Source of the DNA: Pseudodesulfovibrio sp. 5S69
Lineage (GTDB): Bacteria > Desulfobacterota > Desulfovibrionia > Desulfovibrionales > Desulfovibrionaceae
Length of the DNA: 64,000 bases
Assembly: GCF_037094465.1 (NCBI RefSeq)
Contig: NZ_CP146609.1
Span: 3,901,501-3,965,500, forward strand
Reading direction: 5' to 3'
In this document: in pieces, positions 1-64,000 of the stretch
How the letters are laid out: every line of letters starts with the position of its first letter
Numbering within the stretch: the first letter of the stretch is position 1
Program-made: the position numbers and the translations under genes
The notes under the pieces: generated by a model
The model's database searches: none
Told to the model about the DNA's origin: nothing
Seen by the model: only the letters and a program-made list of their open reading frames with translations

Positions 1-1634
1 TTGCCCTTGACACGGAGGAAGCCGGCGGCCTGCTCAAAGGCTTTGGGGCCAAGCCGAGGCACTTTGAGCAACTCGCGCCGTGACGAAAACGATCCATTTC
101 CCTCTCGGTAAGCCACGATATTCTCAGCCAATACCGGTCCAAGACCAGAGACATGGGTGAGCAGCTCGACGCTGGCGGTGTTAAGGTCTATGCCGACCGA
201 GTTGACGCACCGCTCCACAACGTCGTCAAGTCCCTTTTTCAAAGCGGTCTGATCGACGTCGTGCTGGTACTGTCCCACCCCGATCGATTTGGGATCAATC
301 TTGACCAGTTCGGCCAGCGGGTCCATGAGCCTGCGGCCGATGGAAACGGAGCCGCGCACCGTGAGATCAAGATCCGGGAACTCACGCCTGGCCACTTCGG
401 AGGCCGAGTAGATGGAGGCGCCGGACTCGTTGACCAAGACGATGGGAATACCAAGACCAAGCCCACGCACGAAGGCCTCGGTCTCGCGTCCTGCCGTGCC
501 GTTGCCTATCGCTATGGCTTCGACGTCATATCGTGAACAAAGATTGCCGAGTATGTGCGCCGCGTCGGTCTGCTGTTTCCTTGAGCCGGTCGGATAGATC
601 GTGGTATGATCCTGAAGTGCGCCCTGGGCGTCGAGAACGGTAAGCTTGGCACCCGTTCGGAAGCCGGGATCAAGAGCCAGTACACGCTTCTGGCCAAGAG
701 GCGCCGCAAGCAACAACTCGCGCAAGTTCGAGGCAAATACGCCAATGGCCTCGGCATCCGCCCGCTTCTTGATTTCTGCACGGACCTCGTTTTCAATGGA
801 GGGGCGCAGAAGGCGTTTGTAGCAGTCTTCAAGGGCCCGTTCGACCTCCTGGGCATCGGGGCCGGAACCGTGGACCAGATCACGAACCAGCAGACCCACG
901 CCTTCCTCATCCGCCGGTCGCAAGGAGAGCCGGAGAACCTTTTCCTTCTCTCCCCGGAACATGGCCAAGGCCCGATGTCCCGGGACACGCACAAGCGGCT
1001 CATCCCACTCGAACCAATCCCGGAACTTCTGCCCTTCTTCCATCATCTTCTTGATGACCTTAGATTGGAAGCGGCCACGCTTCACGAACAGGACGCGGAG
1101 GGCTCCACGTATCTTGGATTGCTCGCTGACATCTTCCGCGATGATGTCCCGTGCGCCGGCAAGGGCGGTCTCGACGTCGGGGACACCCTTGTCAGCGTCA
1201 ACAAAGCATTTCGCCTCCAATTGGGGGGTAACGCCCACCTGCTTGAAGATCAACTTCGCCAAAGGAGCCAGGCCGCGTTCCTTGGCAATGCTCGCGCGTG
1301 TCTGCCGTTTGGGGCGGTGCGGAAGATAGAGATCCTCAAGGATCGTCTTGTCCCTGGCGTTCTCGATGGCGATTTTGAGTTCATCAGTGAGAAGATCGCG
1401 TTCGGCCAAGGAGGAAAGGATGGCGTCGCGGCGCTTATCCAGTTCGGCCAACTCGGTGAGCCGGTCACGGACTTTGCCTACGGCCACTTCGTCCATGCTG
1501 CCCGTGGCTTCCTTGCGATAGCGAGAGATGAAAGGAACCGTGGCCCCTTCGTCGAGGAGCGAGGCCACGGCCTTTACATGCTTGTCGGAGAGCGCCAGTT
1601 CTTGCGAGATGCGCTGGATATGTTTGGCATTCAA
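1..1634 (-). CDS. tex: Tex, transcription accessory / S1 RNA-binding protein (partial)
   Basis: Nucleic-acid-binding accessory factor of transcription. The minus strand is open from a TTG at 1634 (AGGA about 9 nt upstream) to the window edge, giving 544 residues. The N-terminal segment matches Tex: LLDEGATVPFISRYRKEATG near residues 26-45, a DKTILEDLYLPHRPKR stretch, and HRALAMFRGEKE. A YqgF/RNase H-like fold follows (LALDPGFRTGAKL), then a helix-hairpin-helix region (DLNTASVELL, VSGLGPVLAENI). The C-terminal S1 domain, expected in a protein of 700-800 residues, lies left of position 1. The start is uncertain because it is a TTG; no in-frame ATG lies nearby. Confidence 0.93.
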   Translation of the reverse strand, partial: MNAKHIQRISQELALSDKHVKAVASLLDEGATVPFISRYRKEATGSMDEVAVGKVRDRLTELAELDKRRDAILSSLAERDLLTDELKIAIENARDKTILEDLYLPHRPKRQTRASIAKERGLAPLAKLIFKQVGVTPQLEAKCFVDADKGVPDVETALAGARDIIAEDVSEQSKIRGALRVLFVKRGRFQSKVIKKMMEEGQKFRDWFEWDEPLVRVPGHRALAMFRGEKEKVLRLSLRPADEEGVGLLVRDLVHGSGPDAQEVERALEDCYKRLLRPSIENEVRAEIKKRADAEAIGVFASNLRELLLAAPLGQKRVLALDPGFRTGAKLTVLDAQGALQDHTTIYPTGSRKQQTDAAHILGNLCSRYDVEAIAIGNGTAGRETEAFVRGLGLGIPIVLVNESGASIYSASEVARREFPDLDLTVRGSVSIGRRLMDPLAELVKIDPKSIGVGQYQHDVDQTALKKGLDDVVERCVNSVGIDLNTASVELLTHVSGLGPVLAENIVAYREGNGSFSSRRELLKVPRLGPKAFEQAAGFLRVKG

Positions 1635-2135
1635 GCTTTTATTCCTGTTTTTTTAAATAGATGACTGATTGTCTCTTCACCTGGGCAGGGTCCATGCCCA
1701 ACGAATCGGCACACTCTCTATCACGGCCTCCTTGTCTGCGCCACCGTCCAGGGGGCTTCCCGTATATTGCCCTCCATACCACCCTGACCGTTTCCGTCCC
1801 GGATTCTGAATCGCCCTTGCCAAGCGGACGATTTTGGTCATCCCGGCCGTGGCGGCACGAACGGGGAACAAGAAAAATCATCCACGACAAATGAATGAGA
1901 GACAACCTCGGAAGCACACCCTCCACCGGCTCCCGTACGCTTCCGCCGATCGATCACAAGGCAAAGTGCGAACAAGCGCCTGCCCGTCAAGAGAAGGACA
2001 GACGCCCGTGCGCAGGCCCGGACCCGTTGCGCGGCATCGGGCCTGGGGACGGCGGCGGTCGGGCCGGGTTCCGGCGGCCAGGGAGGTGGTCCCTCCCCCC
2101 GACCGCCGTTCGGATTTGAAATGGCTTGGGCCCGC
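1635..2135. other. Intergenic region without a convincing gene
   Basis: About 500 bp between the 5' end of tex and the 3' end of the CGGC-domain gene. Open frames here are shadows without family features. The right part is GC-rich and contains the inverted repeat listed at 2053-2108. The left part must hold the tex promoter, but I could not pick a good -35/-10 pair. Confidence 0.5.
2053..2108 (-). terminator. GC-rich inverted repeat downstream of the CGGC-domain gene
   Basis: Arms CGGCGGTCGGG (2053-2063) and CCCGACCGCCG (2098-2108) are perfectly complementary over 11 bp. An inner hairpin GGGAGG/CCTCCC (2081-2097) lies in the loop. It sits just beyond the stop of the minus-strand gene. There is no T-run, so this is a terminator or RNA-stabilising structure by position only. 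Confidence 0.3.
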
Positions 2136-2501
2136 TCAGGCCCAGATCTTCTCGGGCATGTAGGGGTGGGTGCCTTCGATGACCGGCAGGCCGGACTTGG
2201 CCTGTATCTTGGTGATGACGTCGTCGGCGTGCGTACAGTGGTCGGACAGGCACGGGCCGATGTGGATGACGGTGGGCTGCTCCTTCAGGGGCACGTTCCA
2301 GAGCTTGACCTGGGCCAGCCGCTGGACGATGGACGCGCCGGGGCACCCGCCGCAGTTGAGGATGCCCAGGACCTCGGCCTCCTGGTCCTTGTAGCGCTCG
2401 AACTGGCCTTCGCGCCGGTTGAAGGCCACCAGGCAGCGGGAACAGCCGATGCAGACGTCGTCCATGGTATTGCGGCATCCGATGATGAGAATCTTTTCCA
2501 T
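2136..2501 (-). CDS. CGGC domain-containing small protein
   Basis: A 121-residue probable metal- or redox-binding protein of the CGGC family, with no defined reaction. It begins MEKILIIGC. The N-terminal half has a CIGCSRC cysteine cluster and the middle has LNCGGCPG, the motif that names the family; a further CLSDHC pair follows. The start at 2501 is chosen because AGGAGG lies directly upstream of that ATG. An upstream in-frame ATG at 2534 would add 11 residues. The gene stands alone, antisense to its right-hand neighbour. Membership in the family is clear; function is unknown. Confidence 0.85.
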   Translation of the reverse strand: MEKILIIGCRNTMDDVCIGCSRCLVAFNRREGQFERYKDQEAEVLGILNCGGCPGASIVQRLAQVKLWNVPLKEQPTVIHIGPCLSDHCTHADDVITKIQAKSGLPVIEGTHPYMPEKIWA

Positions 2502-2898
2502 GCGAACCTCCTGTGGGTAGTTGTCCCTCCTCATTGTTTCATTTGAACGATTGCGTCAATATTCATACTGCATCGGGAATAAATACCGGCCCCAGAAGTC
2601 CGAAAACGGGTGACTGCGGGGGCATGGATGACGTATAAAAACGAGTCTCCCGAAGACAGGCCCGGCCACCTTCGCCGGGCTCCGCGCTTCCGTTGCGCCC
2701 TTCTCATGGCGATCGGCTGCCTCTTTGGCGAGCGAATCTGCACACCTCGTCGGAGATGTGCAAAAACGGGTAGTTTTTTTTCGACTTCGGCAATGATGAA
2801 AATATGTTGCACAAGCTTGAAAGGAGCCCAAAGTTGTGGTGGACTGCCTAGCATGTCGGTGCTAGGTTTCATCCCCCGGCAAGATTGGAGGTCTTTCG
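2502..2898. other. Divergent intergenic region
   Basis: Roughly 400 bp between the divergently transcribed CGGC gene and the 62-residue ORF, so it should carry promoters for both. It includes an A/T-rich stretch near 2765-2815 and the palindrome at 2847-2866. No other gene is supported. Confidence 0.5.
2847..2866. promoter_or_regulatory. 7-bp-arm palindrome upstream of the 62-residue ORF
   Basis: CCTAGCA and TGCTAGG separated by 6 bp, about 33 bp before the start codon at 2899. The position suits an operator or a leader hairpin. No regulator can be assigned. Confidence 0.35.
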
Positions 2899-3087
2899 AT
2901 GTTCAGTTTATTCACCAATTATAAAAAAGCGGCCATGAAATTTCTCTCCCAACACCAGGTTGGTCAACGGCTCTTCTCCACCGGGGACGGTGGTCGAAAA
3001 ATGCGCTTCCTGCGTGAAAAGGGCTATGTGGTCTCCGAGCGCGTCTCGGAAAACCGCTGGGTCCACGAAATCGTGAAAAAGCCCTAG
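2899..3087 (+). CDS. Small basic hypothetical protein, 62 residues
   Basis: Not recognised. The product MFSLFTNYKKAAMKFLSQ... is rich in Lys and Arg and has no cysteine, signal peptide or membrane segment. The middle reads GGRKMRFLREKGYVVSERVSE, which could be a small winged or beta-hairpin fold, but that is a guess. Support for its being real: a well-placed GGAGG about 10 nt before the ATG and a dedicated upstream palindrome. It is followed by a 540-bp non-coding gap, so it is probably monocistronic. Confidence 0.55.
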   Translation: MFSLFTNYKKAAMKFLSQHQVGQRLFSTGDGGRKMRFLREKGYVVSERVSENRWVHEIVKKP

Positions 3088-3437
3088 CCCCGCTCCCCCC
3101 TCCGGCCGGCGGAGCCGACCCCGCGGCCGGCCCCGTCTTCTTCCTTTCCCGCACCGCCCCACGGCGACCGGACACTCCCTTCCCACGGAAGGGACTCTTC
3201 TCCTTCGTCCCCGTTTCCGATCCGGTACTCCACTTTTTTCCGTGCCGGTATCGGGCATGTGAATTTTCTCGCAAACCCTTTGCCCGCCCTGGCCTCGGCG
3301 CCTGTCCTGAGAATGATTTTCAAATAACCTACTCAGCCGGTTCCCAATCTATTTCATATAGTTGTATCAAAATTAAGAACAGTTCCCACCTCGCATTTTC
3401 TGCTTGACGTATCCCTGACATCTAACATACCGGGCAG

Positions 3438-3478
3438 GTAGGTATTAAAACCTCGTGGTTGAGTAGGTATTTTAACCC
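3438..3478. promoter_or_regulatory. Tandem near-palindromes, putative operators of the hmc promoter
   Basis: GTAGGTATT occurs at 3438-3446 and again at 3463-3471, exactly 25 bp apart. Each copy begins an imperfect palindrome: AGGT-ATTAAA-ACCT (3440-3453) and AGGT-ATTTTA-ACCC (3465-3478). A related inverted copy, ATAACCTACTC, lies at 3324-3334. A TTGACG hexamer is just upstream (3404-3409). Binding of the linked Rrf2 or a receiver protein is inference. Confidence 0.45.
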
Positions 3479-3511
3479 ACCCAACCGGGAGGAGTTTAAG
3501 ACCGGATTTTC

Positions 3512-3532
3512 GCGCGGCGGGAGATGCCGCGC
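3512..3532 (+). promoter_or_regulatory. Stem-loop in the hmcA leader
   Basis: GCGCGGC and GCCGCGC form a perfect 7-bp stem with a 7-nt loop, about 95 bp before hmcA. No T-run follows, so it is more likely a leader structure affecting stability or translation than a terminator. Confidence 0.4.
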
Positions 3533-3625
3533 TTGGGGGGCCGGAGGTTTCCGGAAACGGGACCAGGGGAACGGGCCGAAAGGCCGGTTCATTGCCATCA
3601 ACGCTTTTGAGAAAGGGATCGACAC

Positions 3626-5233
3626 ATGGCAAACGGTAAACGGATACTGCGATTGACTGCCATCGTGATCGCGCTGGCCGGGGTGCTCGGCTTCCAGTTG
3701 GAAGCCATGGGCATGTTCGACACGGCGAACGAGGCCGCCGGGAAACCGGACGTGATCATGATCGACACCATCGCCAAGCTGGAGTCACTCGAACAACCGG
3801 CGGTCGTGTTCCGCCACGACCTGCACACCAAGGCCCTGAAGGATCAGGGCATGAGCTGCGCATCCTGCCACAAGAAGGACGCCAAGGGGAACCTGACCCT
3901 GGCCTTCGACCGGCTGGAGGGCGAGGACCGGGCCGGGTTGTCCGCGTCCGGGCTCAAGGACATGTATCACGACAACTGCATCTCTTGCCACGTCAAGAGC
4001 GAGGAGAAGGGCTTCAAGACCGGTCCCAAAACCGGCGAATGCCGCAGTTGCCACCAGGAACGGCCCGAAGCGGCCGACCGCGTCCCGGCGGGTATGGACA
4101 ACATGCTCCACTTCGTCCACTGGGACTCCAAGGTCATCCCGTCCGATCCGGGCAAGGAGACCAACTGCGGCGCCTGCCACAAGAAGGCCGGCGAAGAGGA
4201 CAGTTGGCGCTTCTCGGAAGCGGCCAAGACCGAGCCCCTCAAGGACGTCTTTCACAGCCAGTGCGTGACCTGCCATGAGAGCCTGATCGAGAAGAAGGCC
4301 GACCGCTCCGGCCCGGTGCAGTGCGCCGGTTGCCACGGCGAAAAGGAAACCGCCGAGCGCGCGGTGGAGCTGGCCAAGAACCTGAAGGCCATGGGCGGCA
4401 CCTTGCCGCGCCTGCCGCGCAAGCAGCCCGACGCCGTGCTCCTGGCCCCCGAGGCCAAGCCCGGCGCCGCCGACCTGAAGCCCACGGGCATGGCCCCGGT
4501 GGCCTTCGACCACAAGCTGCACGAGGCCCAGGCCGATTCCTGCCTGACCTGCCACAAGGACGGCGTCAACGCCAAGCTGGACGCCTCCTATGAGGCCCTG
4601 CACGACGTGAGCGACCCGGCCACCTGCGTGGGCTGCCATGCCCAGGCCCAGAAGAAGCCCCAGTGTGCCGGCTGCCACGAGGCCCGCCCGGCCGCCAAGG
4701 TCCTGTCCAAGGACTCCTGCGCCACCTGCCACAACGTCGGCGTCGGCGAGAAGTCCGGCATGATGTCCATGATGGCCACCGCGCCCGCGGACCCGGTCAC
4801 CATGAGCAAGGAAGAAAAGCAGGCCGAGGCCGCCAGGGTCATCGCGGCCCGTCCCCGGACCCAGGCCATGGTCCCGGAAAAGGACATCCCCGAGTTCGTG
4901 ACCATCGGCGCGCTGGCCGACCAGTACCGACCGAGCAAGATGCCCCACCGCAAGATCGTCATGAGCCTGTACAAGGGCATGCAGGGCGACAAGCTGGCCG
5001 CGACCTTCCACGCGACCCCCGAGGCCGTGTGCGCAGGTTGCCACCACAACGCCCCTGCCACCCTGACGCCGCCCAAGTGCGCCTCCTGCCACGGCAAGCC
5101 CTTCGAGACCGAAGGCAGGCCGGGGCTCAAGGCCGCCTACCACGGCCAGTGCATGACGTGTCACAAGGAAATGAAGCTCGAAAAGCCCGCCGCCACCAAC
5201 TGCGTCGCGTGCCACGAGAAGAAAACCAACTAG
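3626..5233 (+). CDS. hmcA: HmcA, high-molecular-weight multihaem cytochrome c
   Basis: Periplasmic electron carrier that exchanges electrons between hydrogenase/type I cytochrome c3 and the membrane Hmc complex. The 535-residue product starts with an export signal (MANGKRILRLTAIVIALAGVLGF). I count 14 CXXCH sites and no other cysteines; the Desulfovibrio vulgaris protein binds 16 haems, so this homologue appears to have two fewer. Sites run from CASCH near residue 78 to CVACH near the C-terminus, with a gap around residues 375-465 that has none. It is the first gene of the hmc operon, 15 nt before hmcB. Confidence 0.95.
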   Translation: MANGKRILRLTAIVIALAGVLGFQLEAMGMFDTANEAAGKPDVIMIDTIAKLESLEQPAVVFRHDLHTKALKDQGMSCASCHKKDAKGNLTLAFDRLEGEDRAGLSASGLKDMYHDNCISCHVKSEEKGFKTGPKTGECRSCHQERPEAADRVPAGMDNMLHFVHWDSKVIPSDPGKETNCGACHKKAGEEDSWRFSEAAKTEPLKDVFHSQCVTCHESLIEKKADRSGPVQCAGCHGEKETAERAVELAKNLKAMGGTLPRLPRKQPDAVLLAPEAKPGAADLKPTGMAPVAFDHKLHEAQADSCLTCHKDGVNAKLDASYEALHDVSDPATCVGCHAQAQKKPQCAGCHEARPAAKVLSKDSCATCHNVGVGEKSGMMSMMATAPADPVTMSKEEKQAEAARVIAARPRTQAMVPEKDIPEFVTIGALADQYRPSKMPHRKIVMSLYKGMQGDKLAATFHATPEAVCAGCHHNAPATLTPPKCASCHGKPFETEGRPGLKAAYHGQCMTCHKEMKLEKPAATNCVACHEKKTN

Positions 5234-5248
5234 CCGAAGGAGACATTG

Positions 5249-6304
5249 ATGTTACGCAGAACCTTCCTCGGATTGTTGGGTGCCGCGGGCGCGAGCGCAG
5301 CGCTGGCCAAGCCGACCCAGGCCGGAAACAAGCACTTCGGCCCGCACCCCGACACCCACGGCGTGCTCTTTGACGCGACCCGCTGCATCGGCTGCCGCCA
5401 GTGCGAGCTGGCCTGCAACGAGGTCAACGAGCTGCCCGCACCCGATAAGCCGTTCGACGATCTGACCGTGCTCGACACCGAGCGCCGGACCGACGAAAAG
5501 ACCTTTACCGTGGTCAACAAGTACCAGACCTCCCTGGGTCCGGTCTTCCGCAAGAACCAGTGCAACCACTGCCTGGAGCCGGCCTGCGCCTCGGCCTGCT
5601 TCGTGCGGGCCTTCAAGAAGCAGCCCAACGGCGCGGTGACCTACGACGCCTCCGTGTGCGTCGGCTGCCGCTACTGCATGGTGGCCTGCCCGTTCTCGAT
5701 CCCGGCCTACGAATACAACGAACCGCTGACCCCCCGGGTCCGCAAGTGCACCATGTGCTACCCCCGCCTTGTCGAGGGCAAGCTCCCCGGCTGTGTGGAG
5801 CGCTGTCCCAAGGAGGCGTTGACCTTCGGCCTGCGGGCGGACCTCATCCAGATCGCCCGCAAGCGCATCGAGACCTACCCCGACCGCTACGTGGACCACA
5901 TCTACGGCGAGCACGAGATGGGCGGTACCAGCTGGATGTACCTGTCCGGCGTGCCCTTTACCGAGCTCGGCATGCGCGAGGACCTCGGCACCAGTTCGGC
6001 CCCTGAACTGACCGCCGGACCCCTGGCCGCCGTGCCCATGGTGGTCGGCCTGTGGCCCGTGCTGCTGGGCGGCATCTACGCCGTCAGCAAGCGCAACGCC
6101 AAGGTCGCCAACGACGAGCGCGTCAAGGCCGTCAAGGACGCCCTGACCAAGGCGGGCGAAGAGGCCGAGAAGAAACTCCACCAGGAGCTGGGCAAGGCCG
6201 AGCAGGCCAGCCAGCGGCGCATCGAGGTCGAAGTCAAGAAGGCCGTCGAAGAGGCGCTCGCTCCCAAGGAAGAGGACGCCGGAAGCAACGAGGAGGAGTC
6301 CTAG
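5249..6304 (+). CDS. hmcB: HmcB, periplasmic iron-sulfur subunit of the Hmc complex
   Basis: Electron-transfer subunit between HmcA and the integral membrane partners. It has a twin-arginine signal at the N-terminus ([14 protein letters not shown]), implying export with assembled clusters. Ferredoxin-type cysteine sets follow: [35 protein letters not shown] and CTMCYPRL...CVERC, the pattern of four [4Fe-4S] clusters seen in the DmsB/HmcB family. A hydrophobic segment near residue 255-275 probably anchors it; a charged coiled-coil-like tail follows. ATG at 5249 is preferred over the TTG at 5246 because AAGGAG is 6 nt upstream of it. Confidence 0.95.
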
Positions 6305-7480
6305 ATGTCTGTCGAAACCACTGCGGTCGCGAAGAAGTCCCTCTTCACGCCGTTCAATCTTATCGCAACGGTCATTCTCATCGCCGGGCTGGTGGTCACG
6401 GTGATGCGCTTCACTAGCGGCCTGGGGGCCGTCACCAACCTGGACCAGAACAACCCGTGGGGGATCTGGATCGGCTTCGACCTGATGTGCGGCGTCGCCC
6501 TGGCCGCGGGCGGGTACACCACCTCCGCCGCCTGCTACCTCTTCGGACTGAAAAAATACCACGCCGGGGTCCGCCCGGCCATCCTGACCGCCTTTCTGGG
6601 CTACGCCCTGGTGGTCTTCGCCCTGGGCTACGACGTCGGCCGTCCCTGGCGGCTGCCCTACCCCATCTTCGTCCAGCAGGGCACCACGTCCCTGCTCTTC
6701 GAGGTGGGCCTGTGCGTCATGCTCTACCTGACCGTGCTGTTCATCGAGTTCACGCCCGCCCTGTTCGAGTGGCTGGGTATGAAGAAGATCCGCAACATCG
6801 TGGTCAAGATGACCCTGGCCCTGACCATCCTGGGCGTGGTCCTGTCCACGCTGCACCAGTCTTCCCTGGGCGCGCTGTTCACCATCGCCCCCTCGAAGCT
6901 GCACCCGCTGTGGTACTCCCAGTATCTCCCGGTGTTCTTCTTCGTGTCGAGCATCTGCGCGGGCATGTCCATGGTCATCTTCGAGGGCACCCTCTCCCAC
7001 AAGCCCATGCACCACTTGATGGACAAGGAGTACCTGGACAACCACGACGGCCTGATCCTGGGTTTCGGCAAGGCCGCTTCCCTCGTGCTGTTCGGGTACT
7101 TCGCCATCAAGCTCATCGGCCTGGCCTACGACAACAACTGGCATTACCTGACCACCGGCTACGGCGCCTGGTACCTGGTCGAGATGCTCGGTTTCGTGGC
7201 CCTGCCGTCCTTCCTGTACGCCGTGGGCGTGCGGGACAAGAATCTGACCGTGATCCGCTGGGCCGCCGGACTGACCGTGCTCGGCATCATCGTCAACCGG
7301 TTCAACATCTCCATGGTCGCCTTCAACTGGCAGCTCCCGGCCGCGCAGCGGTACTTCCCGAGCTGGGGCGAGATCACCATCTCCCTGTTCGTGGTGACCA
7401 TCGGCGTGCTGGTCTTCCGGTTCATCTGCACCCGGATGCCCATCTTCTACGAGCATCCCGACTACAAGGGCGAACACTAG
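6305..7480 (+). CDS. hmcC: HmcC, NrfD/PsrC-type integral membrane subunit
   Basis: Polytopic quinone-interacting subunit of the Hmc complex. The 391-residue product is almost entirely hydrophobic, with about ten likely membrane spans, beginning at LIATVILIAGLVVTVM. It belongs to the NrfD family and has the early NPWGIWIGFDLMCGVALAAGG-like signature of that group. The ATG follows the hmcB stop with no gap and the SD GAGGAG lies inside hmcB, so the two genes should be translationally coupled. Confidence 0.94.
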   Translation: MSVETTAVAKKSLFTPFNLIATVILIAGLVVTVMRFTSGLGAVTNLDQNNPWGIWIGFDLMCGVALAAGGYTTSAACYLFGLKKYHAGVRPAILTAFLGYALVVFALGYDVGRPWRLPYPIFVQQGTTSLLFEVGLCVMLYLTVLFIEFTPALFEWLGMKKIRNIVVKMTLALTILGVVLSTLHQSSLGALFTIAPSKLHPLWYSQYLPVFFFVSSICAGMSMVIFEGTLSHKPMHHLMDKEYLDNHDGLILGFGKAASLVLFGYFAIKLIGLAYDNNWHYLTTGYGAWYLVEMLGFVALPSFLYAVGVRDKNLTVIRWAAGLTVLGIIVNRFNISMVAFNWQLPAAQRYFPSWGEITISLFVVTIGVLVFRFICTRMPIFYEHPDYKGEH

Positions 7481-7489
7481 GAGGTTGCC

Positions 7490-7621
7490 ATGGAATTCTA
7501 CACGCTCCAAGACTACTACACGTTCACCAAGGGGACCATCTACCTGATCATGGGCGGCATCCTCGTGGCGGCGACCCTGTACTGGCGCTTCCTGATGGGC
7601 GGCAACAAGAAGGACGACTAG
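7490..7621 (+). CDS. hmcD: HmcD, small membrane subunit, 43 residues
   Basis: A very short integral membrane component of the Hmc complex. The product is MEFYTLQDYYTFTKGTIY then a single span (LIMGGILVAATLYW) and a basic/acidic tail GGNKKDD. AGGAGG lies 5-6 nt before the ATG. The position between hmcC and hmcE and the size agree with HmcD of Desulfovibrio vulgaris. Confidence 0.88.
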   Translation: MEFYTLQDYYTFTKGTIYLIMGGILVAATLYWRFLMGGNKKDD

Positions 7622-7675
7622 CCGCTAAGGCCATCGTTTAAAAATTAACGATATGACTATCAAGGAGAAGCGGAA

Positions 7676-8353
7676 ATGTACGATTTCCTGACCGGGCCCA
7701 TGCTCTGGCTGACGTTTGCCGTCAGCTTCGGCGGCCTGCTCGTTCGCGCCGTGATGTATGTCAAGGGCCTCAGTTGGCAGCTCGACCGCGTGGCGTACCG
7801 TCCCAATATGAAATACGGCATCCGGGGGGGCATCCGCTCCATCGTGGCCTTCATCATCCCGTTCAAGGCCCGGCTGTGGCAGACCCGCCCCGGCTTCACC
7901 CTCATCTTCTTCGCCTTCCACATCGGGCTGCTGGTCACCCCGATCTTCCTGGCGGCACACAACGTGATGCTCCAGAACGCCTTCGGGTTCAGCCTGCCCG
8001 CCCTGCCCACCGGGGTGGCCGACGGCCTGGCCTGGATCTGCCTGGTGGGCGGCCTGTTCCTGATCCTCAGGCGCATCGCTTTCCCCGAGGTGCGGATCAT
8101 CACCACCTTCTACGACTACCTGCTGCTGGTCATCTCGGTGATGCCGTTCATCACCGGCCTGATCGCCCGGTACGAGATGGGGGACTACAACTTCTGGCTG
8201 GCCGCCCACATCCTGAGCGGCGAAATCTGGCTCCTGGCCCTGCCCTTCACCAAGCTCAGCCACGTGGTGCTGTTCTTCATGTCCCGCATGCAGTTGGGCA
8301 TGGACTACGGCATCAAGCGCGGCGGCATGAAGGGCACGGACATGGCCTGGTAA
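7676..8353 (+). CDS. hmcE: HmcE, NarI-like b-type cytochrome membrane subunit
   Basis: Membrane subunit of 225 residues, thought to hold b haem and pass electrons towards the cytoplasmic HmcF. At least five spans are visible. Histidines in or beside spans (FHIGLLVTPIF, ANIL-like AAHILSGEIWLLALPFTKLSHVVLFF) fit haem ligands of the NarI/HdrE family. AAGGAG precedes the ATG. The gene lies 54 nt after hmcD and 33 nt before hmcF. Confidence 0.92.
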   Translation: MYDFLTGPMLWLTFAVSFGGLLVRAVMYVKGLSWQLDRVAYRPNMKYGIRGGIRSIVAFIIPFKARLWQTRPGFTLIFFAFHIGLLVTPIFLAAHNVMLQNAFGFSLPALPTGVADGLAWICLVGGLFLILRRIAFPEVRIITTFYDYLLLVISVMPFITGLIARYEMGDYNFWLAAHILSGEIWLLALPFTKLSHVVLFFMSRMQLGMDYGIKRGGMKGTDMAW

Positions 8354-8386
8354 CCGGGCTTTAGCCTTACATTACGGAGAACCGAA

Positions 8387-9778
8387 ATGCCTGAAGGAAA
8401 ATTCTGCAACAAGACGCCCATCAACACCGAGGAACAGCTCAAGGCGACCCTCGGCGACAAGGGCGGCAAGCAATACTACGAAGAGATGAACCAACTGGAC
8501 GTGGACTCGGACAAGCTCTGGGCCTCCATCCAGAAGACCATGAAGTCCAGGACCAAGACCTGGCTCGAAATCTGTGCCCACTGCGGCCTGTGCGCAGAAA
8601 GCTGCTTCCTGTACCAGGTCAACGGCCGGGTGCCCGAACAGGTCCCGTCCTACAAGATCCAGTCCACCCTCGGGGTGATGGTCAAGAAAAAGGGCAAGGT
8701 CGACAACGCGTTCATGCAGATGTGCATGGAGACCGCCTGGTCCAAGTGCACCTGCTGCAACCGCTGCGGCATGTACTGCCCCCTCGGCATCGACATGGGC
8801 GTGATGTTCAGCTACCTGCGCGGCCTGCTCTACTCCCAGGGCTTCGTGCCGTGGGAGCTCAAGATCGGCTCCGGCATGCACCGCGTGTACCGCGCCCAGA
8901 TGGACGTGACCACCGAAGACTGGGTCGAGACCTGCGAGTGGATGGCCGAGGAAAACGAAGAGGACTGGCCGGGTCTGGAAATCCCCGTGGACAAGGTCGG
9001 CGCGGACATCATGTACACCTGCAACGCCCGCGAGCCCAAGCACTACCCCGAGGACATCGCCGAAGCGGCCATCCTCTTCCACGTGGCGGGCGAGAACTGG
9101 ACCGTGCCCTCCGAGGGCTGGGAGCAGACCTCCCTGTCCATGTTCGCCGGCGACTGGGAGTGCTGCAAGGACAACGTCCTGAACGTCTACGCCGCCCTGG
9201 AGCGCCTCAAGCCCAAGCGGGCCATCGGCACCGAATGCGGCCACGCGCACCGCGCCACGGTCATCGAGGGCCCCTACTGGGCGGGCCGTCCCGACGGACA
9301 GCCCCCGGTCCCCTACATCCACTACGTGGAGTGGCTGGCCGAGGCCCTGCGTACCGGCAAGCTCAAGATCGACCCGACCAAGCGGATCAAGGAACCGGTC
9401 ACCCTGCAGGACTCCTGCAACTACGTGCGCAACCAGGGGCTGAAGGACGTCACCCGCGAGATCCTGAGCTACATCGTGGAGCCCGGTTACTTCGTGGAGA
9501 TGGCCCCAAACAAGGAGCACAACTACTGCTGCGGCGGCGGTGGCGGATTCAACGGCATCGGCAAGTACCGCGAGCAGCGCAACGTGGCCCTGCGCAAGAA
9601 GATGGAGCAGATCCTCGACACCGGCTGCAAGCTGGTCATCGCGCCCTGCCACAACTGCTGGGACGCCATCCGCGACCTGGAGGAAGAGTACAAGATCGGC
9701 ATCCGCTGGTCCTTCCTCAAGCCCCTGGTCATCGGCATGCTCGACGTGCCCAAGCACCTGCTCCCCCCCGAGGAATAG
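8387..9778 (+). CDS. hmcF: HmcF, cytoplasmic HdrD-like iron-sulfur subunit
   Basis: Cytoplasmic end of the Hmc complex, related to the heterodisulfide reductase subunit HdrD. The 463-residue protein has two [4Fe-4S] cysteine sets in its N-terminal third ([11 protein letters not shown] and [11 protein letters not shown]) and then CCG-type motifs: LQDSCNYVR and YCCGGGGGF in the C-terminal half. No signal peptide or membrane span is seen. Ordinary SD (ACGGAG). It closes the structural part of the operon; the next gene starts 35 nt later. Confidence 0.94.
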
Positions 9779-9813
9779 ACCGGAGACCGTGTAACCAAAG
9801 GACGAGGTGATCT

Positions 9814-10707
9814 ATGTTCAAGAAGATTCTACTGGCGACCAGCGGTGCTCCGTCCACCTTCGGCGCCGCGCGGGTGGCCTTCGACATGGCCAAACGTTAC
9901 GGGGCCGAGGTGGTGGTGTTCAACGTCATGGGCGTGCCCACCAAGGCCTTTTCCCAGGTGGTCAACGACGTGCGCACCGGCGAGGAGATCGAGGTCGACG
10001 ACGAATACCGCGCCTGGGTGGAGGAGGAACTCAAATCCACCTTCGAGAAGCAGATCGAGTCGGTCGAGTACGCCAAGATCGTGACCACCACGGGCGTGCC
10101 CAGCCGCGAGATCCTGCGCGCCGCGCGGGCCGAGGACGCGGACCTGATCGTCATGGGCGCGAGCTCCGGCGATTCGTCCGCCTACCGCAAGGGCTACCCC
10201 GGCTCCACGCTCCAGCGCGTGGCCAAGGCTGCCCGCTGCCCGGTCATGACCGTGCACCGCGAGACCGCCTCCTACTGGGGCGGGTTCGGCAACATCGTGT
10301 TCGCCACCGACTTCTCCAAGCAGGCGGAGAACGCCTTCAAGTTCGCCCTCAATTCGGCCAAGGAACTGGGCTGCGACCTGACCCTGTTCCATGCCCTGGA
10401 CATCAGCGGCAAGGTCCTGGACCAGAACGACATCGAGGACAAGCTCATCGCGGCCAGGGCCCGCATCCGCGAGACCTACGGCCCGCTCATGGGCGACTTC
10501 AAGGACTTCGACATCGAGGTCTGGGAGGGCGTGCCCTACGTGGAAATCGTCAAAATCGCCCGCGAGCGGTCCGCCGACCTGATCGTCCTGGCGCACCACT
10601 CCCGCGAGCTCGACCCGGAGCTGGCGTCCATCGGGTCCACCCTGGAGCAGGTCATCCTGCGCGCCGGGTGCCCGGTGGTCAGCGTGAGCAAGCCGGACAA
10701 GGTCTAG
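9814..10707 (+). CDS. Tandem-domain universal stress protein (UspA family)
   Basis: A cytoplasmic stress/energy sensor with two UspA folds. Domain 1 covers about residues 1-145 (start MFKKILLATSG, end PVMTVHRET) and domain 2 residues 155-297 (IVFATDFSKQAENAFKFA to PVVSVSKPD). Remnants of the nucleotide-binding G-(S/T) loop are visible near the end of each (GYPGSTLQRV and IGSTLEQV). It lies 35 nt after hmcF in the same direction, so it is probably co-transcribed; a hairpin directly after the stop could attenuate reading into the regulators. It is not part of the classical hmcABCDEF-rrf1-rrf2 layout. Confidence 0.9.
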   Translation: MFKKILLATSGAPSTFGAARVAFDMAKRYGAEVVVFNVMGVPTKAFSQVVNDVRTGEEIEVDDEYRAWVEEELKSTFEKQIESVEYAKIVTTTGVPSREILRAARAEDADLIVMGASSGDSSAYRKGYPGSTLQRVAKAARCPVMTVHRETASYWGGFGNIVFATDFSKQAENAFKFALNSAKELGCDLTLFHALDISGKVLDQNDIEDKLIAARARIRETYGPLMGDFKDFDIEVWEGVPYVEIVKIARERSADLIVLAHHSRELDPELASIGSTLEQVILRAGCPVVSVSKPDKV

Positions 10708-10718
10708 AAAAGAAGAGC

Positions 10719-10746
10719 GGCGCGCCCGGTGTGTGCCGGGCGCGCC
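10719..10746 (+). terminator. Strong hairpin after the usp gene (partial terminator)
   Basis: GGCGCGCCCGG (10719-10729) pairs with CCGGGCGCGCC (10736-10746), an 11-bp stem with a 6-nt loop, starting 12 nt after the usp stop. Only TT follows, then GAAAAA, so termination may be partial. A second stem, TGCCGCAG/CTGCGGCA, lies at 10761-10795. Confidence 0.45.
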
Positions 10747-10841
10747 TTGAAAAATATAAATGCCGCAGCCGGCCTTGGCGGGAGCGACTGCGGCAAATCA
10801 AGAATCAAGCGAATTGATTCGTGAGTACCAGGAGGAACGTT

Positions 10842-11195
10842 ATGTCCAAGAAGATTCTCATCGTCGACGACGACCAGGAAATCCGTTCGTATCTGTCCGA
10901 ACTGCTCGGCGACAACGGGTATGAAACCGTGACCGCCAATGACGGCGCCGAGGCCGTGGATATCGCCAAGAGCGAAAAGCCCGACCTGATCACGCTGGAC
11001 CTGGAAATGCCCAATGAGTGGGGTCCGAGGTTCTACCGCAAGATCAGCCAGGACGATGCGCTCAAGCGCACTCCGGTGGTGGTCATCAGCGGGCTCAACG
11101 CGATCCAGTACGCTATTCCCAAGGCGATCGCAAGTCTTACCAAGCCTTTTGAACCCACGCAGTTGCTGAAGATCGTCAAGGACGCCATCGGCTAG
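10842..11195 (+). CDS. Stand-alone response-regulator receiver protein (Rrf1-like)
   Basis: Single receiver domain, 117 residues, no output domain. Acidic pocket DDD at residues 9-11, probable phosphoacceptor D53 (TLDLEMP), conserved Ser in VVISG, and Lys in TKPF. The ATG at 10842 is preceded by AGGAGG; an earlier GTG at 10821 would add a leader that overlaps this SD. It should relay phosphate from a linked histidine kinase; position between the hmc genes and rrf2 matches Rrf1 of Desulfovibrio vulgaris. It is closely similar to the next gene, including the unusual EWGPRFYRK stretch just after the phosphoacceptor. Confidence 0.9.
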   Translation: MSKKILIVDDDQEIRSYLSELLGDNGYETVTANDGAEAVDIAKSEKPDLITLDLEMPNEWGPRFYRKISQDDALKRTPVVVISGLNAIQYAIPKAIASLTKPFEPTQLLKIVKDAIG

Positions 11196-11220
11196 CGGCC
11201 CCACGGGTTGGTTTTTTGCC

Positions 11221-11257
11221 GGCCCGCGGATCGGCGTCGATCCGCGGGCCCGATTTT
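11221..11257 (+). terminator. Rho-independent terminator between the two receiver genes
   Basis: A 13-bp stem (11221-11233 with 11238-11250) with a 4-nt loop, followed by CGATTTT. It lies 26 nt after the first receiver gene, which suggests the second receiver is at least partly transcribed from its own promoter. Confidence 0.65.
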
Positions 11258-11339
11258 CCGACTTGAACTCGCGCGCGGGTTGAGTATACGTTGCAGGCGT
11301 TGCGGGGCACCCCCCGCCACTTGAAACCAGGTTGAGCTC

Positions 11340-11696
11340 ATGCCAAAGAAAATCATGGTGGTGGACGACGATCCGGACATCGTCGATTACCTCATCAGCG
11401 TATTCGAAGACCACGGGTACGACACCTGCCGCGCTTCCGACGGGATTTCCGCCTATGAGGTGGCCATGGCCGAAAAGCCGGACCTCATTACGCTGGACAT
11501 CGAAATGCCCCACGAATGGGGACCGCGTTTCTACCGTCGGCTTACCAGTGAGAAGGAGTTCTCCGACATTCCGGTGATCGTCATCAGCGGGCTGTCGGGT
11601 ATCCATCTGGCCATTCGGCGGGCCGTGGCGACCATCAAGAAGCCCTTTGACCCGGCGGATGTGATCCAGATCGTACGAGAGGCACTGGGCGAATAG
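11340..11696 (+). CDS. Second stand-alone receiver protein, paralogue of the first
   Basis: 118-residue receiver domain with DDD at residues 8-10, phosphoacceptor Asp in TLDIEMP, VVISG-type Ser (VIVISG), and Lys in KKPFD. Sequence, length and the EWGPRFYRR signature show recent common ancestry with the preceding protein. No DNA-binding domain is present. Ordinary ATG; SD is weak (AGG about 9 nt upstream). Two near-identical relays upstream of one kinase suggests competing phosphate sinks or different protein partners, which is inference. Confidence 0.9.
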   Translation: MPKKIMVVDDDPDIVDYLISVFEDHGYDTCRASDGISAYEVAMAEKPDLITLDIEMPHEWGPRFYRRLTSEKEFSDIPVIVISGLSGIHLAIRRAVATIKKPFDPADVIQIVREALGE

Positions 11697-11781
11697 CCCG
11701 GTCCGCAATCCTGGACTGAGGAGAGAGAGCCCGCTGGAAAGCGCCCGGGCGGCCGGCGGCAAGACTCTCCCGGAGGGTGAG

Positions 11782-13707
11782 ATGGATTTCAAACGACTGT
11801 TGCTCGTGGATGACGAGGAAGGCGTCCGCCGGTTCCTCGGCCTCTCGCTGATGGACCTGGGCTACGAAGTGCAAACCGCCGCCAACGGCCAGGAGGCCCT
11901 GGAGGTCTTCGACGCCTTCCGGCCCAACATCGTCTTCACCGACATCAAGATGCCCGTCATGGACGGCATCGACCTGCTCCGGGCCATCAAGGAGCGCTCC
12001 CCGGATACCGAGGTGGTCATGATCACCGGCCACGGGGACATGGACCTGGCCATCGAATCCCTCAAGTTCGACGCCTCGGACTTCATCACCAAGCCGATCA
12101 ACAACGATGTCCTGGAGGTCTCGCTCGAACGCGCCCGCGAACGCTACAGCATGAAGCTGCAACTGCGGGAGTACACCGAAAACCTGGAGAAACTGGTCGA
12201 GGAAAAGACCGACCGCATCGTCGAACTGGAACGCCAGAACGCCGCCTGCCAGGTGGTCCAGGGGCTGTCCTCGGCCCTGTCCGACGCGGCGCAAGAGGTC
12301 GAGACCGGGTACGGGGTGTTCAACGAACTGCCCTGCCTGGTGTCCATCCACAACCGCTACCTCGAAATCGTGGCCCACAACCGTCTGTTCGAGGAGCGCC
12401 TCGGCAACCAGGTGGGCAACAACAGCTTCGACATCTACTCCGACCGCACCTCGCCGGGCAACGCCTGCCCGGTGCAACGCACCTTCGAGACGGGCAAGGG
12501 CCAGCGCAGCAAGGAAAATTTCCTGACCAAGGACGGCGAGGAGATCCCGGTCACGGTCTACACCGCGCCCCTGCCCAACAAGGACGGCGAGATCGAACTG
12601 GTCCTGGACATCTCCGTGGACATGACCGAGCTCAAGCGCCTCCAGGACGAACTCTACACCACCCAGTACAAATACCAGCGCCTGTTCGACGAGGCCCCCT
12701 GCTATATCACCGTGCAGGACGCGGACCTGAACATCGTCGAGGCCAACCGGCTGTTCAAGCGGGATTTCGGCGAGGTCGAGGGGCACTTCTGCTTCGAGGC
12801 CTACAAGCACCGCAGCGAGCCCTGCGAGGGGTGCCTGGTGGACAAGACCCTGCTGGACGGCGAATCCCGCCAGCGGGAGACCGTGGTGACCACCCTGACC
12901 GGCGAGCAGAAGCACATGCTCGTCCAGGCCGCGCCCCTGCACGACGCCTCGGGCCGCATCTTCCAGGCCATGGAATTGTCCACGGACATCACCGAGATCC
13001 GCAAGCTCCAGGACCACCTGACCTCGCTGGGCATTATGCTCGGGTCCATGTCCCACGGCGTCAAGGGCATGCTGACCTCGCTGGACGGCGGCATCTACCG
13101 GCTGGAATCGGGCCTGAAAAAGGGCGACCACGAGCGCGTGGAAGCGGCCACCAAGACCCTCAAATCCATGATCGGCCGGGTCAAGAAGATGGTCCTGGAC
13201 ATCCTCTACTACGCCAAGTCCCGCGAGCTCGAAACCGAGGCCGTGGACGCGTCCAAATTCCTCACGGACACGGCGGACGTGGGCGCGGCGCGGGCGGCGG
13301 CAAACAAGGTGGAATTCGTCCGCGACATCCCGGACGATCTGGGGACCATGCAGGCCGACACCGCGGCCTTGTCCGCGGCCCTGGTCAACTTCCTGGAAAA
13401 CGGCGTGGATGCCTGCGAAGGCAGGGAGGACGGCCGCCTGACCCTGTCGGCCGAACGCACGGCCGCCGGATTGGTCATCACCGTGTCGGACAACGGCATG
13501 GGCATGGACCACGAGACGCGGGACAAAATCTTCACCCTGTTCTTCTCGTCCAAGGGCAAGCGGGGCACGGGCATCGGGCTGTTCATCTCCAACCAGACCA
13601 TCGAGCAGCACGGCGGGTCCATCCGGGTGAAGTCCGCCCCGCACCAGGGCTCGACCTTCGTCATCACCCTGCCCGACCGGGCCGGGCGGCCGGGAGCCGG
13701 GCAATAG
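11782..13707 (+). CDS. Receiver-PAS-PAS histidine kinase of the hmc/rrf regulatory locus
   Basis: 641-residue soluble kinase. Residues 1-120 form a receiver (DDEE, phosphoacceptor D54 in FTDIKMPVMDG, Lys in TKPINND). A coiled coil (about 125-165) follows. Two PAS regions come next, about 175-290 and 300-410, carrying cysteine patches NACPVQRT and PCEGCLVDKT. The H-box is MSHGVKG with H425. ATP-binding motifs are NFLENGVDA (N), SDNGMGM (G1) and GTGIGLFIS (G2). No membrane span is seen. It starts 85 nt after the second receiver gene and is the obvious phosphodonor for the two receivers. The two-Cys PAS motif might sense redox state or metal. Confidence 0.9.
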   Translation: MDFKRLLLVDDEEGVRRFLGLSLMDLGYEVQTAANGQEALEVFDAFRPNIVFTDIKMPVMDGIDLLRAIKERSPDTEVVMITGHGDMDLAIESLKFDASDFITKPINNDVLEVSLERARERYSMKLQLREYTENLEKLVEEKTDRIVELERQNAACQVVQGLSSALSDAAQEVETGYGVFNELPCLVSIHNRYLEIVAHNRLFEERLGNQVGNNSFDIYSDRTSPGNACPVQRTFETGKGQRSKENFLTKDGEEIPVTVYTAPLPNKDGEIELVLDISVDMTELKRLQDELYTTQYKYQRLFDEAPCYITVQDADLNIVEANRLFKRDFGEVEGHFCFEAYKHRSEPCEGCLVDKTLLDGESRQRETVVTTLTGEQKHMLVQAAPLHDASGRIFQAMELSTDITEIRKLQDHLTSLGIMLGSMSHGVKGMLTSLDGGIYRLESGLKKGDHERVEAATKTLKSMIGRVKKMVLDILYYAKSRELETEAVDASKFLTDTADVGAARAAANKVEFVRDIPDDLGTMQADTAALSAALVNFLENGVDACEGREDGRLTLSAERTAAGLVITVSDNGMGMDHETRDKIFTLFFSSKGKRGTGIGLFISNQTIEQHGGSIRVKSAPHQGSTFVITLPDRAGRPGAGQ

Positions 13708-13839
13708 TGGGCCGGCAACGGCCACGGGCCGGGGAAGCCGGTCCGGATACGGCCGTCGATTGATTGTCGCGCTGTTTTTCCCTATGCTTGCGGGACACGC
13801 GCCGGGCGCCCACCATTTTCACCGCCGGGGACAAAGACC

Positions 13840-14283
13840 ATGAAACTGACCACACGCAGCCGATACGGCACCCGTTTGCTCCTGGACATCGCCCTGCACT
13901 CCAAGAACGGCAGCCCGGTCCCGAGCAAGGATACCGCCGAGCGCGAGAAGCTGTCCCTGAAGTACCTCGAAAAACTGATCAAGATGCTCAAGCAGGCGGG
14001 CTACGTGAAAGGCAAGCGCGGGCCCAACGGCGGCAACATCCTGGTCCGCGAGCCCGAAGACATCTCCATCGGCGAGGTGGCCCGCATCCTGGACGGCGAG
14101 GAGCAGGTCCTGGGCTGCGAGGGCGACCCGTCCACCTGCCCGCGCGCGGCCGTCTGCCTCAAGCGCTCCATCTGGGACGACGCCTCCCTGGCCATGTACA
14201 AGATGCTCGACTCCTATTCCCTGGCCGACCTGATGAAGGACGCCTACCTGTGTCCCGAGAATCCGCCCAAGAGCGACGGCTAG
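13840..14283 (+). CDS. rrf2: Rrf2, iron-sulfur transcriptional regulator
   Basis: Founding-type member of the Rrf2/IscR family and known repressor of hmc in Desulfovibrio vulgaris. The 147-residue protein has an N-terminal winged helix (MKLTTRSRYGTRLLLDIA, recognition region SLKYLEKLIKMLKQAGYV) with the wing KRGPNGG. Three cysteines, C93, C100 and C106, have the spacing expected for an [Fe-S] cluster as in IscR. It starts 132 nt after the kinase. The hmc upstream palindromes at 3438-3478 are candidate targets. Confidence 0.93.
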   Translation: MKLTTRSRYGTRLLLDIALHSKNGSPVPSKDTAEREKLSLKYLEKLIKMLKQAGYVKGKRGPNGGNILVREPEDISIGEVARILDGEEQVLGCEGDPSTCPRAAVCLKRSIWDDASLAMYKMLDSYSLADLMKDAYLCPENPPKSDG

Positions 14284-14319
14284 CCCGACCTGCCCAGCCG
14301 CCCAGAGGAAGGTGAGAAG

Positions 14320-16584
14320 GTGCTGAAGCGCTTCCGCGAGAGCCTGATCGCGAAGATGATCCTGTCGGGCGGGGTGACGCTCATCCTGTGCATCTTCCTG
14401 TGGACCGGGTTCAACGTCTATTACTTCAAGAACAATGTGGTCTCCAACGTCATGTCCGACATCGAGATGGTCTCGGACACGATCATGCTCGCCCTGCACT
14501 ACGCCATGATGCTCGACAATGAAGAGGACATCAAAGAGAACATCAACAACATCGCCAAGCAGGAAGAGATCGAGAACATCCGGGTCTACAACAAGGAGGG
14601 GCGCATCGTCTTCTCCAACATCCCGGGCGAGATCGGCACGGTCATCGGCCAGGAGACCCCGGCCTGCCGGGCCTGCCACCAATACACGCCGCCGCCCCCG
14701 GCCCTGCCCCTGTCCAAGCGCACCCGGATGATCGAATCGAACGGCCGCCAGCTCATGGCCATCATGACCCCCATCGCCAACTCCGAGGGGTGCTCGCCCG
14801 GCCCCTGCCACGTCCACTCCAAGGACGAACAGGTCCTCGGCCTGCTGGACGTGACCGTGAACATGGACGCCAAGAACGCCATGATCCGGATGTTCGAGCG
14901 GGCCAACATGGGCATCTCCGTGGTCGTGTTCGCGGCCACCTTCCTGGCCCTGTTCGCCTTCACCTACCGGTTCATCTTCCGGCCCATAAAGCGGCTGATC
15001 ACCGCCACGCGCGGCATCAGCGGCGAGGCCGACTACACGGACATCGACATCGAGCAGGTGGATGAGATCGGCACCCTGGGCCAGGCCTTCAACATGATGG
15101 GCCGCCGTGTGGCCGACAAGCACCGCGAACTGCTCGACCAGCGCGAGGAATACCGCAACCTGTTCGACAACGTGCCCTGCCTGGTCTCGGTGGTCGACAC
15201 CGACTACCGGGTCATCCGCCACAACTCGGCCTACGAGCGGCACTTCGGCCTGCCCGACGGCAAGCGGTGCTGGCAGGTGAACAAGGGGCGCCTGGAAAAA
15301 TGCGAGGTCTGCCCCGTGGACCGGACCCTGCGCGACGGCAAGTCGCATATGTCCGAGGAGTCGGGCATGTCCAAGGACGGCCACCCGATCCACTGGATCG
15401 TGTACACCTCCCCGGTGCGCAACGAGAAGGGCGAAGTGGTGGCCGCCATGGAGATGATGGTCGACATCACCCACCGCCGGGAGTTGGAATCCAAGCTGGC
15501 CGCGTCCGAGCACCGCTACCACGCCATCTTCGACTCCATCCCCAACGCGGTCTTCGTCCTGGACCGCAACACGCTGGAGATCCTGAACTGCAACGAGTCC
15601 TCCCAGGAAATGTACGGCTGGGGCCAGCTCGAAATGCGCGGCCGCTCCTTCATGGACTTCTTCCGCGAAGACGAAGCCGGGGACTGGGAAGAGGCCGTGC
15701 GCTGCCAGTCCGAGATCGAACTGTGCACCCACGTGGACAAGTCCGGCAGGCCGTTCTTCGTATTCCTGAACATCTCGCCCGCCCGGTTCGAGGGGCGCGG
15801 CACGCTCATCGTCACCTGCACGGATGTAACCCGCAAGATCGAGGTCGAGCAGCAGCTCATCCAGGCCAGCAAGATGACCACGCTGGGCGAGATGAGCACG
15901 GGCGTGGCCCACGAGTTGAACCAGCCCCTGACCATCCTCCAGGCCATCTCCAACCTGCTCACGCACCGGGCCGAAAACGGCACCGAGATATCGCCGGAGA
16001 TCATGCGCGAGATGGCCGAGGGCATCTCCACCCACGTGGACCGGGCGGCCAAGATCATCGAGCACATGCGCGAGTTCGGGCGCAAGTCCGACCTGCGGAC
16101 CATGCCGGTGCAGATCAACGAGGTCCTGGAGCGCGGCTTCGAATTCTTCAGCCAGCAGTTGCAGGTGCACAACATCCGGGTGGTCTGGGAACTGGAGGAG
16201 AGCCTGCCCCTGATCATGGCCGACTCCAACCGGCTGGAGCAGGTGGTCATCAACCTCCTGCTCAACGCCCGGGACGCCATCGAGGACCGCTGGAAGGACG
16301 ACAAGGCGGGCGCGGACAAGCGCATCCTGCTCCAGTCCTTCAGCACGCCCGAGCGCATCGTCTTCCGCATCTGCGACACGGGCGCGGGCATCCCCCCGGC
16401 CATCCGCGAACGGCTGTTCGAGCCCTTCTTCACCACCAAGATCGTGGGCAAGGGCACCGGGCTCGGCCTGTCCATCTCCTACGGCATCGTCACCGACTAC
16501 GGCGGGAAGATCCGGGCCACCACCTGGGAGGAGGGCGGCGCCTGCTTCGAGATATCCTTCCCCAGGGCGGAGTGCGAACTGTAG
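14320..16584 (+). CDS. Membrane histidine kinase with a c-type haem periplasmic sensor
   Basis: 754-residue sensor kinase. Spans at about residues 12-35 and 198-221 bracket a periplasmic loop that contains CRACH (116-120) and CSPGPCH (158-164), i.e. a CX2CH and a CX4CH c-type haem motif. HAMP follows (about 220-275), then PAS domains at about 285-395 (with KCEVCPVDRT) and 400-505. The kinase core has H531 in GVAHELNQP, then NLLLNARDAI, DTGAGIPP and GTGLGLSIS. GTG start with AGGAAGG upstream. Located between rrf2 and the haem-enzyme pair, with its own terminator. Haem-based sensing of a redox ligand or nitrogen oxide is inferred. Confidence 0.88.
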   Translation: MLKRFRESLIAKMILSGGVTLILCIFLWTGFNVYYFKNNVVSNVMSDIEMVSDTIMLALHYAMMLDNEEDIKENINNIAKQEEIENIRVYNKEGRIVFSNIPGEIGTVIGQETPACRACHQYTPPPPALPLSKRTRMIESNGRQLMAIMTPIANSEGCSPGPCHVHSKDEQVLGLLDVTVNMDAKNAMIRMFERANMGISVVVFAATFLALFAFTYRFIFRPIKRLITATRGISGEADYTDIDIEQVDEIGTLGQAFNMMGRRVADKHRELLDQREEYRNLFDNVPCLVSVVDTDYRVIRHNSAYERHFGLPDGKRCWQVNKGRLEKCEVCPVDRTLRDGKSHMSEESGMSKDGHPIHWIVYTSPVRNEKGEVVAAMEMMVDITHRRELESKLAASEHRYHAIFDSIPNAVFVLDRNTLEILNCNESSQEMYGWGQLEMRGRSFMDFFREDEAGDWEEAVRCQSEIELCTHVDKSGRPFFVFLNISPARFEGRGTLIVTCTDVTRKIEVEQQLIQASKMTTLGEMSTGVAHELNQPLTILQAISNLLTHRAENGTEISPEIMREMAEGISTHVDRAAKIIEHMREFGRKSDLRTMPVQINEVLERGFEFFSQQLQVHNIRVVWELEESLPLIMADSNRLEQVVINLLLNARDAIEDRWKDDKAGADKRILLQSFSTPERIVFRICDTGAGIPPAIRERLFEPFFTTKIVGKGTGLGLSISYGIVTDYGGKIRATTWEEGGACFEISFPRAECEL

Positions 16585-16604
16585 ACGAACTCTGACGCAA
16601 GATC

Positions 16605-16633
16605 GGCCGGGAATCGCTTCCCGGCCTTTTTTT
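16605..16633 (+). terminator. Rho-independent terminator after the haem-sensor kinase
   Basis: GGCCGGGAA (16605-16613), loop TCGC, TTCCCGGCC (16618-16626), then seven T. It separates the kinase from the cytochrome genes, so those need their own promoter in 16634-16793. Confidence 0.88.
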
Positions 16634-16793
16634 CGCCCGATCTCCCGCCTCCGGTGCTCGATTTTGCGGCAAATGGCAAAAAATAATGTTCCGCCCTGCC
16701 CTTTTTCCTCTTTTTCTGCTAACGGATTGTAAAACCCCATCTCCGTGGACCGGGGGCAATGGTCCGGGGGCGGGGGAACAACCAGGAGGAGGT

Positions 16794-17366
16794 ATGCAGC
16801 GAACAACCAAGTCGGTTCTGTTGGTCCTGCTCGGCATTCTGATCGCCTTTCCGATCTTCAGCATGACCTATTACACCATGGTCAGGACTTCGACCCCGGA
16901 GTTCTGCGGGTCGTGCCATGAAATCCGCCCGGCCGTCCTGGCCTGGGAGAGTTCGACGCACCACAACAACGCCCAGGGATTCGTGGCCGACTGCATGGAC
17001 TGCCATCTGCCCGCGCCCCAGGACACCGTCGACTTCTTCTTCACCAAGACCATGCACGGGGCCAAGGACGTCTTCTCCCACTTCACGGGCGGGGACGAGA
17101 GGTACGACAGGGCGGTCATGCGCGAGCATGTCTGGGCCACCATGAAGAACGACCAGTGCATGAAGTGCCACCGGAACATCCTGCACATGCCGGGCAAGAG
17201 CGGGGCCATGCTGGCCCACCGCCGGGTGCTCTATGCGGGAGGCGGCAGCGAGTACCGCTGCACCGACTGCCACCGGCATCTGGTCCACAACGACAGGCAA
17301 TTCTACGAGTACAAGCAGTTCGACGCCCCCTACCGGGCCAGCGGGCTGCCCAATCTGGGTATCTAG
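16794..17366 (+). CDS. NapC/NrfH-type membrane-anchored tetrahaem cytochrome c
   Basis: Quinol dehydrogenase that passes electrons from the menaquinone pool to a periplasmic reductase. The 190-residue product has one N-terminal span (VLLVLLGILIAFPIFSM) and four CXXCH sites (CGSCH, CMDCH, CMKCH, CTDCH). The start at 16794 is fixed by AGGAGGAGGT directly upstream; a longer frame from 16686 has no SD. It ends 11 nt before the octahaem gene, so the two form one transcription unit. The partner suggests it feeds that enzyme rather than NrfA. Confidence 0.92.
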   Translation: MQRTTKSVLLVLLGILIAFPIFSMTYYTMVRTSTPEFCGSCHEIRPAVLAWESSTHHNNAQGFVADCMDCHLPAPQDTVDFFFTKTMHGAKDVFSHFTGGDERYDRAVMREHVWATMKNDQCMKCHRNILHMPGKSGAMLAHRRVLYAGGGSEYRCTDCHRHLVHNDRQFYEYKQFDAPYRASGLPNLGI

Positions 17367-17377
17367 GAGGTTGGTTT

Positions 17378-18763
17378 ATGTATCGCAAAGTGACGTTCAC
17401 CCTTGCCGCCGCGTTTGCCGTCATCGCCCTGACCGCGATTGCCGCGGGCGCGCAGAATTTCCCCAAGGTCCGCGAACTGCGCATGGACCGCGCCACGCCG
17501 CCCCAGGGCACGGCCTGCATCGAGTGCCACAAGCAGGAGACCCCCGGCATCTTCGCCGACTGGGCCATGAGCCGCCACGCCTCGGCGGGCATCACCTGCC
17601 TGGACTGCCACCAGGCCCAGCCCGGCGAAGGGGACATCACCACAAGCCATGAGAAGTACTATTCCATGGGCAACCTGCCCATGGGCGAGAAGCAGTACTA
17701 CGTGCCCGTGGCCTCGGCGGTCACGCCCAAGGACTGTTCCCGCTGCCACCCGGACGAGGCCAAGCAGTATTCCAAGAGCAAGCACGCCAACACGCTGGAG
17801 ATCATCTGGAAGATCGACCCCTGGCTCAACGGCGGCATGAACTCCGAAAACGAACGCAAGACCGGCTGCTTCTACTGCCACGGCACCGTGCTCAAGATGA
17901 AGGACGGTTCGCTCGACAAGGACACCTGGCCCAACGTGGGAGTCGGCCGCCTGAACATGGACGGCTCGCTCGGCTCCTGCACCAGTTGCCACACCCGGCA
18001 CCGCTTCGCGGTCATGGAAGCGCGCAAGCCCGAAACCTGCGGCCAGTGCCACCTGGGACCGGACCATCCACAGATCGAAATCTACAATGAATCCAAGCAC
18101 GGCGACATCTACCAGGCCTTCAAGCAGGAGTACAACTTCAACTCCGCACCCGGCGCCTGGACCCCCGGCGTGGACTACCGCGCCCCGACCTGCGCCTCCT
18201 GCCACATGTCTGGCTCGGGCAACGTGGCCACCACCCACGACGTGACCGAGCGGATTTCCTGGGAGACCCAGGCCCCGCTGACCATCCGTCCGTCCGAGTT
18301 CAAGCCGCTGCCCGCGGCCACGGACTGGAAGGTGGAGCGCGACAAGATGAAGAACATCTGCAGCCAGTGCCACGGCCAGGCCTGGATCGACGATTTCTAC
18401 AACCAGCTCGACACCTCGGTGAAGGAGTACAACGAGGTCTACTTCAAGCCCGCCAAGAAGGTCCTGGACGAACTCTATGCAAAGGGACTGCTCGACAAGA
18501 CCAAGTACTTCGACGAGCACCTTGAGGTGACGTTCTACGAACTCTGGCACCACGAAGGCCGCCGGGCCCGCATGGGCACGGCCATGATGGCCCCGGACTA
18601 CGCCTGGTGGCACGGCTTCTACGAGTGCAAGCACCACTACAACCAGTTCATGGAGGAGGCCCGCCACCTCATCGACACCAACACCAAGGCCTACCGCTAT
18701 CCCGACTTCCCCAACGCCACGGGCAGCACCACCCGCCCGGAGCAGATCTTCGGCAAGAAGTAG
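17378..18763 (+). CDS. Octahaem HAO-like cytochrome c (hydroxylamine/nitrite reductase family)
   Basis: Periplasmic octahaem cytochrome of the hydroxylamine oxidoreductase family, 461 residues. It has a signal peptide (FTLAAAFAVIALTAIAAGA) and exactly eight CXXCH motifs: CIECH, CLDCH, CSRCH, CFYCH, CTSCH, CGQCH, CASCH and CSQCH. A histidine-rich C-terminal helical part (WHHEGRRARMGTAMM, FYECKHHYNQF) fits this family. In related non-nitrifiers such enzymes reduce nitrite or hydroxylamine; whether the catalytic tyrosine cross-link of true HAO exists here cannot be decided by eye. AGGAGG SD; paired with the NapC-type donor. Confidence 0.88.
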   Translation: MYRKVTFTLAAAFAVIALTAIAAGAQNFPKVRELRMDRATPPQGTACIECHKQETPGIFADWAMSRHASAGITCLDCHQAQPGEGDITTSHEKYYSMGNLPMGEKQYYVPVASAVTPKDCSRCHPDEAKQYSKSKHANTLEIIWKIDPWLNGGMNSENERKTGCFYCHGTVLKMKDGSLDKDTWPNVGVGRLNMDGSLGSCTSCHTRHRFAVMEARKPETCGQCHLGPDHPQIEIYNESKHGDIYQAFKQEYNFNSAPGAWTPGVDYRAPTCASCHMSGSGNVATTHDVTERISWETQAPLTIRPSEFKPLPAATDWKVERDKMKNICSQCHGQAWIDDFYNQLDTSVKEYNEVYFKPAKKVLDELYAKGLLDKTKYFDEHLEVTFYELWHHEGRRARMGTAMMAPDYAWWHGFYECKHHYNQFMEEARHLIDTNTKAYRYPDFPNATGSTTRPEQIFGKK

Positions 18764-18786
18764 GCGCATATCCGGCTAACCGGTAC

Positions 18787-18810
18787 GGGGGGCGTTCGCG
18801 CCCCCCTTTT
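18787..18810 (+). terminator. Rho-independent terminator of the octahaem operon
   Basis: GGGGGGCG (18787-18794), TTCG tetraloop, CGCCCCCC (18799-18806), TTTT. Confidence 0.88.
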
Positions 18811-18845
18811 CATTGCCGGCCCGTCCTGAGCCGAACGTACATGCA

Positions 18846-18876
18846 TTGACCTTCCGCAAAAAAAACGCGATATTAA
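18846..18876 (+). promoter_or_regulatory. Candidate promoter of the diguanylate cyclase gene
   Basis: TTGACC (18846-18851) and TATTAA (18871-18876) with a 19-bp A-rich spacer. The spacing is 1-2 bp longer than ideal, so this is tentative. Confidence 0.35.
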
Positions 18877-18942
18877 TAATCAGAATGGAGCACGCCCCCC
18901 TTTGCACGATAGGGCGGGCGCCCCCCGGACGGGAGACACGGA

Positions 18943-21285
18943 ATGAGCGAAGCATCCCAGCGCAAACGGCTTGAAGAAGCGCGGCAGCGCATCGAGGAAC
19001 TCGAAGAGGCCCTTGATCAGGCCGCCAGGGCGACCTGCGAGGACCGTTACCACATGGTCTTCGAGAACGCTCCAGGCGGCATGGCCATCATCACGGAGGG
19101 TGGCCGCATCCTCCTGTCCAACGCCGAGGCCAAGCGGTTCCTCGGCCTGTCCGGCGAAGGCGACGAGCACAACGCCGAGGATTTCTACGTCGACGTAGAG
19201 GATCGCAACCGGCTCCTGGCCATGATCCGGGAGAATCGGCACATCCGAAACTTTCCCGTGCTCATGCACCGCGCCGACGGCACCTCCATGTGGGCCAGTC
19301 TGAGCGCCCGATCCATCGACTACGGCGGAGAGCCGGCCAACCTTATCTCCTTCACGGACATCACCGAGCACCGCCGTGCCCTGCGGCGGCTGGAGCTCGA
19401 CGAGATCCGCTTCGAGCGTCTCTACGCCCTGTCCGAGATGACCCAGCATTCCGAGAAGGAGATCCTCGACTTCGCCCTGGAGGCCATCACCGAGGTGACC
19501 GGCAGCGAAATCGGCTACATCTACCGGATCAGCGACGACCAGACCGAGTTGATCCTGCACGCCTGGTCCGAGAGCGTCATGACGCAGTGCGACATCGAGA
19601 ACGTCCCGAACGTCTACCAAGTCTGCGAGACCGGACTCTGGGGCGAACCCATCCGCAAGGGCAAGCCGGTCATCACCAACGACTACGCGAACCTGGACGG
19701 CAAGAAGGGCTGCCCCGAGGGACACATCCCGGTGCGCAACCACCTGGGGGTGCCGGTCTTCGACGAGAGCCGCGTGGTCTTCCTGGCCGGGGTGGGCAAC
19801 AAGCCCGAGGACTACACCGAGGACGACGTCCGCCACATGGAGCTGATCATGAACGGCACCTGGCGCATCATCCAGCGGCGCCGGTCCAGGGAGGAGCTCG
19901 CCGCGGCCCATGCCGAGCTCGAGGAAAAGGTCCGGCGGCGCACGAACCGGCTCCAGCAGGTCAACCGCGAACTGGCCGGGCTCAATCTCAAACTGATGAC
20001 CAAGGACCAGGAGCGAGAACAGGCCCGCATGGAACTGTTGCGCTACCAGCGGATCATCGAGACCAATCCGGACCTCATCTCCCTGATCGACAGCGAGTAC
20101 CGCTACGTCATCGTCAATGAGTCCTACACCCACATTTTCGGCCTCAAGCGGGAGGCCATCGTGGGCCAGCCCGTGGGCATCCTCTTCGGCTCCGAGGCCT
20201 TCGAGGAACAGTTCCGGCCCGCCATCGACCGCGCCCTGGGCGGCGAAACCCTGACCGAAGCCACCTGGCTGCCCCTGCCCGACGCGGGCAAGCGGTACAT
20301 GTCCATCACCTACCAGCCGGTCCGGGTCCAGGGCGACGGACACGACTACGTATCCTTCGAGGCCCGGGACATGACCGACCTCAAGCGCAGCGAGGAGGAC
20401 CTCAAGGCCATCGCCGAGCGGCTGGACCTGGCCACGGATGCCGCGCACCTCGGCATATGGGAATGGGACCTGCGCACCGACGACCTGCTCTGGGACCACA
20501 AGATGTTCGACCTCTACAAGGCCGAGCCCCGGCCCTCCAAGGAGCTGTTCGACTTCTGGCGCAGTTGCGTCCATCCGGACGACCTGGCCGCCACCGAACA
20601 GAAGCTGGCCCGGTCCATCGAGACCAAGGAACCGCTCTACCTGGAGTTCCGCATCGTCCGCTCCGACGGGGCCACCCGGCACATCCGCCTCGAAGGGCTG
20701 GTCCAGGTGGACGACAAGGGCATGCCCACACGCCTCATCGGCATCAGCATGGACGTCACCGAGCAGCGCAAGATGGAGGACGAACTGCGCACCCTGGCCT
20801 CCACCGACCCCCTGACCGGGGCGAGCAACCGCCGCCAGTTCATGTCGCGCCTGAGCGAAGAGTTCGAACGCTGCAAGCGGTACAACACCTCCCTGGTCCT
20901 GCTCTCCCTGGACATCGACCACTTCAAGCGCATCAACGACACCTTCGGCCACCCGGCCGGGGACGACGTGCTCAAGGAGCTGGTCGCCCTGTGCAAGTCC
21001 ACCCTGCGCACCACCGACCTCTTCGGCCGCGTGGGCGGCGAGGAGTTCCAGGCAGCCCTGACCCAGACCCGCATCGGCGCGGGCGAGAACACCGCCGAGA
21101 GGCTGCGCCGCCGCGTGGCGCGGTGCGAGGTCAAGACCCACGGACAGGTCATCACCTTCACCATCAGCATCGGCGTGACCGCCCTGGCCCCGGACGACAA
21201 ATCCATCGAAGGGCTGCTCAAGCGGGCCGACGACGCCCTGTACCAGGCCAAGCGCAACGGCCGAAACCGGGTCATGGTCCTCTGA
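18943..21285 (+). CDS. PAS-GAF-PAS-PAS-GGDEF diguanylate cyclase
   Basis: Cytoplasmic 780-residue enzyme that should make cyclic di-GMP. Order: coiled coil (1-35), PAS (35-145), GAF-like domain (155-310), coiled coil, PAS (about 365-480), PAS with PAC (490-610) and GGDEF (about 620-780). The active site is GGEEF in RVGGEEF. An inhibitory I-site RTTD lies five residues before it, so product feedback is expected. No EAL domain and no membrane span. It stands alone between a terminator and the reductase gene, which starts 73 nt later. Confidence 0.9.
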   Translation: MSEASQRKRLEEARQRIEELEEALDQAARATCEDRYHMVFENAPGGMAIITEGGRILLSNAEAKRFLGLSGEGDEHNAEDFYVDVEDRNRLLAMIRENRHIRNFPVLMHRADGTSMWASLSARSIDYGGEPANLISFTDITEHRRALRRLELDEIRFERLYALSEMTQHSEKEILDFALEAITEVTGSEIGYIYRISDDQTELILHAWSESVMTQCDIENVPNVYQVCETGLWGEPIRKGKPVITNDYANLDGKKGCPEGHIPVRNHLGVPVFDESRVVFLAGVGNKPEDYTEDDVRHMELIMNGTWRIIQRRRSREELAAAHAELEEKVRRRTNRLQQVNRELAGLNLKLMTKDQEREQARMELLRYQRIIETNPDLISLIDSEYRYVIVNESYTHIFGLKREAIVGQPVGILFGSEAFEEQFRPAIDRALGGETLTEATWLPLPDAGKRYMSITYQPVRVQGDGHDYVSFEARDMTDLKRSEEDLKAIAERLDLATDAAHLGIWEWDLRTDDLLWDHKMFDLYKAEPRPSKELFDFWRSCVHPDDLAATEQKLARSIETKEPLYLEFRIVRSDGATRHIRLEGLVQVDDKGMPTRLIGISMDVTEQRKMEDELRTLASTDPLTGASNRRQFMSRLSEEFERCKRYNTSLVLLSLDIDHFKRINDTFGHPAGDDVLKELVALCKSTLRTTDLFGRVGGEEFQAALTQTRIGAGENTAERLRRRVARCEVKTHGQVITFTISIGVTALAPDDKSIEGLLKRADDALYQAKRNGRNRVMVL

Positions 21286-21358
21286 TCCCCTTGACTCCCC
21301 GCGCCCATCTCCCTACCCTTTTCGATAACGAATACTGCGACCACTGCGAGGTTCCCTC

Positions 21359-23047
21359 ATGTCCCTATTCAAGAAAGACAAGAAAGAAGAAGACTGGTTT
21401 CTGCCCGAAGACGTCCGCAAACAACTGACCGAGACCTTTCGGGCCCTCAAGGAGCCCGTGCACCTCGAGCTCTTCGCCCAGTCCGGCGTCAACGACGAAT
21501 TCGCCGACTACACCGCCACGTTCTGCGCCGACCTGGCCCGGCTCGACGACAAGATCACCTTCAAACGATTCGACATCGCGTCCGACCGGGCCAAGGCACT
21601 TGGCGTGACCGCCTCGCCCACCCTGTGCATCAACCCCGACGACTACCACATCCGGTTCCTGGGCGCGCCGCTGGGCGAGGAAGGCAAGTCCTTCATCACC
21701 TCCATCGTGCTCGTCTCCCTGCGCATGAACGGGCTGTCCGAGGCCTCCCTCTCTCTGCTCGACCCTCTGGACGAGGAACGGCTGGTCCAGGTCTTCGTCT
21801 CCCCCTCCTGCCCCTACTGCCCCGGCCAGGTCATGCACGCCGTGAAGTCCGCCATCGCCCGGCCCGGACTGGTCAAGGCCGAGTGCGTGGAGATGAACGA
21901 GAACCGGGAACTGACCGAAAAACACGACGTCGGCTCCGTGCCGCACACCATCTTCAACGGGGGCACGCACGACGCCCTGGGCCTCATGCCCGAGGAACGC
22001 TTCGTGGTCGAGATGGTCTATCTCAAGTCCGCCGAGGAGCTCCTCGAAGAGGGCAAGCTGCCCGGCGTGGAGGGATTGCAGACCGCCACCGGCTACGGGA
22101 CCATCGAGCCCGGCGCGGTGGATCTGGTCATCATCGGCGCGGGCCCGGCCGGGCTGACCGCGGGCATCTATGCCGTGCGCGCCGGACTCAAGACCGTGGT
22201 CCTGGAGAAGTCCATCGTCGGCGGCCAGGTGTCCCTGACCCCGGTGGTCGAGAACTACCCCGGCTTCACCGCCGTGCCCGGCAAGCAGCTCATGGACATC
22301 ATGAGCGAACACGCCCGCCAGTACGTGCCCGTGCACGAGGGCGAGGGCGTGGAATCCATCCAGGTGGGCGACGCTGCCAAGGACGAGCCCATCGTGGTGA
22401 CCACGGCCAGGGGCGAGTACCCGGCCAAGGCGGTCATCCTGGCCACCGGCGCGAGCTACCGCAAGCTCGGCATCCCCGGCGAGGAGACCTATTTCGGGCG
22501 CGGGGTCAACTACTGCGCCTCCTGCGACGGCTACCTCTACAAAGGCAAGTCCGTGGCCATCGTCGGCGGCGGCAACACCGCCCTGACCGACGCCCTGCAC
22601 CTCAAGAACCTCGGCGTGAACGTGACCATCATCCACCGCCGCGATGAGTTCCGCGCCCAAAAGTCGTTGGCCGACTCGGTGGAGCGCGAAGGCATCCCGG
22701 TGCTCTGGAACACCGTGGTCGAGTCCATCGAGGGCGACGGCAAGAAGGCCACCTCGCTCAAGCTGCGCAACGTCAAGGACGACGCGCAGACCGAACTGCC
22801 CCTGGACGGCGTGTTCATGGCCATCGGCCAGAAGGCCGCCACCGAACTGGCCAAGGCCATGGGCGTGAAGCTGAACGGGGACGGCTACGTCGAGGCGGGC
22901 CCGGACAAGCGCACCAACGTGCCGCGCGTCTACGCCTGCGGCGACCTGACCGGCGGCCTGCAACAAATCGTCACCGCCATCGGCGAAGGCTCGGTGGCCG
23001 CCATGTCCGCGTTTGAAGACATCTCCCACCCCTACTGGAAAGAATAG
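21359..23047 (+). CDS. AhpF-like fusion: glutaredoxin-fold pair plus thioredoxin reductase
   Basis: 562-residue flavoprotein disulfide reductase. Residues 1-240 are two thioredoxin folds; the first lacks a CXXC, the second has the redox motif C151-P-Y-C154. The rest is a thioredoxin reductase: FAD motif IIGAGPAGLTAG near 260, redox pair C386-A-S-C389, NAD(P)H loop IVGGGNTALTDA, and a C-terminal VYACGDLTGG FAD motif. The architecture is that of AhpF, yet no ahpC lies nearby, so its natural acceptor is unknown. It is followed by repeat copy R1. Confidence 0.9.
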   Translation: MSLFKKDKKEEDWFLPEDVRKQLTETFRALKEPVHLELFAQSGVNDEFADYTATFCADLARLDDKITFKRFDIASDRAKALGVTASPTLCINPDDYHIRFLGAPLGEEGKSFITSIVLVSLRMNGLSEASLSLLDPLDEERLVQVFVSPSCPYCPGQVMHAVKSAIARPGLVKAECVEMNENRELTEKHDVGSVPHTIFNGGTHDALGLMPEERFVVEMVYLKSAEELLEEGKLPGVEGLQTATGYGTIEPGAVDLVIIGAGPAGLTAGIYAVRAGLKTVVLEKSIVGGQVSLTPVVENYPGFTAVPGKQLMDIMSEHARQYVPVHEGEGVESIQVGDAAKDEPIVVTTARGEYPAKAVILATGASYRKLGIPGEETYFGRGVNYCASCDGYLYKGKSVAIVGGGNTALTDALHLKNLGVNVTIIHRRDEFRAQKSLADSVEREGIPVLWNTVVESIEGDGKKATSLKLRNVKDDAQTELPLDGVFMAIGQKAATELAKAMGVKLNGDGYVEAGPDKRTNVPRVYACGDLTGGLQQIVTAIGEGSVAAMSAFEDISHPYWKE

Positions 23048-23059
23048 CCATTGAAGAGC

Positions 23060-23165
23060 GGGGAAGGGGAAGGAAAACCTTGCGAGAAAGGTTCTTTCCT
23101 TCCCCTTCCCCGGACTCCATCCCGATCCTTCTCCAAAGCTTTTTATAGCCGCTTCGCTGGGTGGT
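23060..23165 (+). repeat. Dispersed intergenic repeat, copy R1
   Basis: A 52-bp near-perfect hairpin (23060-23111) made of an A/G-rich strand and its C/T-rich complement, followed by a conserved tail (CCCCGGACTCCATCCC, then CTTTTTATAGCCGCTTCGC). Copies R2-R4 share this plan at 46681, 48230 and 55741. It follows the reductase stop by 13 nt and may double as its transcript end. Confidence 0.75.
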
Positions 23166-23269
23166 CCGTGCTGCGCGCCTGACCGCTTTCGAGCAGGCTT
23201 TTGCCTCTGTTTCCCCAAAACGGGCTTGACTCCACAGGGGCCCCCTGCTACCCCTGAGTTCTCCGCTGT

Positions 23270-23318
23270 GACCATCGGTCACTTTCTGACCGTGAGTCGC
23301 AAAACGACCGTAGGTCAC
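23270..23318. promoter_or_regulatory. Three tandem operator-like sites, period 18 bp
   Basis: GACCATCGGTCAC (23270-23282), GACCGTGAGTCGC (23288-23300) and GACCGTAGGTCAC (23306-23318). Each is an imperfect palindrome around GACC...GGTC, and starts are exactly 18 bp apart. They end 39 bp before tetR, fitting autoregulation and control of the downstream TRAP operon. Confidence 0.6.
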
Positions 23319-23356
23319 AATAAAAACCGTACGATTCCGGGGAACAAGGACAGGAT

Positions 23357-23950
23357 ATGGCGACCAAACAGCAGGAGAAATCCCAACAGACCATGCGGGA
23401 GCTCATGGGTTCGGCCATCGAGCTGTTCGGCACCAAGGGATTTTCCTCCACCTCGGTGGCCGAGATCACCGAGCACGCGGGCTACGCCAAGGGGAGCTTC
23501 TACCGCCACTGGAACTCCAAGGACGAGCTGTTCCTCCAGATCGTGGAGCAGAAATTCAAGGAGTACCGGGCCACCCGGCACGACCGCGTGCAGCGGGCCG
23601 CCGACCTGCGCGAGGCCATGGACATCATCTGGGATTTCCTGGAAACCATCGTGGCGGACCGCAACTGGTCGGCCATCTTCCTGGAGTTTACCATCCACGC
23701 GGCCACCAACGAGTCCCTGCGCCGCCTCCTGAACCAGTCCGACTACCGCCTCTCCGACCGGGTCTTCGCCGACCTGGTCCGCGACCACGTGACCAGCGAC
23801 TTCCCCCCCGAGAAGATCGGGGCCCTGAACACCGCCCTGTTCGAGGGCTTTCTCATCCACCGCGCGCTCGGCACCGAGACCCTCTCCCTTGCGGAGGTGC
23901 GCGAGGCGGCCATCGACCTGGCCGTGAAGAACGGAACCAAGCGGGACTGA
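23357..23950 (+). CDS. TetR-family regulator of the TRAP operon
   Basis: 197-residue one-component regulator. The N-terminal helix-turn-helix is typical (AIELFGTKGFSSTSVAEITEHAGYAKGSFYRHWNSKDEL in pieces, residues 17-56); the C-terminal helical part is a ligand/dimerisation domain with no known specificity. It lies 44 nt before the first dctP gene in the same direction, so it is probably the first gene of the operon. The three GACC/GGTC elements upstream are its likely operators. Confidence 0.88.
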   Translation: MATKQQEKSQQTMRELMGSAIELFGTKGFSSTSVAEITEHAGYAKGSFYRHWNSKDELFLQIVEQKFKEYRATRHDRVQRAADLREAMDIIWDFLETIVADRNWSAIFLEFTIHAATNESLRRLLNQSDYRLSDRVFADLVRDHVTSDFPPEKIGALNTALFEGFLIHRALGTETLSLAEVREAAIDLAVKNGTKRD

Positions 23951-23994
23951 GCCCCGCTGCGACCATATCACATCATCAACAAGCGAGATGCCCC

Positions 23995-25002
23995 ATGCGT
24001 AAGATCCTGCTGACCCTGACCGCCCTGGCCCTGATCGCCGCCGGACTGGCCTCCCCGGCCTGCGCCGAGTCCGTGCGCCTGACCTATTCCAGCTTCTTCC
24101 CCCCCACGCACATCCAGTCCAAGCTGGCCCAGCAGTGGTGCAACGAGGTGGAGAAACGCACGGGCAAGGCGGTCATCATCGACTTCTACCCCGGCGGGAC
24201 CCTGAGCCCGGCCAAGCAGTGCTACGACGGCGTGGTCGAGGGCATCTCCGACATCGGACAAAGCGCCCTGGCCTACTCGCGCGGCCGCTTCCCGGTCATG
24301 GCCGCCGTGGACCTGCCCATGGGCTACCAGAGCGGCGTCCAGGCCACGGCCGTGGCCAACGCGGTCTACGGCAAGTTCAAGCCCGCCGAATTCGACGACG
24401 TGGAGCCCATGTACTTCCACGCCCACGGCCCCGGCCTGCTCTTCACCGTGGAGAAGCCGGTCCACACCCTGGCCGACCTCAAGGGCCTCAAGATCCGCTC
24501 CACCGGCAACTCCGCCAAGCTCATCGAGGCCCTGGGCGGCACCCCGGTGGCCCAGCCCATGCCTGCCGCCTACCAGTCCCTGCAAAAGGGCGTGGTGGAC
24601 GGTTCGGTCCACCCCATGGAGTCCAACAAGGGCTGGAAGCTCGGTGAAGTGGTCAAACACTGCACCCAGTCCCAGTGCGTGGGCTACACCACCACCTTCT
24701 TCATCGTCATGAACAAGGACAAGTGGAACGAGATCTCGCCCGAAAACCAAAAGATCATCGAGCAGATCAACCGGGAATGGTCGGTCAAGCACGGCCAGGC
24801 CTGGGACGCCTCGGACGCCGAGGGCAGGAAGTTCCTGGCCTCCAAGGGCGGCGACTTCATCGATCTCGAACCCGCCGAGGCCGAGCGCTGGGTGCAGGCC
24901 GCCCAGCCCGTGCTGAATGGTTACGCCGAGGGCGAGGGCAAGGCCGTGGACGGACAGGCCGTGGTCGAATTCATCAAGGCCGAAATGACCAAGACCCCGT
25001 AG
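23995..25002 (+). CDS. dctP: TRAP transporter periplasmic receptor DctP, first copy
   Basis: Solute receptor of a TRAP transporter, 335 residues. Signal peptide MRKILLTLTALALIAAGLASPACA; the mature protein begins ESVRLTYSSFFPP. The DctP core carries LKGLKIRSTGNSAKL, with the arginine that usually binds a substrate carboxylate, and GTPVAQPMPAAYQSLQKGVVDG. The ligand is likely an organic acid but cannot be named. The second receptor downstream is a clear paralogue. A hairpin follows this gene. Confidence 0.9.
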   Translation: MRKILLTLTALALIAAGLASPACAESVRLTYSSFFPPTHIQSKLAQQWCNEVEKRTGKAVIIDFYPGGTLSPAKQCYDGVVEGISDIGQSALAYSRGRFPVMAAVDLPMGYQSGVQATAVANAVYGKFKPAEFDDVEPMYFHAHGPGLLFTVEKPVHTLADLKGLKIRSTGNSAKLIEALGGTPVAQPMPAAYQSLQKGVVDGSVHPMESNKGWKLGEVVKHCTQSQCVGYTTTFFIVMNKDKWNEISPENQKIIEQINREWSVKHGQAWDASDAEGRKFLASKGGDFIDLEPAEAERWVQAAQPVLNGYAEGEGKAVDGQAVVEFIKAEMTKTP

Positions 25003-25036
25003 GCCGTGACGGCGCAACGGCTGCTCTGCGGACAGC

Positions 25037-25070
25037 GCCCCGGTTCCAAGCGGCAATACGGAACCGGGGC
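25037..25070 (+). promoter_or_regulatory. Intergenic stem-loop after the first dctP
   Basis: GCCCCGGTTCC (25037-25047) and GGAACCGGGGC (25060-25070): 11-bp perfect stem, 12-nt loop, no T-run. It probably stabilises the upstream receptor mRNA or attenuates transcription. Confidence 0.55.
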
Positions 25071-25178
25071 CGCACTGCGGAGGCGGTTTTTCGCGGGCAG
25101 GGCCCGGGGCATTCCATATACAAGGGGGGAGACTGCGGACTCCTCCTCGGACCCCATGCAACCATCCGGAGGGAGACA

Positions 25179-26177
25179 ATGAAAAAACTTTTAACCACGG
25201 TCCTGGCCGTCGGACTGCTCTGCGCCGGACTGACCGGCCAGGCGCGGGCCGAGGTCAAGCTGACCTACTCCAACTTCTTCCCGCCCACCAACCACCAGTC
25301 CCGACTGGCCGAGGCGTGGTGCAAGGAAGTGGCGAAACGCACCGGCGGCAAGGTCGTCGTCGAGTACTACCCCGGCGGAACCCTGTCCAAGGCCGCCCAG
25401 TGCTACGACGGCGTGGTCGAGGGCATCTCCGACGTCGGGCTGTCTTGCCTGGCCTACTCGCGAGGCCGCTTCCCGGTCATGGCCGCGGTGGACCTCCCGC
25501 TCGGCTACACCAGCGCGGCCCAGGCCACGGCCACGGCCAACGCGGTCTACGAGCACTTCAGGCCCGAAGAACTCGCCGACGTGGAGCCCATGTATTTCAA
25601 CGCCCACGGGCCCGGCCTGCTGTTCACCGTGAACAGGCCGGTCAGGAACCTCGACGACATGAAGGGCGAGAAGATCCGGGCCACCGGCAACTCCGCCAAG
25701 CTGGTCGGGGCGCTGGGCGGCACCCCGGTGGCCAAGCCCATGCCCGAGAACTACCAGCTCCTGCAAAAGGGCGTGGTCGACGGCTCCATGCACCCCATCG
25801 AATCCAACAGGTCCTTCAAGCTGGGCGAGGTCTGCAAGTTCGGCACGGACTCCTACTCCGTGGCCTACACCACCGTCTTCTTCATCGTCATGAACAAGGA
25901 CAAGTGGGCCCAGATCGACCCCGAGTCACAGAAGATCATCCGTGAAATCAACCGGGAATGGACGGCCAGGCACGCCGCGGCCTGGGACGAGGCCGACGCC
26001 GACGGACGGCGGTTCTTCCTGGACCAGGGCGGCGAGATCGTCCAACTGAGCCCCGAGGAATCGGCGGCCTGGGCCGAGGCGGCCCGGCCCGTGCTGGACG
26101 ACTACGTGGCCGAGGTGGCCGGGAAGGGCCTTGACGGCAAGGCCATCCTGGAATTCACGCGGTCCACCCTGAAATAA
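25179..26177 (+). CDS. dctP: TRAP transporter periplasmic receptor DctP, second copy
   Basis: 332-residue receptor, tandem paralogue of the previous gene. Signal peptide MKKLLTTVLAVGLLCAGLTGQARA, mature EVKLTYSNFFPP. The binding core is nearly the same (KIRATGNSAKLVGALGGTPV, LQKGVVDGSMHP, FFIVMNKDKW). The ATG at 25179 follows GGAGGGAGACA; a longer frame running back into the first gene is a shadow. Differences at positions around the cleft (VKHCTQSQCVGY against CKFGTDSYSVAY) suggest a different ligand preference. A hairpin follows. Confidence 0.9.
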   Translation: MKKLLTTVLAVGLLCAGLTGQARAEVKLTYSNFFPPTNHQSRLAEAWCKEVAKRTGGKVVVEYYPGGTLSKAAQCYDGVVEGISDVGLSCLAYSRGRFPVMAAVDLPLGYTSAAQATATANAVYEHFRPEELADVEPMYFNAHGPGLLFTVNRPVRNLDDMKGEKIRATGNSAKLVGALGGTPVAKPMPENYQLLQKGVVDGSMHPIESNRSFKLGEVCKFGTDSYSVAYTTVFFIVMNKDKWAQIDPESQKIIREINREWTARHAAAWDEADADGRRFFLDQGGEIVQLSPEESAAWAEAARPVLDDYVAEVAGKGLDGKAILEFTRSTLK

Positions 26178-26190
26178 CCGTTTGCAAGAC

Positions 26191-26214
26191 GGGGCGGGAC
26201 AGGGTTCCCGCCCC
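26191..26214 (+). promoter_or_regulatory. Intergenic stem-loop between dctP2 and dctQ
   Basis: GGGGCGGGA (26191-26199) and TCCCGCCCC (26206-26214), 9-bp stem, 6-nt loop, no T-run. Position suggests a role in giving receptor genes higher expression than the membrane genes. Confidence 0.55.
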
Positions 26215-26236
26215 GCACCATGTTCAAGGATACACA

Positions 26237-26722
26237 ATGGAAACGACAAAGCGGCCGCTCCAAATCGCCGAAAAAATCATGCGCGTCATAGCGGCCGCCT
26301 GCCTGGTGGGCATGGCGGCCATGACCGGCGCGGACGTGTTCCTGCGCGGAGCGTTCAACACCCCCATCTTCGGCTGCGAGGAGATCGTGGCCATCCTCGG
26401 CGTGGTCGCCGTGGGCTTCGCCCTGCCCTACGCCCACTACCAGAAGAGCCACATCGGCGTGGAGATCCTGGTCCGCCGACTGCCCAAGCGGGTCCGCGAC
26501 GCCGTGGGTCTGGTCACCAACATGGCCACCCTGGCCCTGGTCTCGATCATCACCTGGCGCATGTTCCTCTACGCCGGGACCCTGGCCGAGTCCGGCGAGG
26601 TCTCCATGAACCTGGAGCTGCCCGAGTACTACGTGGTCTACGTCCTGTCCTTCGGCTTCTTCGTCTACGCCCTCTGCCTGCTGGCGGACGTCGTCAAATT
26701 CTTCGGGAAACGGGAGGCCTAG
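26237..26722 (+). CDS. dctQ: TRAP transporter small membrane subunit DctQ
   Basis: 161-residue four-span membrane protein that bridges the DctM channel. Spans are visible around residues 16-33, 45-65, 85-105 and 125-150. The second region reads GCEEIVAILGVVAVGFALPYAHYQKSHI, with the E and family-like YAHYQKSHIGVEI stretch of DctQ. AAGGA lies before the ATG. It ends 2 nt before dctM, implying tight coupling. Confidence 0.9.
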   Translation: METTKRPLQIAEKIMRVIAAACLVGMAAMTGADVFLRGAFNTPIFGCEEIVAILGVVAVGFALPYAHYQKSHIGVEILVRRLPKRVRDAVGLVTNMATLALVSIITWRMFLYAGTLAESGEVSMNLELPEYYVVYVLSFGFFVYALCLLADVVKFFGKREA

Positions 26723-26724
26723 CC

Positions 26725-28038
26725 ATGGATCCGACCACCGCCGGAATCATCGGCATCGGCATCATGGTCCTGCTCTTCATGACCCGGATGCCCGTGGCCT
26801 TCGTCATGATGCTCGTGGGATTCGTCGGCTTCTCGCTGCTGACCTCCTGGAAGGGCGGGCTCAACCTCATGAGCCGAAACATCTACGACGCCTTTGCCTC
26901 CTACGAGCTGTCGACCATCCCGCTGTTCATCCTCATGGGCCAGATCGCCTTCAACTGCGGCATCTCCCGGCGGCTCTACCAGACCGCCTACCGCTTCCTG
27001 GGCAACACCCGCGGCGGGCTGGCCATGGCCACGGTCTCGGCCTGCACCGCATTCGGCGCGGTCTGCGGGTCCAGCCCGGCCACGGCCGCGACCATGTCCA
27101 CGGTCGGCATCCCGGAGATGAAGCGCTACGGCTACGCCAACTCCCTGGCGGCCGCCTCGGTGGCTTCGGGCGGGGGGCTGGGCATGATCATGCCGCCCTC
27201 GGTGGTCCTGATCATCTACGGCGTACTGACCGAACAATCCATCGGCGCGCTCTTCGTGTCCGGCATCCTCCCGGCCATCCTGCTGACCATCCTGTTCATC
27301 GTCGGCATCGACATCCAGTGCAGGATCAACCCGGCGCTCGGCCCCAAGGGCGACACCTTCACCTGGTCCGAAAAGTTCCGGTCCCTGGCCAACCTCATCG
27401 ACACCCTGCTCATCTTCGCCCTGGTCATCGGCGGCCTGTTCTGGGGGCTGTTCACCCCCACCGAGGCGGCGAGCATCGGGGTCATCGGCGTGCTCGCCCT
27501 GGCCGTGATCAAACGCCAACTCTCCTGGCAGGCCTTCGTCAACTCGCTGTACGAGACCCTGCGGACCTCGTGCATGGTCCTGGTGCTCATCGCGGGCGCG
27601 GTGGTCTTCGGCAAGTTCCTGGCCGTGACCCGCATCCCCTTCGACATCGCCAACTGGGTGTCCGCCTTCGACATGCCGCCGTTCGCCATCATGGGCACGA
27701 TCATCCTGATCTACTTCATCGGCGGCTGCTTCATGGACTCGCTGGCGTTGATCATGCTGACCATCCCGGTCTTTTACCCGGTGGTCACGAACATGGGCTT
27801 CGATCCCATCTGGTTCGGCATCATCATCGTCCTGGTCACCGAAATGGGAGTCATCACCCCGCCCGTGGGCATCAACGTCTACGTGGTCTACGGCATGTGC
27901 CGGAAGATCGCCCCGGACGTGACGCTGGAGGACGTCTTCAAGGGCATCCTGCCGTTTATGCTCTCCATCGTCATCGGCATCGCGCTGCTCTTCATCTTCC
28001 CGCAGATCATCCTGTTCCTGCCGGGTCTGATGTACTGA
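26725..28038 (+). CDS. dctM: TRAP transporter large membrane subunit DctM
   Basis: 437-residue transport channel energised by a sodium or proton gradient. It shows about twelve hydrophobic spans and family motifs PLFILMGQIA, VCGSSPATAATMSTVGIPEMKRYGY, SGGGLGMIMPPSVVLIIYG and GCFMDSLALIMLTIPVFYPV. ATG at 26725 with GGGAGG upstream; the longer open frame from 26182 overlaps dctQ and is not real. It ends the operon before a bidirectional terminator. Confidence 0.93.
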   Translation: MDPTTAGIIGIGIMVLLFMTRMPVAFVMMLVGFVGFSLLTSWKGGLNLMSRNIYDAFASYELSTIPLFILMGQIAFNCGISRRLYQTAYRFLGNTRGGLAMATVSACTAFGAVCGSSPATAATMSTVGIPEMKRYGYANSLAAASVASGGGLGMIMPPSVVLIIYGVLTEQSIGALFVSGILPAILLTILFIVGIDIQCRINPALGPKGDTFTWSEKFRSLANLIDTLLIFALVIGGLFWGLFTPTEAASIGVIGVLALAVIKRQLSWQAFVNSLYETLRTSCMVLVLIAGAVVFGKFLAVTRIPFDIANWVSAFDMPPFAIMGTIILIYFIGGCFMDSLALIMLTIPVFYPVVTNMGFDPIWFGIIIVLVTEMGVITPPVGINVYVVYGMCRKIAPDVTLEDVFKGILPFMLSIVIGIALLFIFPQIILFLPGLMY

Positions 28039-28061
28039 CCCGGCCGCCCGACCTGCACGCC

Positions 28062-28094
28062 AAAAAGGCCCCGGGCTCGGTCCGGGGCCTTTTT
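28062..28094. terminator. Bidirectional terminator between dctM and the chemoreceptor gene
   Basis: AAAAAGGCCCCGG (28062-28074), 7-nt loop, CCGGGGCCTTTTT (28082-28094). A-tract and T-tract on opposite sides allow use by both converging genes. Confidence 0.9.
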
Positions 28095-28116
28095 CGTATC
28101 CGCCGCCGGGCGTGGA

Positions 28117-30162
28117 TCAGTAGCGTTCGAGGCCGTCATCCTCCTCGCTCTCCTCCGCCGGAGGCAGCGCGTCGGGACGGAAGCACAAATCCGAAGCCCA
28201 GCCCTGCCCGCAGTTGAAGTAGGCCATCATCTGCTGGAGGGACTCACCCTGACCGGCGAGTTCCTCCGAAGTGGCGGCCACTTCCTCTGCGGCCGAGGCG
28301 TTCCCCTGGGTGGCGCTCGCCACCTGGTTCACGGCCGTGCCGATCTGCTTGATGACCAGATCCTGCTCCTCGCAGGAGGCGCGGATCCGGGACATCAGCT
28401 CCGACGTCCTCTCGATCTCCGGAACGAGTTCCTCCAGCATGTGCACGGCCTCGTCCGAGGCCATGGCCGTGGACTCGGAGAGCTGGCTGATCTCGCCTGC
28501 GGCGTTGCCGCTGCGCTCGGCCAGTTTGCGGACCTCGGCGGCGACCACGGCGAACCCCTTGCCGTGCTCCCCGGCCCGGGCCGCCTCGATGGCCGCATTG
28601 AGCGCCAGCAGGTTGGTCTGCCGGGCGATCTCCTCGATGATCGAAATCTTCTCGGCGATCTCCTTCATGGAGCCCACCGCCAGGGTCACGGACTCGCCGC
28701 TCCTGGACGCCTTGTCGGCCACCGTGGCCGCGATGCCGGCGGTCTCCCTGCTGTGGCCCGCGTTGCTTGAGATGGAGCGGGCGATCTCGGAGATGGACGA
28801 GGACAACTCCTCGGTACCGGCCGCCTGCTCGGTGGCGCTCTGGGACAGGGTCTCGGCCGTGGCGGACAGCTCTTCGCTGCCCGAGGCCACGTTCTGCACC
28901 GCCCCGTTGACCCCGAAGACCACGTCGCGCAGCCGGACGATCATGTCGCCCATGGCTTCGAGCATGCGCCCGATCTCGTCCCTTCCCGGCACCAGCACGT
29001 CCCTGCTCAGGTCGCCACCGGCCATGGCCATGGCCACCTCGAGGGCCTGGTTCACCGGCCTGGTGATCATCCTCGCCAGGAACCAGCCGATAGACAGCGC
29101 CAGGAGCATGGACAGGCCGATGCCGATGATGACGGCCAGCTCCGAGTGGGCCATGTCGTTCTCCATGTCCACGTCGGCATCGTGCCCGATCGTCTCCAGG
29201 GATGCCATCAACGCCCCGCCCAACTGATCGGCCCTGGTGTCCGAAAGATCGATCTCTCGCATCAGCCGCCCGTACTCGGCCTGGGCGGCCATGACCTGCT
29301 TGGCCACGGTGCTGAATTCCTTGTCGTGGATCCGGGCCAGTTGCTTGATCCGCTCGATCAACTCCTGGTCCTTCATGGCGACCACGATCTGGCCCTTGAT
29401 GCTGCCGCCTTCGAGCAGCGTCTTGATCTGCCGGTCGAAACCCCGGACGCTGGCCTCGTACTCCTTTTCCAGGGCGGCTTCACGCTCGGCGGAACCGGGC
29501 TGGATATATTCCTCGAGAACGACACGGGACTGTCCGATGGTGGCCTTGATTTCCATCGCCATGTCCGCCCAGGAGATCTCCTGCGAAAGGATGTCGAAGG
29601 CGTCTGCCCCGGCCGTGATCCGCCGGTCTATGCGCTGGTCCACGGCCTTTTCGAACGCATCCAGGGCCTTGGCTACCGACTCGTGGGCTCCCTCCATGGC
29701 CTTCATGACCTCGGCCCGCCGTTTCAACGCCCTGAAGCCGGCCTGCTTGAGTTCGAAAGTCTGGCGGATGGCGGGAATGAATTCGTCCTTGTGCCGGGCC
29801 CGGACCTGAAGGGTCAACTCCCTGATGGCGGGGTTTCTCGCGGCCCTGATCTCGGCCCGTTCGTCGGAAACGCCCTCCTGGACGCCGGCGGCATAGAACT
29901 CGAAATCGGCGGCGACCTTCTCATGGTCGGCCCAGTTCTCATTCAGGGTCTTCTCGTCCGGGGAATCGAGGAACTCCATGACCATCTGCATGTCCGCGCG
30001 CACTGCGTACTTCATCTCGAGTGCGGCATCCACGATATGACCCGACGCGATCATGTCGTTCTGAGCCACCTTGACGTAGACGCCGGTGACCAGGAAGAGC
30101 ACGACGATGATCAAGAACCCGCCAATGATCTTTGTCCCGATGGGGACATCCGCTAACCTCAT
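28117..30162 (-). CDS. Methyl-accepting chemotaxis protein
   Basis: 681-residue chemoreceptor. N-terminal span (about 10-32), a long helical periplasmic domain (33-350, four-helix-bundle type with no haem or metal motif), second span (about 352-372, [15 protein letters not shown]), HAMP (373-425) and the signalling hairpin. The hairpin tip has [22 protein letters not shown] and [16 protein letters not shown]. The C-terminus ends ...EEDDGLERY without a CheR tether. SD GGAGGG precedes the ATG. A TATAAT on the minus strand (30251-30256) may be its -10 element. Confidence 0.93.
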
Positions 30163-30280
30163 TCCACCCTCCGTATCTTTCCGAGCAATCCAATGGGAAG
30201 GGAGACTTCACCTATTGTCAGGACATTAGGGGAATGTGGCGAATATTTATATTATAAAGCTATGGGGCGTTCGGACCGGC

Positions 30281-32725
30281 TCAGCGCGCACGGATGCGGG
30301 CCGCGTTGAGTCGGCCGTCCATGTACTGGGCCAGGGCGGCCACGGCCTGGTCCGAGGTGCGGAAGGTGCACAATCCCGCCTCCTTGAGCCGGTCCACCAG
30401 GGGATCGTACTGGCGGCCGCCGTCAACCACGCCGATGACCGGGGTGTCGAGCAGGGGCAACAGGTCGGACAGGAGCGCGGCGATGGAGCGCTCGTCATCC
30501 ATGGTCATGGGCGTGTCCGGATCGGCCAGGGTGCGCATGACCGGGGACATGGGCACGAGCCCGGCCACCACCGCGTCCACGCCCGGGTCCGTGGCCAGGA
30601 TGCGCACGGCCTCGGCATGGACATGGTCGTCGGCCCCCGGGGTGATGTCCAGGGGGTTGGTCACGGTGACCAGGCCACCCAGCCGGTTGGCGTCCACCAG
30701 GGCCGTCAGCGACTCGCGGGTCGCGTCCGCCAGCGGGGCCAGGACCATGGAGTAGTCGTCGGTCTGGATGGAGTCGGCCATGCCCACGGCCTCGAAGCCC
30801 GCGCCGGACATGGCGGCCAGCCGGTTGCCGCCGATGGTCTTGCCGTTGAGGCGCTCGGCCAGCATGAACAGGTTCTCGAACTGGGAGAAGGAGTGGGCCA
30901 TGATGGCCCCGGCCTGGCGCACGCAGGACTCGCAGACCGCGTAGTCCCCGGCCAGGGAGGCGGTGTGGCCGCTGGTGGCGGACTTGCCCTCCGGGGTCCG
31001 GCCCGCCTTGTAGAAAACCACGTCCTTGCCCGCGCGCACGGCCCGGCGCACGGCCCGACAGAAATTCAGCCCGTCCATGTCGTTGAACCCTTCGGCGTAG
31101 ACCGCGATGACGTCCACGTCGTCGGCCTCGGCGAAATGCGAGACCATGTCGCCCAGGGTCAGGTCGGTCTGGTTGCCCACGGAGACCATGTAGGCCGGGT
31201 TGAGGAAGGGGCACTGGGAAAGACGGGTGAGCATGAACGCGCCCGACTGGGAGATGAAGGCCGCCCGTTGGTGATCGCCTGGGGCCAGGGGAGGCAGCTT
31301 CTCCTCGGGGATGAACCAGGTGTCGTAGCGGCCGGGCCGGGAGACCACGCCCATGCAGTTGCCGCCCAGGAAGACCGGGCCCGCGCCGCGCGCGTGCGCC
31401 TCGTCGATGCGGGCGATGACGTTTGCGGCGCGCTCGCGGCTCTCCTCGGTCTCGCCCAGGCCCCCCGGGATGAGCATGACCGACTCGGCGCAATCCAGGG
31501 CCACCAACTCGTCCACCAGGGCCGGGACCTGCTCCGCGCCCACCGCGACCACGAACAGATCGAGCCGACGGTCCAGGGACTTCAGGTCCGGGACGCAGGC
31601 CACCCCGTCGATCTCGGTCTCGCCCGGCTTGACCAGACGCACGTCCTCGGCCGGGAAACCCGCTTCGAGCACGTTCTTGAGGATGATCCGCCCGAAATTC
31701 ATGCGCGAGGCCGAGACCCCGACGATGCCGATGGTCGACGGCTTGAGCAGCTTGGCGATGCGCTCCACGGGCCGGGGGGCGCGTACGTCGGTCCGGTCCG
31801 AGAAACGGCACAGCCCGTCCAGGGGGACCATCAGGTAGTCGGCGTAGGCGAACGGGTTGATCTCCAGCTCCTCGATGTGGAAAGGCGCGTCCGGGTTCTC
31901 AGGGGAGTAGTGGTTGGCCATGTCGATGAACGAGGAAAAACACTCGATGAGTTGTTCGTCGGTGACTATGCGGCGCTGGCCCCGGGTCAACCCGGCCAGC
32001 TTGCGGTAGGAGATGGTCTTGCGGAAGAGCTCGAAGAAACGCGCCCCGTCGGTCAGGGCCGTGGAGGCGATGGTCAGGGCCTGGCCCTTGCGGAAGCGCT
32101 CCGCATACAGCTCGGTGTCGGTGCCGCCCAGCCCCGCGGTGACGACCATGCCGAACTCGCGGGTCTTGCGGATGCCGACCAGCAGTTCGTTGCCGAAGGC
32201 CGTGGAGTCCGGCTCCATGAACTGGACCATGAGCACCCCGCGCAGGTCGCGGGCCACGGCGGTGACCAGGGGCTCGCCAGCAAGGCCGCGATACGGCGCG
32301 GGCGCGGAGCCGGGGTCGCGCTCCAGGGCGGCGGCGAAATTCTCCGGGACCTCGTAGAGCATGCGCCGCACGGCCGAGCGGATGGCGTCCGGGCGGTTCT
32401 CGACCACGCGCACCCCGCCCGCCTCGGTCTTGTGCACGATGGAGGGCGAGACGATCTTGAGGACCACTTTTTCGCCGGGCAGGACCGAGAGCTGCTCGTC
32501 CGTGAACCGGCCCGAGCGCGGCAGGAGCACGCATTGCGGCGGGGTCTCCGCCCCCGAGGCCTTGAGCAGGTCGTAGACCTCGTACTCGAACAGGGAATCG
32601 CGACCCTGTTCATTCGCCTGCGCGAACAGGGCGTCGATGGCCTCGAAATTGATCTCCACCTGAACCGAACCAAAGGCATAATGGGCATCCGCCACGCCGT
32701 TCTCCGAATATCCATCGGGCGTCAC
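30281..32725 (-). CDS. ADP-forming acyl-CoA synthetase, fused beta-alpha form
   Basis: Interconverts acyl-CoA, ADP and phosphate with acid, CoA and ATP. The 814-residue protein has an ATP-grasp (beta) part first, about residues 25-310 (VVLKIVSPSIVHKTEAGGVRV), then the CoA-binding and ligase (alpha) part from about 325 (PSTIGIVGVSASRMNFGRIILKN). The phosphorylated histidine is probably H587 in SGHTASLAG. This beta-alpha order is the reverse of the common alpha-beta fusion. The GTG at 32725 has no clear SD; a GTG at 32695 with GGAG 6 nt upstream is an alternative start. It follows the binding-protein gene by 15 nt. Substrate unknown. Confidence 0.85.
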   Translation of the reverse strand: MTPDGYSENGVADAHYAFGSVQVEINFEAIDALFAQANEQGRDSLFEYEVYDLLKASGAETPPQCVLLPRSGRFTDEQLSVLPGEKVVLKIVSPSIVHKTEAGGVRVVENRPDAIRSAVRRMLYEVPENFAAALERDPGSAPAPYRGLAGEPLVTAVARDLRGVLMVQFMEPDSTAFGNELLVGIRKTREFGMVVTAGLGGTDTELYAERFRKGQALTIASTALTDGARFFELFRKTISYRKLAGLTRGQRRIVTDEQLIECFSSFIDMANHYSPENPDAPFHIEELEINPFAYADYLMVPLDGLCRFSDRTDVRAPRPVERIAKLLKPSTIGIVGVSASRMNFGRIILKNVLEAGFPAEDVRLVKPGETEIDGVACVPDLKSLDRRLDLFVVAVGAEQVPALVDELVALDCAESVMLIPGGLGETEESRERAANVIARIDEAHARGAGPVFLGGNCMGVVSRPGRYDTWFIPEEKLPPLAPGDHQRAAFISQSGAFMLTRLSQCPFLNPAYMVSVGNQTDLTLGDMVSHFAEADDVDVIAVYAEGFNDMDGLNFCRAVRRAVRAGKDVVFYKAGRTPEGKSATSGHTASLAGDYAVCESCVRQAGAIMAHSFSQFENLFMLAERLNGKTIGGNRLAAMSGAGFEAVGMADSIQTDDYSMVLAPLADATRESLTALVDANRLGGLVTVTNPLDITPGADDHVHAEAVRILATDPGVDAVVAGLVPMSPVMRTLADPDTPMTMDDERSIAALLSDLLPLLDTPVIGVVDGGRQYDPLVDRLKEAGLCTFRTSDQAVAALAQYMDGRLNAARIRAR

Positions 32726-32740
32726 GCGCCCGGCTGCTGG

Positions 32741-33529
32741 TTATTTGACGTACTCCGCCCGATCGTAGGCCTGGACGATCCGGTCATAGCTTCCGCTCTC
32801 ACGGATGGCCGCAAGCCCCTTGTCGAAGCCGTCGCACAGGGACTTCTCGACGAAGACCACCTGCCGCTCCTGGGCCGGGAAGATCGGACTGAACCTCACG
32901 GCCTGGTCCAGGTCCACGGCCCGGCCCGCCGGCGAGTTCTTGAGCCGGTTGCGCCAGTAGAGAAAGACGCGCTTCTCGGAGATGACCACGTCGACCCGCC
33001 CGGAAAAGAGCATGCGCACCTGCAGGGACTGGTCGGACAGTTCGCTGTACAGGTCGTTGCCCCCGGTCATGGCCGCGAAATCGGGGCCGAGATAGCTGGC
33101 CGCATCCTGGAACCCGAGGACCACGTACCCGGCCAGGTCGGCGATGGAGCCGATGTGCAGATGCCGTCCGGCCAGGCTCACGGCATAGTTCCGGAAGGTC
33201 AGGGTCGGCACGGAGTAGAAGACCGGGCGTCCGATGCGCTCGGCCATGTCGTAGCCCACGCTGGTGGCCAGGCAGTCCACATCCCCCTCGGCCAGGGCCA
33301 GGGGCAGCCGCAAGTTCGGCAGGTAGACGAACTGCGCCTCCATCCCGGCGGCCCGGAAGGCCGCCCGGAGGAGATCCACCTCAAGCCCGGCGTCCTGCTC
33401 CCGGAGCACGTAGGGCGCGATGGCGAAGCCCACGCCGACCCGGATCTCGCGCGCCGGGGCGACGGTCGCGGACAGCAGGACCGCGGCCAGCGCGGCCGCG
33501 AAGTAAAAGGGGCGCAGTCTCGACATCAT
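32741..33529 (-). CDS. Lone periplasmic solute-binding protein (SBP_bac_3 type)
   Basis: 262-residue exported binding protein of the amino-acid-receptor type. Signal peptide MMSRLRPFYFAAALAAVLLSATVAPA; mature part starts REIRVGVGFAIAPYVLRE. Lobe features include GLEVDLLRAAFRAAGM, LAEGDVDCLATSVGY and the closing RVDVVISEKRVFLYW. The two ATGs at 33529/33526 are chosen since the long upstream frame lacks a signal peptide. No permease or ATPase gene is nearby, so it may serve as a sensor component or a solo binding protein. It probably shares an mRNA with the acyl-CoA synthetase. Confidence 0.8.
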   Translation of the reverse strand: MMSRLRPFYFAAALAAVLLSATVAPAREIRVGVGFAIAPYVLREQDAGLEVDLLRAAFRAAGMEAQFVYLPNLRLPLALAEGDVDCLATSVGYDMAERIGRPVFYSVPTLTFRNYAVSLAGRHLHIGSIADLAGYVVLGFQDAASYLGPDFAAMTGGNDLYSELSDQSLQVRMLFSGRVDVVISEKRVFLYWRNRLKNSPAGRAVDLDQAVRFSPIFPAQERQVVFVEKSLCDGFDKGLAAIRESGSYDRIVQAYDRAEYVK

Positions 33530-33578
33530 GCCGGACCCTACATCGACTCCACCGGCGAGTCCAGCCGGGAGCGGCCGC

Positions 33579-34397
33579 TCACAGCCAGTCCACCGAGGGC
33601 TCCGGGCGCGGAGGGAGGGCCGGATAACGCCGGGCCGGACGGCCGAGCATGAGCGCTCCGTAGACCGCTTCGTCCCCGGCCACGCCGAGGAGCTCGCGCA
33701 CACCGGCGTCGTACGCGGCGGCGGCCATCAGATAGCCGCACCAGCAGGCGCCGAGCCCGGCGGCCGTCAGGGCCAGCTCCAGGTAGGCGGTGGCGATGAC
33801 CCCGTCCGGCTGCGGGGTGATGCCCTGCTTGGGCCCCACGGCCACGGCCAGGGCCGGGGCGTTGCGGCAGATGATGTCCGTACCGCCGTCCCAGAGACGG
33901 ACGATGCCGGGCAGATGCAGGGAAGCGGCCAGCCTGGACTCGGCCTCGGACTCGGCGCGCATCCATTCGGCCACGGCCCCGGCCACCTCGGCTACTTTGG
34001 CGCCTCCCTCGGCCACGACCCAGCGGGTGGGCCGGGCGTTGTGGCCCGACGGGCAGTATTCGGTCACGGACAGGACCCGGCCGAGCAGGCCCCGGTCCAC
34101 GGGCTCGTCGCGGAAGGCGCGCACGGACCGCCGCGCCTTGAGGAACTGCTCGCTCTGGTCAAGGGATATGTTCAGCGAGCGGTCCACCGGGACGCTTCCG
34201 TCGGCAAAGCGCGTGAGCCGGATGGCGTCCGCCGGGCAGACGGCCATGCAGTGGCCGCAGTCCAGGCAGTAGGCCTGTTTCCTTTCGTGGGGTTCGGGCA
34301 GCCCGCCCTCCTCGAAAACAATGCACCCGGCCGGGCAGTCGGCGGCGCAGAGTCCGTCCCGCTTGCAGCGGGTCTCGTCGATGGTGAACAACGACAT
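33579..34397 (-). CDS. Nitroreductase-family protein with N-terminal 2[4Fe-4S] ferredoxin
   Basis: 272-residue flavin oxidoreductase. Residues 1-65 contain two ferredoxin motifs: [15 protein letters not shown] (first set) and [12 protein letters not shown] (second set). The rest is a nitroreductase fold with FMN-binding [24 protein letters not shown] and LGACWCGY. It likely receives electrons from reduced ferredoxin rather than NAD(P)H. AAGGAGGAG precedes the ATG. It is 49 nt upstream of the binding-protein gene on the same strand and divergent from glnS. Substrate cannot be named. Confidence 0.88.
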
Positions 34398-34462
34398 ATT
34401 CTCTCCTCCTTGGAGTGGCCGGGCCAGTGTGTCTTCTTGCGCCGTTCACGGCAAGCATTACG

Positions 34463-34491
34463 TTGACCGGCAAGCGGTTTTACCGTATTTC
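34463..34491 (+). promoter_or_regulatory. Candidate sigma-70 promoter of glnS
   Basis: TTGACC (34463-34468), 17-bp spacer, TATTTC (34486-34491), leaving a leader of about 78 nt before the glnS ATG. Confidence 0.5.
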
Positions 34492-34575
34492 CTGTGCCAC
34501 GGGCAGGATGGGGAGTCTTGCCCTCTTTGCGACGATTCGACCGAAAAACGGTCCATTCATACAACGAGGTTTTTC

Positions 34576-36348
<1,773 letters not shown>

Positions 36349-36368
36349 TCCGAACCAAATAAATCACC

Positions 36369-36401
36369 AATGAAAAGGCCGTGTTATGCGGCCTTTTCAT
36401 T
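36369..36401 (+). terminator. Terminator of glnS
   Basis: AATGAAAAGGCCG (36369-36381), 7-nt loop, CGGCCTTTTCATT (36389-36401): perfect 13-bp stem whose 3' arm supplies the T-run. Confidence 0.85.
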
Positions 36402-36441
36402 GCCCTTGCGCGCGCCGTTCGAAAAAATATCCATTTCCCGC

Positions 36442-36471
36442 TTGACACTGATTGCTCAATCAATCTATACC
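36442..36471 (+). promoter_or_regulatory. Promoter of the second TetR gene
   Basis: TTGACA (36442-36447) and TATACC (36466-36471), 18-bp spacer. The first operator palindrome lies inside the spacer, which predicts direct repression. Confidence 0.65.
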
Positions 36472-36497
36472 TGCATCAACGACTGATTGCACAATCA
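36449..36497. promoter_or_regulatory. Two identical-type palindromic operators of TetR
   Basis: TGATTGCTCAATCA (36449-36462) and TGATTGCACAATCA (36484-36497): perfect TGATTG/CAATCA arms, 35 bp apart, one between -35 and -10 and one just before the start codon. Confidence 0.7.
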
Positions 36498-36520
36498 ATC
36501 GATACGAGGAAAACGACACG

Positions 36521-37144
36521 ATGACCAAGAAGGAAGCCATACTCAGCGCAGCCCAGGAGGCCTTCGGGCAACTGGGGTTCCACGCCGCCACCGTCAAGGA
36601 CGTGGCCGGGCGCGCCGACGTTTCCTTCGGACTCGTTTCGCATTACTTCGGCAGCAAGCAGGAGCTCTTCCTGGCCGCCGGATTCGACATGGCCGACCGG
36701 CTGATACTCTGCCTGAGCGAGGCGACGGCCAAGGCCAAGAACGGCATGGAGGCCATCCGCGCCTACATGACCGCGTATTTCGCGTTTACCGAAGACCACC
36801 GGGTCGGTTTCCCCGTCCTGCTGCGCTGTTCTCCCTTCAGCCACATGGAGCCCGGTGTGGACGGCGCCAAGGTGATGGAGAAGTTCAGCATCTTCATAGA
36901 CGAATTGAAACGCTGCGTCGCCCTGGGCATCGAGGACGGGACCATCCGCTCCCTGCCCCTGGAACAGACCGCGCTGATCATCTACGGCAACATCGTCGGC
37001 TCCGTCCGTACCAGCCTCCTGTCCCCCTACGAGTCGACCGGGCTGTTTGCCGAGACCATCAATCACGTGGAGCGCAGCATCACCGTGGACACGGACCAGG
37101 CAAGCGACTGTAGCCGGATGCACGATCAGCCGTTGGCCCAATAG
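36521..37144 (+). CDS. TetR-family regulator, autoregulated
   Basis: 207-residue regulator. The N-terminal HTH reads EAFGQLGFHAATVKDVAGRADVSFGLVSHYFGSKQELF in pieces (residues 13-50); the remainder is an all-helical effector domain without a recognised ligand. ATG at 36521 is used because GAGGAAAA lies upstream and the operators would otherwise be coding. It is followed 41 nt later by a 40-residue ORF and no transporter or enzyme gene, so the regulated target besides itself is not evident. Confidence 0.9.
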   Translation: MTKKEAILSAAQEAFGQLGFHAATVKDVAGRADVSFGLVSHYFGSKQELFLAAGFDMADRLILCLSEATAKAKNGMEAIRAYMTAYFAFTEDHRVGFPVLLRCSPFSHMEPGVDGAKVMEKFSIFIDELKRCVALGIEDGTIRSLPLEQTALIIYGNIVGSVRTSLLSPYESTGLFAETINHVERSITVDTDQASDCSRMHDQPLAQ

Positions 37145-37185
37145 GGCGAACCGGCAACGAGAAGAGAACGAGCGAGGTAACGAAG

Positions 37186-37308
37186 ATGTTCAAGAATCTT
37201 ACCGCCGCAAGAATACTGGAAATCATACTGGGCAGCCGCGCTTGGCTGAACTACATGGAATCCTTCAAGACCTGGTCGCAAGACTGGGCGGATAAACAGC
37301 ACCCTTAG
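37186..37308 (+). CDS. Hypothetical small protein, 40 residues
   Basis: Not recognised. Product MFKNLTAARILEIILGSRAW... ends ...WADKQHP and has a Trp-rich amphipathic pattern (three W in the last 21 residues). GAGGTAACGAAG precedes the ATG. It lies between the TetR gene and a strong terminator in the same direction, so it would be the last gene of the TetR transcript. Too short for firm support; a conserved start and SD in related genomes would confirm it. Confidence 0.45.
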   Translation: MFKNLTAARILEIILGSRAWLNYMESFKTWSQDWADKQHP

Positions 37309-37412
37309 TCCCGAACGGATCAACACCTCCTAAGGCGCACAGAAATGGACCGCAACCCACACCTGACAGCCTGACAGATACGTTTCGGACACCCCGGCCT
37401 AGCCGGGTATCA

Positions 37413-37441
37413 GGGAGCCGCGAAAGCGGCTCCCTTTTTTT
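37413..37441 (+). terminator. Terminator with GAAA tetraloop
   Basis: GGGAGCCGC (37413-37421), GAAA, GCGGCTCCC (37426-37434), seven T. Confidence 0.9.
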
Positions 37442-37453
37442 GTGTCTCACCGG

Positions 37454-37520
37454 TGTCGCACTTGCAACATAAATGTTGCACAACGTCGCATCATGCGACA
37501 TGTGCGACACTGCTGCGACA
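37454..37520. promoter_or_regulatory. Cluster of TGCGACA elements and two perfect palindromes
   Basis: TGTCGCA at 37454-37460; TGCAACATAAATGTTGCA (37463-37480, 8-bp arms); GTCGCATCATGCGAC (37485-37499, 7-bp arms); TGCGACA at 37494-37500, 37503-37509 and 37514-37520. It lies 80-145 bp upstream of the sigma-54 promoter, the usual place for an enhancer-binding activator. Confidence 0.65.
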
Positions 37521-37598
37521 GTAGTATGGGCGAACCTATTTTGGGTGTTTTTTTATAACCTATAGAAATAGCAAATTATAATAGAAATAACCCAACTT

Positions 37599-37615
37599 TG
37601 GCACGCCGGTTGCTA
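37599..37615 (+). promoter_or_regulatory. Sigma-54 (RpoN) promoter
   Basis: TGGCACGCCGGTTGCTA matches the RpoN consensus TGGCAC-N5-TTGC, with GG at 37600-37601 and GC at 37612-37613. Transcription should start near 37625, about 40 nt before the CII-like gene. Confidence 0.85.
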
Positions 37616-37666
37616 ATTAGCTCATAGCGTTTCGCCAGTAACCAACAAACTCTGCGGGAGGGCATG

Positions 37667-37915
37667 ATGTTTGAAAAGAACGTAACCAAGGTTGTCCAGG
37701 ACTGCATTCTCGACAGCGGCATTCAGGCCAAGATCGTCGCCCAGAAGATCAACAAGCCGTATTCGACCCTGATGCGCGAAATCAATCCCTTTGACGCCAG
37801 CGCCAAGCTGGGCGCGGAGACCCTGCTCGAAATCATGAAGGTGACCCACGACATCCGTCCGCTCCAGTTCATGGCTTCCGAGATGGGCTTCAACCTGGAG
37901 ACCGGCAACGCCTAG
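37667..37915 (+). CDS. Phage-CII-like small regulator, copy 1
   Basis: 82-residue protein resembling the phage regulatory CII (Phage_CP76) family. It begins MFEKNVTKVVQDCILDSG, then a helix-turn-helix-like part (KIVAQKINKPYSTLMREINPFD) and KLGAETLLEIMKVTHDIRPLQFMASEMGF. The second of two adjacent ATGs is used: GGGAGG is 5 nt before it and the paralogue at 44878 starts the same way. It has a sigma-54 promoter and its own terminator. No phage structural gene is nearby, so this is probably a domesticated regulator. Confidence 0.75.
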   Translation: MFEKNVTKVVQDCILDSGIQAKIVAQKINKPYSTLMREINPFDASAKLGAETLLEIMKVTHDIRPLQFMASEMGFNLETGNA

Positions 37916-37937
37916 CCGATTCCAGTGACCGATTTTC

Positions 37938-37966
37938 GGCCGGGCCTCGCGCCCGGCCTTTTTTTT
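37938..37966 (+). terminator. Terminator after CII-like copy 1
   Basis: GGCCGGGC (37938-37945), 5-nt loop, GCCCGGCC (37951-37958), eight T. Confidence 0.92.
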
Positions 37967-38003
37967 GTCTTTGCGGAAGCACCGGAGAATCCCGTCGGAT
38001 GCC

Positions 38004-38032
38004 TTGCCAATGTCGCCCGTTCAGCTTAGAAA
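38004..38032 (+). promoter_or_regulatory. Candidate promoter of the five-gene signalling cassette
   Basis: TTGCCA (38004-38009), 17-bp spacer, TAGAAA (38027-38032), leader of about 33 nt before the kinase ATG. Match is moderate. Confidence 0.4.
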
Positions 38033-38071
38033 TACATGGTTATCTGAGAACCCGAGGACGACGAGCGACAC

Positions 38072-40093
38072 ATGACCACACACAACGGAGCCAGGCTGCC
38101 CAGGGCCGACTCTCTCAGCCGCCGGGCCAAACTGGCCCAACTGGCCTTCATTTCGGCCATCGTCCTCGTCTTTTCCTGCGCGCTGATCCTGTTCAACGCC
38201 TACCGCCTGCACGTCCGTCTGTCCGAGCGCGCGGACAGCATCGCCCACCTGGCCCGGACCAGCCTGGCCAGCGCGGTCTGGCAGGTTGACTATGCCTCGG
38301 CCCGCGACTTCATCGACGCCGTGCTCCAGGACGACACCGTGGCCTTCGCCCAGGTGGTCACCGGCCGCGAGGTCATGGCCGCCAAGAGCCGCCCGCGCTT
38401 CACCGGCCACGACTTCGACTATTTCACCAAGGACCGCCGGTTCATCACCAAGTCCGTGGAGATCCGCAAATACGGCGACTGGATCGGTTCCTTCAACCTG
38501 GCCGTGACCACCGAGGGGTACGTCCAGGAGATGGCCATGTACGTGGGCCTGACCCTGGCCCTGGCCCTGCTCCTGATCCTGACCCTGACCCTGGCCGCGG
38601 TCCGCTACATGCGCAAGCACTTCCTGACCCCGCTCATGGACCTGGAGGAGTCGGCCACGACCATCGCCGACGGCAACCTGGACGCGCCCATCGACACGTC
38701 CGCGTCCAACGAGCTGGGCAGCCTGGCCCGGGCCATCGACGACATGCGCCAGTCAGTGCGCCACCTGATCCGCGACCTCCAGGAGGCCAATGCCAAGCTC
38801 CAGAACCACCAGAACCTGTTGGAGAGCAAAGTCAAGGAGCGCACCGAGGAGCTCAAGCGCAAGAACGAGTCCCTGAACGGCGCCCTGGACCAGGTCCGCC
38901 GGGCCAAGAAGGCCGCCGAGATGGCCAACACGGCCAAGAGCAGCTTCCTGGCCTCCATGAGCCACGAAATCCGCACGCCCATGAACGCCATCCTGGGCAT
39001 GGCCGACATCCTCTGGGAGACCGAACTGTCCGAGGACCAGGCGCACTACGTCGACGTCTTCCGCACCGCGGGCGAAAGTCTGCTTGAGATCCTCGACGAC
39101 ATCCTGGACCTGTCCAAGATCGAGGCCGGGCACCTGACACTGGAAAAGACCTGGTTCCAGTTGGCCGACATCCTGGACCGGACCTGCGGCGTGATCCAGG
39201 ACAAGGCCTCGGAAAAGGGCCTCCGCCTGAGCTGCAACACCGCCCCGGAGGTGCCGGGGAGGATCAACGGCGATCCCACCCGGCTGCGCCAGATCCTCCT
39301 CAATCTGCTGGGCAACGCGATCAAGTTCACGGACACGGGCTCGGTATCCCTGAACGTGGACCTGGCCGCGAAGGACGACGAGACCGCCCTGCTCCACTTC
39401 TCCATCACGGACACCGGGGTGGGGGTGCCCGGCGACAAGCTCGGCGCCATCTTCGACGCCTTCACCCAGGCGGACAGCTCCACCACCCGCCAGTTCGGCG
39501 GCACCGGGCTGGGCCTGGCCATCAGCAAGGAGCTGGTCCACATGATGGGCGGGCGCATCTGGGCGGAAAGCATGCCGGGCAAGGGCAGCATCTTCCACTT
39601 CACGGCCCGCTTCGGGGCCGCCGCCGGGACCGAGAGCACCCCGCCGCCCGCACCGGTTCCGCCCGACGACGAAGCCCTCCTGCCCCCCCTGAACATTCTC
39701 ATGTTCGAGGACTCCCGGTACAACGCCTTCGTGGCCCAAACCTATCTTGGGTCCACTCCCTGCACCATGACCGTGGCCGAGGACGGCGCGAGCGGCGTCG
39801 AGCTCTTCAAGAAAGGGGGCTGGGACCTGGTCCTCATGGACATCCAGATGCCGGTCATGGACGGCTTCGAGGCCACCCGGGCCATCCGCGAGTGGGAGCG
39901 GGAGCACGGTCTCGACCCGGTGCCCGTGGTGGCCATGACCGCCTTTGCCATGGACGAGGACGCCCGGCGCTGCATCAAGGCTGGGGCGGACTACCACCTG
40001 CCCAAGCCGGTCAAGAAGAGCACTCTGTTCGAAACCCTCCGCAAACTGGCCGCAGGCCGTCCGGCCCGGCCTAAAGGAGACGACCATGCCTGA
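38072..40093 (+). CDS. Hybrid sensor histidine kinase (HAMP-HisKA-HATPase-REC)
   Basis: 673-residue membrane kinase. Spans at about residues 24-43 and 153-177 enclose a ~110-residue periplasmic sensor with no recognised metal or haem motif. HAMP (178-232), a coiled coil (230-280), then HisKA with H298 in ASMSHEIRTPMN. ATP-binding motifs: NLLGNAIKFTD, DTGVGVPG and GGTGLGLAIS. A C-terminal receiver has phosphoacceptor D590 in LMDIQMPVMDG and Lys in PKPVKK. No HPt or output regulator is encoded nearby. Its stop overlaps the next start by 8 nt, so it leads a translationally coupled operon of five genes. Confidence 0.92.
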   Translation: MTTHNGARLPRADSLSRRAKLAQLAFISAIVLVFSCALILFNAYRLHVRLSERADSIAHLARTSLASAVWQVDYASARDFIDAVLQDDTVAFAQVVTGREVMAAKSRPRFTGHDFDYFTKDRRFITKSVEIRKYGDWIGSFNLAVTTEGYVQEMAMYVGLTLALALLLILTLTLAAVRYMRKHFLTPLMDLEESATTIADGNLDAPIDTSASNELGSLARAIDDMRQSVRHLIRDLQEANAKLQNHQNLLESKVKERTEELKRKNESLNGALDQVRRAKKAAEMANTAKSSFLASMSHEIRTPMNAILGMADILWETELSEDQAHYVDVFRTAGESLLEILDDILDLSKIEAGHLTLEKTWFQLADILDRTCGVIQDKASEKGLRLSCNTAPEVPGRINGDPTRLRQILLNLLGNAIKFTDTGSVSLNVDLAAKDDETALLHFSITDTGVGVPGDKLGAIFDAFTQADSSTTRQFGGTGLGLAISKELVHMMGGRIWAESMPGKGSIFHFTARFGAAAGTESTPPPAPVPPDDEALLPPLNILMFEDSRYNAFVAQTYLGSTPCTMTVAEDGASGVELFKKGGWDLVLMDIQMPVMDGFEATRAIREWEREHGLDPVPVVAMTAFAMDEDARRCIKAGADYHLPKPVKKSTLFETLRKLAAGRPARPKGDDHA

Positions 40094-40610
40094 TTGCCGC
40101 CTGTTGTGGTGTCACGGTTCCCTGAGCCAGCCCTGGGGGACCAAGAGCCTGGCCCTGGCCGACGTTGCCGGGGAGTTCGATCTGACCATGGAAGGCCCGG
40201 ATTTCAGCGACCTCGCCGACCCCGACGAGCGGGTGGAGCGCCTGGTTTCCATCCTGGCCGAGGACGACCGGCCCGCCATCCTGGCGGGGTCGAGCATGGG
40301 CGGCTACGTGGCCGCGGCCGCGGCCCTGCGCGCGCGGATCCCGGCCCTCTTCCTCCTGTCCCCGGCCTTCTATCTCCCCGGCTACGCGGTGCACGTCTTC
40401 CCCGCCCTGCCCGGGCGCGTCACCGTGGTCCACGGCTGGAACGACGACGTGGTCCCGCCGGACAACGCCATCCGCTTCGCCCGGACCCACAAGGCCACCC
40501 TGCATGTGCTCGACGACGGCCACCGCCTGGAGGCGTCCACCGAGACCCTGTGCATTCTCTTCGCCCGGTTCCTGGCCGGAGCCACGGCGGACTTCGAGGA
40601 ACGCGCATGA
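40086..40610 (+). CDS. Small alpha/beta hydrolase (YqiA/UPF0227-like)
   Basis: 174-residue hydrolase-fold protein. Nucleophile elbow GSSMGG (residues 63-68) in LAGSSMGGYVAAAAA; likely acid D in VHGWNDDVVP and catalytic H in LDDGHRLEAS. It begins LLWCHGSLSQPWG, like short esterases of the YqiA group. No signal peptide. AAGGAG precedes the ATG inside the kinase gene, and its TGA overlaps the next ATG, so translation is coupled on both sides. Substrate unknown. Confidence 0.82.
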   Translation: MPDCRLLWCHGSLSQPWGTKSLALADVAGEFDLTMEGPDFSDLADPDERVERLVSILAEDDRPAILAGSSMGGYVAAAAALRARIPALFLLSPAFYLPGYAVHVFPALPGRVTVVHGWNDDVVPPDNAIRFARTHKATLHVLDDGHRLEASTETLCILFARFLAGATADFEERA

Positions 40611-41752
40611 CCCGGACCCTGACGGTCCTTGGCCTGGCGCTCCTGTGCGCGGGCCTGGTCCTCCCGGCGCATGCCGGGGACTTTCCCCTGCGGCCCTATT
40701 ACCCCGAGGTGCCGGTCATCACCGCCGGGCAGCTCCTGGCCGACTACGACGACGCCGTGATCGTGGACACCCGCTCCCGCCTGGAATACGAAGTGGCTCA
40801 CATCAACAAGGCCGTGCTCCTGCCGCCGGGCAAGGGCGACTTCGCCCGACGGCTCAAGGCCCTGCGCCCGAAGTCCGCCCCGGAGCCCCTGGTCTTCTAC
40901 TGCAACGACCGCACCTGCCCCAAAAGCTACCAGGCGGCCCGACTCGCCCTGTCCCAAGGGTTCGGCCATGTCTACGCCTATGACGGCGGCATCTTCGACT
41001 GGATCACCGCCGCCCCGGACCGGGCCACCCTCATGGGCGAGACCCCGGCCCGCAGGGAGCGGGTCATTTCCCCAAAGACCCTGGAACGCAGGCTGCTGTC
41101 CTTCGAGGAATTCGAACGCGAGGCGAAAAAACCGAACACCCTGGTCATCGACATCCGCGACCCGTTCCAGCGGGACGTGATCCCCCGCCTGGGCCACGTC
41201 CGGGCCATCCCCCTGGACCCGCTGCTCGACCTGGTCACCTCGCGCATCTGGACCGAAAAGCGGCTGCTCTTCTTCGACGCGGTGGGCAAGCAGGTCCTCT
41301 GGCTGCAATACTTCCTCAAGGCCTGCGACTATTTCGACTACGGGTTCCTGGACGGCGGCGTCCGCGCCATCGCCGGCGATCCCGCCCTGGTCCGCCCGGT
41401 GGTCGAGGCCGACCGGACCGTGGCCTGCGACCAGGACCTGCTCCTCAGACTCAGCGCCGACCGGCGGCTGAACAACGCCGACAGGCGGGTGATCAGCTAC
41501 CTGGCGGCCAACGTCCGGTCCAACAACTACGTGGTCATCGACATGTCCCGGCCCGGCGGCGACACCGGCATCGACCCCGCCGTGCTGCTCGACTCCGTGA
41601 GGAAGCTGTCGGCCCTGGGCTACGCCGCGCACTCGCTCATGCAGGACACGCTCATCGTCCGCATGGACCCGAGGCTGGCCTGGAAGGGGCCGTCCGACAC
41701 CGACCTGTGGAAGGACAAGGTCCGCGAATTCAACACCGCCATGGGTAGGTAG
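40607..41752 (+). CDS. Exported tandem rhodanese-domain protein
   Basis: 381-residue periplasmic protein. Signal peptide MTRTLTVLGLALLCAGLVLPAHA. Rhodanese domain 1 (about 35-140) has DTRSRLEYEVAHI and a catalytic-type loop CNDRTC. Domain 2 (about 155-260) has VIDIRDPFQRDVIPRLGHVRAI but no cysteine in the expected loop (FFDAVGKQ), so it is probably inactive. The last 110 residues are a further unrecognised domain. ATGA overlap with the hydrolase; 2-nt gap to the next gene. May bind or transfer sulfane sulfur, or act as a receptor in the cassette. Confidence 0.82.
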   Translation: MTRTLTVLGLALLCAGLVLPAHAGDFPLRPYYPEVPVITAGQLLADYDDAVIVDTRSRLEYEVAHINKAVLLPPGKGDFARRLKALRPKSAPEPLVFYCNDRTCPKSYQAARLALSQGFGHVYAYDGGIFDWITAAPDRATLMGETPARRERVISPKTLERRLLSFEEFEREAKKPNTLVIDIRDPFQRDVIPRLGHVRAIPLDPLLDLVTSRIWTEKRLLFFDAVGKQVLWLQYFLKACDYFDYGFLDGGVRAIAGDPALVRPVVEADRTVACDQDLLLRLSADRRLNNADRRVISYLAANVRSNNYVVIDMSRPGGDTGIDPAVLLDSVRKLSALGYAAHSLMQDTLIVRMDPRLAWKGPSDTDLWKDKVREFNTAMGR

Positions 41753-41754
41753 CC

Positions 41755-42744
41755 ATGCGCATTGCCGCATCCTCGTCCTCCGTCCCGTTCCTCTTTCCCC
41801 TCGTCCTGTTGGCCGCCGTGCTGCTCGCACCGCCGCCCGCCCCGGCGCAGGACCGGGAAAAGGCGTCCATCGTCCTGCAATGGCTGCCCCAGGCCCAGTT
41901 CGCCGGTTATTTCGTGGCCCAGGACAAGGGGTTCTACGCGGAGGAGGGCATCGACCTGGCCATCCTGTCCGGCGGCCCCGACATCCAGGCCAGCGAATAT
42001 CTCGAGGACGGCCGGGCGGACTTCGCCACCCTGTTCCTGACCACCGGGCTGCAACGCAGCGAGAGCGCGCCCCTGGTCAACATTGGCCAGATCGTCCAGC
42101 ACTCGGCGCTCATGCTCATCGCCAAAAAATCCTCGGGGATCAAGACGTTCCGTGACCTGGACGGCAAGAAGGTCGGTCTGTGGGCCAACGAGTTCCAGAT
42201 CCAGGCGCGGGCCCTGTTCCGCCGCCAGGGCATCACGGTCACCGTGGTCCCGCAGACCTCGTCCCTGGACCTGTTCATGCGCGACGGCGTGGCCGCCTGC
42301 TCGGCCATGTGGTACAACGAGTACCACACCCTGCTGACCTACGGCCTGGACGAGTCCGACCTCCAGCCCCTGTTCTTCAACGACGCAGGCCTGAATTTCC
42401 CCGAGGACGGCGTCTACTGCCTGGCGAAGACCGCGAGCGAACGCCCCGAGCTGTGCCGCAGGCTGGTCCGGGCCACCCTCAAGGGGTGGCGCTACGCCTT
42501 TGCCCACAAGGACGAAGCCCTGGACATCGTCCTCGCGCACATGGAGGCGGCCAAGGTCCCGGCCAGCCGGGCGCACCAGCGCTGGATGCTCGACCGCATG
42601 GAGGACGTGACCATGGCCGACGACGGGGCCATGGGCGTGCTGCGCCGGGAGGACTTCGAGCGCGTGGTCTGGGCCCTGACCGACACCGGGTTCATGGACG
42701 CCACCCCGAGCTACGAGGACTTCTACAAGGGGATGGCCCGATGA
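41755..42744 (+). CDS. NMT1/THI5-like periplasmic binding protein
   Basis: 329-residue exported receptor. A signal peptide occupies about residues 1-32 (...LLAAVLLAPPPAPAQ). The family signature VLQWLPQAQFAGYFVAQDKGFY follows, then GGPDIQAS, DLDGKKVGLW and SAMWYNEYHTLL. Homologues bind pyrimidine, taurine, nitrate or sulfonate-type ligands for ABC importers. No permease or ATPase gene is present, and it is coupled to kinase and phosphatase genes, so I infer a sensory role. Its TGA overlaps the next ATG by 4 nt. Confidence 0.87.
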   Translation: MRIAASSSSVPFLFPLVLLAAVLLAPPPAPAQDREKASIVLQWLPQAQFAGYFVAQDKGFYAEEGIDLAILSGGPDIQASEYLEDGRADFATLFLTTGLQRSESAPLVNIGQIVQHSALMLIAKKSSGIKTFRDLDGKKVGLWANEFQIQARALFRRQGITVTVVPQTSSLDLFMRDGVAACSAMWYNEYHTLLTYGLDESDLQPLFFNDAGLNFPEDGVYCLAKTASERPELCRRLVRATLKGWRYAFAHKDEALDIVLAHMEAAKVPASRAHQRWMLDRMEDVTMADDGAMGVLRREDFERVVWALTDTGFMDATPSYEDFYKGMAR

Positions 42745-44675
42745 AACGGTACCCCATCGCCTTCAAGCTGACCTTTCTGATCCTGTCCTGCGCCTTCGTC
42801 ATCGTGGCCGCCATCGTGGCCTACAACTACGTCTCGTCGCGCGACGTCATCCTGCGCCAGGCCGAGGACAACTCCCGCCTGCTCGTGGACGGGACCGCCG
42901 GGCGCATCGACTCGGTCCTGTCCGGGGTGCAGAAGGTGGCCGAGAACGTCGCCTTCTCCCTGGAGGACGCCACGCTGACCACGCGGGAAATCCTCGAACT
43001 GAACCGGCGGGTGCTGGCCAACAACCCGGAGATATACGGCATGGCCATCGCCTTCGAGCCGTACTTCCTGCAACCCGACAAGCTCTATTTCGCGCCCTAC
43101 TACTTCCGCTCGGGCGGGCGCATCGGCTTTACCATGCTCGGCGACGCCAAGTACCGCTATTTCTACATGGACTGGTACCAGATCCCCAAGGAACTGGGCC
43201 GCAGCTCCTGGACCGAGCCGTATTTCGACGAGGGGGGCGGCGGCGTGCCCATGGCCACCTATTCCGTGCCCTTCTACCGCACGGTGGACGGCAATTCCGT
43301 GTTCGCGGGCGTGGTCACGGCGGACATCTCGCTCAGCCGGCTCCAGGAGCTCGTCAACTCCATCCGCCTGTACGATTCGGGCTTCGCCTTCCTCCTGTCC
43401 CGGCACGGCACCTTCATCACCCACCCGGACAAGAACCTGGTCATGAACCAGACCATCTTCTCCCTGGCCGAGGAACGCGGCTCGCGCGAGCTGCGCGAGC
43501 TGGGCCAGCGCATGCTCTCGGGCGAGGCCGCCTTCACGTCCGTGGGCACGCTCCTCTCGCCCAAGGCCAGCTACATGTTCAGCGACGGGCTCCAAAACGC
43601 CGGCTGGACGCTGGGCGTGGTCTTCCCCCGCGACGAGATGCTGGCCGATGTCGTGCACCTGTCCAGGTCCATGCTCCTCATCGGTGCTGCCGGCTTCGTG
43701 CTCCTGGTCCTGGTCACCGTGGGCATCGCCCGGCGCATCACCCGCCCCCTGTGCGAGCTGTCCGCCTCCGCCCGCGAAATCGCCTCGGGCAACCTGGACC
43801 TGCGACTCCCCGAGATCCGGGCCAACGACGAGGTCGGCGACCTGGCCGAATCCTTCAAGTACATGAAGACCTCCCTCAAGGAGTTCATCCACGATCTGAC
43901 CGCCACCACCGCTGCCAAGGAGCGCATCGAGTCCGAGCTGCGCATCGCCCGCGAGATCCAGATGGGCATCCTGCCCAAGCTCTTCCCGGCCTTCCCGGAC
44001 CGCCGCGAGTTCGAGGTCTTCGCCTCCATCGAACCCGCCAAGGAGGTCGGCGGCGACCTGTACGACTTCTTCTTCGTGGACGACACCCACTTCTGCTTCC
44101 TGGTGGGCGACGTGTCCGGCAAGGGGGTACCCGCCGCCTTCTTCATGGCCGTGACCAAGACCCTGCTCAAGGTCGTGTCCGAGCGCGGCCTGGACCCCGG
44201 CGACATCCTCACCAGGGTCAACGCGGACCTGTCTTCGGAAAACGAGTCGTGCATGTTCGTGACCCTGTTCCTGGCCATCATGGACATCGAGAGCGGGGAG
44301 ACCCGCTTCGCCAACGCGGGCCACAACCCGCCGGTCTTCCTGCCCTGCGGGGGCAAGCCCGAGTGGATACGGCCCTTCGGCGAGCCCGTGGCGGGCATCA
44401 TGGAGGGCATGCGCTACTCGACCAAGACCATGACGCTGAAGCCCGGCGACCTGCTGTTCATCTACACCGACGGCGTGACCGAGGCCATGAACCCGGACGG
44501 CGAACTGTTCGGCGACGACCGGCTCATGGCCATGCTCGCCGCCGAAAACGAACCCTTCGCCCCCAAGCTGGTCAAGGACGTCGGCGAAGCCATCCGCGTC
44601 TTCGCCAAGGGCGCGGAGCAGTCCGACGACATCACCATGCTGGCCATGCAGTTCATGGGCAAATGCACCCCGTAA
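42741..44675 (+). CDS. Membrane Cache-HAMP-SpoIIE (PP2C) phosphatase
   Basis: 644-residue membrane serine/threonine phosphatase. Spans at about residues 10-30 and 311-332 enclose a double-Cache sensor (AIAFEPYFLQPDKLYFAPYY, YMDWYQIPKELGRSSWTEPYFDEGGG). HAMP (333-390), coiled coil, and a SpoIIE/PP2C catalytic domain (about 410-644). Metal-binding aspartates lie in GGDLYDFF, VGDVSGKG, YTDGVTEAMN and SDDITMLAMQF. Start ATG overlaps the binding-protein stop (ATGA). No anti-sigma factor or antagonist gene is adjacent, so its phosphoprotein target is unknown. Confidence 0.92.
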   Translation: MKRYPIAFKLTFLILSCAFVIVAAIVAYNYVSSRDVILRQAEDNSRLLVDGTAGRIDSVLSGVQKVAENVAFSLEDATLTTREILELNRRVLANNPEIYGMAIAFEPYFLQPDKLYFAPYYFRSGGRIGFTMLGDAKYRYFYMDWYQIPKELGRSSWTEPYFDEGGGGVPMATYSVPFYRTVDGNSVFAGVVTADISLSRLQELVNSIRLYDSGFAFLLSRHGTFITHPDKNLVMNQTIFSLAEERGSRELRELGQRMLSGEAAFTSVGTLLSPKASYMFSDGLQNAGWTLGVVFPRDEMLADVVHLSRSMLLIGAAGFVLLVLVTVGIARRITRPLCELSASAREIASGNLDLRLPEIRANDEVGDLAESFKYMKTSLKEFIHDLTATTAAKERIESELRIAREIQMGILPKLFPAFPDRREFEVFASIEPAKEVGGDLYDFFFVDDTHFCFLVGDVSGKGVPAAFFMAVTKTLLKVVSERGLDPGDILTRVNADLSSENESCMFVTLFLAIMDIESGETRFANAGHNPPVFLPCGGKPEWIRPFGEPVAGIMEGMRYSTKTMTLKPGDLLFIYTDGVTEAMNPDGELFGDDRLMAMLAAENEPFAPKLVKDVGEAIRVFAKGAEQSDDITMLAMQFMGKCTP

Positions 44676-44807
44676 CCGCGCTCAGGGCGTAAACCGCCAG
44701 GCCAAGGTGTTTGCGCCAACAATTCGGGAACACACCTCTTTTATCCTCCAAATCGGATGCCAAAGCGGCTCCGGCCCTTTTTTTTTGCCCTGTTTTTTCA
44801 AATTACG

Positions 44808-44835
44808 TTGACGAAAAAGGAAAAAACGCGATAAC
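44808..44835 (+). promoter_or_regulatory. Candidate promoter of CII-like copy 2
   Basis: TTGACG (44808-44813), 16-bp A-rich spacer, GATAAC (44830-44835). No sigma-54 box is seen here, unlike copy 1. Confidence 0.4.
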
Positions 44836-44877
44836 TTCCCCTACTAGGCAGAATATCCAACATGTGGGGGGGTAAAC

Positions 44878-45186
44878 ATGTTCGAGAAGAATCTGACCAA
44901 GAAAATGCAGGACATCGTTTTGGAAGGACACATCCCGGCAAAGGAAGTGTCGCGGGTGATCAAGAAGCCGTATTCGACGCTGCTTCGGGAGCTCAATCCC
45001 TTTGACGCCCACGCCAAACTCGGGGCCGAAACCATGTTCGAGATCGTCAAGGCGACCCACAACATCTCGATCCTCGAATTCATGGCCCGTGAACTGGGCT
45101 ACACGCTCAGACCGCTGGACGGACTGCAAGGCGCCAGGCAGGGCGCCAGGCCCCGCCGCGCCCGCGAGCAGGAAGCGACCATGTAA
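44878..45186 (+). CDS. Phage-CII-like small regulator, copy 2
   Basis: 102-residue paralogue of the protein at 37667: MFEKNLTKKMQDIVLEGHIPAKEVSRVIKKPYSTLLRELNPFD in pieces, then KLGAETMFEIVKATHNISILEFMARELGY. The shared core covers about 80 residues; this copy adds a basic, disordered tail (RQGARPRRAREQE) that could contact nucleic acid. GGGGGGG precedes the ATG at an odd spacing, so translation may be weak. With copy 1 it brackets the five-gene cassette. Confidence 0.75.
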   Translation: MFEKNLTKKMQDIVLEGHIPAKEVSRVIKKPYSTLLRELNPFDAHAKLGAETMFEIVKATHNISILEFMARELGYTLRPLDGLQGARQGARPRRAREQEATM

Positions 45187-45210
45187 ATGGCCACACTCGG
45201 CGCAACAACA

Positions 45211-45247
45211 CACTGCCCGGAGCGTGCCCGTCATGTTCCGGGCAGTG
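45211..45247 (+). terminator. Stem-loop after CII-like copy 2
   Basis: CACTGCCCGGA (45211-45221) and TCCGGGCAGTG (45237-45247): 11-bp perfect stem, 15-nt loop, no good T-run. Confidence 0.4.
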
Positions 45248-45348
45248 ATCCTTGAAGATCAGGCCATCCACCGGCCCTTTCATTTTGACTTTGCCCATCG
45301 ATTGGTTTTTACTGTCTCAAGCAATCAAACGCTCCAAGGAGGAAGGGC

Positions 45349-46614
45349 ATGTCCCAGGATACATTCAAAAAAGCACTCGCCGTCGGCCGCCCGCCGAACG
45401 TCGTCAAGAATTTCCCCAACTCGCAGGCGCTCATCGTCAGCGGCAAGGTCGTGGACCGGGCCATGCGCGCCAAGGGCCACTGCATGACCATCGCGGCCAA
45501 CGGCCGGAACATCTTCGTCATCGAAGGCGCGCTCAAGGCCGCCCAACAGGCCAATGCCGCCATCATCATCGAGATCGCCCGCTCCGAGTCCACCTACTGC
45601 CCGACCACCCTGTGGAACGTGGCCCGCCGCGTGGACTATCTGTGCAACAAGCTCGGCATCATCGTGCCCGTGGCCGTGCACGCCGACCACTACTTCATGA
45701 AGAAATGGGACGACGTGGCCGAGGCCAAAGCCGAAATCCCGTCCGTGTTCGACTCGGGCGTGACCTCCATCGCCATCGATGCCTCGCACATGACCGACGA
45801 CCTCAACCTGCTCGGCAACTTGGCCGTGTCCCCGACCATCCCGGCCTGGGCCGGATACGAGACCGAGATCGGCGAGATCAAGGGCGAGTTCGGCCTGTCC
45901 AGCCCGGTGGAGGCCAAGTACCTCATCCAGGGCCTCAACGCCCACGGCCTGTGCCCGGACTGGATCGCCCTGAACAACGGCACCACCCACGGCATCGAAG
46001 CCTCGGGCGAAGGCATCCAGGTCGACCTGACCGCCGAAATCCACGAGGCCCTCAAGCCCTATGGCACCTCCGGCGCGCAGCACGGCACCTCGGGCAACGA
46101 CTCCGCCCGCCTGCGCGAAATCGCCGCCAAGACCGCCACCACCAAGGCCAACGTGGCCACCGCCCTGCAGATGATCTCCTGGGGCGTCAAGGTCAACGAC
46201 TTCGGCAACGCCATCATGGACGGCGACCAGTTCGCCAAGGTCTCCGGCCAGGGCGTGGAAGACGCCCTCTGGGACGAGATGGTCGCCTACGCCGACGCCA
46301 ACGGCATCAAGGGCGGCAACTACAAGAAGCTCAACCTCATCTTCGAGCGCCGCTGGCTCGGCCAGAGCGAGTCCGTGCGCGAGCGCATGGCCGGGGCCGT
46401 CCAGGACTTCGTCTATGACCTGCTGACCAACGTGTTCAACGCCAAGGACACCGCGCCCATCGCCCAGGACCTCATCCTCGAAGCGGGCTCCTACGACCTC
46501 GGCCCCAAGGCCGAACAGTTCGAAGACCCCGCCCAGTGGACCGAAGAAAAAATCAAGGCCCAGGCTGCCGCCATCGACACCGACAAGGGCCCCCACGGCA
46601 ACTTCGACGACTAA
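45349..46614 (+). CDS. fba: Class II fructose-bisphosphate aldolase family protein
   Basis: 421-residue zinc aldolase-type TIM barrel, glycolysis/gluconeogenesis. Zinc-ligand region VAVHADHYFMKKW, then IDASHMTDDLN, a further H in ALNNGTTHG, and the phosphate-binding GTSGAQHGTSG. It is longer than the usual 300-360 residues by a C-terminal extension (after about residue 340) ending ...KGPHGNFDD. AAGGAGG precedes the ATG. Monocistronic, closed by a strong terminator. Substrate assignment is by family only. Confidence 0.88.
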   Translation: MSQDTFKKALAVGRPPNVVKNFPNSQALIVSGKVVDRAMRAKGHCMTIAANGRNIFVIEGALKAAQQANAAIIIEIARSESTYCPTTLWNVARRVDYLCNKLGIIVPVAVHADHYFMKKWDDVAEAKAEIPSVFDSGVTSIAIDASHMTDDLNLLGNLAVSPTIPAWAGYETEIGEIKGEFGLSSPVEAKYLIQGLNAHGLCPDWIALNNGTTHGIEASGEGIQVDLTAEIHEALKPYGTSGAQHGTSGNDSARLREIAAKTATTKANVATALQMISWGVKVNDFGNAIMDGDQFAKVSGQGVEDALWDEMVAYADANGIKGGNYKKLNLIFERRWLGQSESVRERMAGAVQDFVYDLLTNVFNAKDTAPIAQDLILEAGSYDLGPKAEQFEDPAQWTEEKIKAQAAAIDTDKGPHGNFDD

Positions 46615-46632
46615 CCGAGCGAATGACAATGC

Positions 46633-46665
46633 AAAAGGGGCGCTCCTGGCGGAGCGCCCCTTTTT
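46633..46665. terminator. Terminator of the aldolase gene
   Basis: AAAAGGGGCGCTCC (46633-46646), TGGC loop, GGAGCGCCCC (46651-46660), TTTTT. The 5' A-tract would allow bidirectional use. Confidence 0.88.
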
Positions 46666-46680
46666 CGCCTCCGGCGGCCG

Positions 46681-46785
46681 AAGAGGAAAGGAAACCCTTC
46701 GAGGAAAGGGTTTCCTTCTCCCTTCCCCGGACCCCCATCCCCTTTTCCTTCCTGAAGCTCTTCGGGCCGCTTCGCGGATGGCGGG
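46681..46785 (+). repeat. Dispersed intergenic repeat, copy R2
   Basis: Hairpin around AGGAAACCCTT/AAGGGTTTCCT followed by the shared tail (CTTCCCCGGACCCCCATCCC, CCTTCCTGAAGCTCTTCGG, GCCGCTTCGCGG). Same orientation as R1 and R4. Confidence 0.75.
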
Positions 46786-47026
46786 ATCGCGGGGAATTCG
46801 CTTTTTTTCTCAGTTCAAATACGCCGCCCTGACGGTTCGACATGGCCCTCGCATTTCCAGGCGGCGTGGGCACCGTCCCGCCAAGCTCTCCGAGCACCTG
46901 CCTCTCGCCGAAGGCGACAAAGGGTTTCCAAAGGGGGCCCGCCCCTTTGGCCGCCGGCGGCGAAGTCACCCATCCATCGCCGCCGCAGGCGGCTTCCCTT
47001 CCCGCCTTTCCTTCCTCCCCGTCCAA

Positions 47027-48124
47027 CTAAACGTTGAACAGGAAGTGGACCACGTCGCCGTCCTTCATGACGTACTCTTTGCCTTCGACGCGGAGCACGC
47101 CTTCGCTGCGGCATTTGGCTTCGGAGCCGTGTTTGACGAAGTTGTCGTAGGAGATGACCTCGGCGCGGATGAAGCCGCGTTCGAAATCGGTGTGGATGAC
47201 GCCCGCGGCGCGCGGGGCCTTGTCGCCGTTGTGGATGGTCCAGGCGCGGACCTCCTTTTCACCGGCGGTGAAGTAGCTGATCAGCCCGAGGGTGTGGAAG
47301 CCGGTACGGATGATCTGGTCCAGGCCGGACTCGGTGATGCCGTAGGACTCCAGGAATTCCCGGTAGTCCTCGTCTTCCAGCCCCACAAGTTCCTCTTCCA
47401 TCCGTGCGGAAATCTTGACGAATTCGGCACCGCGCTCTTCGGCCAGGCCGCGCACGGCCGCGATGTAGTCGTTGTCCCCGGTCAGGCCGTCCTCGTCCAC
47501 GTTGGCGCAGTAGATGACGTTCTTGGCCGTGATCAGCCGTAGCTCCCTGAGCAGCTCGGGCAGGGCCTTTGCATCGCTCTCGAAGGTGGACGCGGGCAGC
47601 CCCTGGTCCAGGTGGGCCATGAGCTGTTTGGCGGCCTCGATCTTCGGGGCCAGGGTCTTGTCGCCCTTGAGCATCTTTTCCATGCGCTCGATGCGGTTTT
47701 CGAGCACCTGGACGTCGGCCAGGATCAGCTCGGTCTCGATGATCTCGATGTCCCGCAGCGGGTCCACGGAGTTGGCCACGTGGATGACGTCGTCATCGTC
47801 GAAGCAGCGGACCACGTGCAGGATGGCCTGGGTCTCGCGTATGTTGGCCAGAAACTTGTTGCCCAGCCCCTCGCCCTTGCTCGCGCCCGCCACCAGACCC
47901 GCGATGTCCACGAAATCCACGGTGGAATTCAGCACCCGCTGCGGCTTGACCAGACCGGCCAGCACGTCCAGCCGGGCGTCCGGCACCGGGACCACCGCCT
48001 TGTTCGGCTCGATGGTGCAAAACGCATAGTTCGCGCTCTCGGCGTTCTGGGCCTTGGTCAGCGCGTTGAACAACGTGGACTTGCCCACGTTGGGCAGTCC
48101 GACAATACCTATACTCAGCGACAT
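47027..48124 (-). CDS. ychF: YchF, redox-regulated ribosome-binding P-loop ATPase
   Basis: 365-residue Obg-family NTPase. Walker A GLPNVGKSTLFNAL, G3 DIAGLVAGASKGEGLGNKF, and the non-canonical specificity motif NVDE in YCANVDEDGL, which makes YchF prefer ATP. The C-terminal TGS domain is complete and ends ...DGDVVHFLFNV. ATG at 48124 is preferred (GGGAG 5 nt upstream); an in-frame codon at 48136 would add four residues. Monocistronic on the minus strand. Confidence 0.96.
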   Translation of the reverse strand: MSLSIGIVGLPNVGKSTLFNALTKAQNAESANYAFCTIEPNKAVVPVPDARLDVLAGLVKPQRVLNSTVDFVDIAGLVAGASKGEGLGNKFLANIRETQAILHVVRCFDDDDVIHVANSVDPLRDIEIIETELILADVQVLENRIERMEKMLKGDKTLAPKIEAAKQLMAHLDQGLPASTFESDAKALPELLRELRLITAKNVIYCANVDEDGLTGDNDYIAAVRGLAEERGAEFVKISARMEEELVGLEDEDYREFLESYGITESGLDQIIRTGFHTLGLISYFTAGEKEVRAWTIHNGDKAPRAAGVIHTDFERGFIRAEVISYDNFVKHGSEAKCRSEGVLRVEGKEYVMKDGDVVHFLFNV

Positions 48125-48229
48125 GGAAACTCCCAAAAAAAAGATTGCCGGAACACAACCCCCGGCGCGGCCCTCTCCTTACCCGTCTTCAGCCCTTGAG
48201 GCAAGGGAGGGGGGGGCGCCTCGGCGGCC

Positions 48230-48335
48230 GGGAAGGGGAAGGAAACCCTTCGAAAGGGTTTTCCCTTCCCCTTCCCCCGGACCTCCATCCCCTTTCCTTT
48301 CCTGAAGCCTTTGGTGCCGCTTCGCGGGTGGGAGG
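48230..48335 (+). repeat. Dispersed intergenic repeat, copy R3
   Basis: The best hairpin of the four: an A/G-rich arm (48230-48250) and its C/T-rich complement to 48275, then the shared tail (CCGGACCTCCATCCCC, CTTTCCTGAAGCCTTT, GCCGCTTCGCGGG). Unlike the other copies it lies between two minus-strand genes, so orientation relative to genes is not fixed. Confidence 0.78.
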
Positions 48336-48431
48336 GACGGGGGGAAGGCTCGTTCAATGTAAGGGATGCCTGTTACGGTATGGCGAAAAAGCAATGCCGT
48401 GTGGAATCCATCCCCCCCAAAAAACACCACC

Positions 48432-48511
48432 CGCGATTCGGGCAGAGAAAACGGCGCGCATCTTCCGGAGAAGAAGCACGCCGTGATTCCGTTTTCTCTG
48501 CCTGAATCGCG
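48432..48511. repeat. Long inverted repeat, 23-bp arms
   Basis: Arms 48432-48454 and 48489-48511 match as inverted copies at 22 of 23 positions (CGCGATTC-G/A-GGCAGAGAA...). The 34-nt loop contains a smaller CTTC/GAAG pairing. No transposase gene is present. Confidence 0.65.
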
Positions 48512-48565
48512 CAACCCGCACCGCGGAAGGCGTCCGCACGCCCCCGAGCGGAGCGAGGCGATGGG

Positions 48566-48640
48566 GGTCCAGGGGGCCCTGCTCCCTGGCGGGTCCAGGG
48601 CAGCGCCCTGGTCTCTCCGAAGGAGCCCCCCGGGAGGGCC
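48566..48640. repeat. GC-rich GGGTCCAGGG repeat stretch
   Basis: GGGTCCAGGG occurs twice and CCAGGGC/GCCCTGG (48595-48611) forms a hairpin, followed by a GGAGCCCCC / GGGAGGGCCC stretch. It resembles short GC-rich palindromic intergenic elements; family unknown. Confidence 0.4.
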
Positions 48641-48674
48641 CGCCGGAGGCATCCCCGCACGCCGCAGTCCCGCC

Positions 48675-51600
48675 CTACTCCGCCTTGGGCCGTCTGGCCT
48701 CGACGGTCTTTCCGGGCTTGAGCTCGTAAGTCTGGCCGAAGATTTCCACGGGCACGATCTTGTCGCCCTGGTGGAAGGCGGTCATGTTCACGCGGTCCTG
48801 TTCGATGACCAGGTCGAACCAGATGGACCGCCACATGAAGGACAGGCGCATCTCGCCCCAGTGCGCGGGCGGGTCCGGGTCCACCTTCATGGGGGTGGAG
48901 GACAGGTTGAGCCCGGCGAAGTCCTGCTTGATGACCTCCAGGGTCCCGGCCATGACGCCGGTGTGAATGCCCTCCACGGTGGTCCCGCCCTGGGTGTCGT
49001 GGATATCGGAGTCCATGGCCTCCATGAACCAGTCCCAGGCCACGTTGCTCGGGTAGATGTACTTGGCGATGACGGCGTGAACCACCTTGGACAGGGTGGA
49101 GCCGTGGCTCGTCCGCTTCTCGTAGAAGTCGTAGTTGTCCTTGAGCAGCTTGACCGGATCATCGATCTCATGGCCGAGCTTGCGCAGGATGCGGGCCACC
49201 TCGTCGGGTTCGAGGATATACCAGGTCATCAGGGTATCGGCCTGTTTGGCGACCTTGTAGTTGTCCGGGGAATCGCCCTCGGCCTTGAGGATGCGATCCA
49301 TGCGGTGGATGGAATAGAACCGCTGACGATAGGAGTCCCAGTCCAGCTCGGGCAGGTCCATGTAGCCGTCGAACTGGCTGATGATCCCGTCCTCGGTCAT
49401 GATCACGTTGAGCTTGGTGGTCATGTCCCGCCACTTGGCGATTTCCTGGTCGGTCAAGCCGATGTACGCGCTGATCTGCTTCCGGATTTTGGGCGGCAGG
49501 GCGTCGAGAATGAACAGGGCCTTTTCGAGCAGCCAGACGACCATGATATTGGTGTAGGCGTTGTCGCGCAGGCCGGGCTCGTCCGAGCCGGGCAGTTTCT
49601 CATGGAACTCGTCCGGGCCCATGACCCCGTCGATGTGGTACTTGTCCCCGGCCTCGTCATGGGAGGCGATGTTGCCCCAGAACCGGGCGATATCGAGCAT
49701 CAGTTCCGCGCCGTGTTCGCGCAGGAACGTCTGGTCGCCGGTCCAGGACACGTAGCGCCAGGCATTGACGAAGACCGCGATGGACACGTGCCGCTGGCGG
49801 CGGGACAGGTCCGGCCCCCAGGACTTGGCCTCGGGGTTGTAATGGACCTCCTGGGTCTCCTCGCTGCCGTCGTCCGCGGTCTGCCAGGGGAACATGGCCC
49901 CCTTGTACCCGTTTTCGCGGGCGTATTCGCGGGCCGCGTCGAGGCGGTTGTAGCGGTACATCAGCAGCGCCTTGGAGATGTCCGGGAAGTTGGCGTCGAA
50001 AAACGGCAGGATATAGACTTCGTCCCAGAAGATGTGGCCCCGGTAGGCCTCGCCGGACAGGCCGCGGGCGGGCATGCCCGCGTCGCGGCCCTCGTTGTGC
50101 GGGCTGGCCGTAACCAGCAGGTGGTAGACGTGCAGCCGGAGCACCCGCTGGACGAAGCGGTCGCCCTTGATCCGGATGTCGGCCTTCTGCCACAGCCCCT
50201 TCCATGACTTGGCATGTGGGCCGCGGACGCCCTTGAAGGTCTTCACGGGCTTGAGCCCGTCCTGACACATCTCGCGGAGATCGCCCGGTTCGCGATCCAA
50301 GGAGGTCCGCACGTAGACGAATTTTTCCAGGCCGTAGCAGTGGTTTTCCCTGACCTGTACGCAGATTTCCTCGGACACCCTGGCCCGGTCCTGGACCACG
50401 TCCTTGTGCACCTCGATGGGCTTGCCGTCTTCGAGCATGCGGGTCTTGGCGGCCATGACGATCTGGTACCGCGAGTGGGAGGTCTCCATGTGCAGGTAGA
50501 TGCCCTCCCCGCCCTTGCCGCCGCCCACCCGGTTCAGGTGACGGGTGTTCAGACTGGAGTAGCGGGCCACGCCCTCGTTGCTGACGTTGCCGTCGAGCGA
50601 CGAGCGGAAGGTCAGCTTGGCCGAGTAGTTGAGCGGGGTATAGTCGAATTGCAGGGCCAGCAGGTGCGGCTCGGCCATGGAGGCCACGCGCCGGGAGGAG
50701 ATGCGGGTGATGCGCCCCACCTGGTCGCGGACCACCATGTGACGTTCCATGACCCCCTCGCGCATGTTCAGCCGGTGGGAGTAGGCGAGTATCTCCATGG
50801 ACAGGGGCGAGACGAACTCGCCGTTGCCGATCTTGAAGGAGACGGGCAGCCAGTTGGGGCAGTTGACCATGTCATTGTTCCAGACCTCGCGCCCCTCCAC
50901 GTCGCTGGGGGTCTTGTTGAAGATGCCGGAGATGTAGGTGCCGGGATAGAAGTAATAGGACGAGCACTCGCACTCGTAGGCCCCGCGCGTGCCGAGGTAG
51001 CCGTTGCCCACGCAGGTCAGGGTCTCGCGCAACTTTTCGTCGCCCGGTTCGAAACCGTGGTAGGTCAGGTACCATTCGTCCGTGGCCATGCCGGACTCGA
51101 ACCACTCCATGAGATCGTCCACGGTGATCTCGCCCAGGTCGGAAACGACCATATCGGCCCCGAAACGCTTCAGCATCTCGCCGCCGATGTTCCGGGCCAC
51201 GCCGAGCGTCAGGCCGAAGTTGCCCGCGCAGCCGGCCTGGACGCCGGACAGGGCGTCCTCCACCACGGCGCACTCGCCGGGGTTCAAGCCCATCTTTTCG
51301 GCGGCGGTGACGAAGATGTCCGGCTCGGGCTTGCCCTTGAGGTCGAGTTCGGCCGAAACCACGCCGTCCACGTGGGCGTCGAACAGGTCGGTCAGCCCGG
51401 CCAGTTCGAGGACGAGCATGCCGTTGCGGCTGGAGGTGGCCAGGGCCACGAGCACGCCGTTGCGCTTGAGTTCCTTGACCAGGGCCACGGAGCTGTCGAA
51501 GACCTCGGGCCCCTGCTCCTTGAGAATCTCCTGGAAGAGCGCGTTCTTCTTGTTGCCGATGGCGCAGACCGTGTCGAAGCCGGGTGCGTCCTCGGGGGTG

Positions 51601-51848
51601 CCGGGGTCGAGCCGGATGTTCCGGGACTTGAGGAAGCTGAGCACGCCCTCGAAGCGCGGCTTGCCGTCCACGTAATTCTGGTAGTCGCTGGTGCGGTCAA
51701 AGGGTTCGAACGGGGTGTTCGTCTCCTCGGCATGGAGCTTGAGGAATTCGTTGAACGAGGCTTCCCACGCCTGGGCGTGGACCTTCGCGGTCCGGGTGAT
51801 GACGCCGTCCAGGTCGAAAACGACGCCCTTGAGTGTGATAGCTGCCAC
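48675..51848 (-). CDS. Fusion of HAD beta-phosphoglucomutase and GH65 disaccharide phosphorylase
   Basis: 1057-residue bifunctional enzyme. Residues 1-245 are a HAD phosphatase/mutase of the beta-PGM type (VFDLDGVITRT, ATSSRNG, KPEPDIF, VVEDALSGVQAG). Residues 255-1057 are glycoside hydrolase family 65, with N-terminal sandwich, (alpha/alpha)6 barrel and the general acid E747 in GVMGPDEFHEK. GH65 phosphorylases release beta-glucose 1-phosphate and beta-PGM turns it into glucose 6-phosphate, so one polypeptide could do both steps. Trehalose, maltose or kojibiose is possible. It starts 38 nt after the HAD phosphatase gene, same operon. Confidence 0.87.
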   Translation of the reverse strand: MAAITLKGVVFDLDGVITRTAKVHAQAWEASFNEFLKLHAEETNTPFEPFDRTSDYQNYVDGKPRFEGVLSFLKSRNIRLDPGTPEDAPGFDTVCAIGNKKNALFQEILKEQGPEVFDSSVALVKELKRNGVLVALATSSRNGMLVLELAGLTDLFDAHVDGVVSAELDLKGKPEPDIFVTAAEKMGLNPGECAVVEDALSGVQAGCAGNFGLTLGVARNIGGEMLKRFGADMVVSDLGEITVDDLMEWFESGMATDEWYLTYHGFEPGDEKLRETLTCVGNGYLGTRGAYECECSSYYFYPGTYISGIFNKTPSDVEGREVWNNDMVNCPNWLPVSFKIGNGEFVSPLSMEILAYSHRLNMREGVMERHMVVRDQVGRITRISSRRVASMAEPHLLALQFDYTPLNYSAKLTFRSSLDGNVSNEGVARYSSLNTRHLNRVGGGKGGEGIYLHMETSHSRYQIVMAAKTRMLEDGKPIEVHKDVVQDRARVSEEICVQVRENHCYGLEKFVYVRTSLDREPGDLREMCQDGLKPVKTFKGVRGPHAKSWKGLWQKADIRIKGDRFVQRVLRLHVYHLLVTASPHNEGRDAGMPARGLSGEAYRGHIFWDEVYILPFFDANFPDISKALLMYRYNRLDAAREYARENGYKGAMFPWQTADDGSEETQEVHYNPEAKSWGPDLSRRQRHVSIAVFVNAWRYVSWTGDQTFLREHGAELMLDIARFWGNIASHDEAGDKYHIDGVMGPDEFHEKLPGSDEPGLRDNAYTNIMVVWLLEKALFILDALPPKIRKQISAYIGLTDQEIAKWRDMTTKLNVIMTEDGIISQFDGYMDLPELDWDSYRQRFYSIHRMDRILKAEGDSPDNYKVAKQADTLMTWYILEPDEVARILRKLGHEIDDPVKLLKDNYDFYEKRTSHGSTLSKVVHAVIAKYIYPSNVAWDWFMEAMDSDIHDTQGGTTVEGIHTGVMAGTLEVIKQDFAGLNLSSTPMKVDPDPPAHWGEMRLSFMWRSIWFDLVIEQDRVNMTAFHQGDKIVPVEIFGQTYELKPGKTVEARRPKAE

Positions 51849-51886
51849 GGATCACTCCTTTGAATGTTGATTCTCCGGTGTCCGGG

Positions 51887-53083
51887 TCACAGGGTACCCA
51901 GAATGGTCACGAGCATGTCCGGCTCGGGCACGATGAGCGCCGCGCCGGTCAGGCCGGTCACCCGCTCGGCCAGGTCCTCCTTGCGGGTCACGAAAATTGC
52001 GCGCGTTTCCGGCGACAGGGCCAGGGCGGCCTCAAGCATGGGCACGTCCGAGCCGGTATCGCCGCAGATCAGCCCGATCCCGTCGGCCAAGCCCAGGCCG
52101 AGCTCCCCGTTGAGGAACTTCACGCCGTCGCCCTTGTCGAAATCCTTGAGCCCTTCGCCCTCGGTCTCCACGGTCAGGATGATCTCCACGTCCAGGCCGG
52201 TATCCTCGATGCGGAAGTTGCGTCCGTCCGGGTCCAACTCGGCGACCAGGGCTTCGAGGGTGGTCAGGAAGGCCTCGGATTCGATCGTGTCGATGGACCC
52301 GCCGATATCCTGCCGGGCCACGGTGGACTGCCCGAACTTGAATTGCAGGCCCGAGCCGATGAGGGTGAACTTTTCGTATTCGGGCCGCCCGGTCAGCTCG
52401 GTCAGCCGCGCGTTGAGGGCGTCCATGGCCTTTTGCTTGTCCGGGGAGATGTCCAGCCGCCGGACGCGGCCGTCGCGGTCCAGGCACTCGCGGCCCTTGG
52501 ACGCTGCGTAATAGAACTCGCCGTCCGGGTTGACCGATATCCGGACCAGCCCGTCCAGGGGGGCCGAAGTCAGAATGACCGGCTTGTCCACGTGGGTGCG
52601 GGCGAAGCGGGTCAGGAAGACCGCGTTGTAGACCGACTGGACCGAGGTCAGGTAGCGGGCGCAGTAGTTGTTGACCGTGCCGTCGCGATCCGTGACCAGG
52701 CTGTCCAGATCGACCCTGTGCAGCAGTTCCCGGCCTCGCGCCACGTGGTCGTCGAAACCGGGGTGGAAATCGGCCAGCATCTCCAGGAAGGTCTCCTCGC
52801 CCTCCTCCAGGAAGAAGAGGTCCTTGCGCGTCTCGTCGATCTCGTAGCCCATGTCCAGGGAGATGGTCCGTCCGCCGGAAAGGCGCAGCCGTTTGCCGCC
52901 CTCTTCCTCGGGGACGGCTTCGAGGGATTCCAGGAGGTTGGACAAGGAGGCGGGGATATCCCGGTCGACCGAGTCCCCGTCGAGAATCGCGGCCACGGCC
53001 CGTCTCCGGAGATTCCGGGAAGCGGCCATGAGCGCGTAGAAATCCTTCAGTGTCTTCAGTTCAACGTGGTCGATACCGGCCAT
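51887..53083 (-). CDS. HAD-superfamily sugar-phosphate phosphatase
   Basis: 398-residue HAD IIB-type phosphatase. The nucleophile motif is LVTDRDGTVNNY (about residue 140), with motif II VILTSAPLDG and motif IV LICGDTGSDVPML. A 130-residue N-terminal extension is not recognised. The neighbour gene and the motif IV form suggest a trehalose-phosphate or sucrose-phosphate phosphatase, but substrate is inference. ATG at 53083 has AGGAGG 4 nt upstream. It lies just after the DUF4139 gene and before the GH65 fusion. Confidence 0.8.
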   Translation of the reverse strand: MAGIDHVELKTLKDFYALMAASRNLRRRAVAAILDGDSVDRDIPASLSNLLESLEAVPEEEGGKRLRLSGGRTISLDMGYEIDETRKDLFFLEEGEETFLEMLADFHPGFDDHVARGRELLHRVDLDSLVTDRDGTVNNYCARYLTSVQSVYNAVFLTRFARTHVDKPVILTSAPLDGLVRISVNPDGEFYYAASKGRECLDRDGRVRRLDISPDKQKAMDALNARLTELTGRPEYEKFTLIGSGLQFKFGQSTVARQDIGGSIDTIESEAFLTTLEALVAELDPDGRNFRIEDTGLDVEIILTVETEGEGLKDFDKGDGVKFLNGELGLGLADGIGLICGDTGSDVPMLEAALALSPETRAIFVTRKEDLAERVTGLTGAALIVPEPDMLVTILGTL

Positions 53084-53094
53084 CCGCCCTCCTC

Positions 53095-54504
53095 TTAGTT
53101 TGTAAAGCGCACGGTGTAATTGATCACCGTCCCCTCCTTGCCGTCGGAGGGAGCGACGCCCTTCAGGTCGAAGACGATGGTGCCCGCGTCCTCGGCCGTG
53201 TAGGGTGTGTCCGCGTTCAGCACGGTCCACTGCCCGGACATGGCCTCCAGGAGCCTGATGTCCTTGGGCTCCCGGGACCCATTGCGCACGGCGATCTTCC
53301 AGCCTACCTCGGCCACGTTCTTGCCGATGCGCTGGAAACTCGTCTGCACGCGCTCGACGGTCACGTCGAAGGCGCGGCCGATGACCAGCCGGACCTCCTC
53401 GCCCTCGGCCTTGTGGCCGATGCGGGCCTCGCCCGCCAGCAGCTTGGCGCCGCTCGATTCGGGCATGAACACGCGGACCACGCCCGCGGGCATGGGCTTG
53501 CCCAGGTTGTTCGCCTCGGTGTTGGTGAAAAGCAAGGCCGACTCCACGCTCTGCGAAATCTTGCCCGCGCGCTGGTTCGGGGTGCTGCGAAAACGGCTGG
53601 ACAGCTCGGTCCTGACCGGGATGTTCGCAGCCGAGAACAGCCCGACCTGCTTGGACCCGGACGCAGGGATGGAAACGTACCGGCCCGGATCATAGACATG
53701 GTACTGGGAAAAGGACTCCTCGGCGGCCGGGGCCGAAGCCGCGTCCATGGGCATGCCCTCGGTCATCATGGCGTTGGCGCGCATGACCATTTTGGGCGCG
53801 GCCGCACGCTGCACGTCCCCCGCGATGAGGCGCAGGTCCGCGCCGGGAAAGGCGTGGTCCGAGGTGTTGGTTACCGTGGCCCAGGCGTCCAGGTCGGCGG
53901 ACCGGCCGGACTGGTTCACGGTCAGATTGTAGTCCGCGCGCCAGGTCAAGCCGCCCATGAGGTAGCTCAGGGCCACGTTCTTGCGCCCGGCAACCGTGCT
54001 TTGCGTGGTCAGGGTCAGGGTCGGCTCGGCGTCGAGCCCCTCGGGCATCTCCGGCAGGAGCAGGGCCTCGTACGAGCCCACGTAGACCTCCTTGCCCATG
54101 GCGAAGATAGGCCGGTCCGCGTTGGCCAGCAGCTTGGCCTTGCGCAGGACGCGTGCGTTGACGTCCGTCGGGTCCGGCAGGATCACGGACAGTTCCTTGC
54201 CGATATAGGCGTCCAGGAGGTTGCCCGCGGTGATCGGCTTGTAGGCGTACTCGACGTCCTGCACCGTCATATCCGGTGCCGTGGCCCGGATGGAGGAGGG
54301 ATCGACGGTGGACGGGATATCGGTGAAGACCACGGCGGCGGCCCCTTCGGGCAGGGTCACCACGCGGGATTCGTTCACCTGGGCCTGGCCGGAGTTGTAC
54401 ACGGCCAGCACCGATCCGGCGGCCTGGGCGGCCCCGGCAAGGGGAGCAAGGAGAAAAAGCACTACGGCAAGCAGCGGGGCGGCGGGAAAGCATGACCGGT
54501 TCAT
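53095..54504 (-). CDS. Exported DUF4139 domain protein
   Basis: 469-residue secreted or periplasmic protein of unknown function. Signal peptide ends near residue 28 (...LLAPLAGAAQAA); the mature part starts GSVLAVYNSGQAQVNESRVVTLPEG, the typical DUF4139 opening. Characteristic parts include LSYLMGGLTWRADYNL, AWATVTNTSDHAFPGADLRLIAGDV and a beta-rich C-terminus ending INYTVRFTN. Ends 11 nt before the HAD phosphatase, so it is co-transcribed with the disaccharide genes; the functional link is unclear. GGAGG precedes the ATG. Confidence 0.85.
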   Translation of the reverse strand: MNRSCFPAAPLLAVVLFLLAPLAGAAQAAGSVLAVYNSGQAQVNESRVVTLPEGAAAVVFTDIPSTVDPSSIRATAPDMTVQDVEYAYKPITAGNLLDAYIGKELSVILPDPTDVNARVLRKAKLLANADRPIFAMGKEVYVGSYEALLLPEMPEGLDAEPTLTLTTQSTVAGRKNVALSYLMGGLTWRADYNLTVNQSGRSADLDAWATVTNTSDHAFPGADLRLIAGDVQRAAAPKMVMRANAMMTEGMPMDAASAPAAEESFSQYHVYDPGRYVSIPASGSKQVGLFSAANIPVRTELSSRFRSTPNQRAGKISQSVESALLFTNTEANNLGKPMPAGVVRVFMPESSGAKLLAGEARIGHKAEGEEVRLVIGRAFDVTVERVQTSFQRIGKNVAEVGWKIAVRNGSREPKDIRLLEAMSGQWTVLNADTPYTAEDAGTIVFDLKGVAPSDGKEGTVINYTVRFTN

Positions 54505-54582
54505 CAGTCCTCCGGGGTTGATTCGAGATTGCGCTGGGACAAAGTATCAGTGCCTAGCCTGCAAGATACACGGCCCGGACCG

Positions 54583-54594
54583 TTTTTGCAAAAA
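54583..54594. promoter_or_regulatory. 12-bp perfect palindrome in the DUF4139/GGDEF divergent region
   Basis: TTTTTGCAAAAA, about 80 bp upstream of the DUF4139 start and 157 bp upstream of the GGDEF start. Flanking GC-rich inverted repeats (near 54640 and 54680) suggest more control sites. No regulator can be assigned. Confidence 0.3.
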
Positions 54595-54750
54595 TATAAC
54601 AAAGAATATCACTGCGGCCAGAAACTGCTGAGGCCTATCGGGACCGGCCCGGTCCGCCGACTTCCGCGGTCCCCGCCCCTGGGCCGGACCGGCCCGGCGC
54701 CCTTTTCCCGTCTCGCAATCAAATCCGATATCTGATAGCAATGATTCCAC

Positions 54751-55731
54751 ATGAAAATTCTGATTATCGATGATTCCAAAGCCACGGCTGCCCAGTTGAC
54801 CGAGATGCTGCTGGGCGCGGGCCACACCGACGTGACGGACGTGGATACCCTGGACCTCGCGCTGCTCACCCTGCAACGTTCCGTGGCCGGGGACACGCCC
54901 GTGGACCTGGTGCTCATCGATCTCGAAAACCACGACACCGACGGCATCGCCGCCATCCTGACGCTCAAGTCCCACCGCGAGTTCGAGGACATCCCGATCA
55001 TCGCCGTGGCACCGAACGACGGTTCCGACGAGTTGGACCGCGCCTTCGCGGCCGGGGCCTCGGACTACATCGTCAAGCCCGTGGGCCGCACCGAGCTGCG
55101 CGCCCGCGTCCGCTCCGCACTGCAACTGCGCCGCGAGATGCTCAAGCGCATGCTGCGCGAGCGCGAACTGGAACGTCTGGCCCGCAAGCTGGAACGCATG
55201 TCCAACCAGGACGGGCTGACCGGCCTGGCCAACCGCCGCTGCTTCGACGACACGCTCATCCGCGAATGGGTGCGCAACGGCCGCGAGGACAACTTTCTGG
55301 GGTTGTTGATGATCGACATCGACCATTTCAAGGCCTACAACGACGCGCTGGGCCACGTGGACGGCGACGTCTGCCTGCGCGGAGTGGCCAGGGCCATCCG
55401 CGACGCCACCAACCGGCCCGGCGATCTGGTGGCCCGATACGGCGGCGAGGAATTCGCCATCATCCTGCCCAACACCGACTTCGACGGCGCGCGGGTGGTG
55501 GCCGAAAACATCCACGCCAACCTGGGCAGATCGTGCATCAGCCACCCCAACTCCCAGGTGGCCTGCAACGTGACCGTGTCCATCGGCGTGGCCGCCACCG
55601 TGCCCACCTGCGACACCACCCCGGAACACCTCATCCAGGCCGCCGACCGCGCCCTCTATCAGGCCAAACAGTCCGGCCGGAACCGCACCGAATCCATCTG
55701 CCTCCCCGACCCCGGTCAGGTTCGGCAATAG
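54751..55731 (+). CDS. Receiver-GGDEF diguanylate cyclase (PleD/WspR-like)
   Basis: 326-residue response regulator. Residues 1-125 form the receiver: acidic pair DD at 7-8, candidate phosphoacceptor in LIDLENHD, Lys in VKPVGR. A helical linker (130-155) leads to GGDEF (160-315) with active site RYGGEEF. The I-site RPGD lies five residues before it. The VLIDLENHD motif lacks the usual DxxMP, but Asp is retained. A single-gene unit; divergent from DUF4139. Ends before repeat copy R4. Confidence 0.9.
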   Translation: MKILIIDDSKATAAQLTEMLLGAGHTDVTDVDTLDLALLTLQRSVAGDTPVDLVLIDLENHDTDGIAAILTLKSHREFEDIPIIAVAPNDGSDELDRAFAAGASDYIVKPVGRTELRARVRSALQLRREMLKRMLRERELERLARKLERMSNQDGLTGLANRRCFDDTLIREWVRNGREDNFLGLLMIDIDHFKAYNDALGHVDGDVCLRGVARAIRDATNRPGDLVARYGGEEFAIILPNTDFDGARVVAENIHANLGRSCISHPNSQVACNVTVSIGVAATVPTCDTTPEHLIQAADRALYQAKQSGRNRTESICLPDPGQVRQ

Positions 55732-55740
55732 GAATCGGGG

Positions 55741-55846
55741 GAAGAGGAGAGGGAAACCCTTTAGAAAGGGGTTTCCCTCTCCCTTCCCCGAACCCCCATC
55801 CCTCTCCCTTCCTGAACTTTTTGTTGCCGCTCCGCGGGAGGAGCCC
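55741..55846 (+). repeat. Dispersed intergenic repeat, copy R4
   Basis: Hairpin GAGAGGGAAACCCTTT / AAAGGGGTTTCCCTCTC followed by CCCTTCCCCGAACCCCCATC, CCCTTCCTGAACTTTTTG and GCCGCTCCGCGGG. It starts 10 nt after the GGDEF stop. Confidence 0.78.
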
Positions 55847-56070
55847 TTCTTTGGGGTGATGTTTCGCTGCAAGATGTCTGTTCACAATAGAAAGCAATTC
55901 AGATGCGCCCCCCCGCAGCGGCTCTTCGCGCTCGCACAATGTAAGGCTTTCGAGAGTGGGCCAGCCGTGCATTTTCTTCCGGGAGATTTCACCGCAGCGT
56001 AGCCATCTACGTGAGGACGAAAGCCTGCCTGGGAAAATGTGCCGATGGCCCAGTATCGGAAGCCGCACGC

Positions 56071-56113
56071 AAAAAAGAGGGGCCATGCGCTCCGGGGAGG
56101 AAAGCGCATGGCC
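56071..56113 (-). terminator. Terminator of the zinc-ribbon gene (minus strand)
   Basis: Read on the minus strand: GGCCATGCGCT, 11-nt loop, AGCGCATGGCC (pairing 56081-56091 with 56103-56113), then CCTC and TTTTTT. Confidence 0.85.
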
Positions 56114-56179
56114 ACAGGGATGTGGGCGGTCGCCTGCAAGGTTCAAGCGGCCGCGAGGAACTATGGGGAATACGAAAGA

Positions 56180-56344
56180 TTAGCGAAGGAAATGGATGGA
56201 CAGGTAGCTGCCGCAGCAAGGGCAGACCTTGACCGGGCTGGTCCTGCCCTCGTCGTCGCGGATGACCGCTTCCCAGGGAATGAAGCCGTCAAGGGTGTAC
56301 TGAACCATCAGCCTGTGACCACACTTGCAAAAACGTTCCTGCAT
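56180..56344 (-). CDS. Small zinc-ribbon protein, 54 residues
   Basis: Starts MQERFCKCGHRLMVQYTLDG and ends CPCCGSYLSIHFLR. A CKC pair near the N-terminus and CPCC near the C-terminus would bind one zinc ion. AAGGAG lies 6 nt before the ATG; a minus-strand promoter and a strong terminator bracket it, so it is a real monocistronic gene. Function unknown: perhaps a small adaptor or nucleic-acid-binding protein. Confidence 0.75.
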   Translation of the reverse strand: MQERFCKCGHRLMVQYTLDGFIPWEAVIRDDEGRTSPVKVCPCCGSYLSIHFLR

Positions 56345-56410
56345 GACTCTCTCCTTGCCTTGGATCGCACCGAAGTGCGTGTGTCGTATTTGTTGACTGA
56401 ACGTGACTCT

Positions 56411-56440
56411 TTAATAAACAAACCTCGGCCACAGTGTCAA
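56411..56440 (-). promoter_or_regulatory. Promoter of the zinc-ribbon gene
   Basis: On the minus strand TTGACA (56435-56440), 18-bp spacer, TATTAA (56411-56416). The -35 is within TAGTTGACA, which recurs as a direct copy 44 bp upstream (56479-56487 on plus as TGTCAACTA). Confidence 0.6.
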
Positions 56441-56578
56441 CTAATATTTTACAATTTGTTTATCATTCCCCAACAAGATGTCAACTAGCAAGAATGCCAT
56501 GTTATTTCATGATGATAAAAAAAAATACCCCCGCAACGCGACGCGCTGCGGGGGCACTGTTGGCGATAGGGGAAAAGG

Positions 56579-57241
56579 TCAGCGGTATTCCCTGGAGGCC
56601 CACAGGATCTGGCCGATGACGCGCACGTTGTCGAGCTCGTCGCCGGACAGATGGATGGGCGAATAGTCCACGTTGTCGCTCCGGAGCACCAGGGTGCCGG
56701 GGAGGCGTTCCACGCGCTTGACCATGACCGTGTCCTCCACGCCCACGGCGTAGATGCCGCCGGACAGGACGTCGGTGCGGGACTGGTCGATGAGGACCAT
56801 GTCCCCTTCCTTGATCTCCGGTTCCATGGAATTGCCGATGACCTCCATGAGAACCATGTTGGCCGGGTTGCCCCGGTGGTTCAGCCAGTCGGCACGGAAG
56901 GAATAGTACCCTTCCACCTGCCCTTCGGTCTCGAACGAGCCGCCGCCCGCGCAGAGCCGGGCGCGCACCTTGGGGATCTCCTCGTAGCACGCCCCGTCCT
57001 CGGCAGCGGCCGCCAGGGCCGCCTCGGGCCGGGGAAAGCCCTTGCCCTGCTCCAGCCACAGCGGGTTCAACCCGAACCGGGCGGACAGGTCCAGAATCCA
57101 GCGGGCGGGCACCGAGTCCTTGCGCTTGGCCAGGGACACCGCGGCCCGCCCCACGTCCAGCTCGCGGGCCAACTGGGACTGGTTGTTGATCTCCGTTTCC
57201 GAACAGAGACGTTTGAAAAACGCTTCAAATCCGTTGCTCAT
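56579..57241 (-). CDS. CI/LexA-type repressor with S24 peptidase domain
   Basis: 220-residue transcription factor. N-terminal HTH (NNQSQLARELDVGRAAVSLAKRKDSVPARWIL in pieces, residues 19-50) and a C-terminal S24 autoprotease: catalytic Ser in GNSMEPEIKEGD and Lys in TVMVKRVERLPG. A linker around residue 85-95 has the cleavage-site-like RLCAGGG region. The fold resembles phage repressors cleaved on RecA activation. No phage genes lie nearby, so a domesticated stress regulator is likely. Its own promoter is overlapped by a palindrome. Confidence 0.88.
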   Translation of the reverse strand: MSNGFEAFFKRLCSETEINNQSQLARELDVGRAAVSLAKRKDSVPARWILDLSARFGLNPLWLEQGKGFPRPEAALAAAAEDGACYEEIPKVRARLCAGGGSFETEGQVEGYYSFRADWLNHRGNPANMVLMEVIGNSMEPEIKEGDMVLIDQSRTDVLSGGIYAVGVEDTVMVKRVERLPGTLVLRSDNVDYSPIHLSGDELDNVRVIGQILWASREYR

Positions 57242-57276
57242 TGTTGCGCCTTGGTTAATGGATGTTGCTGAACAAT

Positions 57277-57305
57277 TGTTTACTATCGATTAACCTGACT
57301 GTCAA
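57277..57305 (-). promoter_or_regulatory. Promoter of the S24 repressor gene, overlapped by a palindrome
   Basis: Minus strand TTGACA (57300-57305), 17-bp spacer, TAAACA (57277-57282). AACAATTGTT (57271-57280), a perfect palindrome, overlaps the -10 region, as expected for autorepression. Confidence 0.55.
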
Positions 57306-57319
57306 CCATAGAAATATTT

Positions 57320-57335
57320 TGTGTTGTCCAACACA
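57320..57335. promoter_or_regulatory. Palindrome upstream of the S24 repressor promoter
   Basis: TGTGTTG-TC-CAACACA, 7-bp perfect arms, just upstream of the -35 element. A second operator or activator site. Confidence 0.45.
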
Positions 57336-57357
57336 CATGGCCGTGCCCATACCTATG

Positions 57358-57404
57358 AGAAAAGCAGGTCCGGGGTGAAAGCGGACAGGCTTCCACCCCG
57401 GACC
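57358..57404 (-). terminator. Terminator-like hairpin of the 5'-nucleotidase gene
   Basis: GGTCCGGGGTG (57367-57377) and CACCCCGGACC (57394-57404), 11-bp stem; on the minus strand followed by TGCTTTTCTC. Confidence 0.6.
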
Positions 57405-57437
57405 ATTCCTATTGCGGGCCGCTGCTTCGATGCGGAA

Positions 57438-59423
57438 TCAGATGACCTTGAGGCGACCGTCAAGGGCCAGGCCGGTGGCCGGAGACAGGGTGGGCAGGCT
57501 CTTGATGCGCGCGATGATCTCGTTGCGGTAGACCAGCCCGGTGTCGGACTTGGGCAGGGACTTGATGTCGAAGCCTGCGATTCCGCCGGGTACGCCCCCG
57601 CCGATGGGGTTGCCGTTCCAGCTTTCGCCGTAGCCGCCCGCCGCCACGTAGGAGTTCATGGCCACGCGGAAGGTCTTGTCCAGCACATCCTTGAGCGGCG
57701 CGCCCTGGATGACGATGTCCGATGCCTCGGCACGGGTGGCCGAGCCATTGAGGTTCAGGGTGTAGCGCAGACCGGAGGAAAAATGCAGGAACCCTCGCGA
57801 CACGTAGCCGGTCACGTCCACCGGCTTGTCGCCCTTCAGTTCCTCGGGCCGGACCAGGCGCTTGGCGTTGCTGTCGAGCATGGCCGCGATCTGCCTGCCG
57901 GTCATCTCCACCAGGACCACGGTGTCCGCGAACGGCATGACGTTGTACCAGTCCTGGAAGGTCAGCGCGCCCCCCGTGGGGATGCCGCTGGCGAACCCCG
58001 TAGCGTTGAACAAACTGACGTCCACCCGTCCCTCGGGGAAGGTCGCGGACCGCGCGGCCAGGGCGTCATTCATGAAATTGGCCAGTTCCATCTCCCGCGT
58101 GTACCGGGCCGCGAAAACCTCGGCGGTGGACACCGGCGGGTTGCCCGACACCGTGCCGATCTCCCCGGCCATCTTGCCCGCCAGGTTGGCCATCAAGGGG
58201 GCGACGTGCCCCGCCTCGAACCCGGCGTCGAAATCCCCGTCGTGTTCCAGCCCGGCGTACTTGGCGTCTCCCTCGGCCACGCGCCGGTCGCGCTTTTTGA
58301 TCTTGTGCAGCCGGGCTTCCACCTTTTGCTTGCCGCCGGGATTGAGGGCCAGGGTGACCTCGCCCATGTGGCTGGCCCGACCGCCCGCCTGGACGATGGG
58401 CACACCATGGACCACATTCTCCGGGGCCAGCCCATCCTCGTTCAGCGCGGTGTGGGTGTGGCCGCCGATGACCAGGGCCGGGCAGGACGAGGTCTGGCCC
58501 ACGGCTTCGGCGATCAGCTTGTCGCCTTCGCTCAGGAAACGGTCCGCCCCGGCCTTGCCCGAGCGGCTGTCGGACAGTCCGTAGCCGCAGTGGGACAAAA
58601 CCACGAGCAGGTCCACGTGGCGGCTCAGTTCCGGAACCAGGTTGCGCACGGCCCGCACCGGGCTGCCCACGTCCAGGCCGGGGTCCTTCTCGGTCTTGGT
58701 GTGGGTGTCCACCGGAGTGGTCAGACCGATGAGTCCGATGCGCACTCCCTTGGCCACGCCGATGACCGCCGGGTAGTAGTCCCGGCCGCTCGCGAGGTGC
58801 GCGGAGCCGAACAGGTTGGCGGACAGCAGCGGGAAGCGCGCTGCCTCGCGGATGCCCTTGCGCAGGACCGCCGCGCCCCGGTCGAACTCGTGGTTGCCGA
58901 GCGCCCCACAGTCCAGCCCGGCCGCGGTATAGACCGTGTAGGCCGGGTCCACCACGTACTCGTCCGTGCTCCAACCCACCAGCTCGTCGAAGACCGACCC
59001 GGTGTGATCGTCGCCCGCGTCCAGGAGCAGAACGATGTCGTCCGGCCCGGCAGCCGCGCGCCGGGCCTCCACCAGGGCGACCATCTGCGAGAACGGATGG
59101 GTGGTCCCCTTCTTCGTGTTGGGCAGGGAGATCATGTTGTGCAGGTCATTAAAATGCATTATGTGCAACATCTTGGATTTATTTGCACTTGATTCTATCG
59201 GCAAAGACGCTCCGGAGATGACGGAGACCGGCCCGGCCAGGGCGTCCCCGCTCAGCCAGTAGAGCTGGTCGAACGCGCCGTTGGGGTTGGGGGTGCCCGC
59301 CTGGGCGACAAGGCTGCCGGGTGCGGCCTGGGCCGGGCGGGTTGGAAAAAAGGGCACGGCGCCGAGTCCGGCGCCGAGCAGTGCGGTCAGGGAAAGCTGG
59401 ATGAATTCACGACGGGTTGCCAT
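57438..59423 (-). CDS. Tat-exported 5'-nucleotidase / metallophosphoesterase
   Basis: 661-residue periplasmic phosphohydrolase of the UshA/5'-nucleotidase family. Tat signal RREFIQLSLTALLG at the N-terminus. The dimetal site is formed by HFNDLH, DAGDDHTG, GNHEFD and GGHTH. The C-terminal substrate-binding domain holds FNATGFASG, DWYNVMPFADTVV and a YGESWNGN stretch. Between residues 30 and 85 there is an unusual extension before the first metal motif. Monocistronic. Likely salvages phosphate or nucleosides, or acts on other phosphoesters. Confidence 0.9.
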   Translation of the reverse strand: MATRREFIQLSLTALLGAGLGAVPFFPTRPAQAAPGSLVAQAGTPNPNGAFDQLYWLSGDALAGPVSVISGASLPIESSANKSKMLHIMHFNDLHNMISLPNTKKGTTHPFSQMVALVEARRAAAGPDDIVLLLDAGDDHTGSVFDELVGWSTDEYVVDPAYTVYTAAGLDCGALGNHEFDRGAAVLRKGIREAARFPLLSANLFGSAHLASGRDYYPAVIGVAKGVRIGLIGLTTPVDTHTKTEKDPGLDVGSPVRAVRNLVPELSRHVDLLVVLSHCGYGLSDSRSGKAGADRFLSEGDKLIAEAVGQTSSCPALVIGGHTHTALNEDGLAPENVVHGVPIVQAGGRASHMGEVTLALNPGGKQKVEARLHKIKKRDRRVAEGDAKYAGLEHDGDFDAGFEAGHVAPLMANLAGKMAGEIGTVSGNPPVSTAEVFAARYTREMELANFMNDALAARSATFPEGRVDVSLFNATGFASGIPTGGALTFQDWYNVMPFADTVVLVEMTGRQIAAMLDSNAKRLVRPEELKGDKPVDVTGYVSRGFLHFSSGLRYTLNLNGSATRAEASDIVIQGAPLKDVLDKTFRVAMNSYVAAGGYGESWNGNPIGGGVPGGIAGFDIKSLPKSDTGLVYRNEIIARIKSLPTLSPATGLALDGRLKVI

Positions 59424-59560
59424 GCGGAAACTCCCTTGAATTGAAAGATGAAACGGGCGTCGGCGGACGCCCTGTTCAGGGGAGAATACATGGCGGTTGC
59501 ACGCCGGAAGTGACCACGGCGCGGCAATATGGAAACAGGTTGGCGACGGTCGTGCCGCCG

Positions 59561-59583
59561 CCCGGCCCGCGTGTCGGGCCGGG
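59561..59583 (-). terminator. Hairpin just beyond the rnr stop
   Basis: CCCGGCCCG (59561-59569) and CGGGCCGGG (59575-59583) form a 9-bp stem with a 5-nt loop, 14 nt after the rnr stop on the minus strand. There is no T-run. Confidence 0.4.
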
Positions 59584-59596
59584 ACATGGCCCGGTC

Positions 59597-61784
<2,188 letters not shown>

Positions 61785-61792
<8 letters not shown>

Positions 61793-62942
61793 TGTCGTCT
61801 CCCTTGGCGGACGACGGGTCCGCCCTGTGCCGGGCCTTGTAGTCCGCCGCGTGTTCGGCGCGATCCGCGCGGCGCAGCCTGAAGGAATCGTAACGCCGGT
61901 CCCACCAGGTGGTAAATTTCGCCTTCTCGCCCAGGGTGGACGGCCCGAACTCCAGGCTCAGGTCGAACTGCCAGAACACCTCGGTGCACATCGCCCCGAG
62001 CTTGACCGCGTCCTTGGGCGTGCACAGAACGGCTGCACAGCCGAGCCGGGCGGCCTCCTCGGCCAGGTCCAGGACGTCCTGTTTGGAATAGGTGTGATGA
62101 TCCCGGAAGACCTTGTGCTTCTTGGGCGGATACCCCAGGTATGCCTCGGCCGTGGCCCGGACCTGGGCCGGATCGCCCACGCCCGTGGCCAGCAGGTACG
62201 GCGCGCCCTCGAAGTCGCGGACCGTCTCCCCGCCGACCACGCTGCGCAACCCGGTGGGGGCCAGCCGGAAGCTGAACACCGGCTTGCCGAACCGCGACAG
62301 CCGCTCCAGGATGCGCGGCTTGAGCAGGGCGAACCCCTTGGGCCCGACCTTGATCAGGAAGGCGTCGGCCCGCCCGAGCGCGGCCTCGGGCTCGCGCCAG
62401 GAACCCGCCGGGATGACCCGGTTCCACCCCTCGCGCAAATCCTCGGGCCGGAGCAGGACCAGGTTCACGTGCCGCTGCACGGCCATGTGCTGGAACCCGT
62501 CGTCCAGGATGATCAGTTCGGGGCGGGCCTTCTGCACGGCCAGCCTGCCCGCCCTGGCGCGGTCCGGGTCCACCAGGACCAGGGCGTTTTCGTGGGCGCG
62601 GGCGAGCATCAACGGCTCGTCCCCTGCCTCCTCGGCCAGCGCGCCCGGCTTGACCTCGTAGGGCAGATGCTTCGGCTTGGCCCGGTAGCCGCGCGTCAGC
62701 AGGACCACCGGGATGGACCGGGACTCGGCCCAGCCGAGCAGCCAGTCGGCCACCGGGGTCTTGCCCGAGCCGCCCCAGCCGATGTTGCCCACCGATACGG
62801 TCAGCGCGGGCGCTTCCCAACTGGGCAGCAGCCCTCGGCGGTACAGCCCGGCGCGCACCCGCATGACCCCGCCATAGACCCAGGAAAAGGGACGCAGCAG
62901 CGGGTACAGGGCACGTTGCACGTGGGTCACGGTCTCGGACAT
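61785..62942 (-). CDS. lpxK: Tetraacyldisaccharide 4'-kinase
   Basis: 385-residue inner-membrane-associated kinase that phosphorylates the lipid A precursor at the 4' position. Walker A is GNIGWGGSGKTP (residues 52-63); family motifs LLTRGYRAK, ILDDGFQHMAVQRHVNLVL and the N-terminal membrane-associated helix ALYPLLRPFSWVYGGVMRVR. The C-terminal ~60 residues are a charged extension unlike E. coli LpxK. Its 3' end overlaps rnr. Presence implies lipopolysaccharide biosynthesis in a Gram-negative cell. Confidence 0.95.
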
Positions 62943-63056
62943 GTCGCTCCAGGGAAAAGATTCGTCATTGAAGAAGCATACGTCCCCCGCAGCAGACTGG
63001 CAAGAGGCACATGCACGCAGGCGGCCGGGGGGAGGGGATTGCCGGGGTGCAGCGAC

Positions 63057-63090
63057 AAAAAAAGGCCGTACTCCGGGGAGTACGGCCTTT
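63057..63090 (-). terminator. Terminator of the Bax-inhibitor family gene (minus strand)
   Basis: AAAGGCCGTACTCC and its complement (63061-63090) form a 13-bp stem; on the minus strand a seven-T run follows (63057-63063). Confidence 0.88.
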
Positions 63091-63111
63091 GGTGTGGCTA
63101 GGGTGCCGAGA

Positions 63112-63846
63112 TTATCTGCGGTCGCCCATCAGGCGGAGCAGCATGAGGAACAGGTTGTAGAAGTCCAGGTACAGGGTCAGGGCGCCCAGGATGGTGCCTC
63201 GGCGGACCGCCGCGGTGTCGCCCATGGGCACGGTCTCGCCCATGGTCTTGAGCTTCTGGGTGTCGTAGGCGGTCAGGCCCACGAAGATGATCACGCCGAT
63301 GACCGAGATGGCGAACGACATGCCCGCGCTCTGCAGGAACATGTTCACCACCATGGCGATGATGATGCCGATCAGCCCCATGAAGAGCAGGCTGCCCCAC
63401 CCGGTCAGGTCTTTTTTGGTGACCATGCCGTAGATGGACATGGCCCCGAACATGCCCGCGGTGGTGATGAAGGTCGAGACCACCGAGGCCGTGGTGTAGG
63501 CGAAGAGGATCGGGGCCAGGGAAAATCCGTTGAGTGCGCTGAAGGCCATGAACAGGGTGGTGGCCGTGCTCGGGTTCATGGTCCGGATCTTGAAGCTCAT
63601 GAAGAAGACCATGCCGAAGGCCAGGAGCAGGGCGATCATCGGCAGCATGGTCGGCGCATACCCGCCGGTCTGGGGGTTGTAAACGAACGCCAGGTTGGTC
63701 AGGGCGGGGACGGTCAGGGTGGCGAAGGCGATCAGGGCGGTCAGGCCCAGGCCCGCGCTCATCCAGCCGTAGACGCCGCGCATGAAGGCGTTCAGGACTT
63801 CGGCCCTGGAAGTCTCCGTCCGTTGCATGCTGGGATACTGAGTCAT
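63112..63846 (-). CDS. Bax inhibitor-1/YccA family membrane protein
   Basis: 244-residue inner-membrane protein with about seven spans, BI-1 (TMBIM) family. The family motifs SALNGFSLAPILFAYT, IFVGLTAYDTQKLK and the closing ALTLYLDFYNLFLMLLRLMGDRR are present; bacterial homologues are thought to act as Ca2+ leak channels or with membrane protease control. ATG at 63846 has GGAGG 7 nt upstream; an in-frame codon at 63897 would add 17 residues with no SD. Monocistronic. Confidence 0.92.
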   Translation of the reverse strand: MTQYPSMQRTETSRAEVLNAFMRGVYGWMSAGLGLTALIAFATLTVPALTNLAFVYNPQTGGYAPTMLPMIALLLAFGMVFFMSFKIRTMNPSTATTLFMAFSALNGFSLAPILFAYTTASVVSTFITTAGMFGAMSIYGMVTKKDLTGWGSLLFMGLIGIIIAMVVNMFLQSAGMSFAISVIGVIIFVGLTAYDTQKLKTMGETVPMGDTAAVRRGTILGALTLYLDFYNLFLMLLRLMGDRR

Positions 63847-63981
63847 TGATATTCCTCCGAATTGATTACGTGCTTGCGGCCGGGAATCTCCCGGCACTGC
63901 TTCTATCTAATCAGCTTTTCGGGCCGTGGCAAGGGGATGCAGCAAATTGCACAACCCGCCGCGGTTGGCGGTCCGCCCGGT

Positions 63982-64000
63982 TCAGCGGTCCATGCGCACG
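63982..64000 (-). CDS. Possible 3' end of a minus-strand gene
   Basis: A TGA on the minus strand at 63982-63984, preceded by codons reading VRMDR to the window edge. It could be the last codons of a gene to the right, but there is too little sequence to judge. Confidence 0.15.

Follow-up and report, generated by a model that had tools for sequence, protein, structure and literature searches.

In the 64,000-nucleotide stretch of Pseudodesulfovibrio sp. 5S69 analysed here (the window; all features given with coordinates are on its + strand), a sensor histidine kinase of 754 amino acids is encoded at 14320..16584, with a GTG start at 14320 and a stop at 16584. Its predicted architecture is transmembrane helix, Cache domain with two haem-c motifs, transmembrane helix, HAMP, PAS, PAS, HisKA and HATPase_c. 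Domain profiles matched HAMP, two PAS, HisKA and HATPase_c, the last two above cut-off, and 19-residue hydrophobic windows starting at residues 7-18 and 194-202 flank the sensor loop. H531, N649 and the glycine-box/ATP-binding residues do not vary among 31 aligned sequences, and as read from the sequence the kinase core is intact. An intrinsic terminator with nine pairs and a T run follows the gene (16605..16626; folding z -2.66 for 16590-16640). Downstream of it we confirmed what the initial annotation had described, a NapC/NrfH-type tetrahaem protein (16794..17366; ATG start, PF03264, four CXXCH motifs) and an HAO-family octahaem protein (17378..18763; ATG start, PF13447, eight CXXCH motifs).

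The Hmc block upstream of the kinase

Open reading frames at 3626..8353 comprise hmcA, with 14 CXXCH motifs, and further hmc genes to hmcE, named by position; hmcF follows at 8387..9778 (NF045711 HmcF, 929 bits, cut-off 750). Next are a universal stress protein with two Usp stretches by domain profile (9814..10707) and two stand-alone receivers (10842..11195 and 11340..11696), which score 192.5 and 192.6 bits against NF045717 DVU0259_DivK (cut-off 160). These receivers had been put forward as candidate partners of the kinase; they do exist on the + strand, but they are members of the Hmc block and of the DVU0259 receiver family. Domain profiles identify a receiver-PAS-PAS-HATPase protein at 11782..13707 as a likely signalling partner; folded alone, it gave a structure with pLDDT 37, and the model was left out of the analysis. 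An Rrf2-family regulator (13840..14283; PF02082, TIGR00738) ends 36 nt before the kinase. It carries a CX6CX5C pattern whose three cysteines are kept in 18 of 18 orthologue loci, and which we take to resemble that of Fe-S regulators responding to NO and redox state.

A footprint over 18 sequences revealed two palindromic operator-like sites of hmcA (3438..3480), standing after a conserved promoter-like pair, TTGAC..TAACAT. The site at 3463-3480 is unique in both the window and the genome. A pattern for the first site, at 3438, built from relatives, gave zero matches in the window and missed even the window's own variant, making that search uninformative. Comparison of the hmc leader with Rfam returned nothing credible. 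Receiver 1 is followed at 11196-11210 by a weak terminator-like site, so co-transcription of the whole block, hmcA through kinase, is only putative. In the hmc operon of Desulfovibrio vulgaris Hildenborough (Rrf1/Rrf2), the hmc genes precede a receiver gene and rrf2; Hildenborough is not known to have the haem kinase, which would make the kinase an addition here.

A predicted Cache domain carrying two haem-c motifs

The periplasmic loop had been described as carrying one CX2CH and one CX4CH motif, and we confirmed both CRACH (14665..14679, residues 116-120) and CSPGPCH (14791..14811, residues 158-164) between the two hydrophobic segments. CX2CH was present in 88/88 sequences, as were Cys158, Cys163, His164 and His166; Met63 (14506..14508), a candidate distal haem ligand, was present in 86/88. 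When the 165-residue loop was shuffled 20000 times, CX2CH arose in 0.14% of cases, CX4CH in 0.16% and both together in 0/20000. The conservation check proposed with the annotation was run: both sites were kept in 80/80 relatives from named genomes, the second being CX4CH in 65 and CX3CH in 15. The ground for refutation named with the annotation, orthologous kinases devoid of the motifs, thus did not materialise. All 76 homologues had CXXCH, with CX4CH (74) or CX3CH (2) as the second site, and both sites were found in 117/118 among the further kinases listed.

The sensor domain as modelled (residues 32-199; 14413..14916) is predicted to adopt a single-Cache fold. In model numbering, CX4CH falls at residues 127-133 and precedes a strand at 141-150, placing it in the loop that leads into the last beta strand. 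Structural matches of the model include the Cache domains of WalK, CitA and DcuS. Foldseek matched it to 3b42 (GSU0935) with an rmsd of 14 A, and 3b42 and 3b47 were absent among the 50 rows listed by VIA-align. A PDB search with the sensor sequence alone, without a profile, gave no match. With the sensor profile, the best PDB sequences were the haem-c sensors GSU0935 and GSU0582, at modest whole-sequence E values of 4.2e-4 and 1.5e-3 (single segments 0.11-0.18 and 49-100). The haem cysteines of these two proteins align with the kinase CX4CH, while their haem histidine is placed on His166, not His164. These alignments do not extend to the region of the profile that holds the kinase CXXCH. CX4CH thus appears to be the equivalent of the GSU0935/GSU0582 haem site, and CXXCH looks like an added second site. 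Met63 falls on a Met pair that GSU0935 has in its first helix, through a segment of the alignment that is weak on its own. Together, the conserved motifs, the predicted Cache fold and the haem-c PDB matches back, by homology, the earlier proposal that haem is covalently bound in the periplasmic domain.

PF21563, which from its name we take to be the family of GSU0935/GSU0582-type Geobacter sensors, matched 27 of 31 family members at E up to 0.05 (best 1.3e-6), with the window kinase under cut-off. Like these Geobacter chemoreceptors (PDB 3b42, 3b47), the kinase has a periplasmic Cache/PAS-like domain between two membrane helices followed by HAMP, and shares the aligned cysteines and the Met region. 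It differs from them in having a second haem motif, in having CX4CH rather than CXXCH at the common site, and in its histidine kinase output, theirs being chemotaxis. On oxidation, GSU0582 and GSU0935 are reported to release their axial Met, Met60 (own numbering) is a haem ligand in GSU0935, and both proteins bind CO and NO (PMC8396549). The combination of a Cache fold with a haem-c motif, a feature of sCache_heme type, is also present in the kinase sensor, the fold by prediction and the motif by sequence. The sCache_heme or Tll0287-like proteins (PF11845) are reported in a preprint to be Cache domains with covalent haem c, some of them fused to kinases (PMC12889525). In contrast to them, PF11845 gave no match here at E up to 10, a range in which most matches above 0.1 are lost to HMMER's own filters. 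The main text of the preprint contains none of the terms "two heme", "diheme", "second heme" and "CX4CH".

Probable assignment of the kinase to the Hmc module

At 18/18 close orthologue loci the kinase is the last gene of a block that otherwise comprises hmcA-F, usp, two receivers, receiver-kinase and rrf2. Of the named loci, 26 had 8 kb or more of sequence on each side, and in these the partner was Hmc in 6, Tmc-like in 7, an HdrA with an embedded receiver in 10 and none of these in 3. Tmc-like here means an HmcF match under 60%, and TmcB was confirmed for 9/9 such proteins checked. Over all 80 named loci, 34 had no Hmc, Tmc-like or HdrA-receiver partner, and 3 of these 34 are flanked by 8 kb each way. 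In 22 of the 26 well-flanked loci, matches to a receiver and to HATPase stood next to the kinase; a receiver-HATPase gene directly follows the kinase in most relatives, and none does in the window. Across 60 genomes, in raw counts uncorrected for kinship, the sensor family and hmcF occurred together in 34, the kinase alone in 1, hmcF alone in 8 and neither in 17; for hao the corresponding numbers were 22, 13, 15 and 10. The sensor family thus goes with hmcF and not with hao over these genomes.

These observations suggest that the kinase probably belongs with the Hmc electron-transfer machine of sulfate-reducing bacteria and not with the HAO-like enzyme, and would therefore probably report the electron balance of the cell. 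We favour the view that it is a dihaem-c Cache sensor kinase, for redox state or NO, of the Hmc respiratory module; NO sensing fits the evidence as well as redox sensing. Haem would be attached at both motifs; when the second haem changes its oxidation state or binds NO, Met63 ligation would alter and the kinase would switch. The receiver-kinase at 11782 might then accept the phosphate, as might the two free receivers (10842, 11340), resulting in control of Hmc expression or activity, while the Rrf2 protein may report cytoplasmic redox state or NO through its cysteines.

The initial annotation had instead placed the adjacent nrfH-hao pair under the control of the kinase, with nitrogen oxides or redox state as its signal, a reading that we now consider decidedly unlikely. 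The pair does adjoin the kinase in the window and in 10/18 close orthologue loci, and related haem sensors bind NO (PMC8396549, PMC12889525). In addition, hao was present in 19/19 genomes with a close kinase orthologue (close orthologue only in 0, hao only in 18 and neither in 23 of the 60 genomes), so a kinase-HAO link may hold within this clade. However, hao lies far from the kinase in the other 8 of the 18 genomes while the hmc block stays, and adjoins it in 1 of the 26 well-flanked named loci. A terminator separates the two, and of the 10 adjacent cases 3 have a gap of 0.57-1.87 kb, against ~0.22 kb as a rule. No copy of the hmc operator-like site that the pair could share occurs elsewhere in the window, and over the 60 genomes hao was present without the kinase family in 15 and the reverse held in 13. 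Coupling of the kinase to HAO was rejected as the main reading after the neighbourhood, co-occurrence and shared-operator tests.

Unlikely, in our view, is that the kinase is an NO sensor of sCache_heme type which protects Hmc and the sulfate-respiration chain, redox state being irrelevant. The likeness of the three-cysteine pattern of the Rrf2 partner to that of Fe-S NO and redox regulators would fit such a role, as would the slow NO release and lack of a stable oxygen complex reported for a membrane sCache_heme protein (PMC12889525). This proposal leaves the second haem unexplained and sits poorly with the missing PF11845 match; the neighbours identified are electron-transfer complexes, in a survey that left out NO-detoxifying genes. 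That the two motifs bind haem merely structurally, or bind another metal, with the kinase sensing an organic ligand like a classical Cache domain, would agree with the fold matches to WalK, CitA and DcuS, but is highly improbable given that the top PDB profile matches are haem-c sensors and that both motifs are kept in 88/88 sequences.

For the output of a dihaem-c Cache kinase assigned to Hmc, we tentatively raise the possibility, on balance doubtful, that such kinases steer core electron-transfer enzymes of sulfate reducers by direct phosphorylation and not by transcription. In its favour, the two free receivers and the receiver-kinase of the window's Hmc block have no DNA-binding domain, nor do the four receiver-HATPase proteins checked in relatives. 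A receiver is embedded in an HdrA-like enzyme at 17/80 named loci, with acceptor Asp and Lys intact in 17/17; receivers elsewhere were covered in part. The hmc-adjacent regulators of Desulfococcus multivorans, which are called DNA-binding in a genome paper, argue against it (PMC5109826). In the portion of that paper covered, response regulators, a universal stress protein and four histidine kinases stand beside hmc, as here, but the text gives neither a haem motif nor a sensing mechanism (PMC5109826). Among open-licence literature, titles and abstract openings described no dihaem Cache kinase and no receiver inside HdrA. Having two haem sites in the periplasm and often lying beside Hmc, Tmc or Hdr complexes, a kinase of this kind is a testable candidate for a sensor of electron flow; we know of no established sensor for electron flow through these complexes in sulfate reducers. 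Through HdrA-fused receivers, a redox reading made in the periplasm would reach a cytoplasmic flavoenzyme in few steps. The assignment to Hmc shifts the finding away from nitrogen metabolism.

The nrfH-hao pair and its leader

The best PDB match of the octahaem protein was 4qo5 (E 8.9e-52), which we take to be the octahaem cytochrome of Ignicoccus hospitalis; the protein is placed here at the level of the HAO family only, as a putative oxidase or reductase. Hydroxylamine oxidoreductase proper is marked by the cross-linking Tyr of the P460 haem. Matches of the window protein to 1fgj and 4fas stop at query residue 373 of 461, before full length; the other alignments were to 4qo5 and 6h5l.

A hairpin with a GGGGGC loop (16747..16765) lies in the leader of this pair and belongs to it, not to the kinase. 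We inspected 32 hao leaders (the window, the 10 adjacent cases, the 20 of L175-L194, and L154) and aligned 18, dropping L178 as a near-copy of L177, L175, L182 and L183 as irregular, and L184, L185, L187-L193 and L154, in which no such hairpin was seen. The covariation supporting the hairpin was computed on these 18 chosen leaders and its statistics are flattered accordingly. The window leader alone folded no better than shuffles (z 0.27), and comparison with Rfam gave nothing credible. Searching 60 genomes with the covariance model gave 18 matches at E up to 1e-3, all of them hao leaders by position; 16 of the 18 were training sequences, and the training leaders L049 and L186 were not recovered. 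With presence set at E<1e-200 for HAO and E<1e-100 for NrfA, weaker and partial matches being dropped, an HAO gene and NrfA were seldom found in the same genome.

Haem motifs of the sensor kinase

The genome carrying the window is a single contig of 4.16 Mb, and proteins named Pseudodesulfovibrio are among the closest homologues. The sensor histidine kinase at 14320-16584 has a periplasmic loop between two transmembrane segments, followed by HAMP, two PAS domains, HisKA and HATPase_c. The initial annotation had described CRACH and CSPGPCH motifs in the loop, and this was borne out: they occupy residues 116-120 and 158-164 respectively, and none of 20000 shuffles of the loop contained both. It had also proposed haem-based sensing, which is supported by sequence homology to the Geobacter haem-c sensors GSU0935 and GSU0582, whose haem cysteines align with the second motif. 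We favour, with moderate confidence, the reading that the kinase is a new dihaem form of a haem-c Cache sensor already known, and that it accompanies respiratory electron-transfer modules; our confidence is slightly reduced because the PDB match was modest.

Both Geobacter sensors are reported to bind CO and NO, and an axial Met is bound to the reduced haem and detached upon oxidation (PMC8396549). A 2026 preprint describes NO-sensor properties of a membrane sCache_heme protein (PMC12889525). By homology, the second haem of the kinase would switch with redox state or NO, and the first would relay electrons to the second or set its potential. Phosphotransfer from the kinase to the receivers of the surrounding block would be the next step expected.

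The Hmc block and its upstream region

The block begins with hmcA (start 3626) and includes hmcF (start 8387), which scored above the curated cut-off of the HmcF profile. Genes for a universal stress protein, two DVU0259-type receivers (10842 and 11340), a receiver-PAS-PAS-HATPase protein (11782-13707), an Rrf2 protein and the kinase follow in that order, with 36 nt between the Rrf2 and kinase genes. The order from hmc to kinase is kept in 18/18 orthologue loci (same genus, kinase identity at least 70%), and each of the 18 Rrf2 proteins contains three cysteines. There is a weak terminator-like site 3' of the first receiver, and a single hmc-to-kinase transcript is therefore only putative. A Pfam scan found no DNA-binding domain in the three receivers of the block; judged by family, Rrf2 is the sole DNA-binding type among its regulators. 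HmcA (3626-5233) has 14 CXXCH motifs in the window; a review terms Hmc of sulfate reducers a 16-haem protein (PMC8840924).

Alignment of 18 genomes showed a conserved TTGAC..TAACAT pair upstream of hmcA, then two palindromes, GTAGGTATT-AAAACCT and GTAGGTATTTTAACCYAC, from which several rows deviate. No further copy of the second was present in the window or genome. Conservation across the 18 genomes is strong in the last ~100 nt of the hmcA leader (3479-3628; loci L156-L172), where a GGGGG is invariant and the end nearly so. RNAalifold paired 19 positions, 4 with two-sided changes, and an Rfam search with this leader gave no credible match.

Partners of the kinase family

Over 60 genomes, in counts that ignore kinship, the presence of the wider sensor family follows that of hmcF (both 34, kinase only 1, hmcF only 8, neither 17) and not that of hao (both 22, kinase only 13, hao only 15, neither 10). 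Among 80 kinase loci from named genomes, Hmc was present in 13, a Tmc-like complex in 16 and an HdrA-like flavoenzyme with an internal receiver in 17, and 34 had none of the three; in 31 of these 34, one flank is shorter than 8 kb. Where both flanks reached 8 kb or more (26 loci), 6 had Hmc, 7 the Tmc-like complex, 10 the HdrA-like enzyme with receiver and 3 none. TmcB was above cut-off in all nine Tmc-like proteins checked (three from relatives, six from named loci). A receiver plus HATPase match lay beside the kinase in 22 of the 26 well-flanked loci, and HAO was near it in one; four receiver-HATPase proteins scanned had just these two domains.

The HdrA-like flavoenzyme and receiver domain share one open frame near the kinase at L145:6502-9981 and in 16 more named loci. 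The receiver retains its acceptor Asp and Lys in 17/17, with the domain layout scanned in one. Seven genomes searched gave one match each covering receiver and flavoenzyme, with an in-frame TGA in one case; the gene was no more than 3 kb from the kinase in the five genomes picked for that proximity, and elsewhere in the two picked for its absence there. In three further loci (L073, L074 and L075), second kinases of same-genus genomes accompany genes for a receiver, a receiver-kinase and sulfide:quinone reductase-like proteins, and the two loci scanned also encode a pyridine-nucleotide oxidoreductase with a rhodanese domain.

The HAO pair

As initially annotated, a terminator directly 3' of the kinase is followed by a four-CXXCH NapC/NrfH-type gene (16794-17366) and an eight-CXXCH HAO-family gene (17378-18763). 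The further proposal that the kinase controls this pair is not supported. The pair directly follows the kinase in 10/18 orthologue loci, and close orthologues co-occur with hao, as with hmcF, in 19/19 genomes (kinship ignored), which favours a possible link within this clade, against the Hmc-module reading. However, the pair is elsewhere in the genome in the other 8/18, where the Hmc block order is kept throughout, and the wider family lacks the association with hao. The HAO pair is best treated separately from the kinase.

HAO and NrfA seldom occur together in the 60 genomes, those of the window and its relatives (HAO only 34, NrfA only 14, both 3, neither 9; Fisher p 1.7e-5, kinship ignored), and NrfA had no match in the window's genome. 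The HAO pair may therefore stand in place of NrfHA as a nitrite or hydroxylamine reductase.

In the nrfH-hao leader there is a small hairpin whose loop reads GGGGGC (16747-16765; leaders in L039-L049, L176-L181, L186 and L194). Across 18 leaders selected from 32, 88.9% of cells were paired and covariation was 0.571 vs 0.207 in shuffles, equalled by 0/500, with two-sided changes at all five stem pairs. The hairpin had no credible Rfam match. It also occurs where hao lies far from the kinase, and seven of the 18 leaders came from HAO pairs not adjoining a window-type kinase; in hao leaders that are more distant it was not observed. A PAS/GAF diguanylate cyclase gene (18943-21285) lies 3' of the pair in the window and remains close to the pair in several relatives, in some of which the pair is distant from the kinase.
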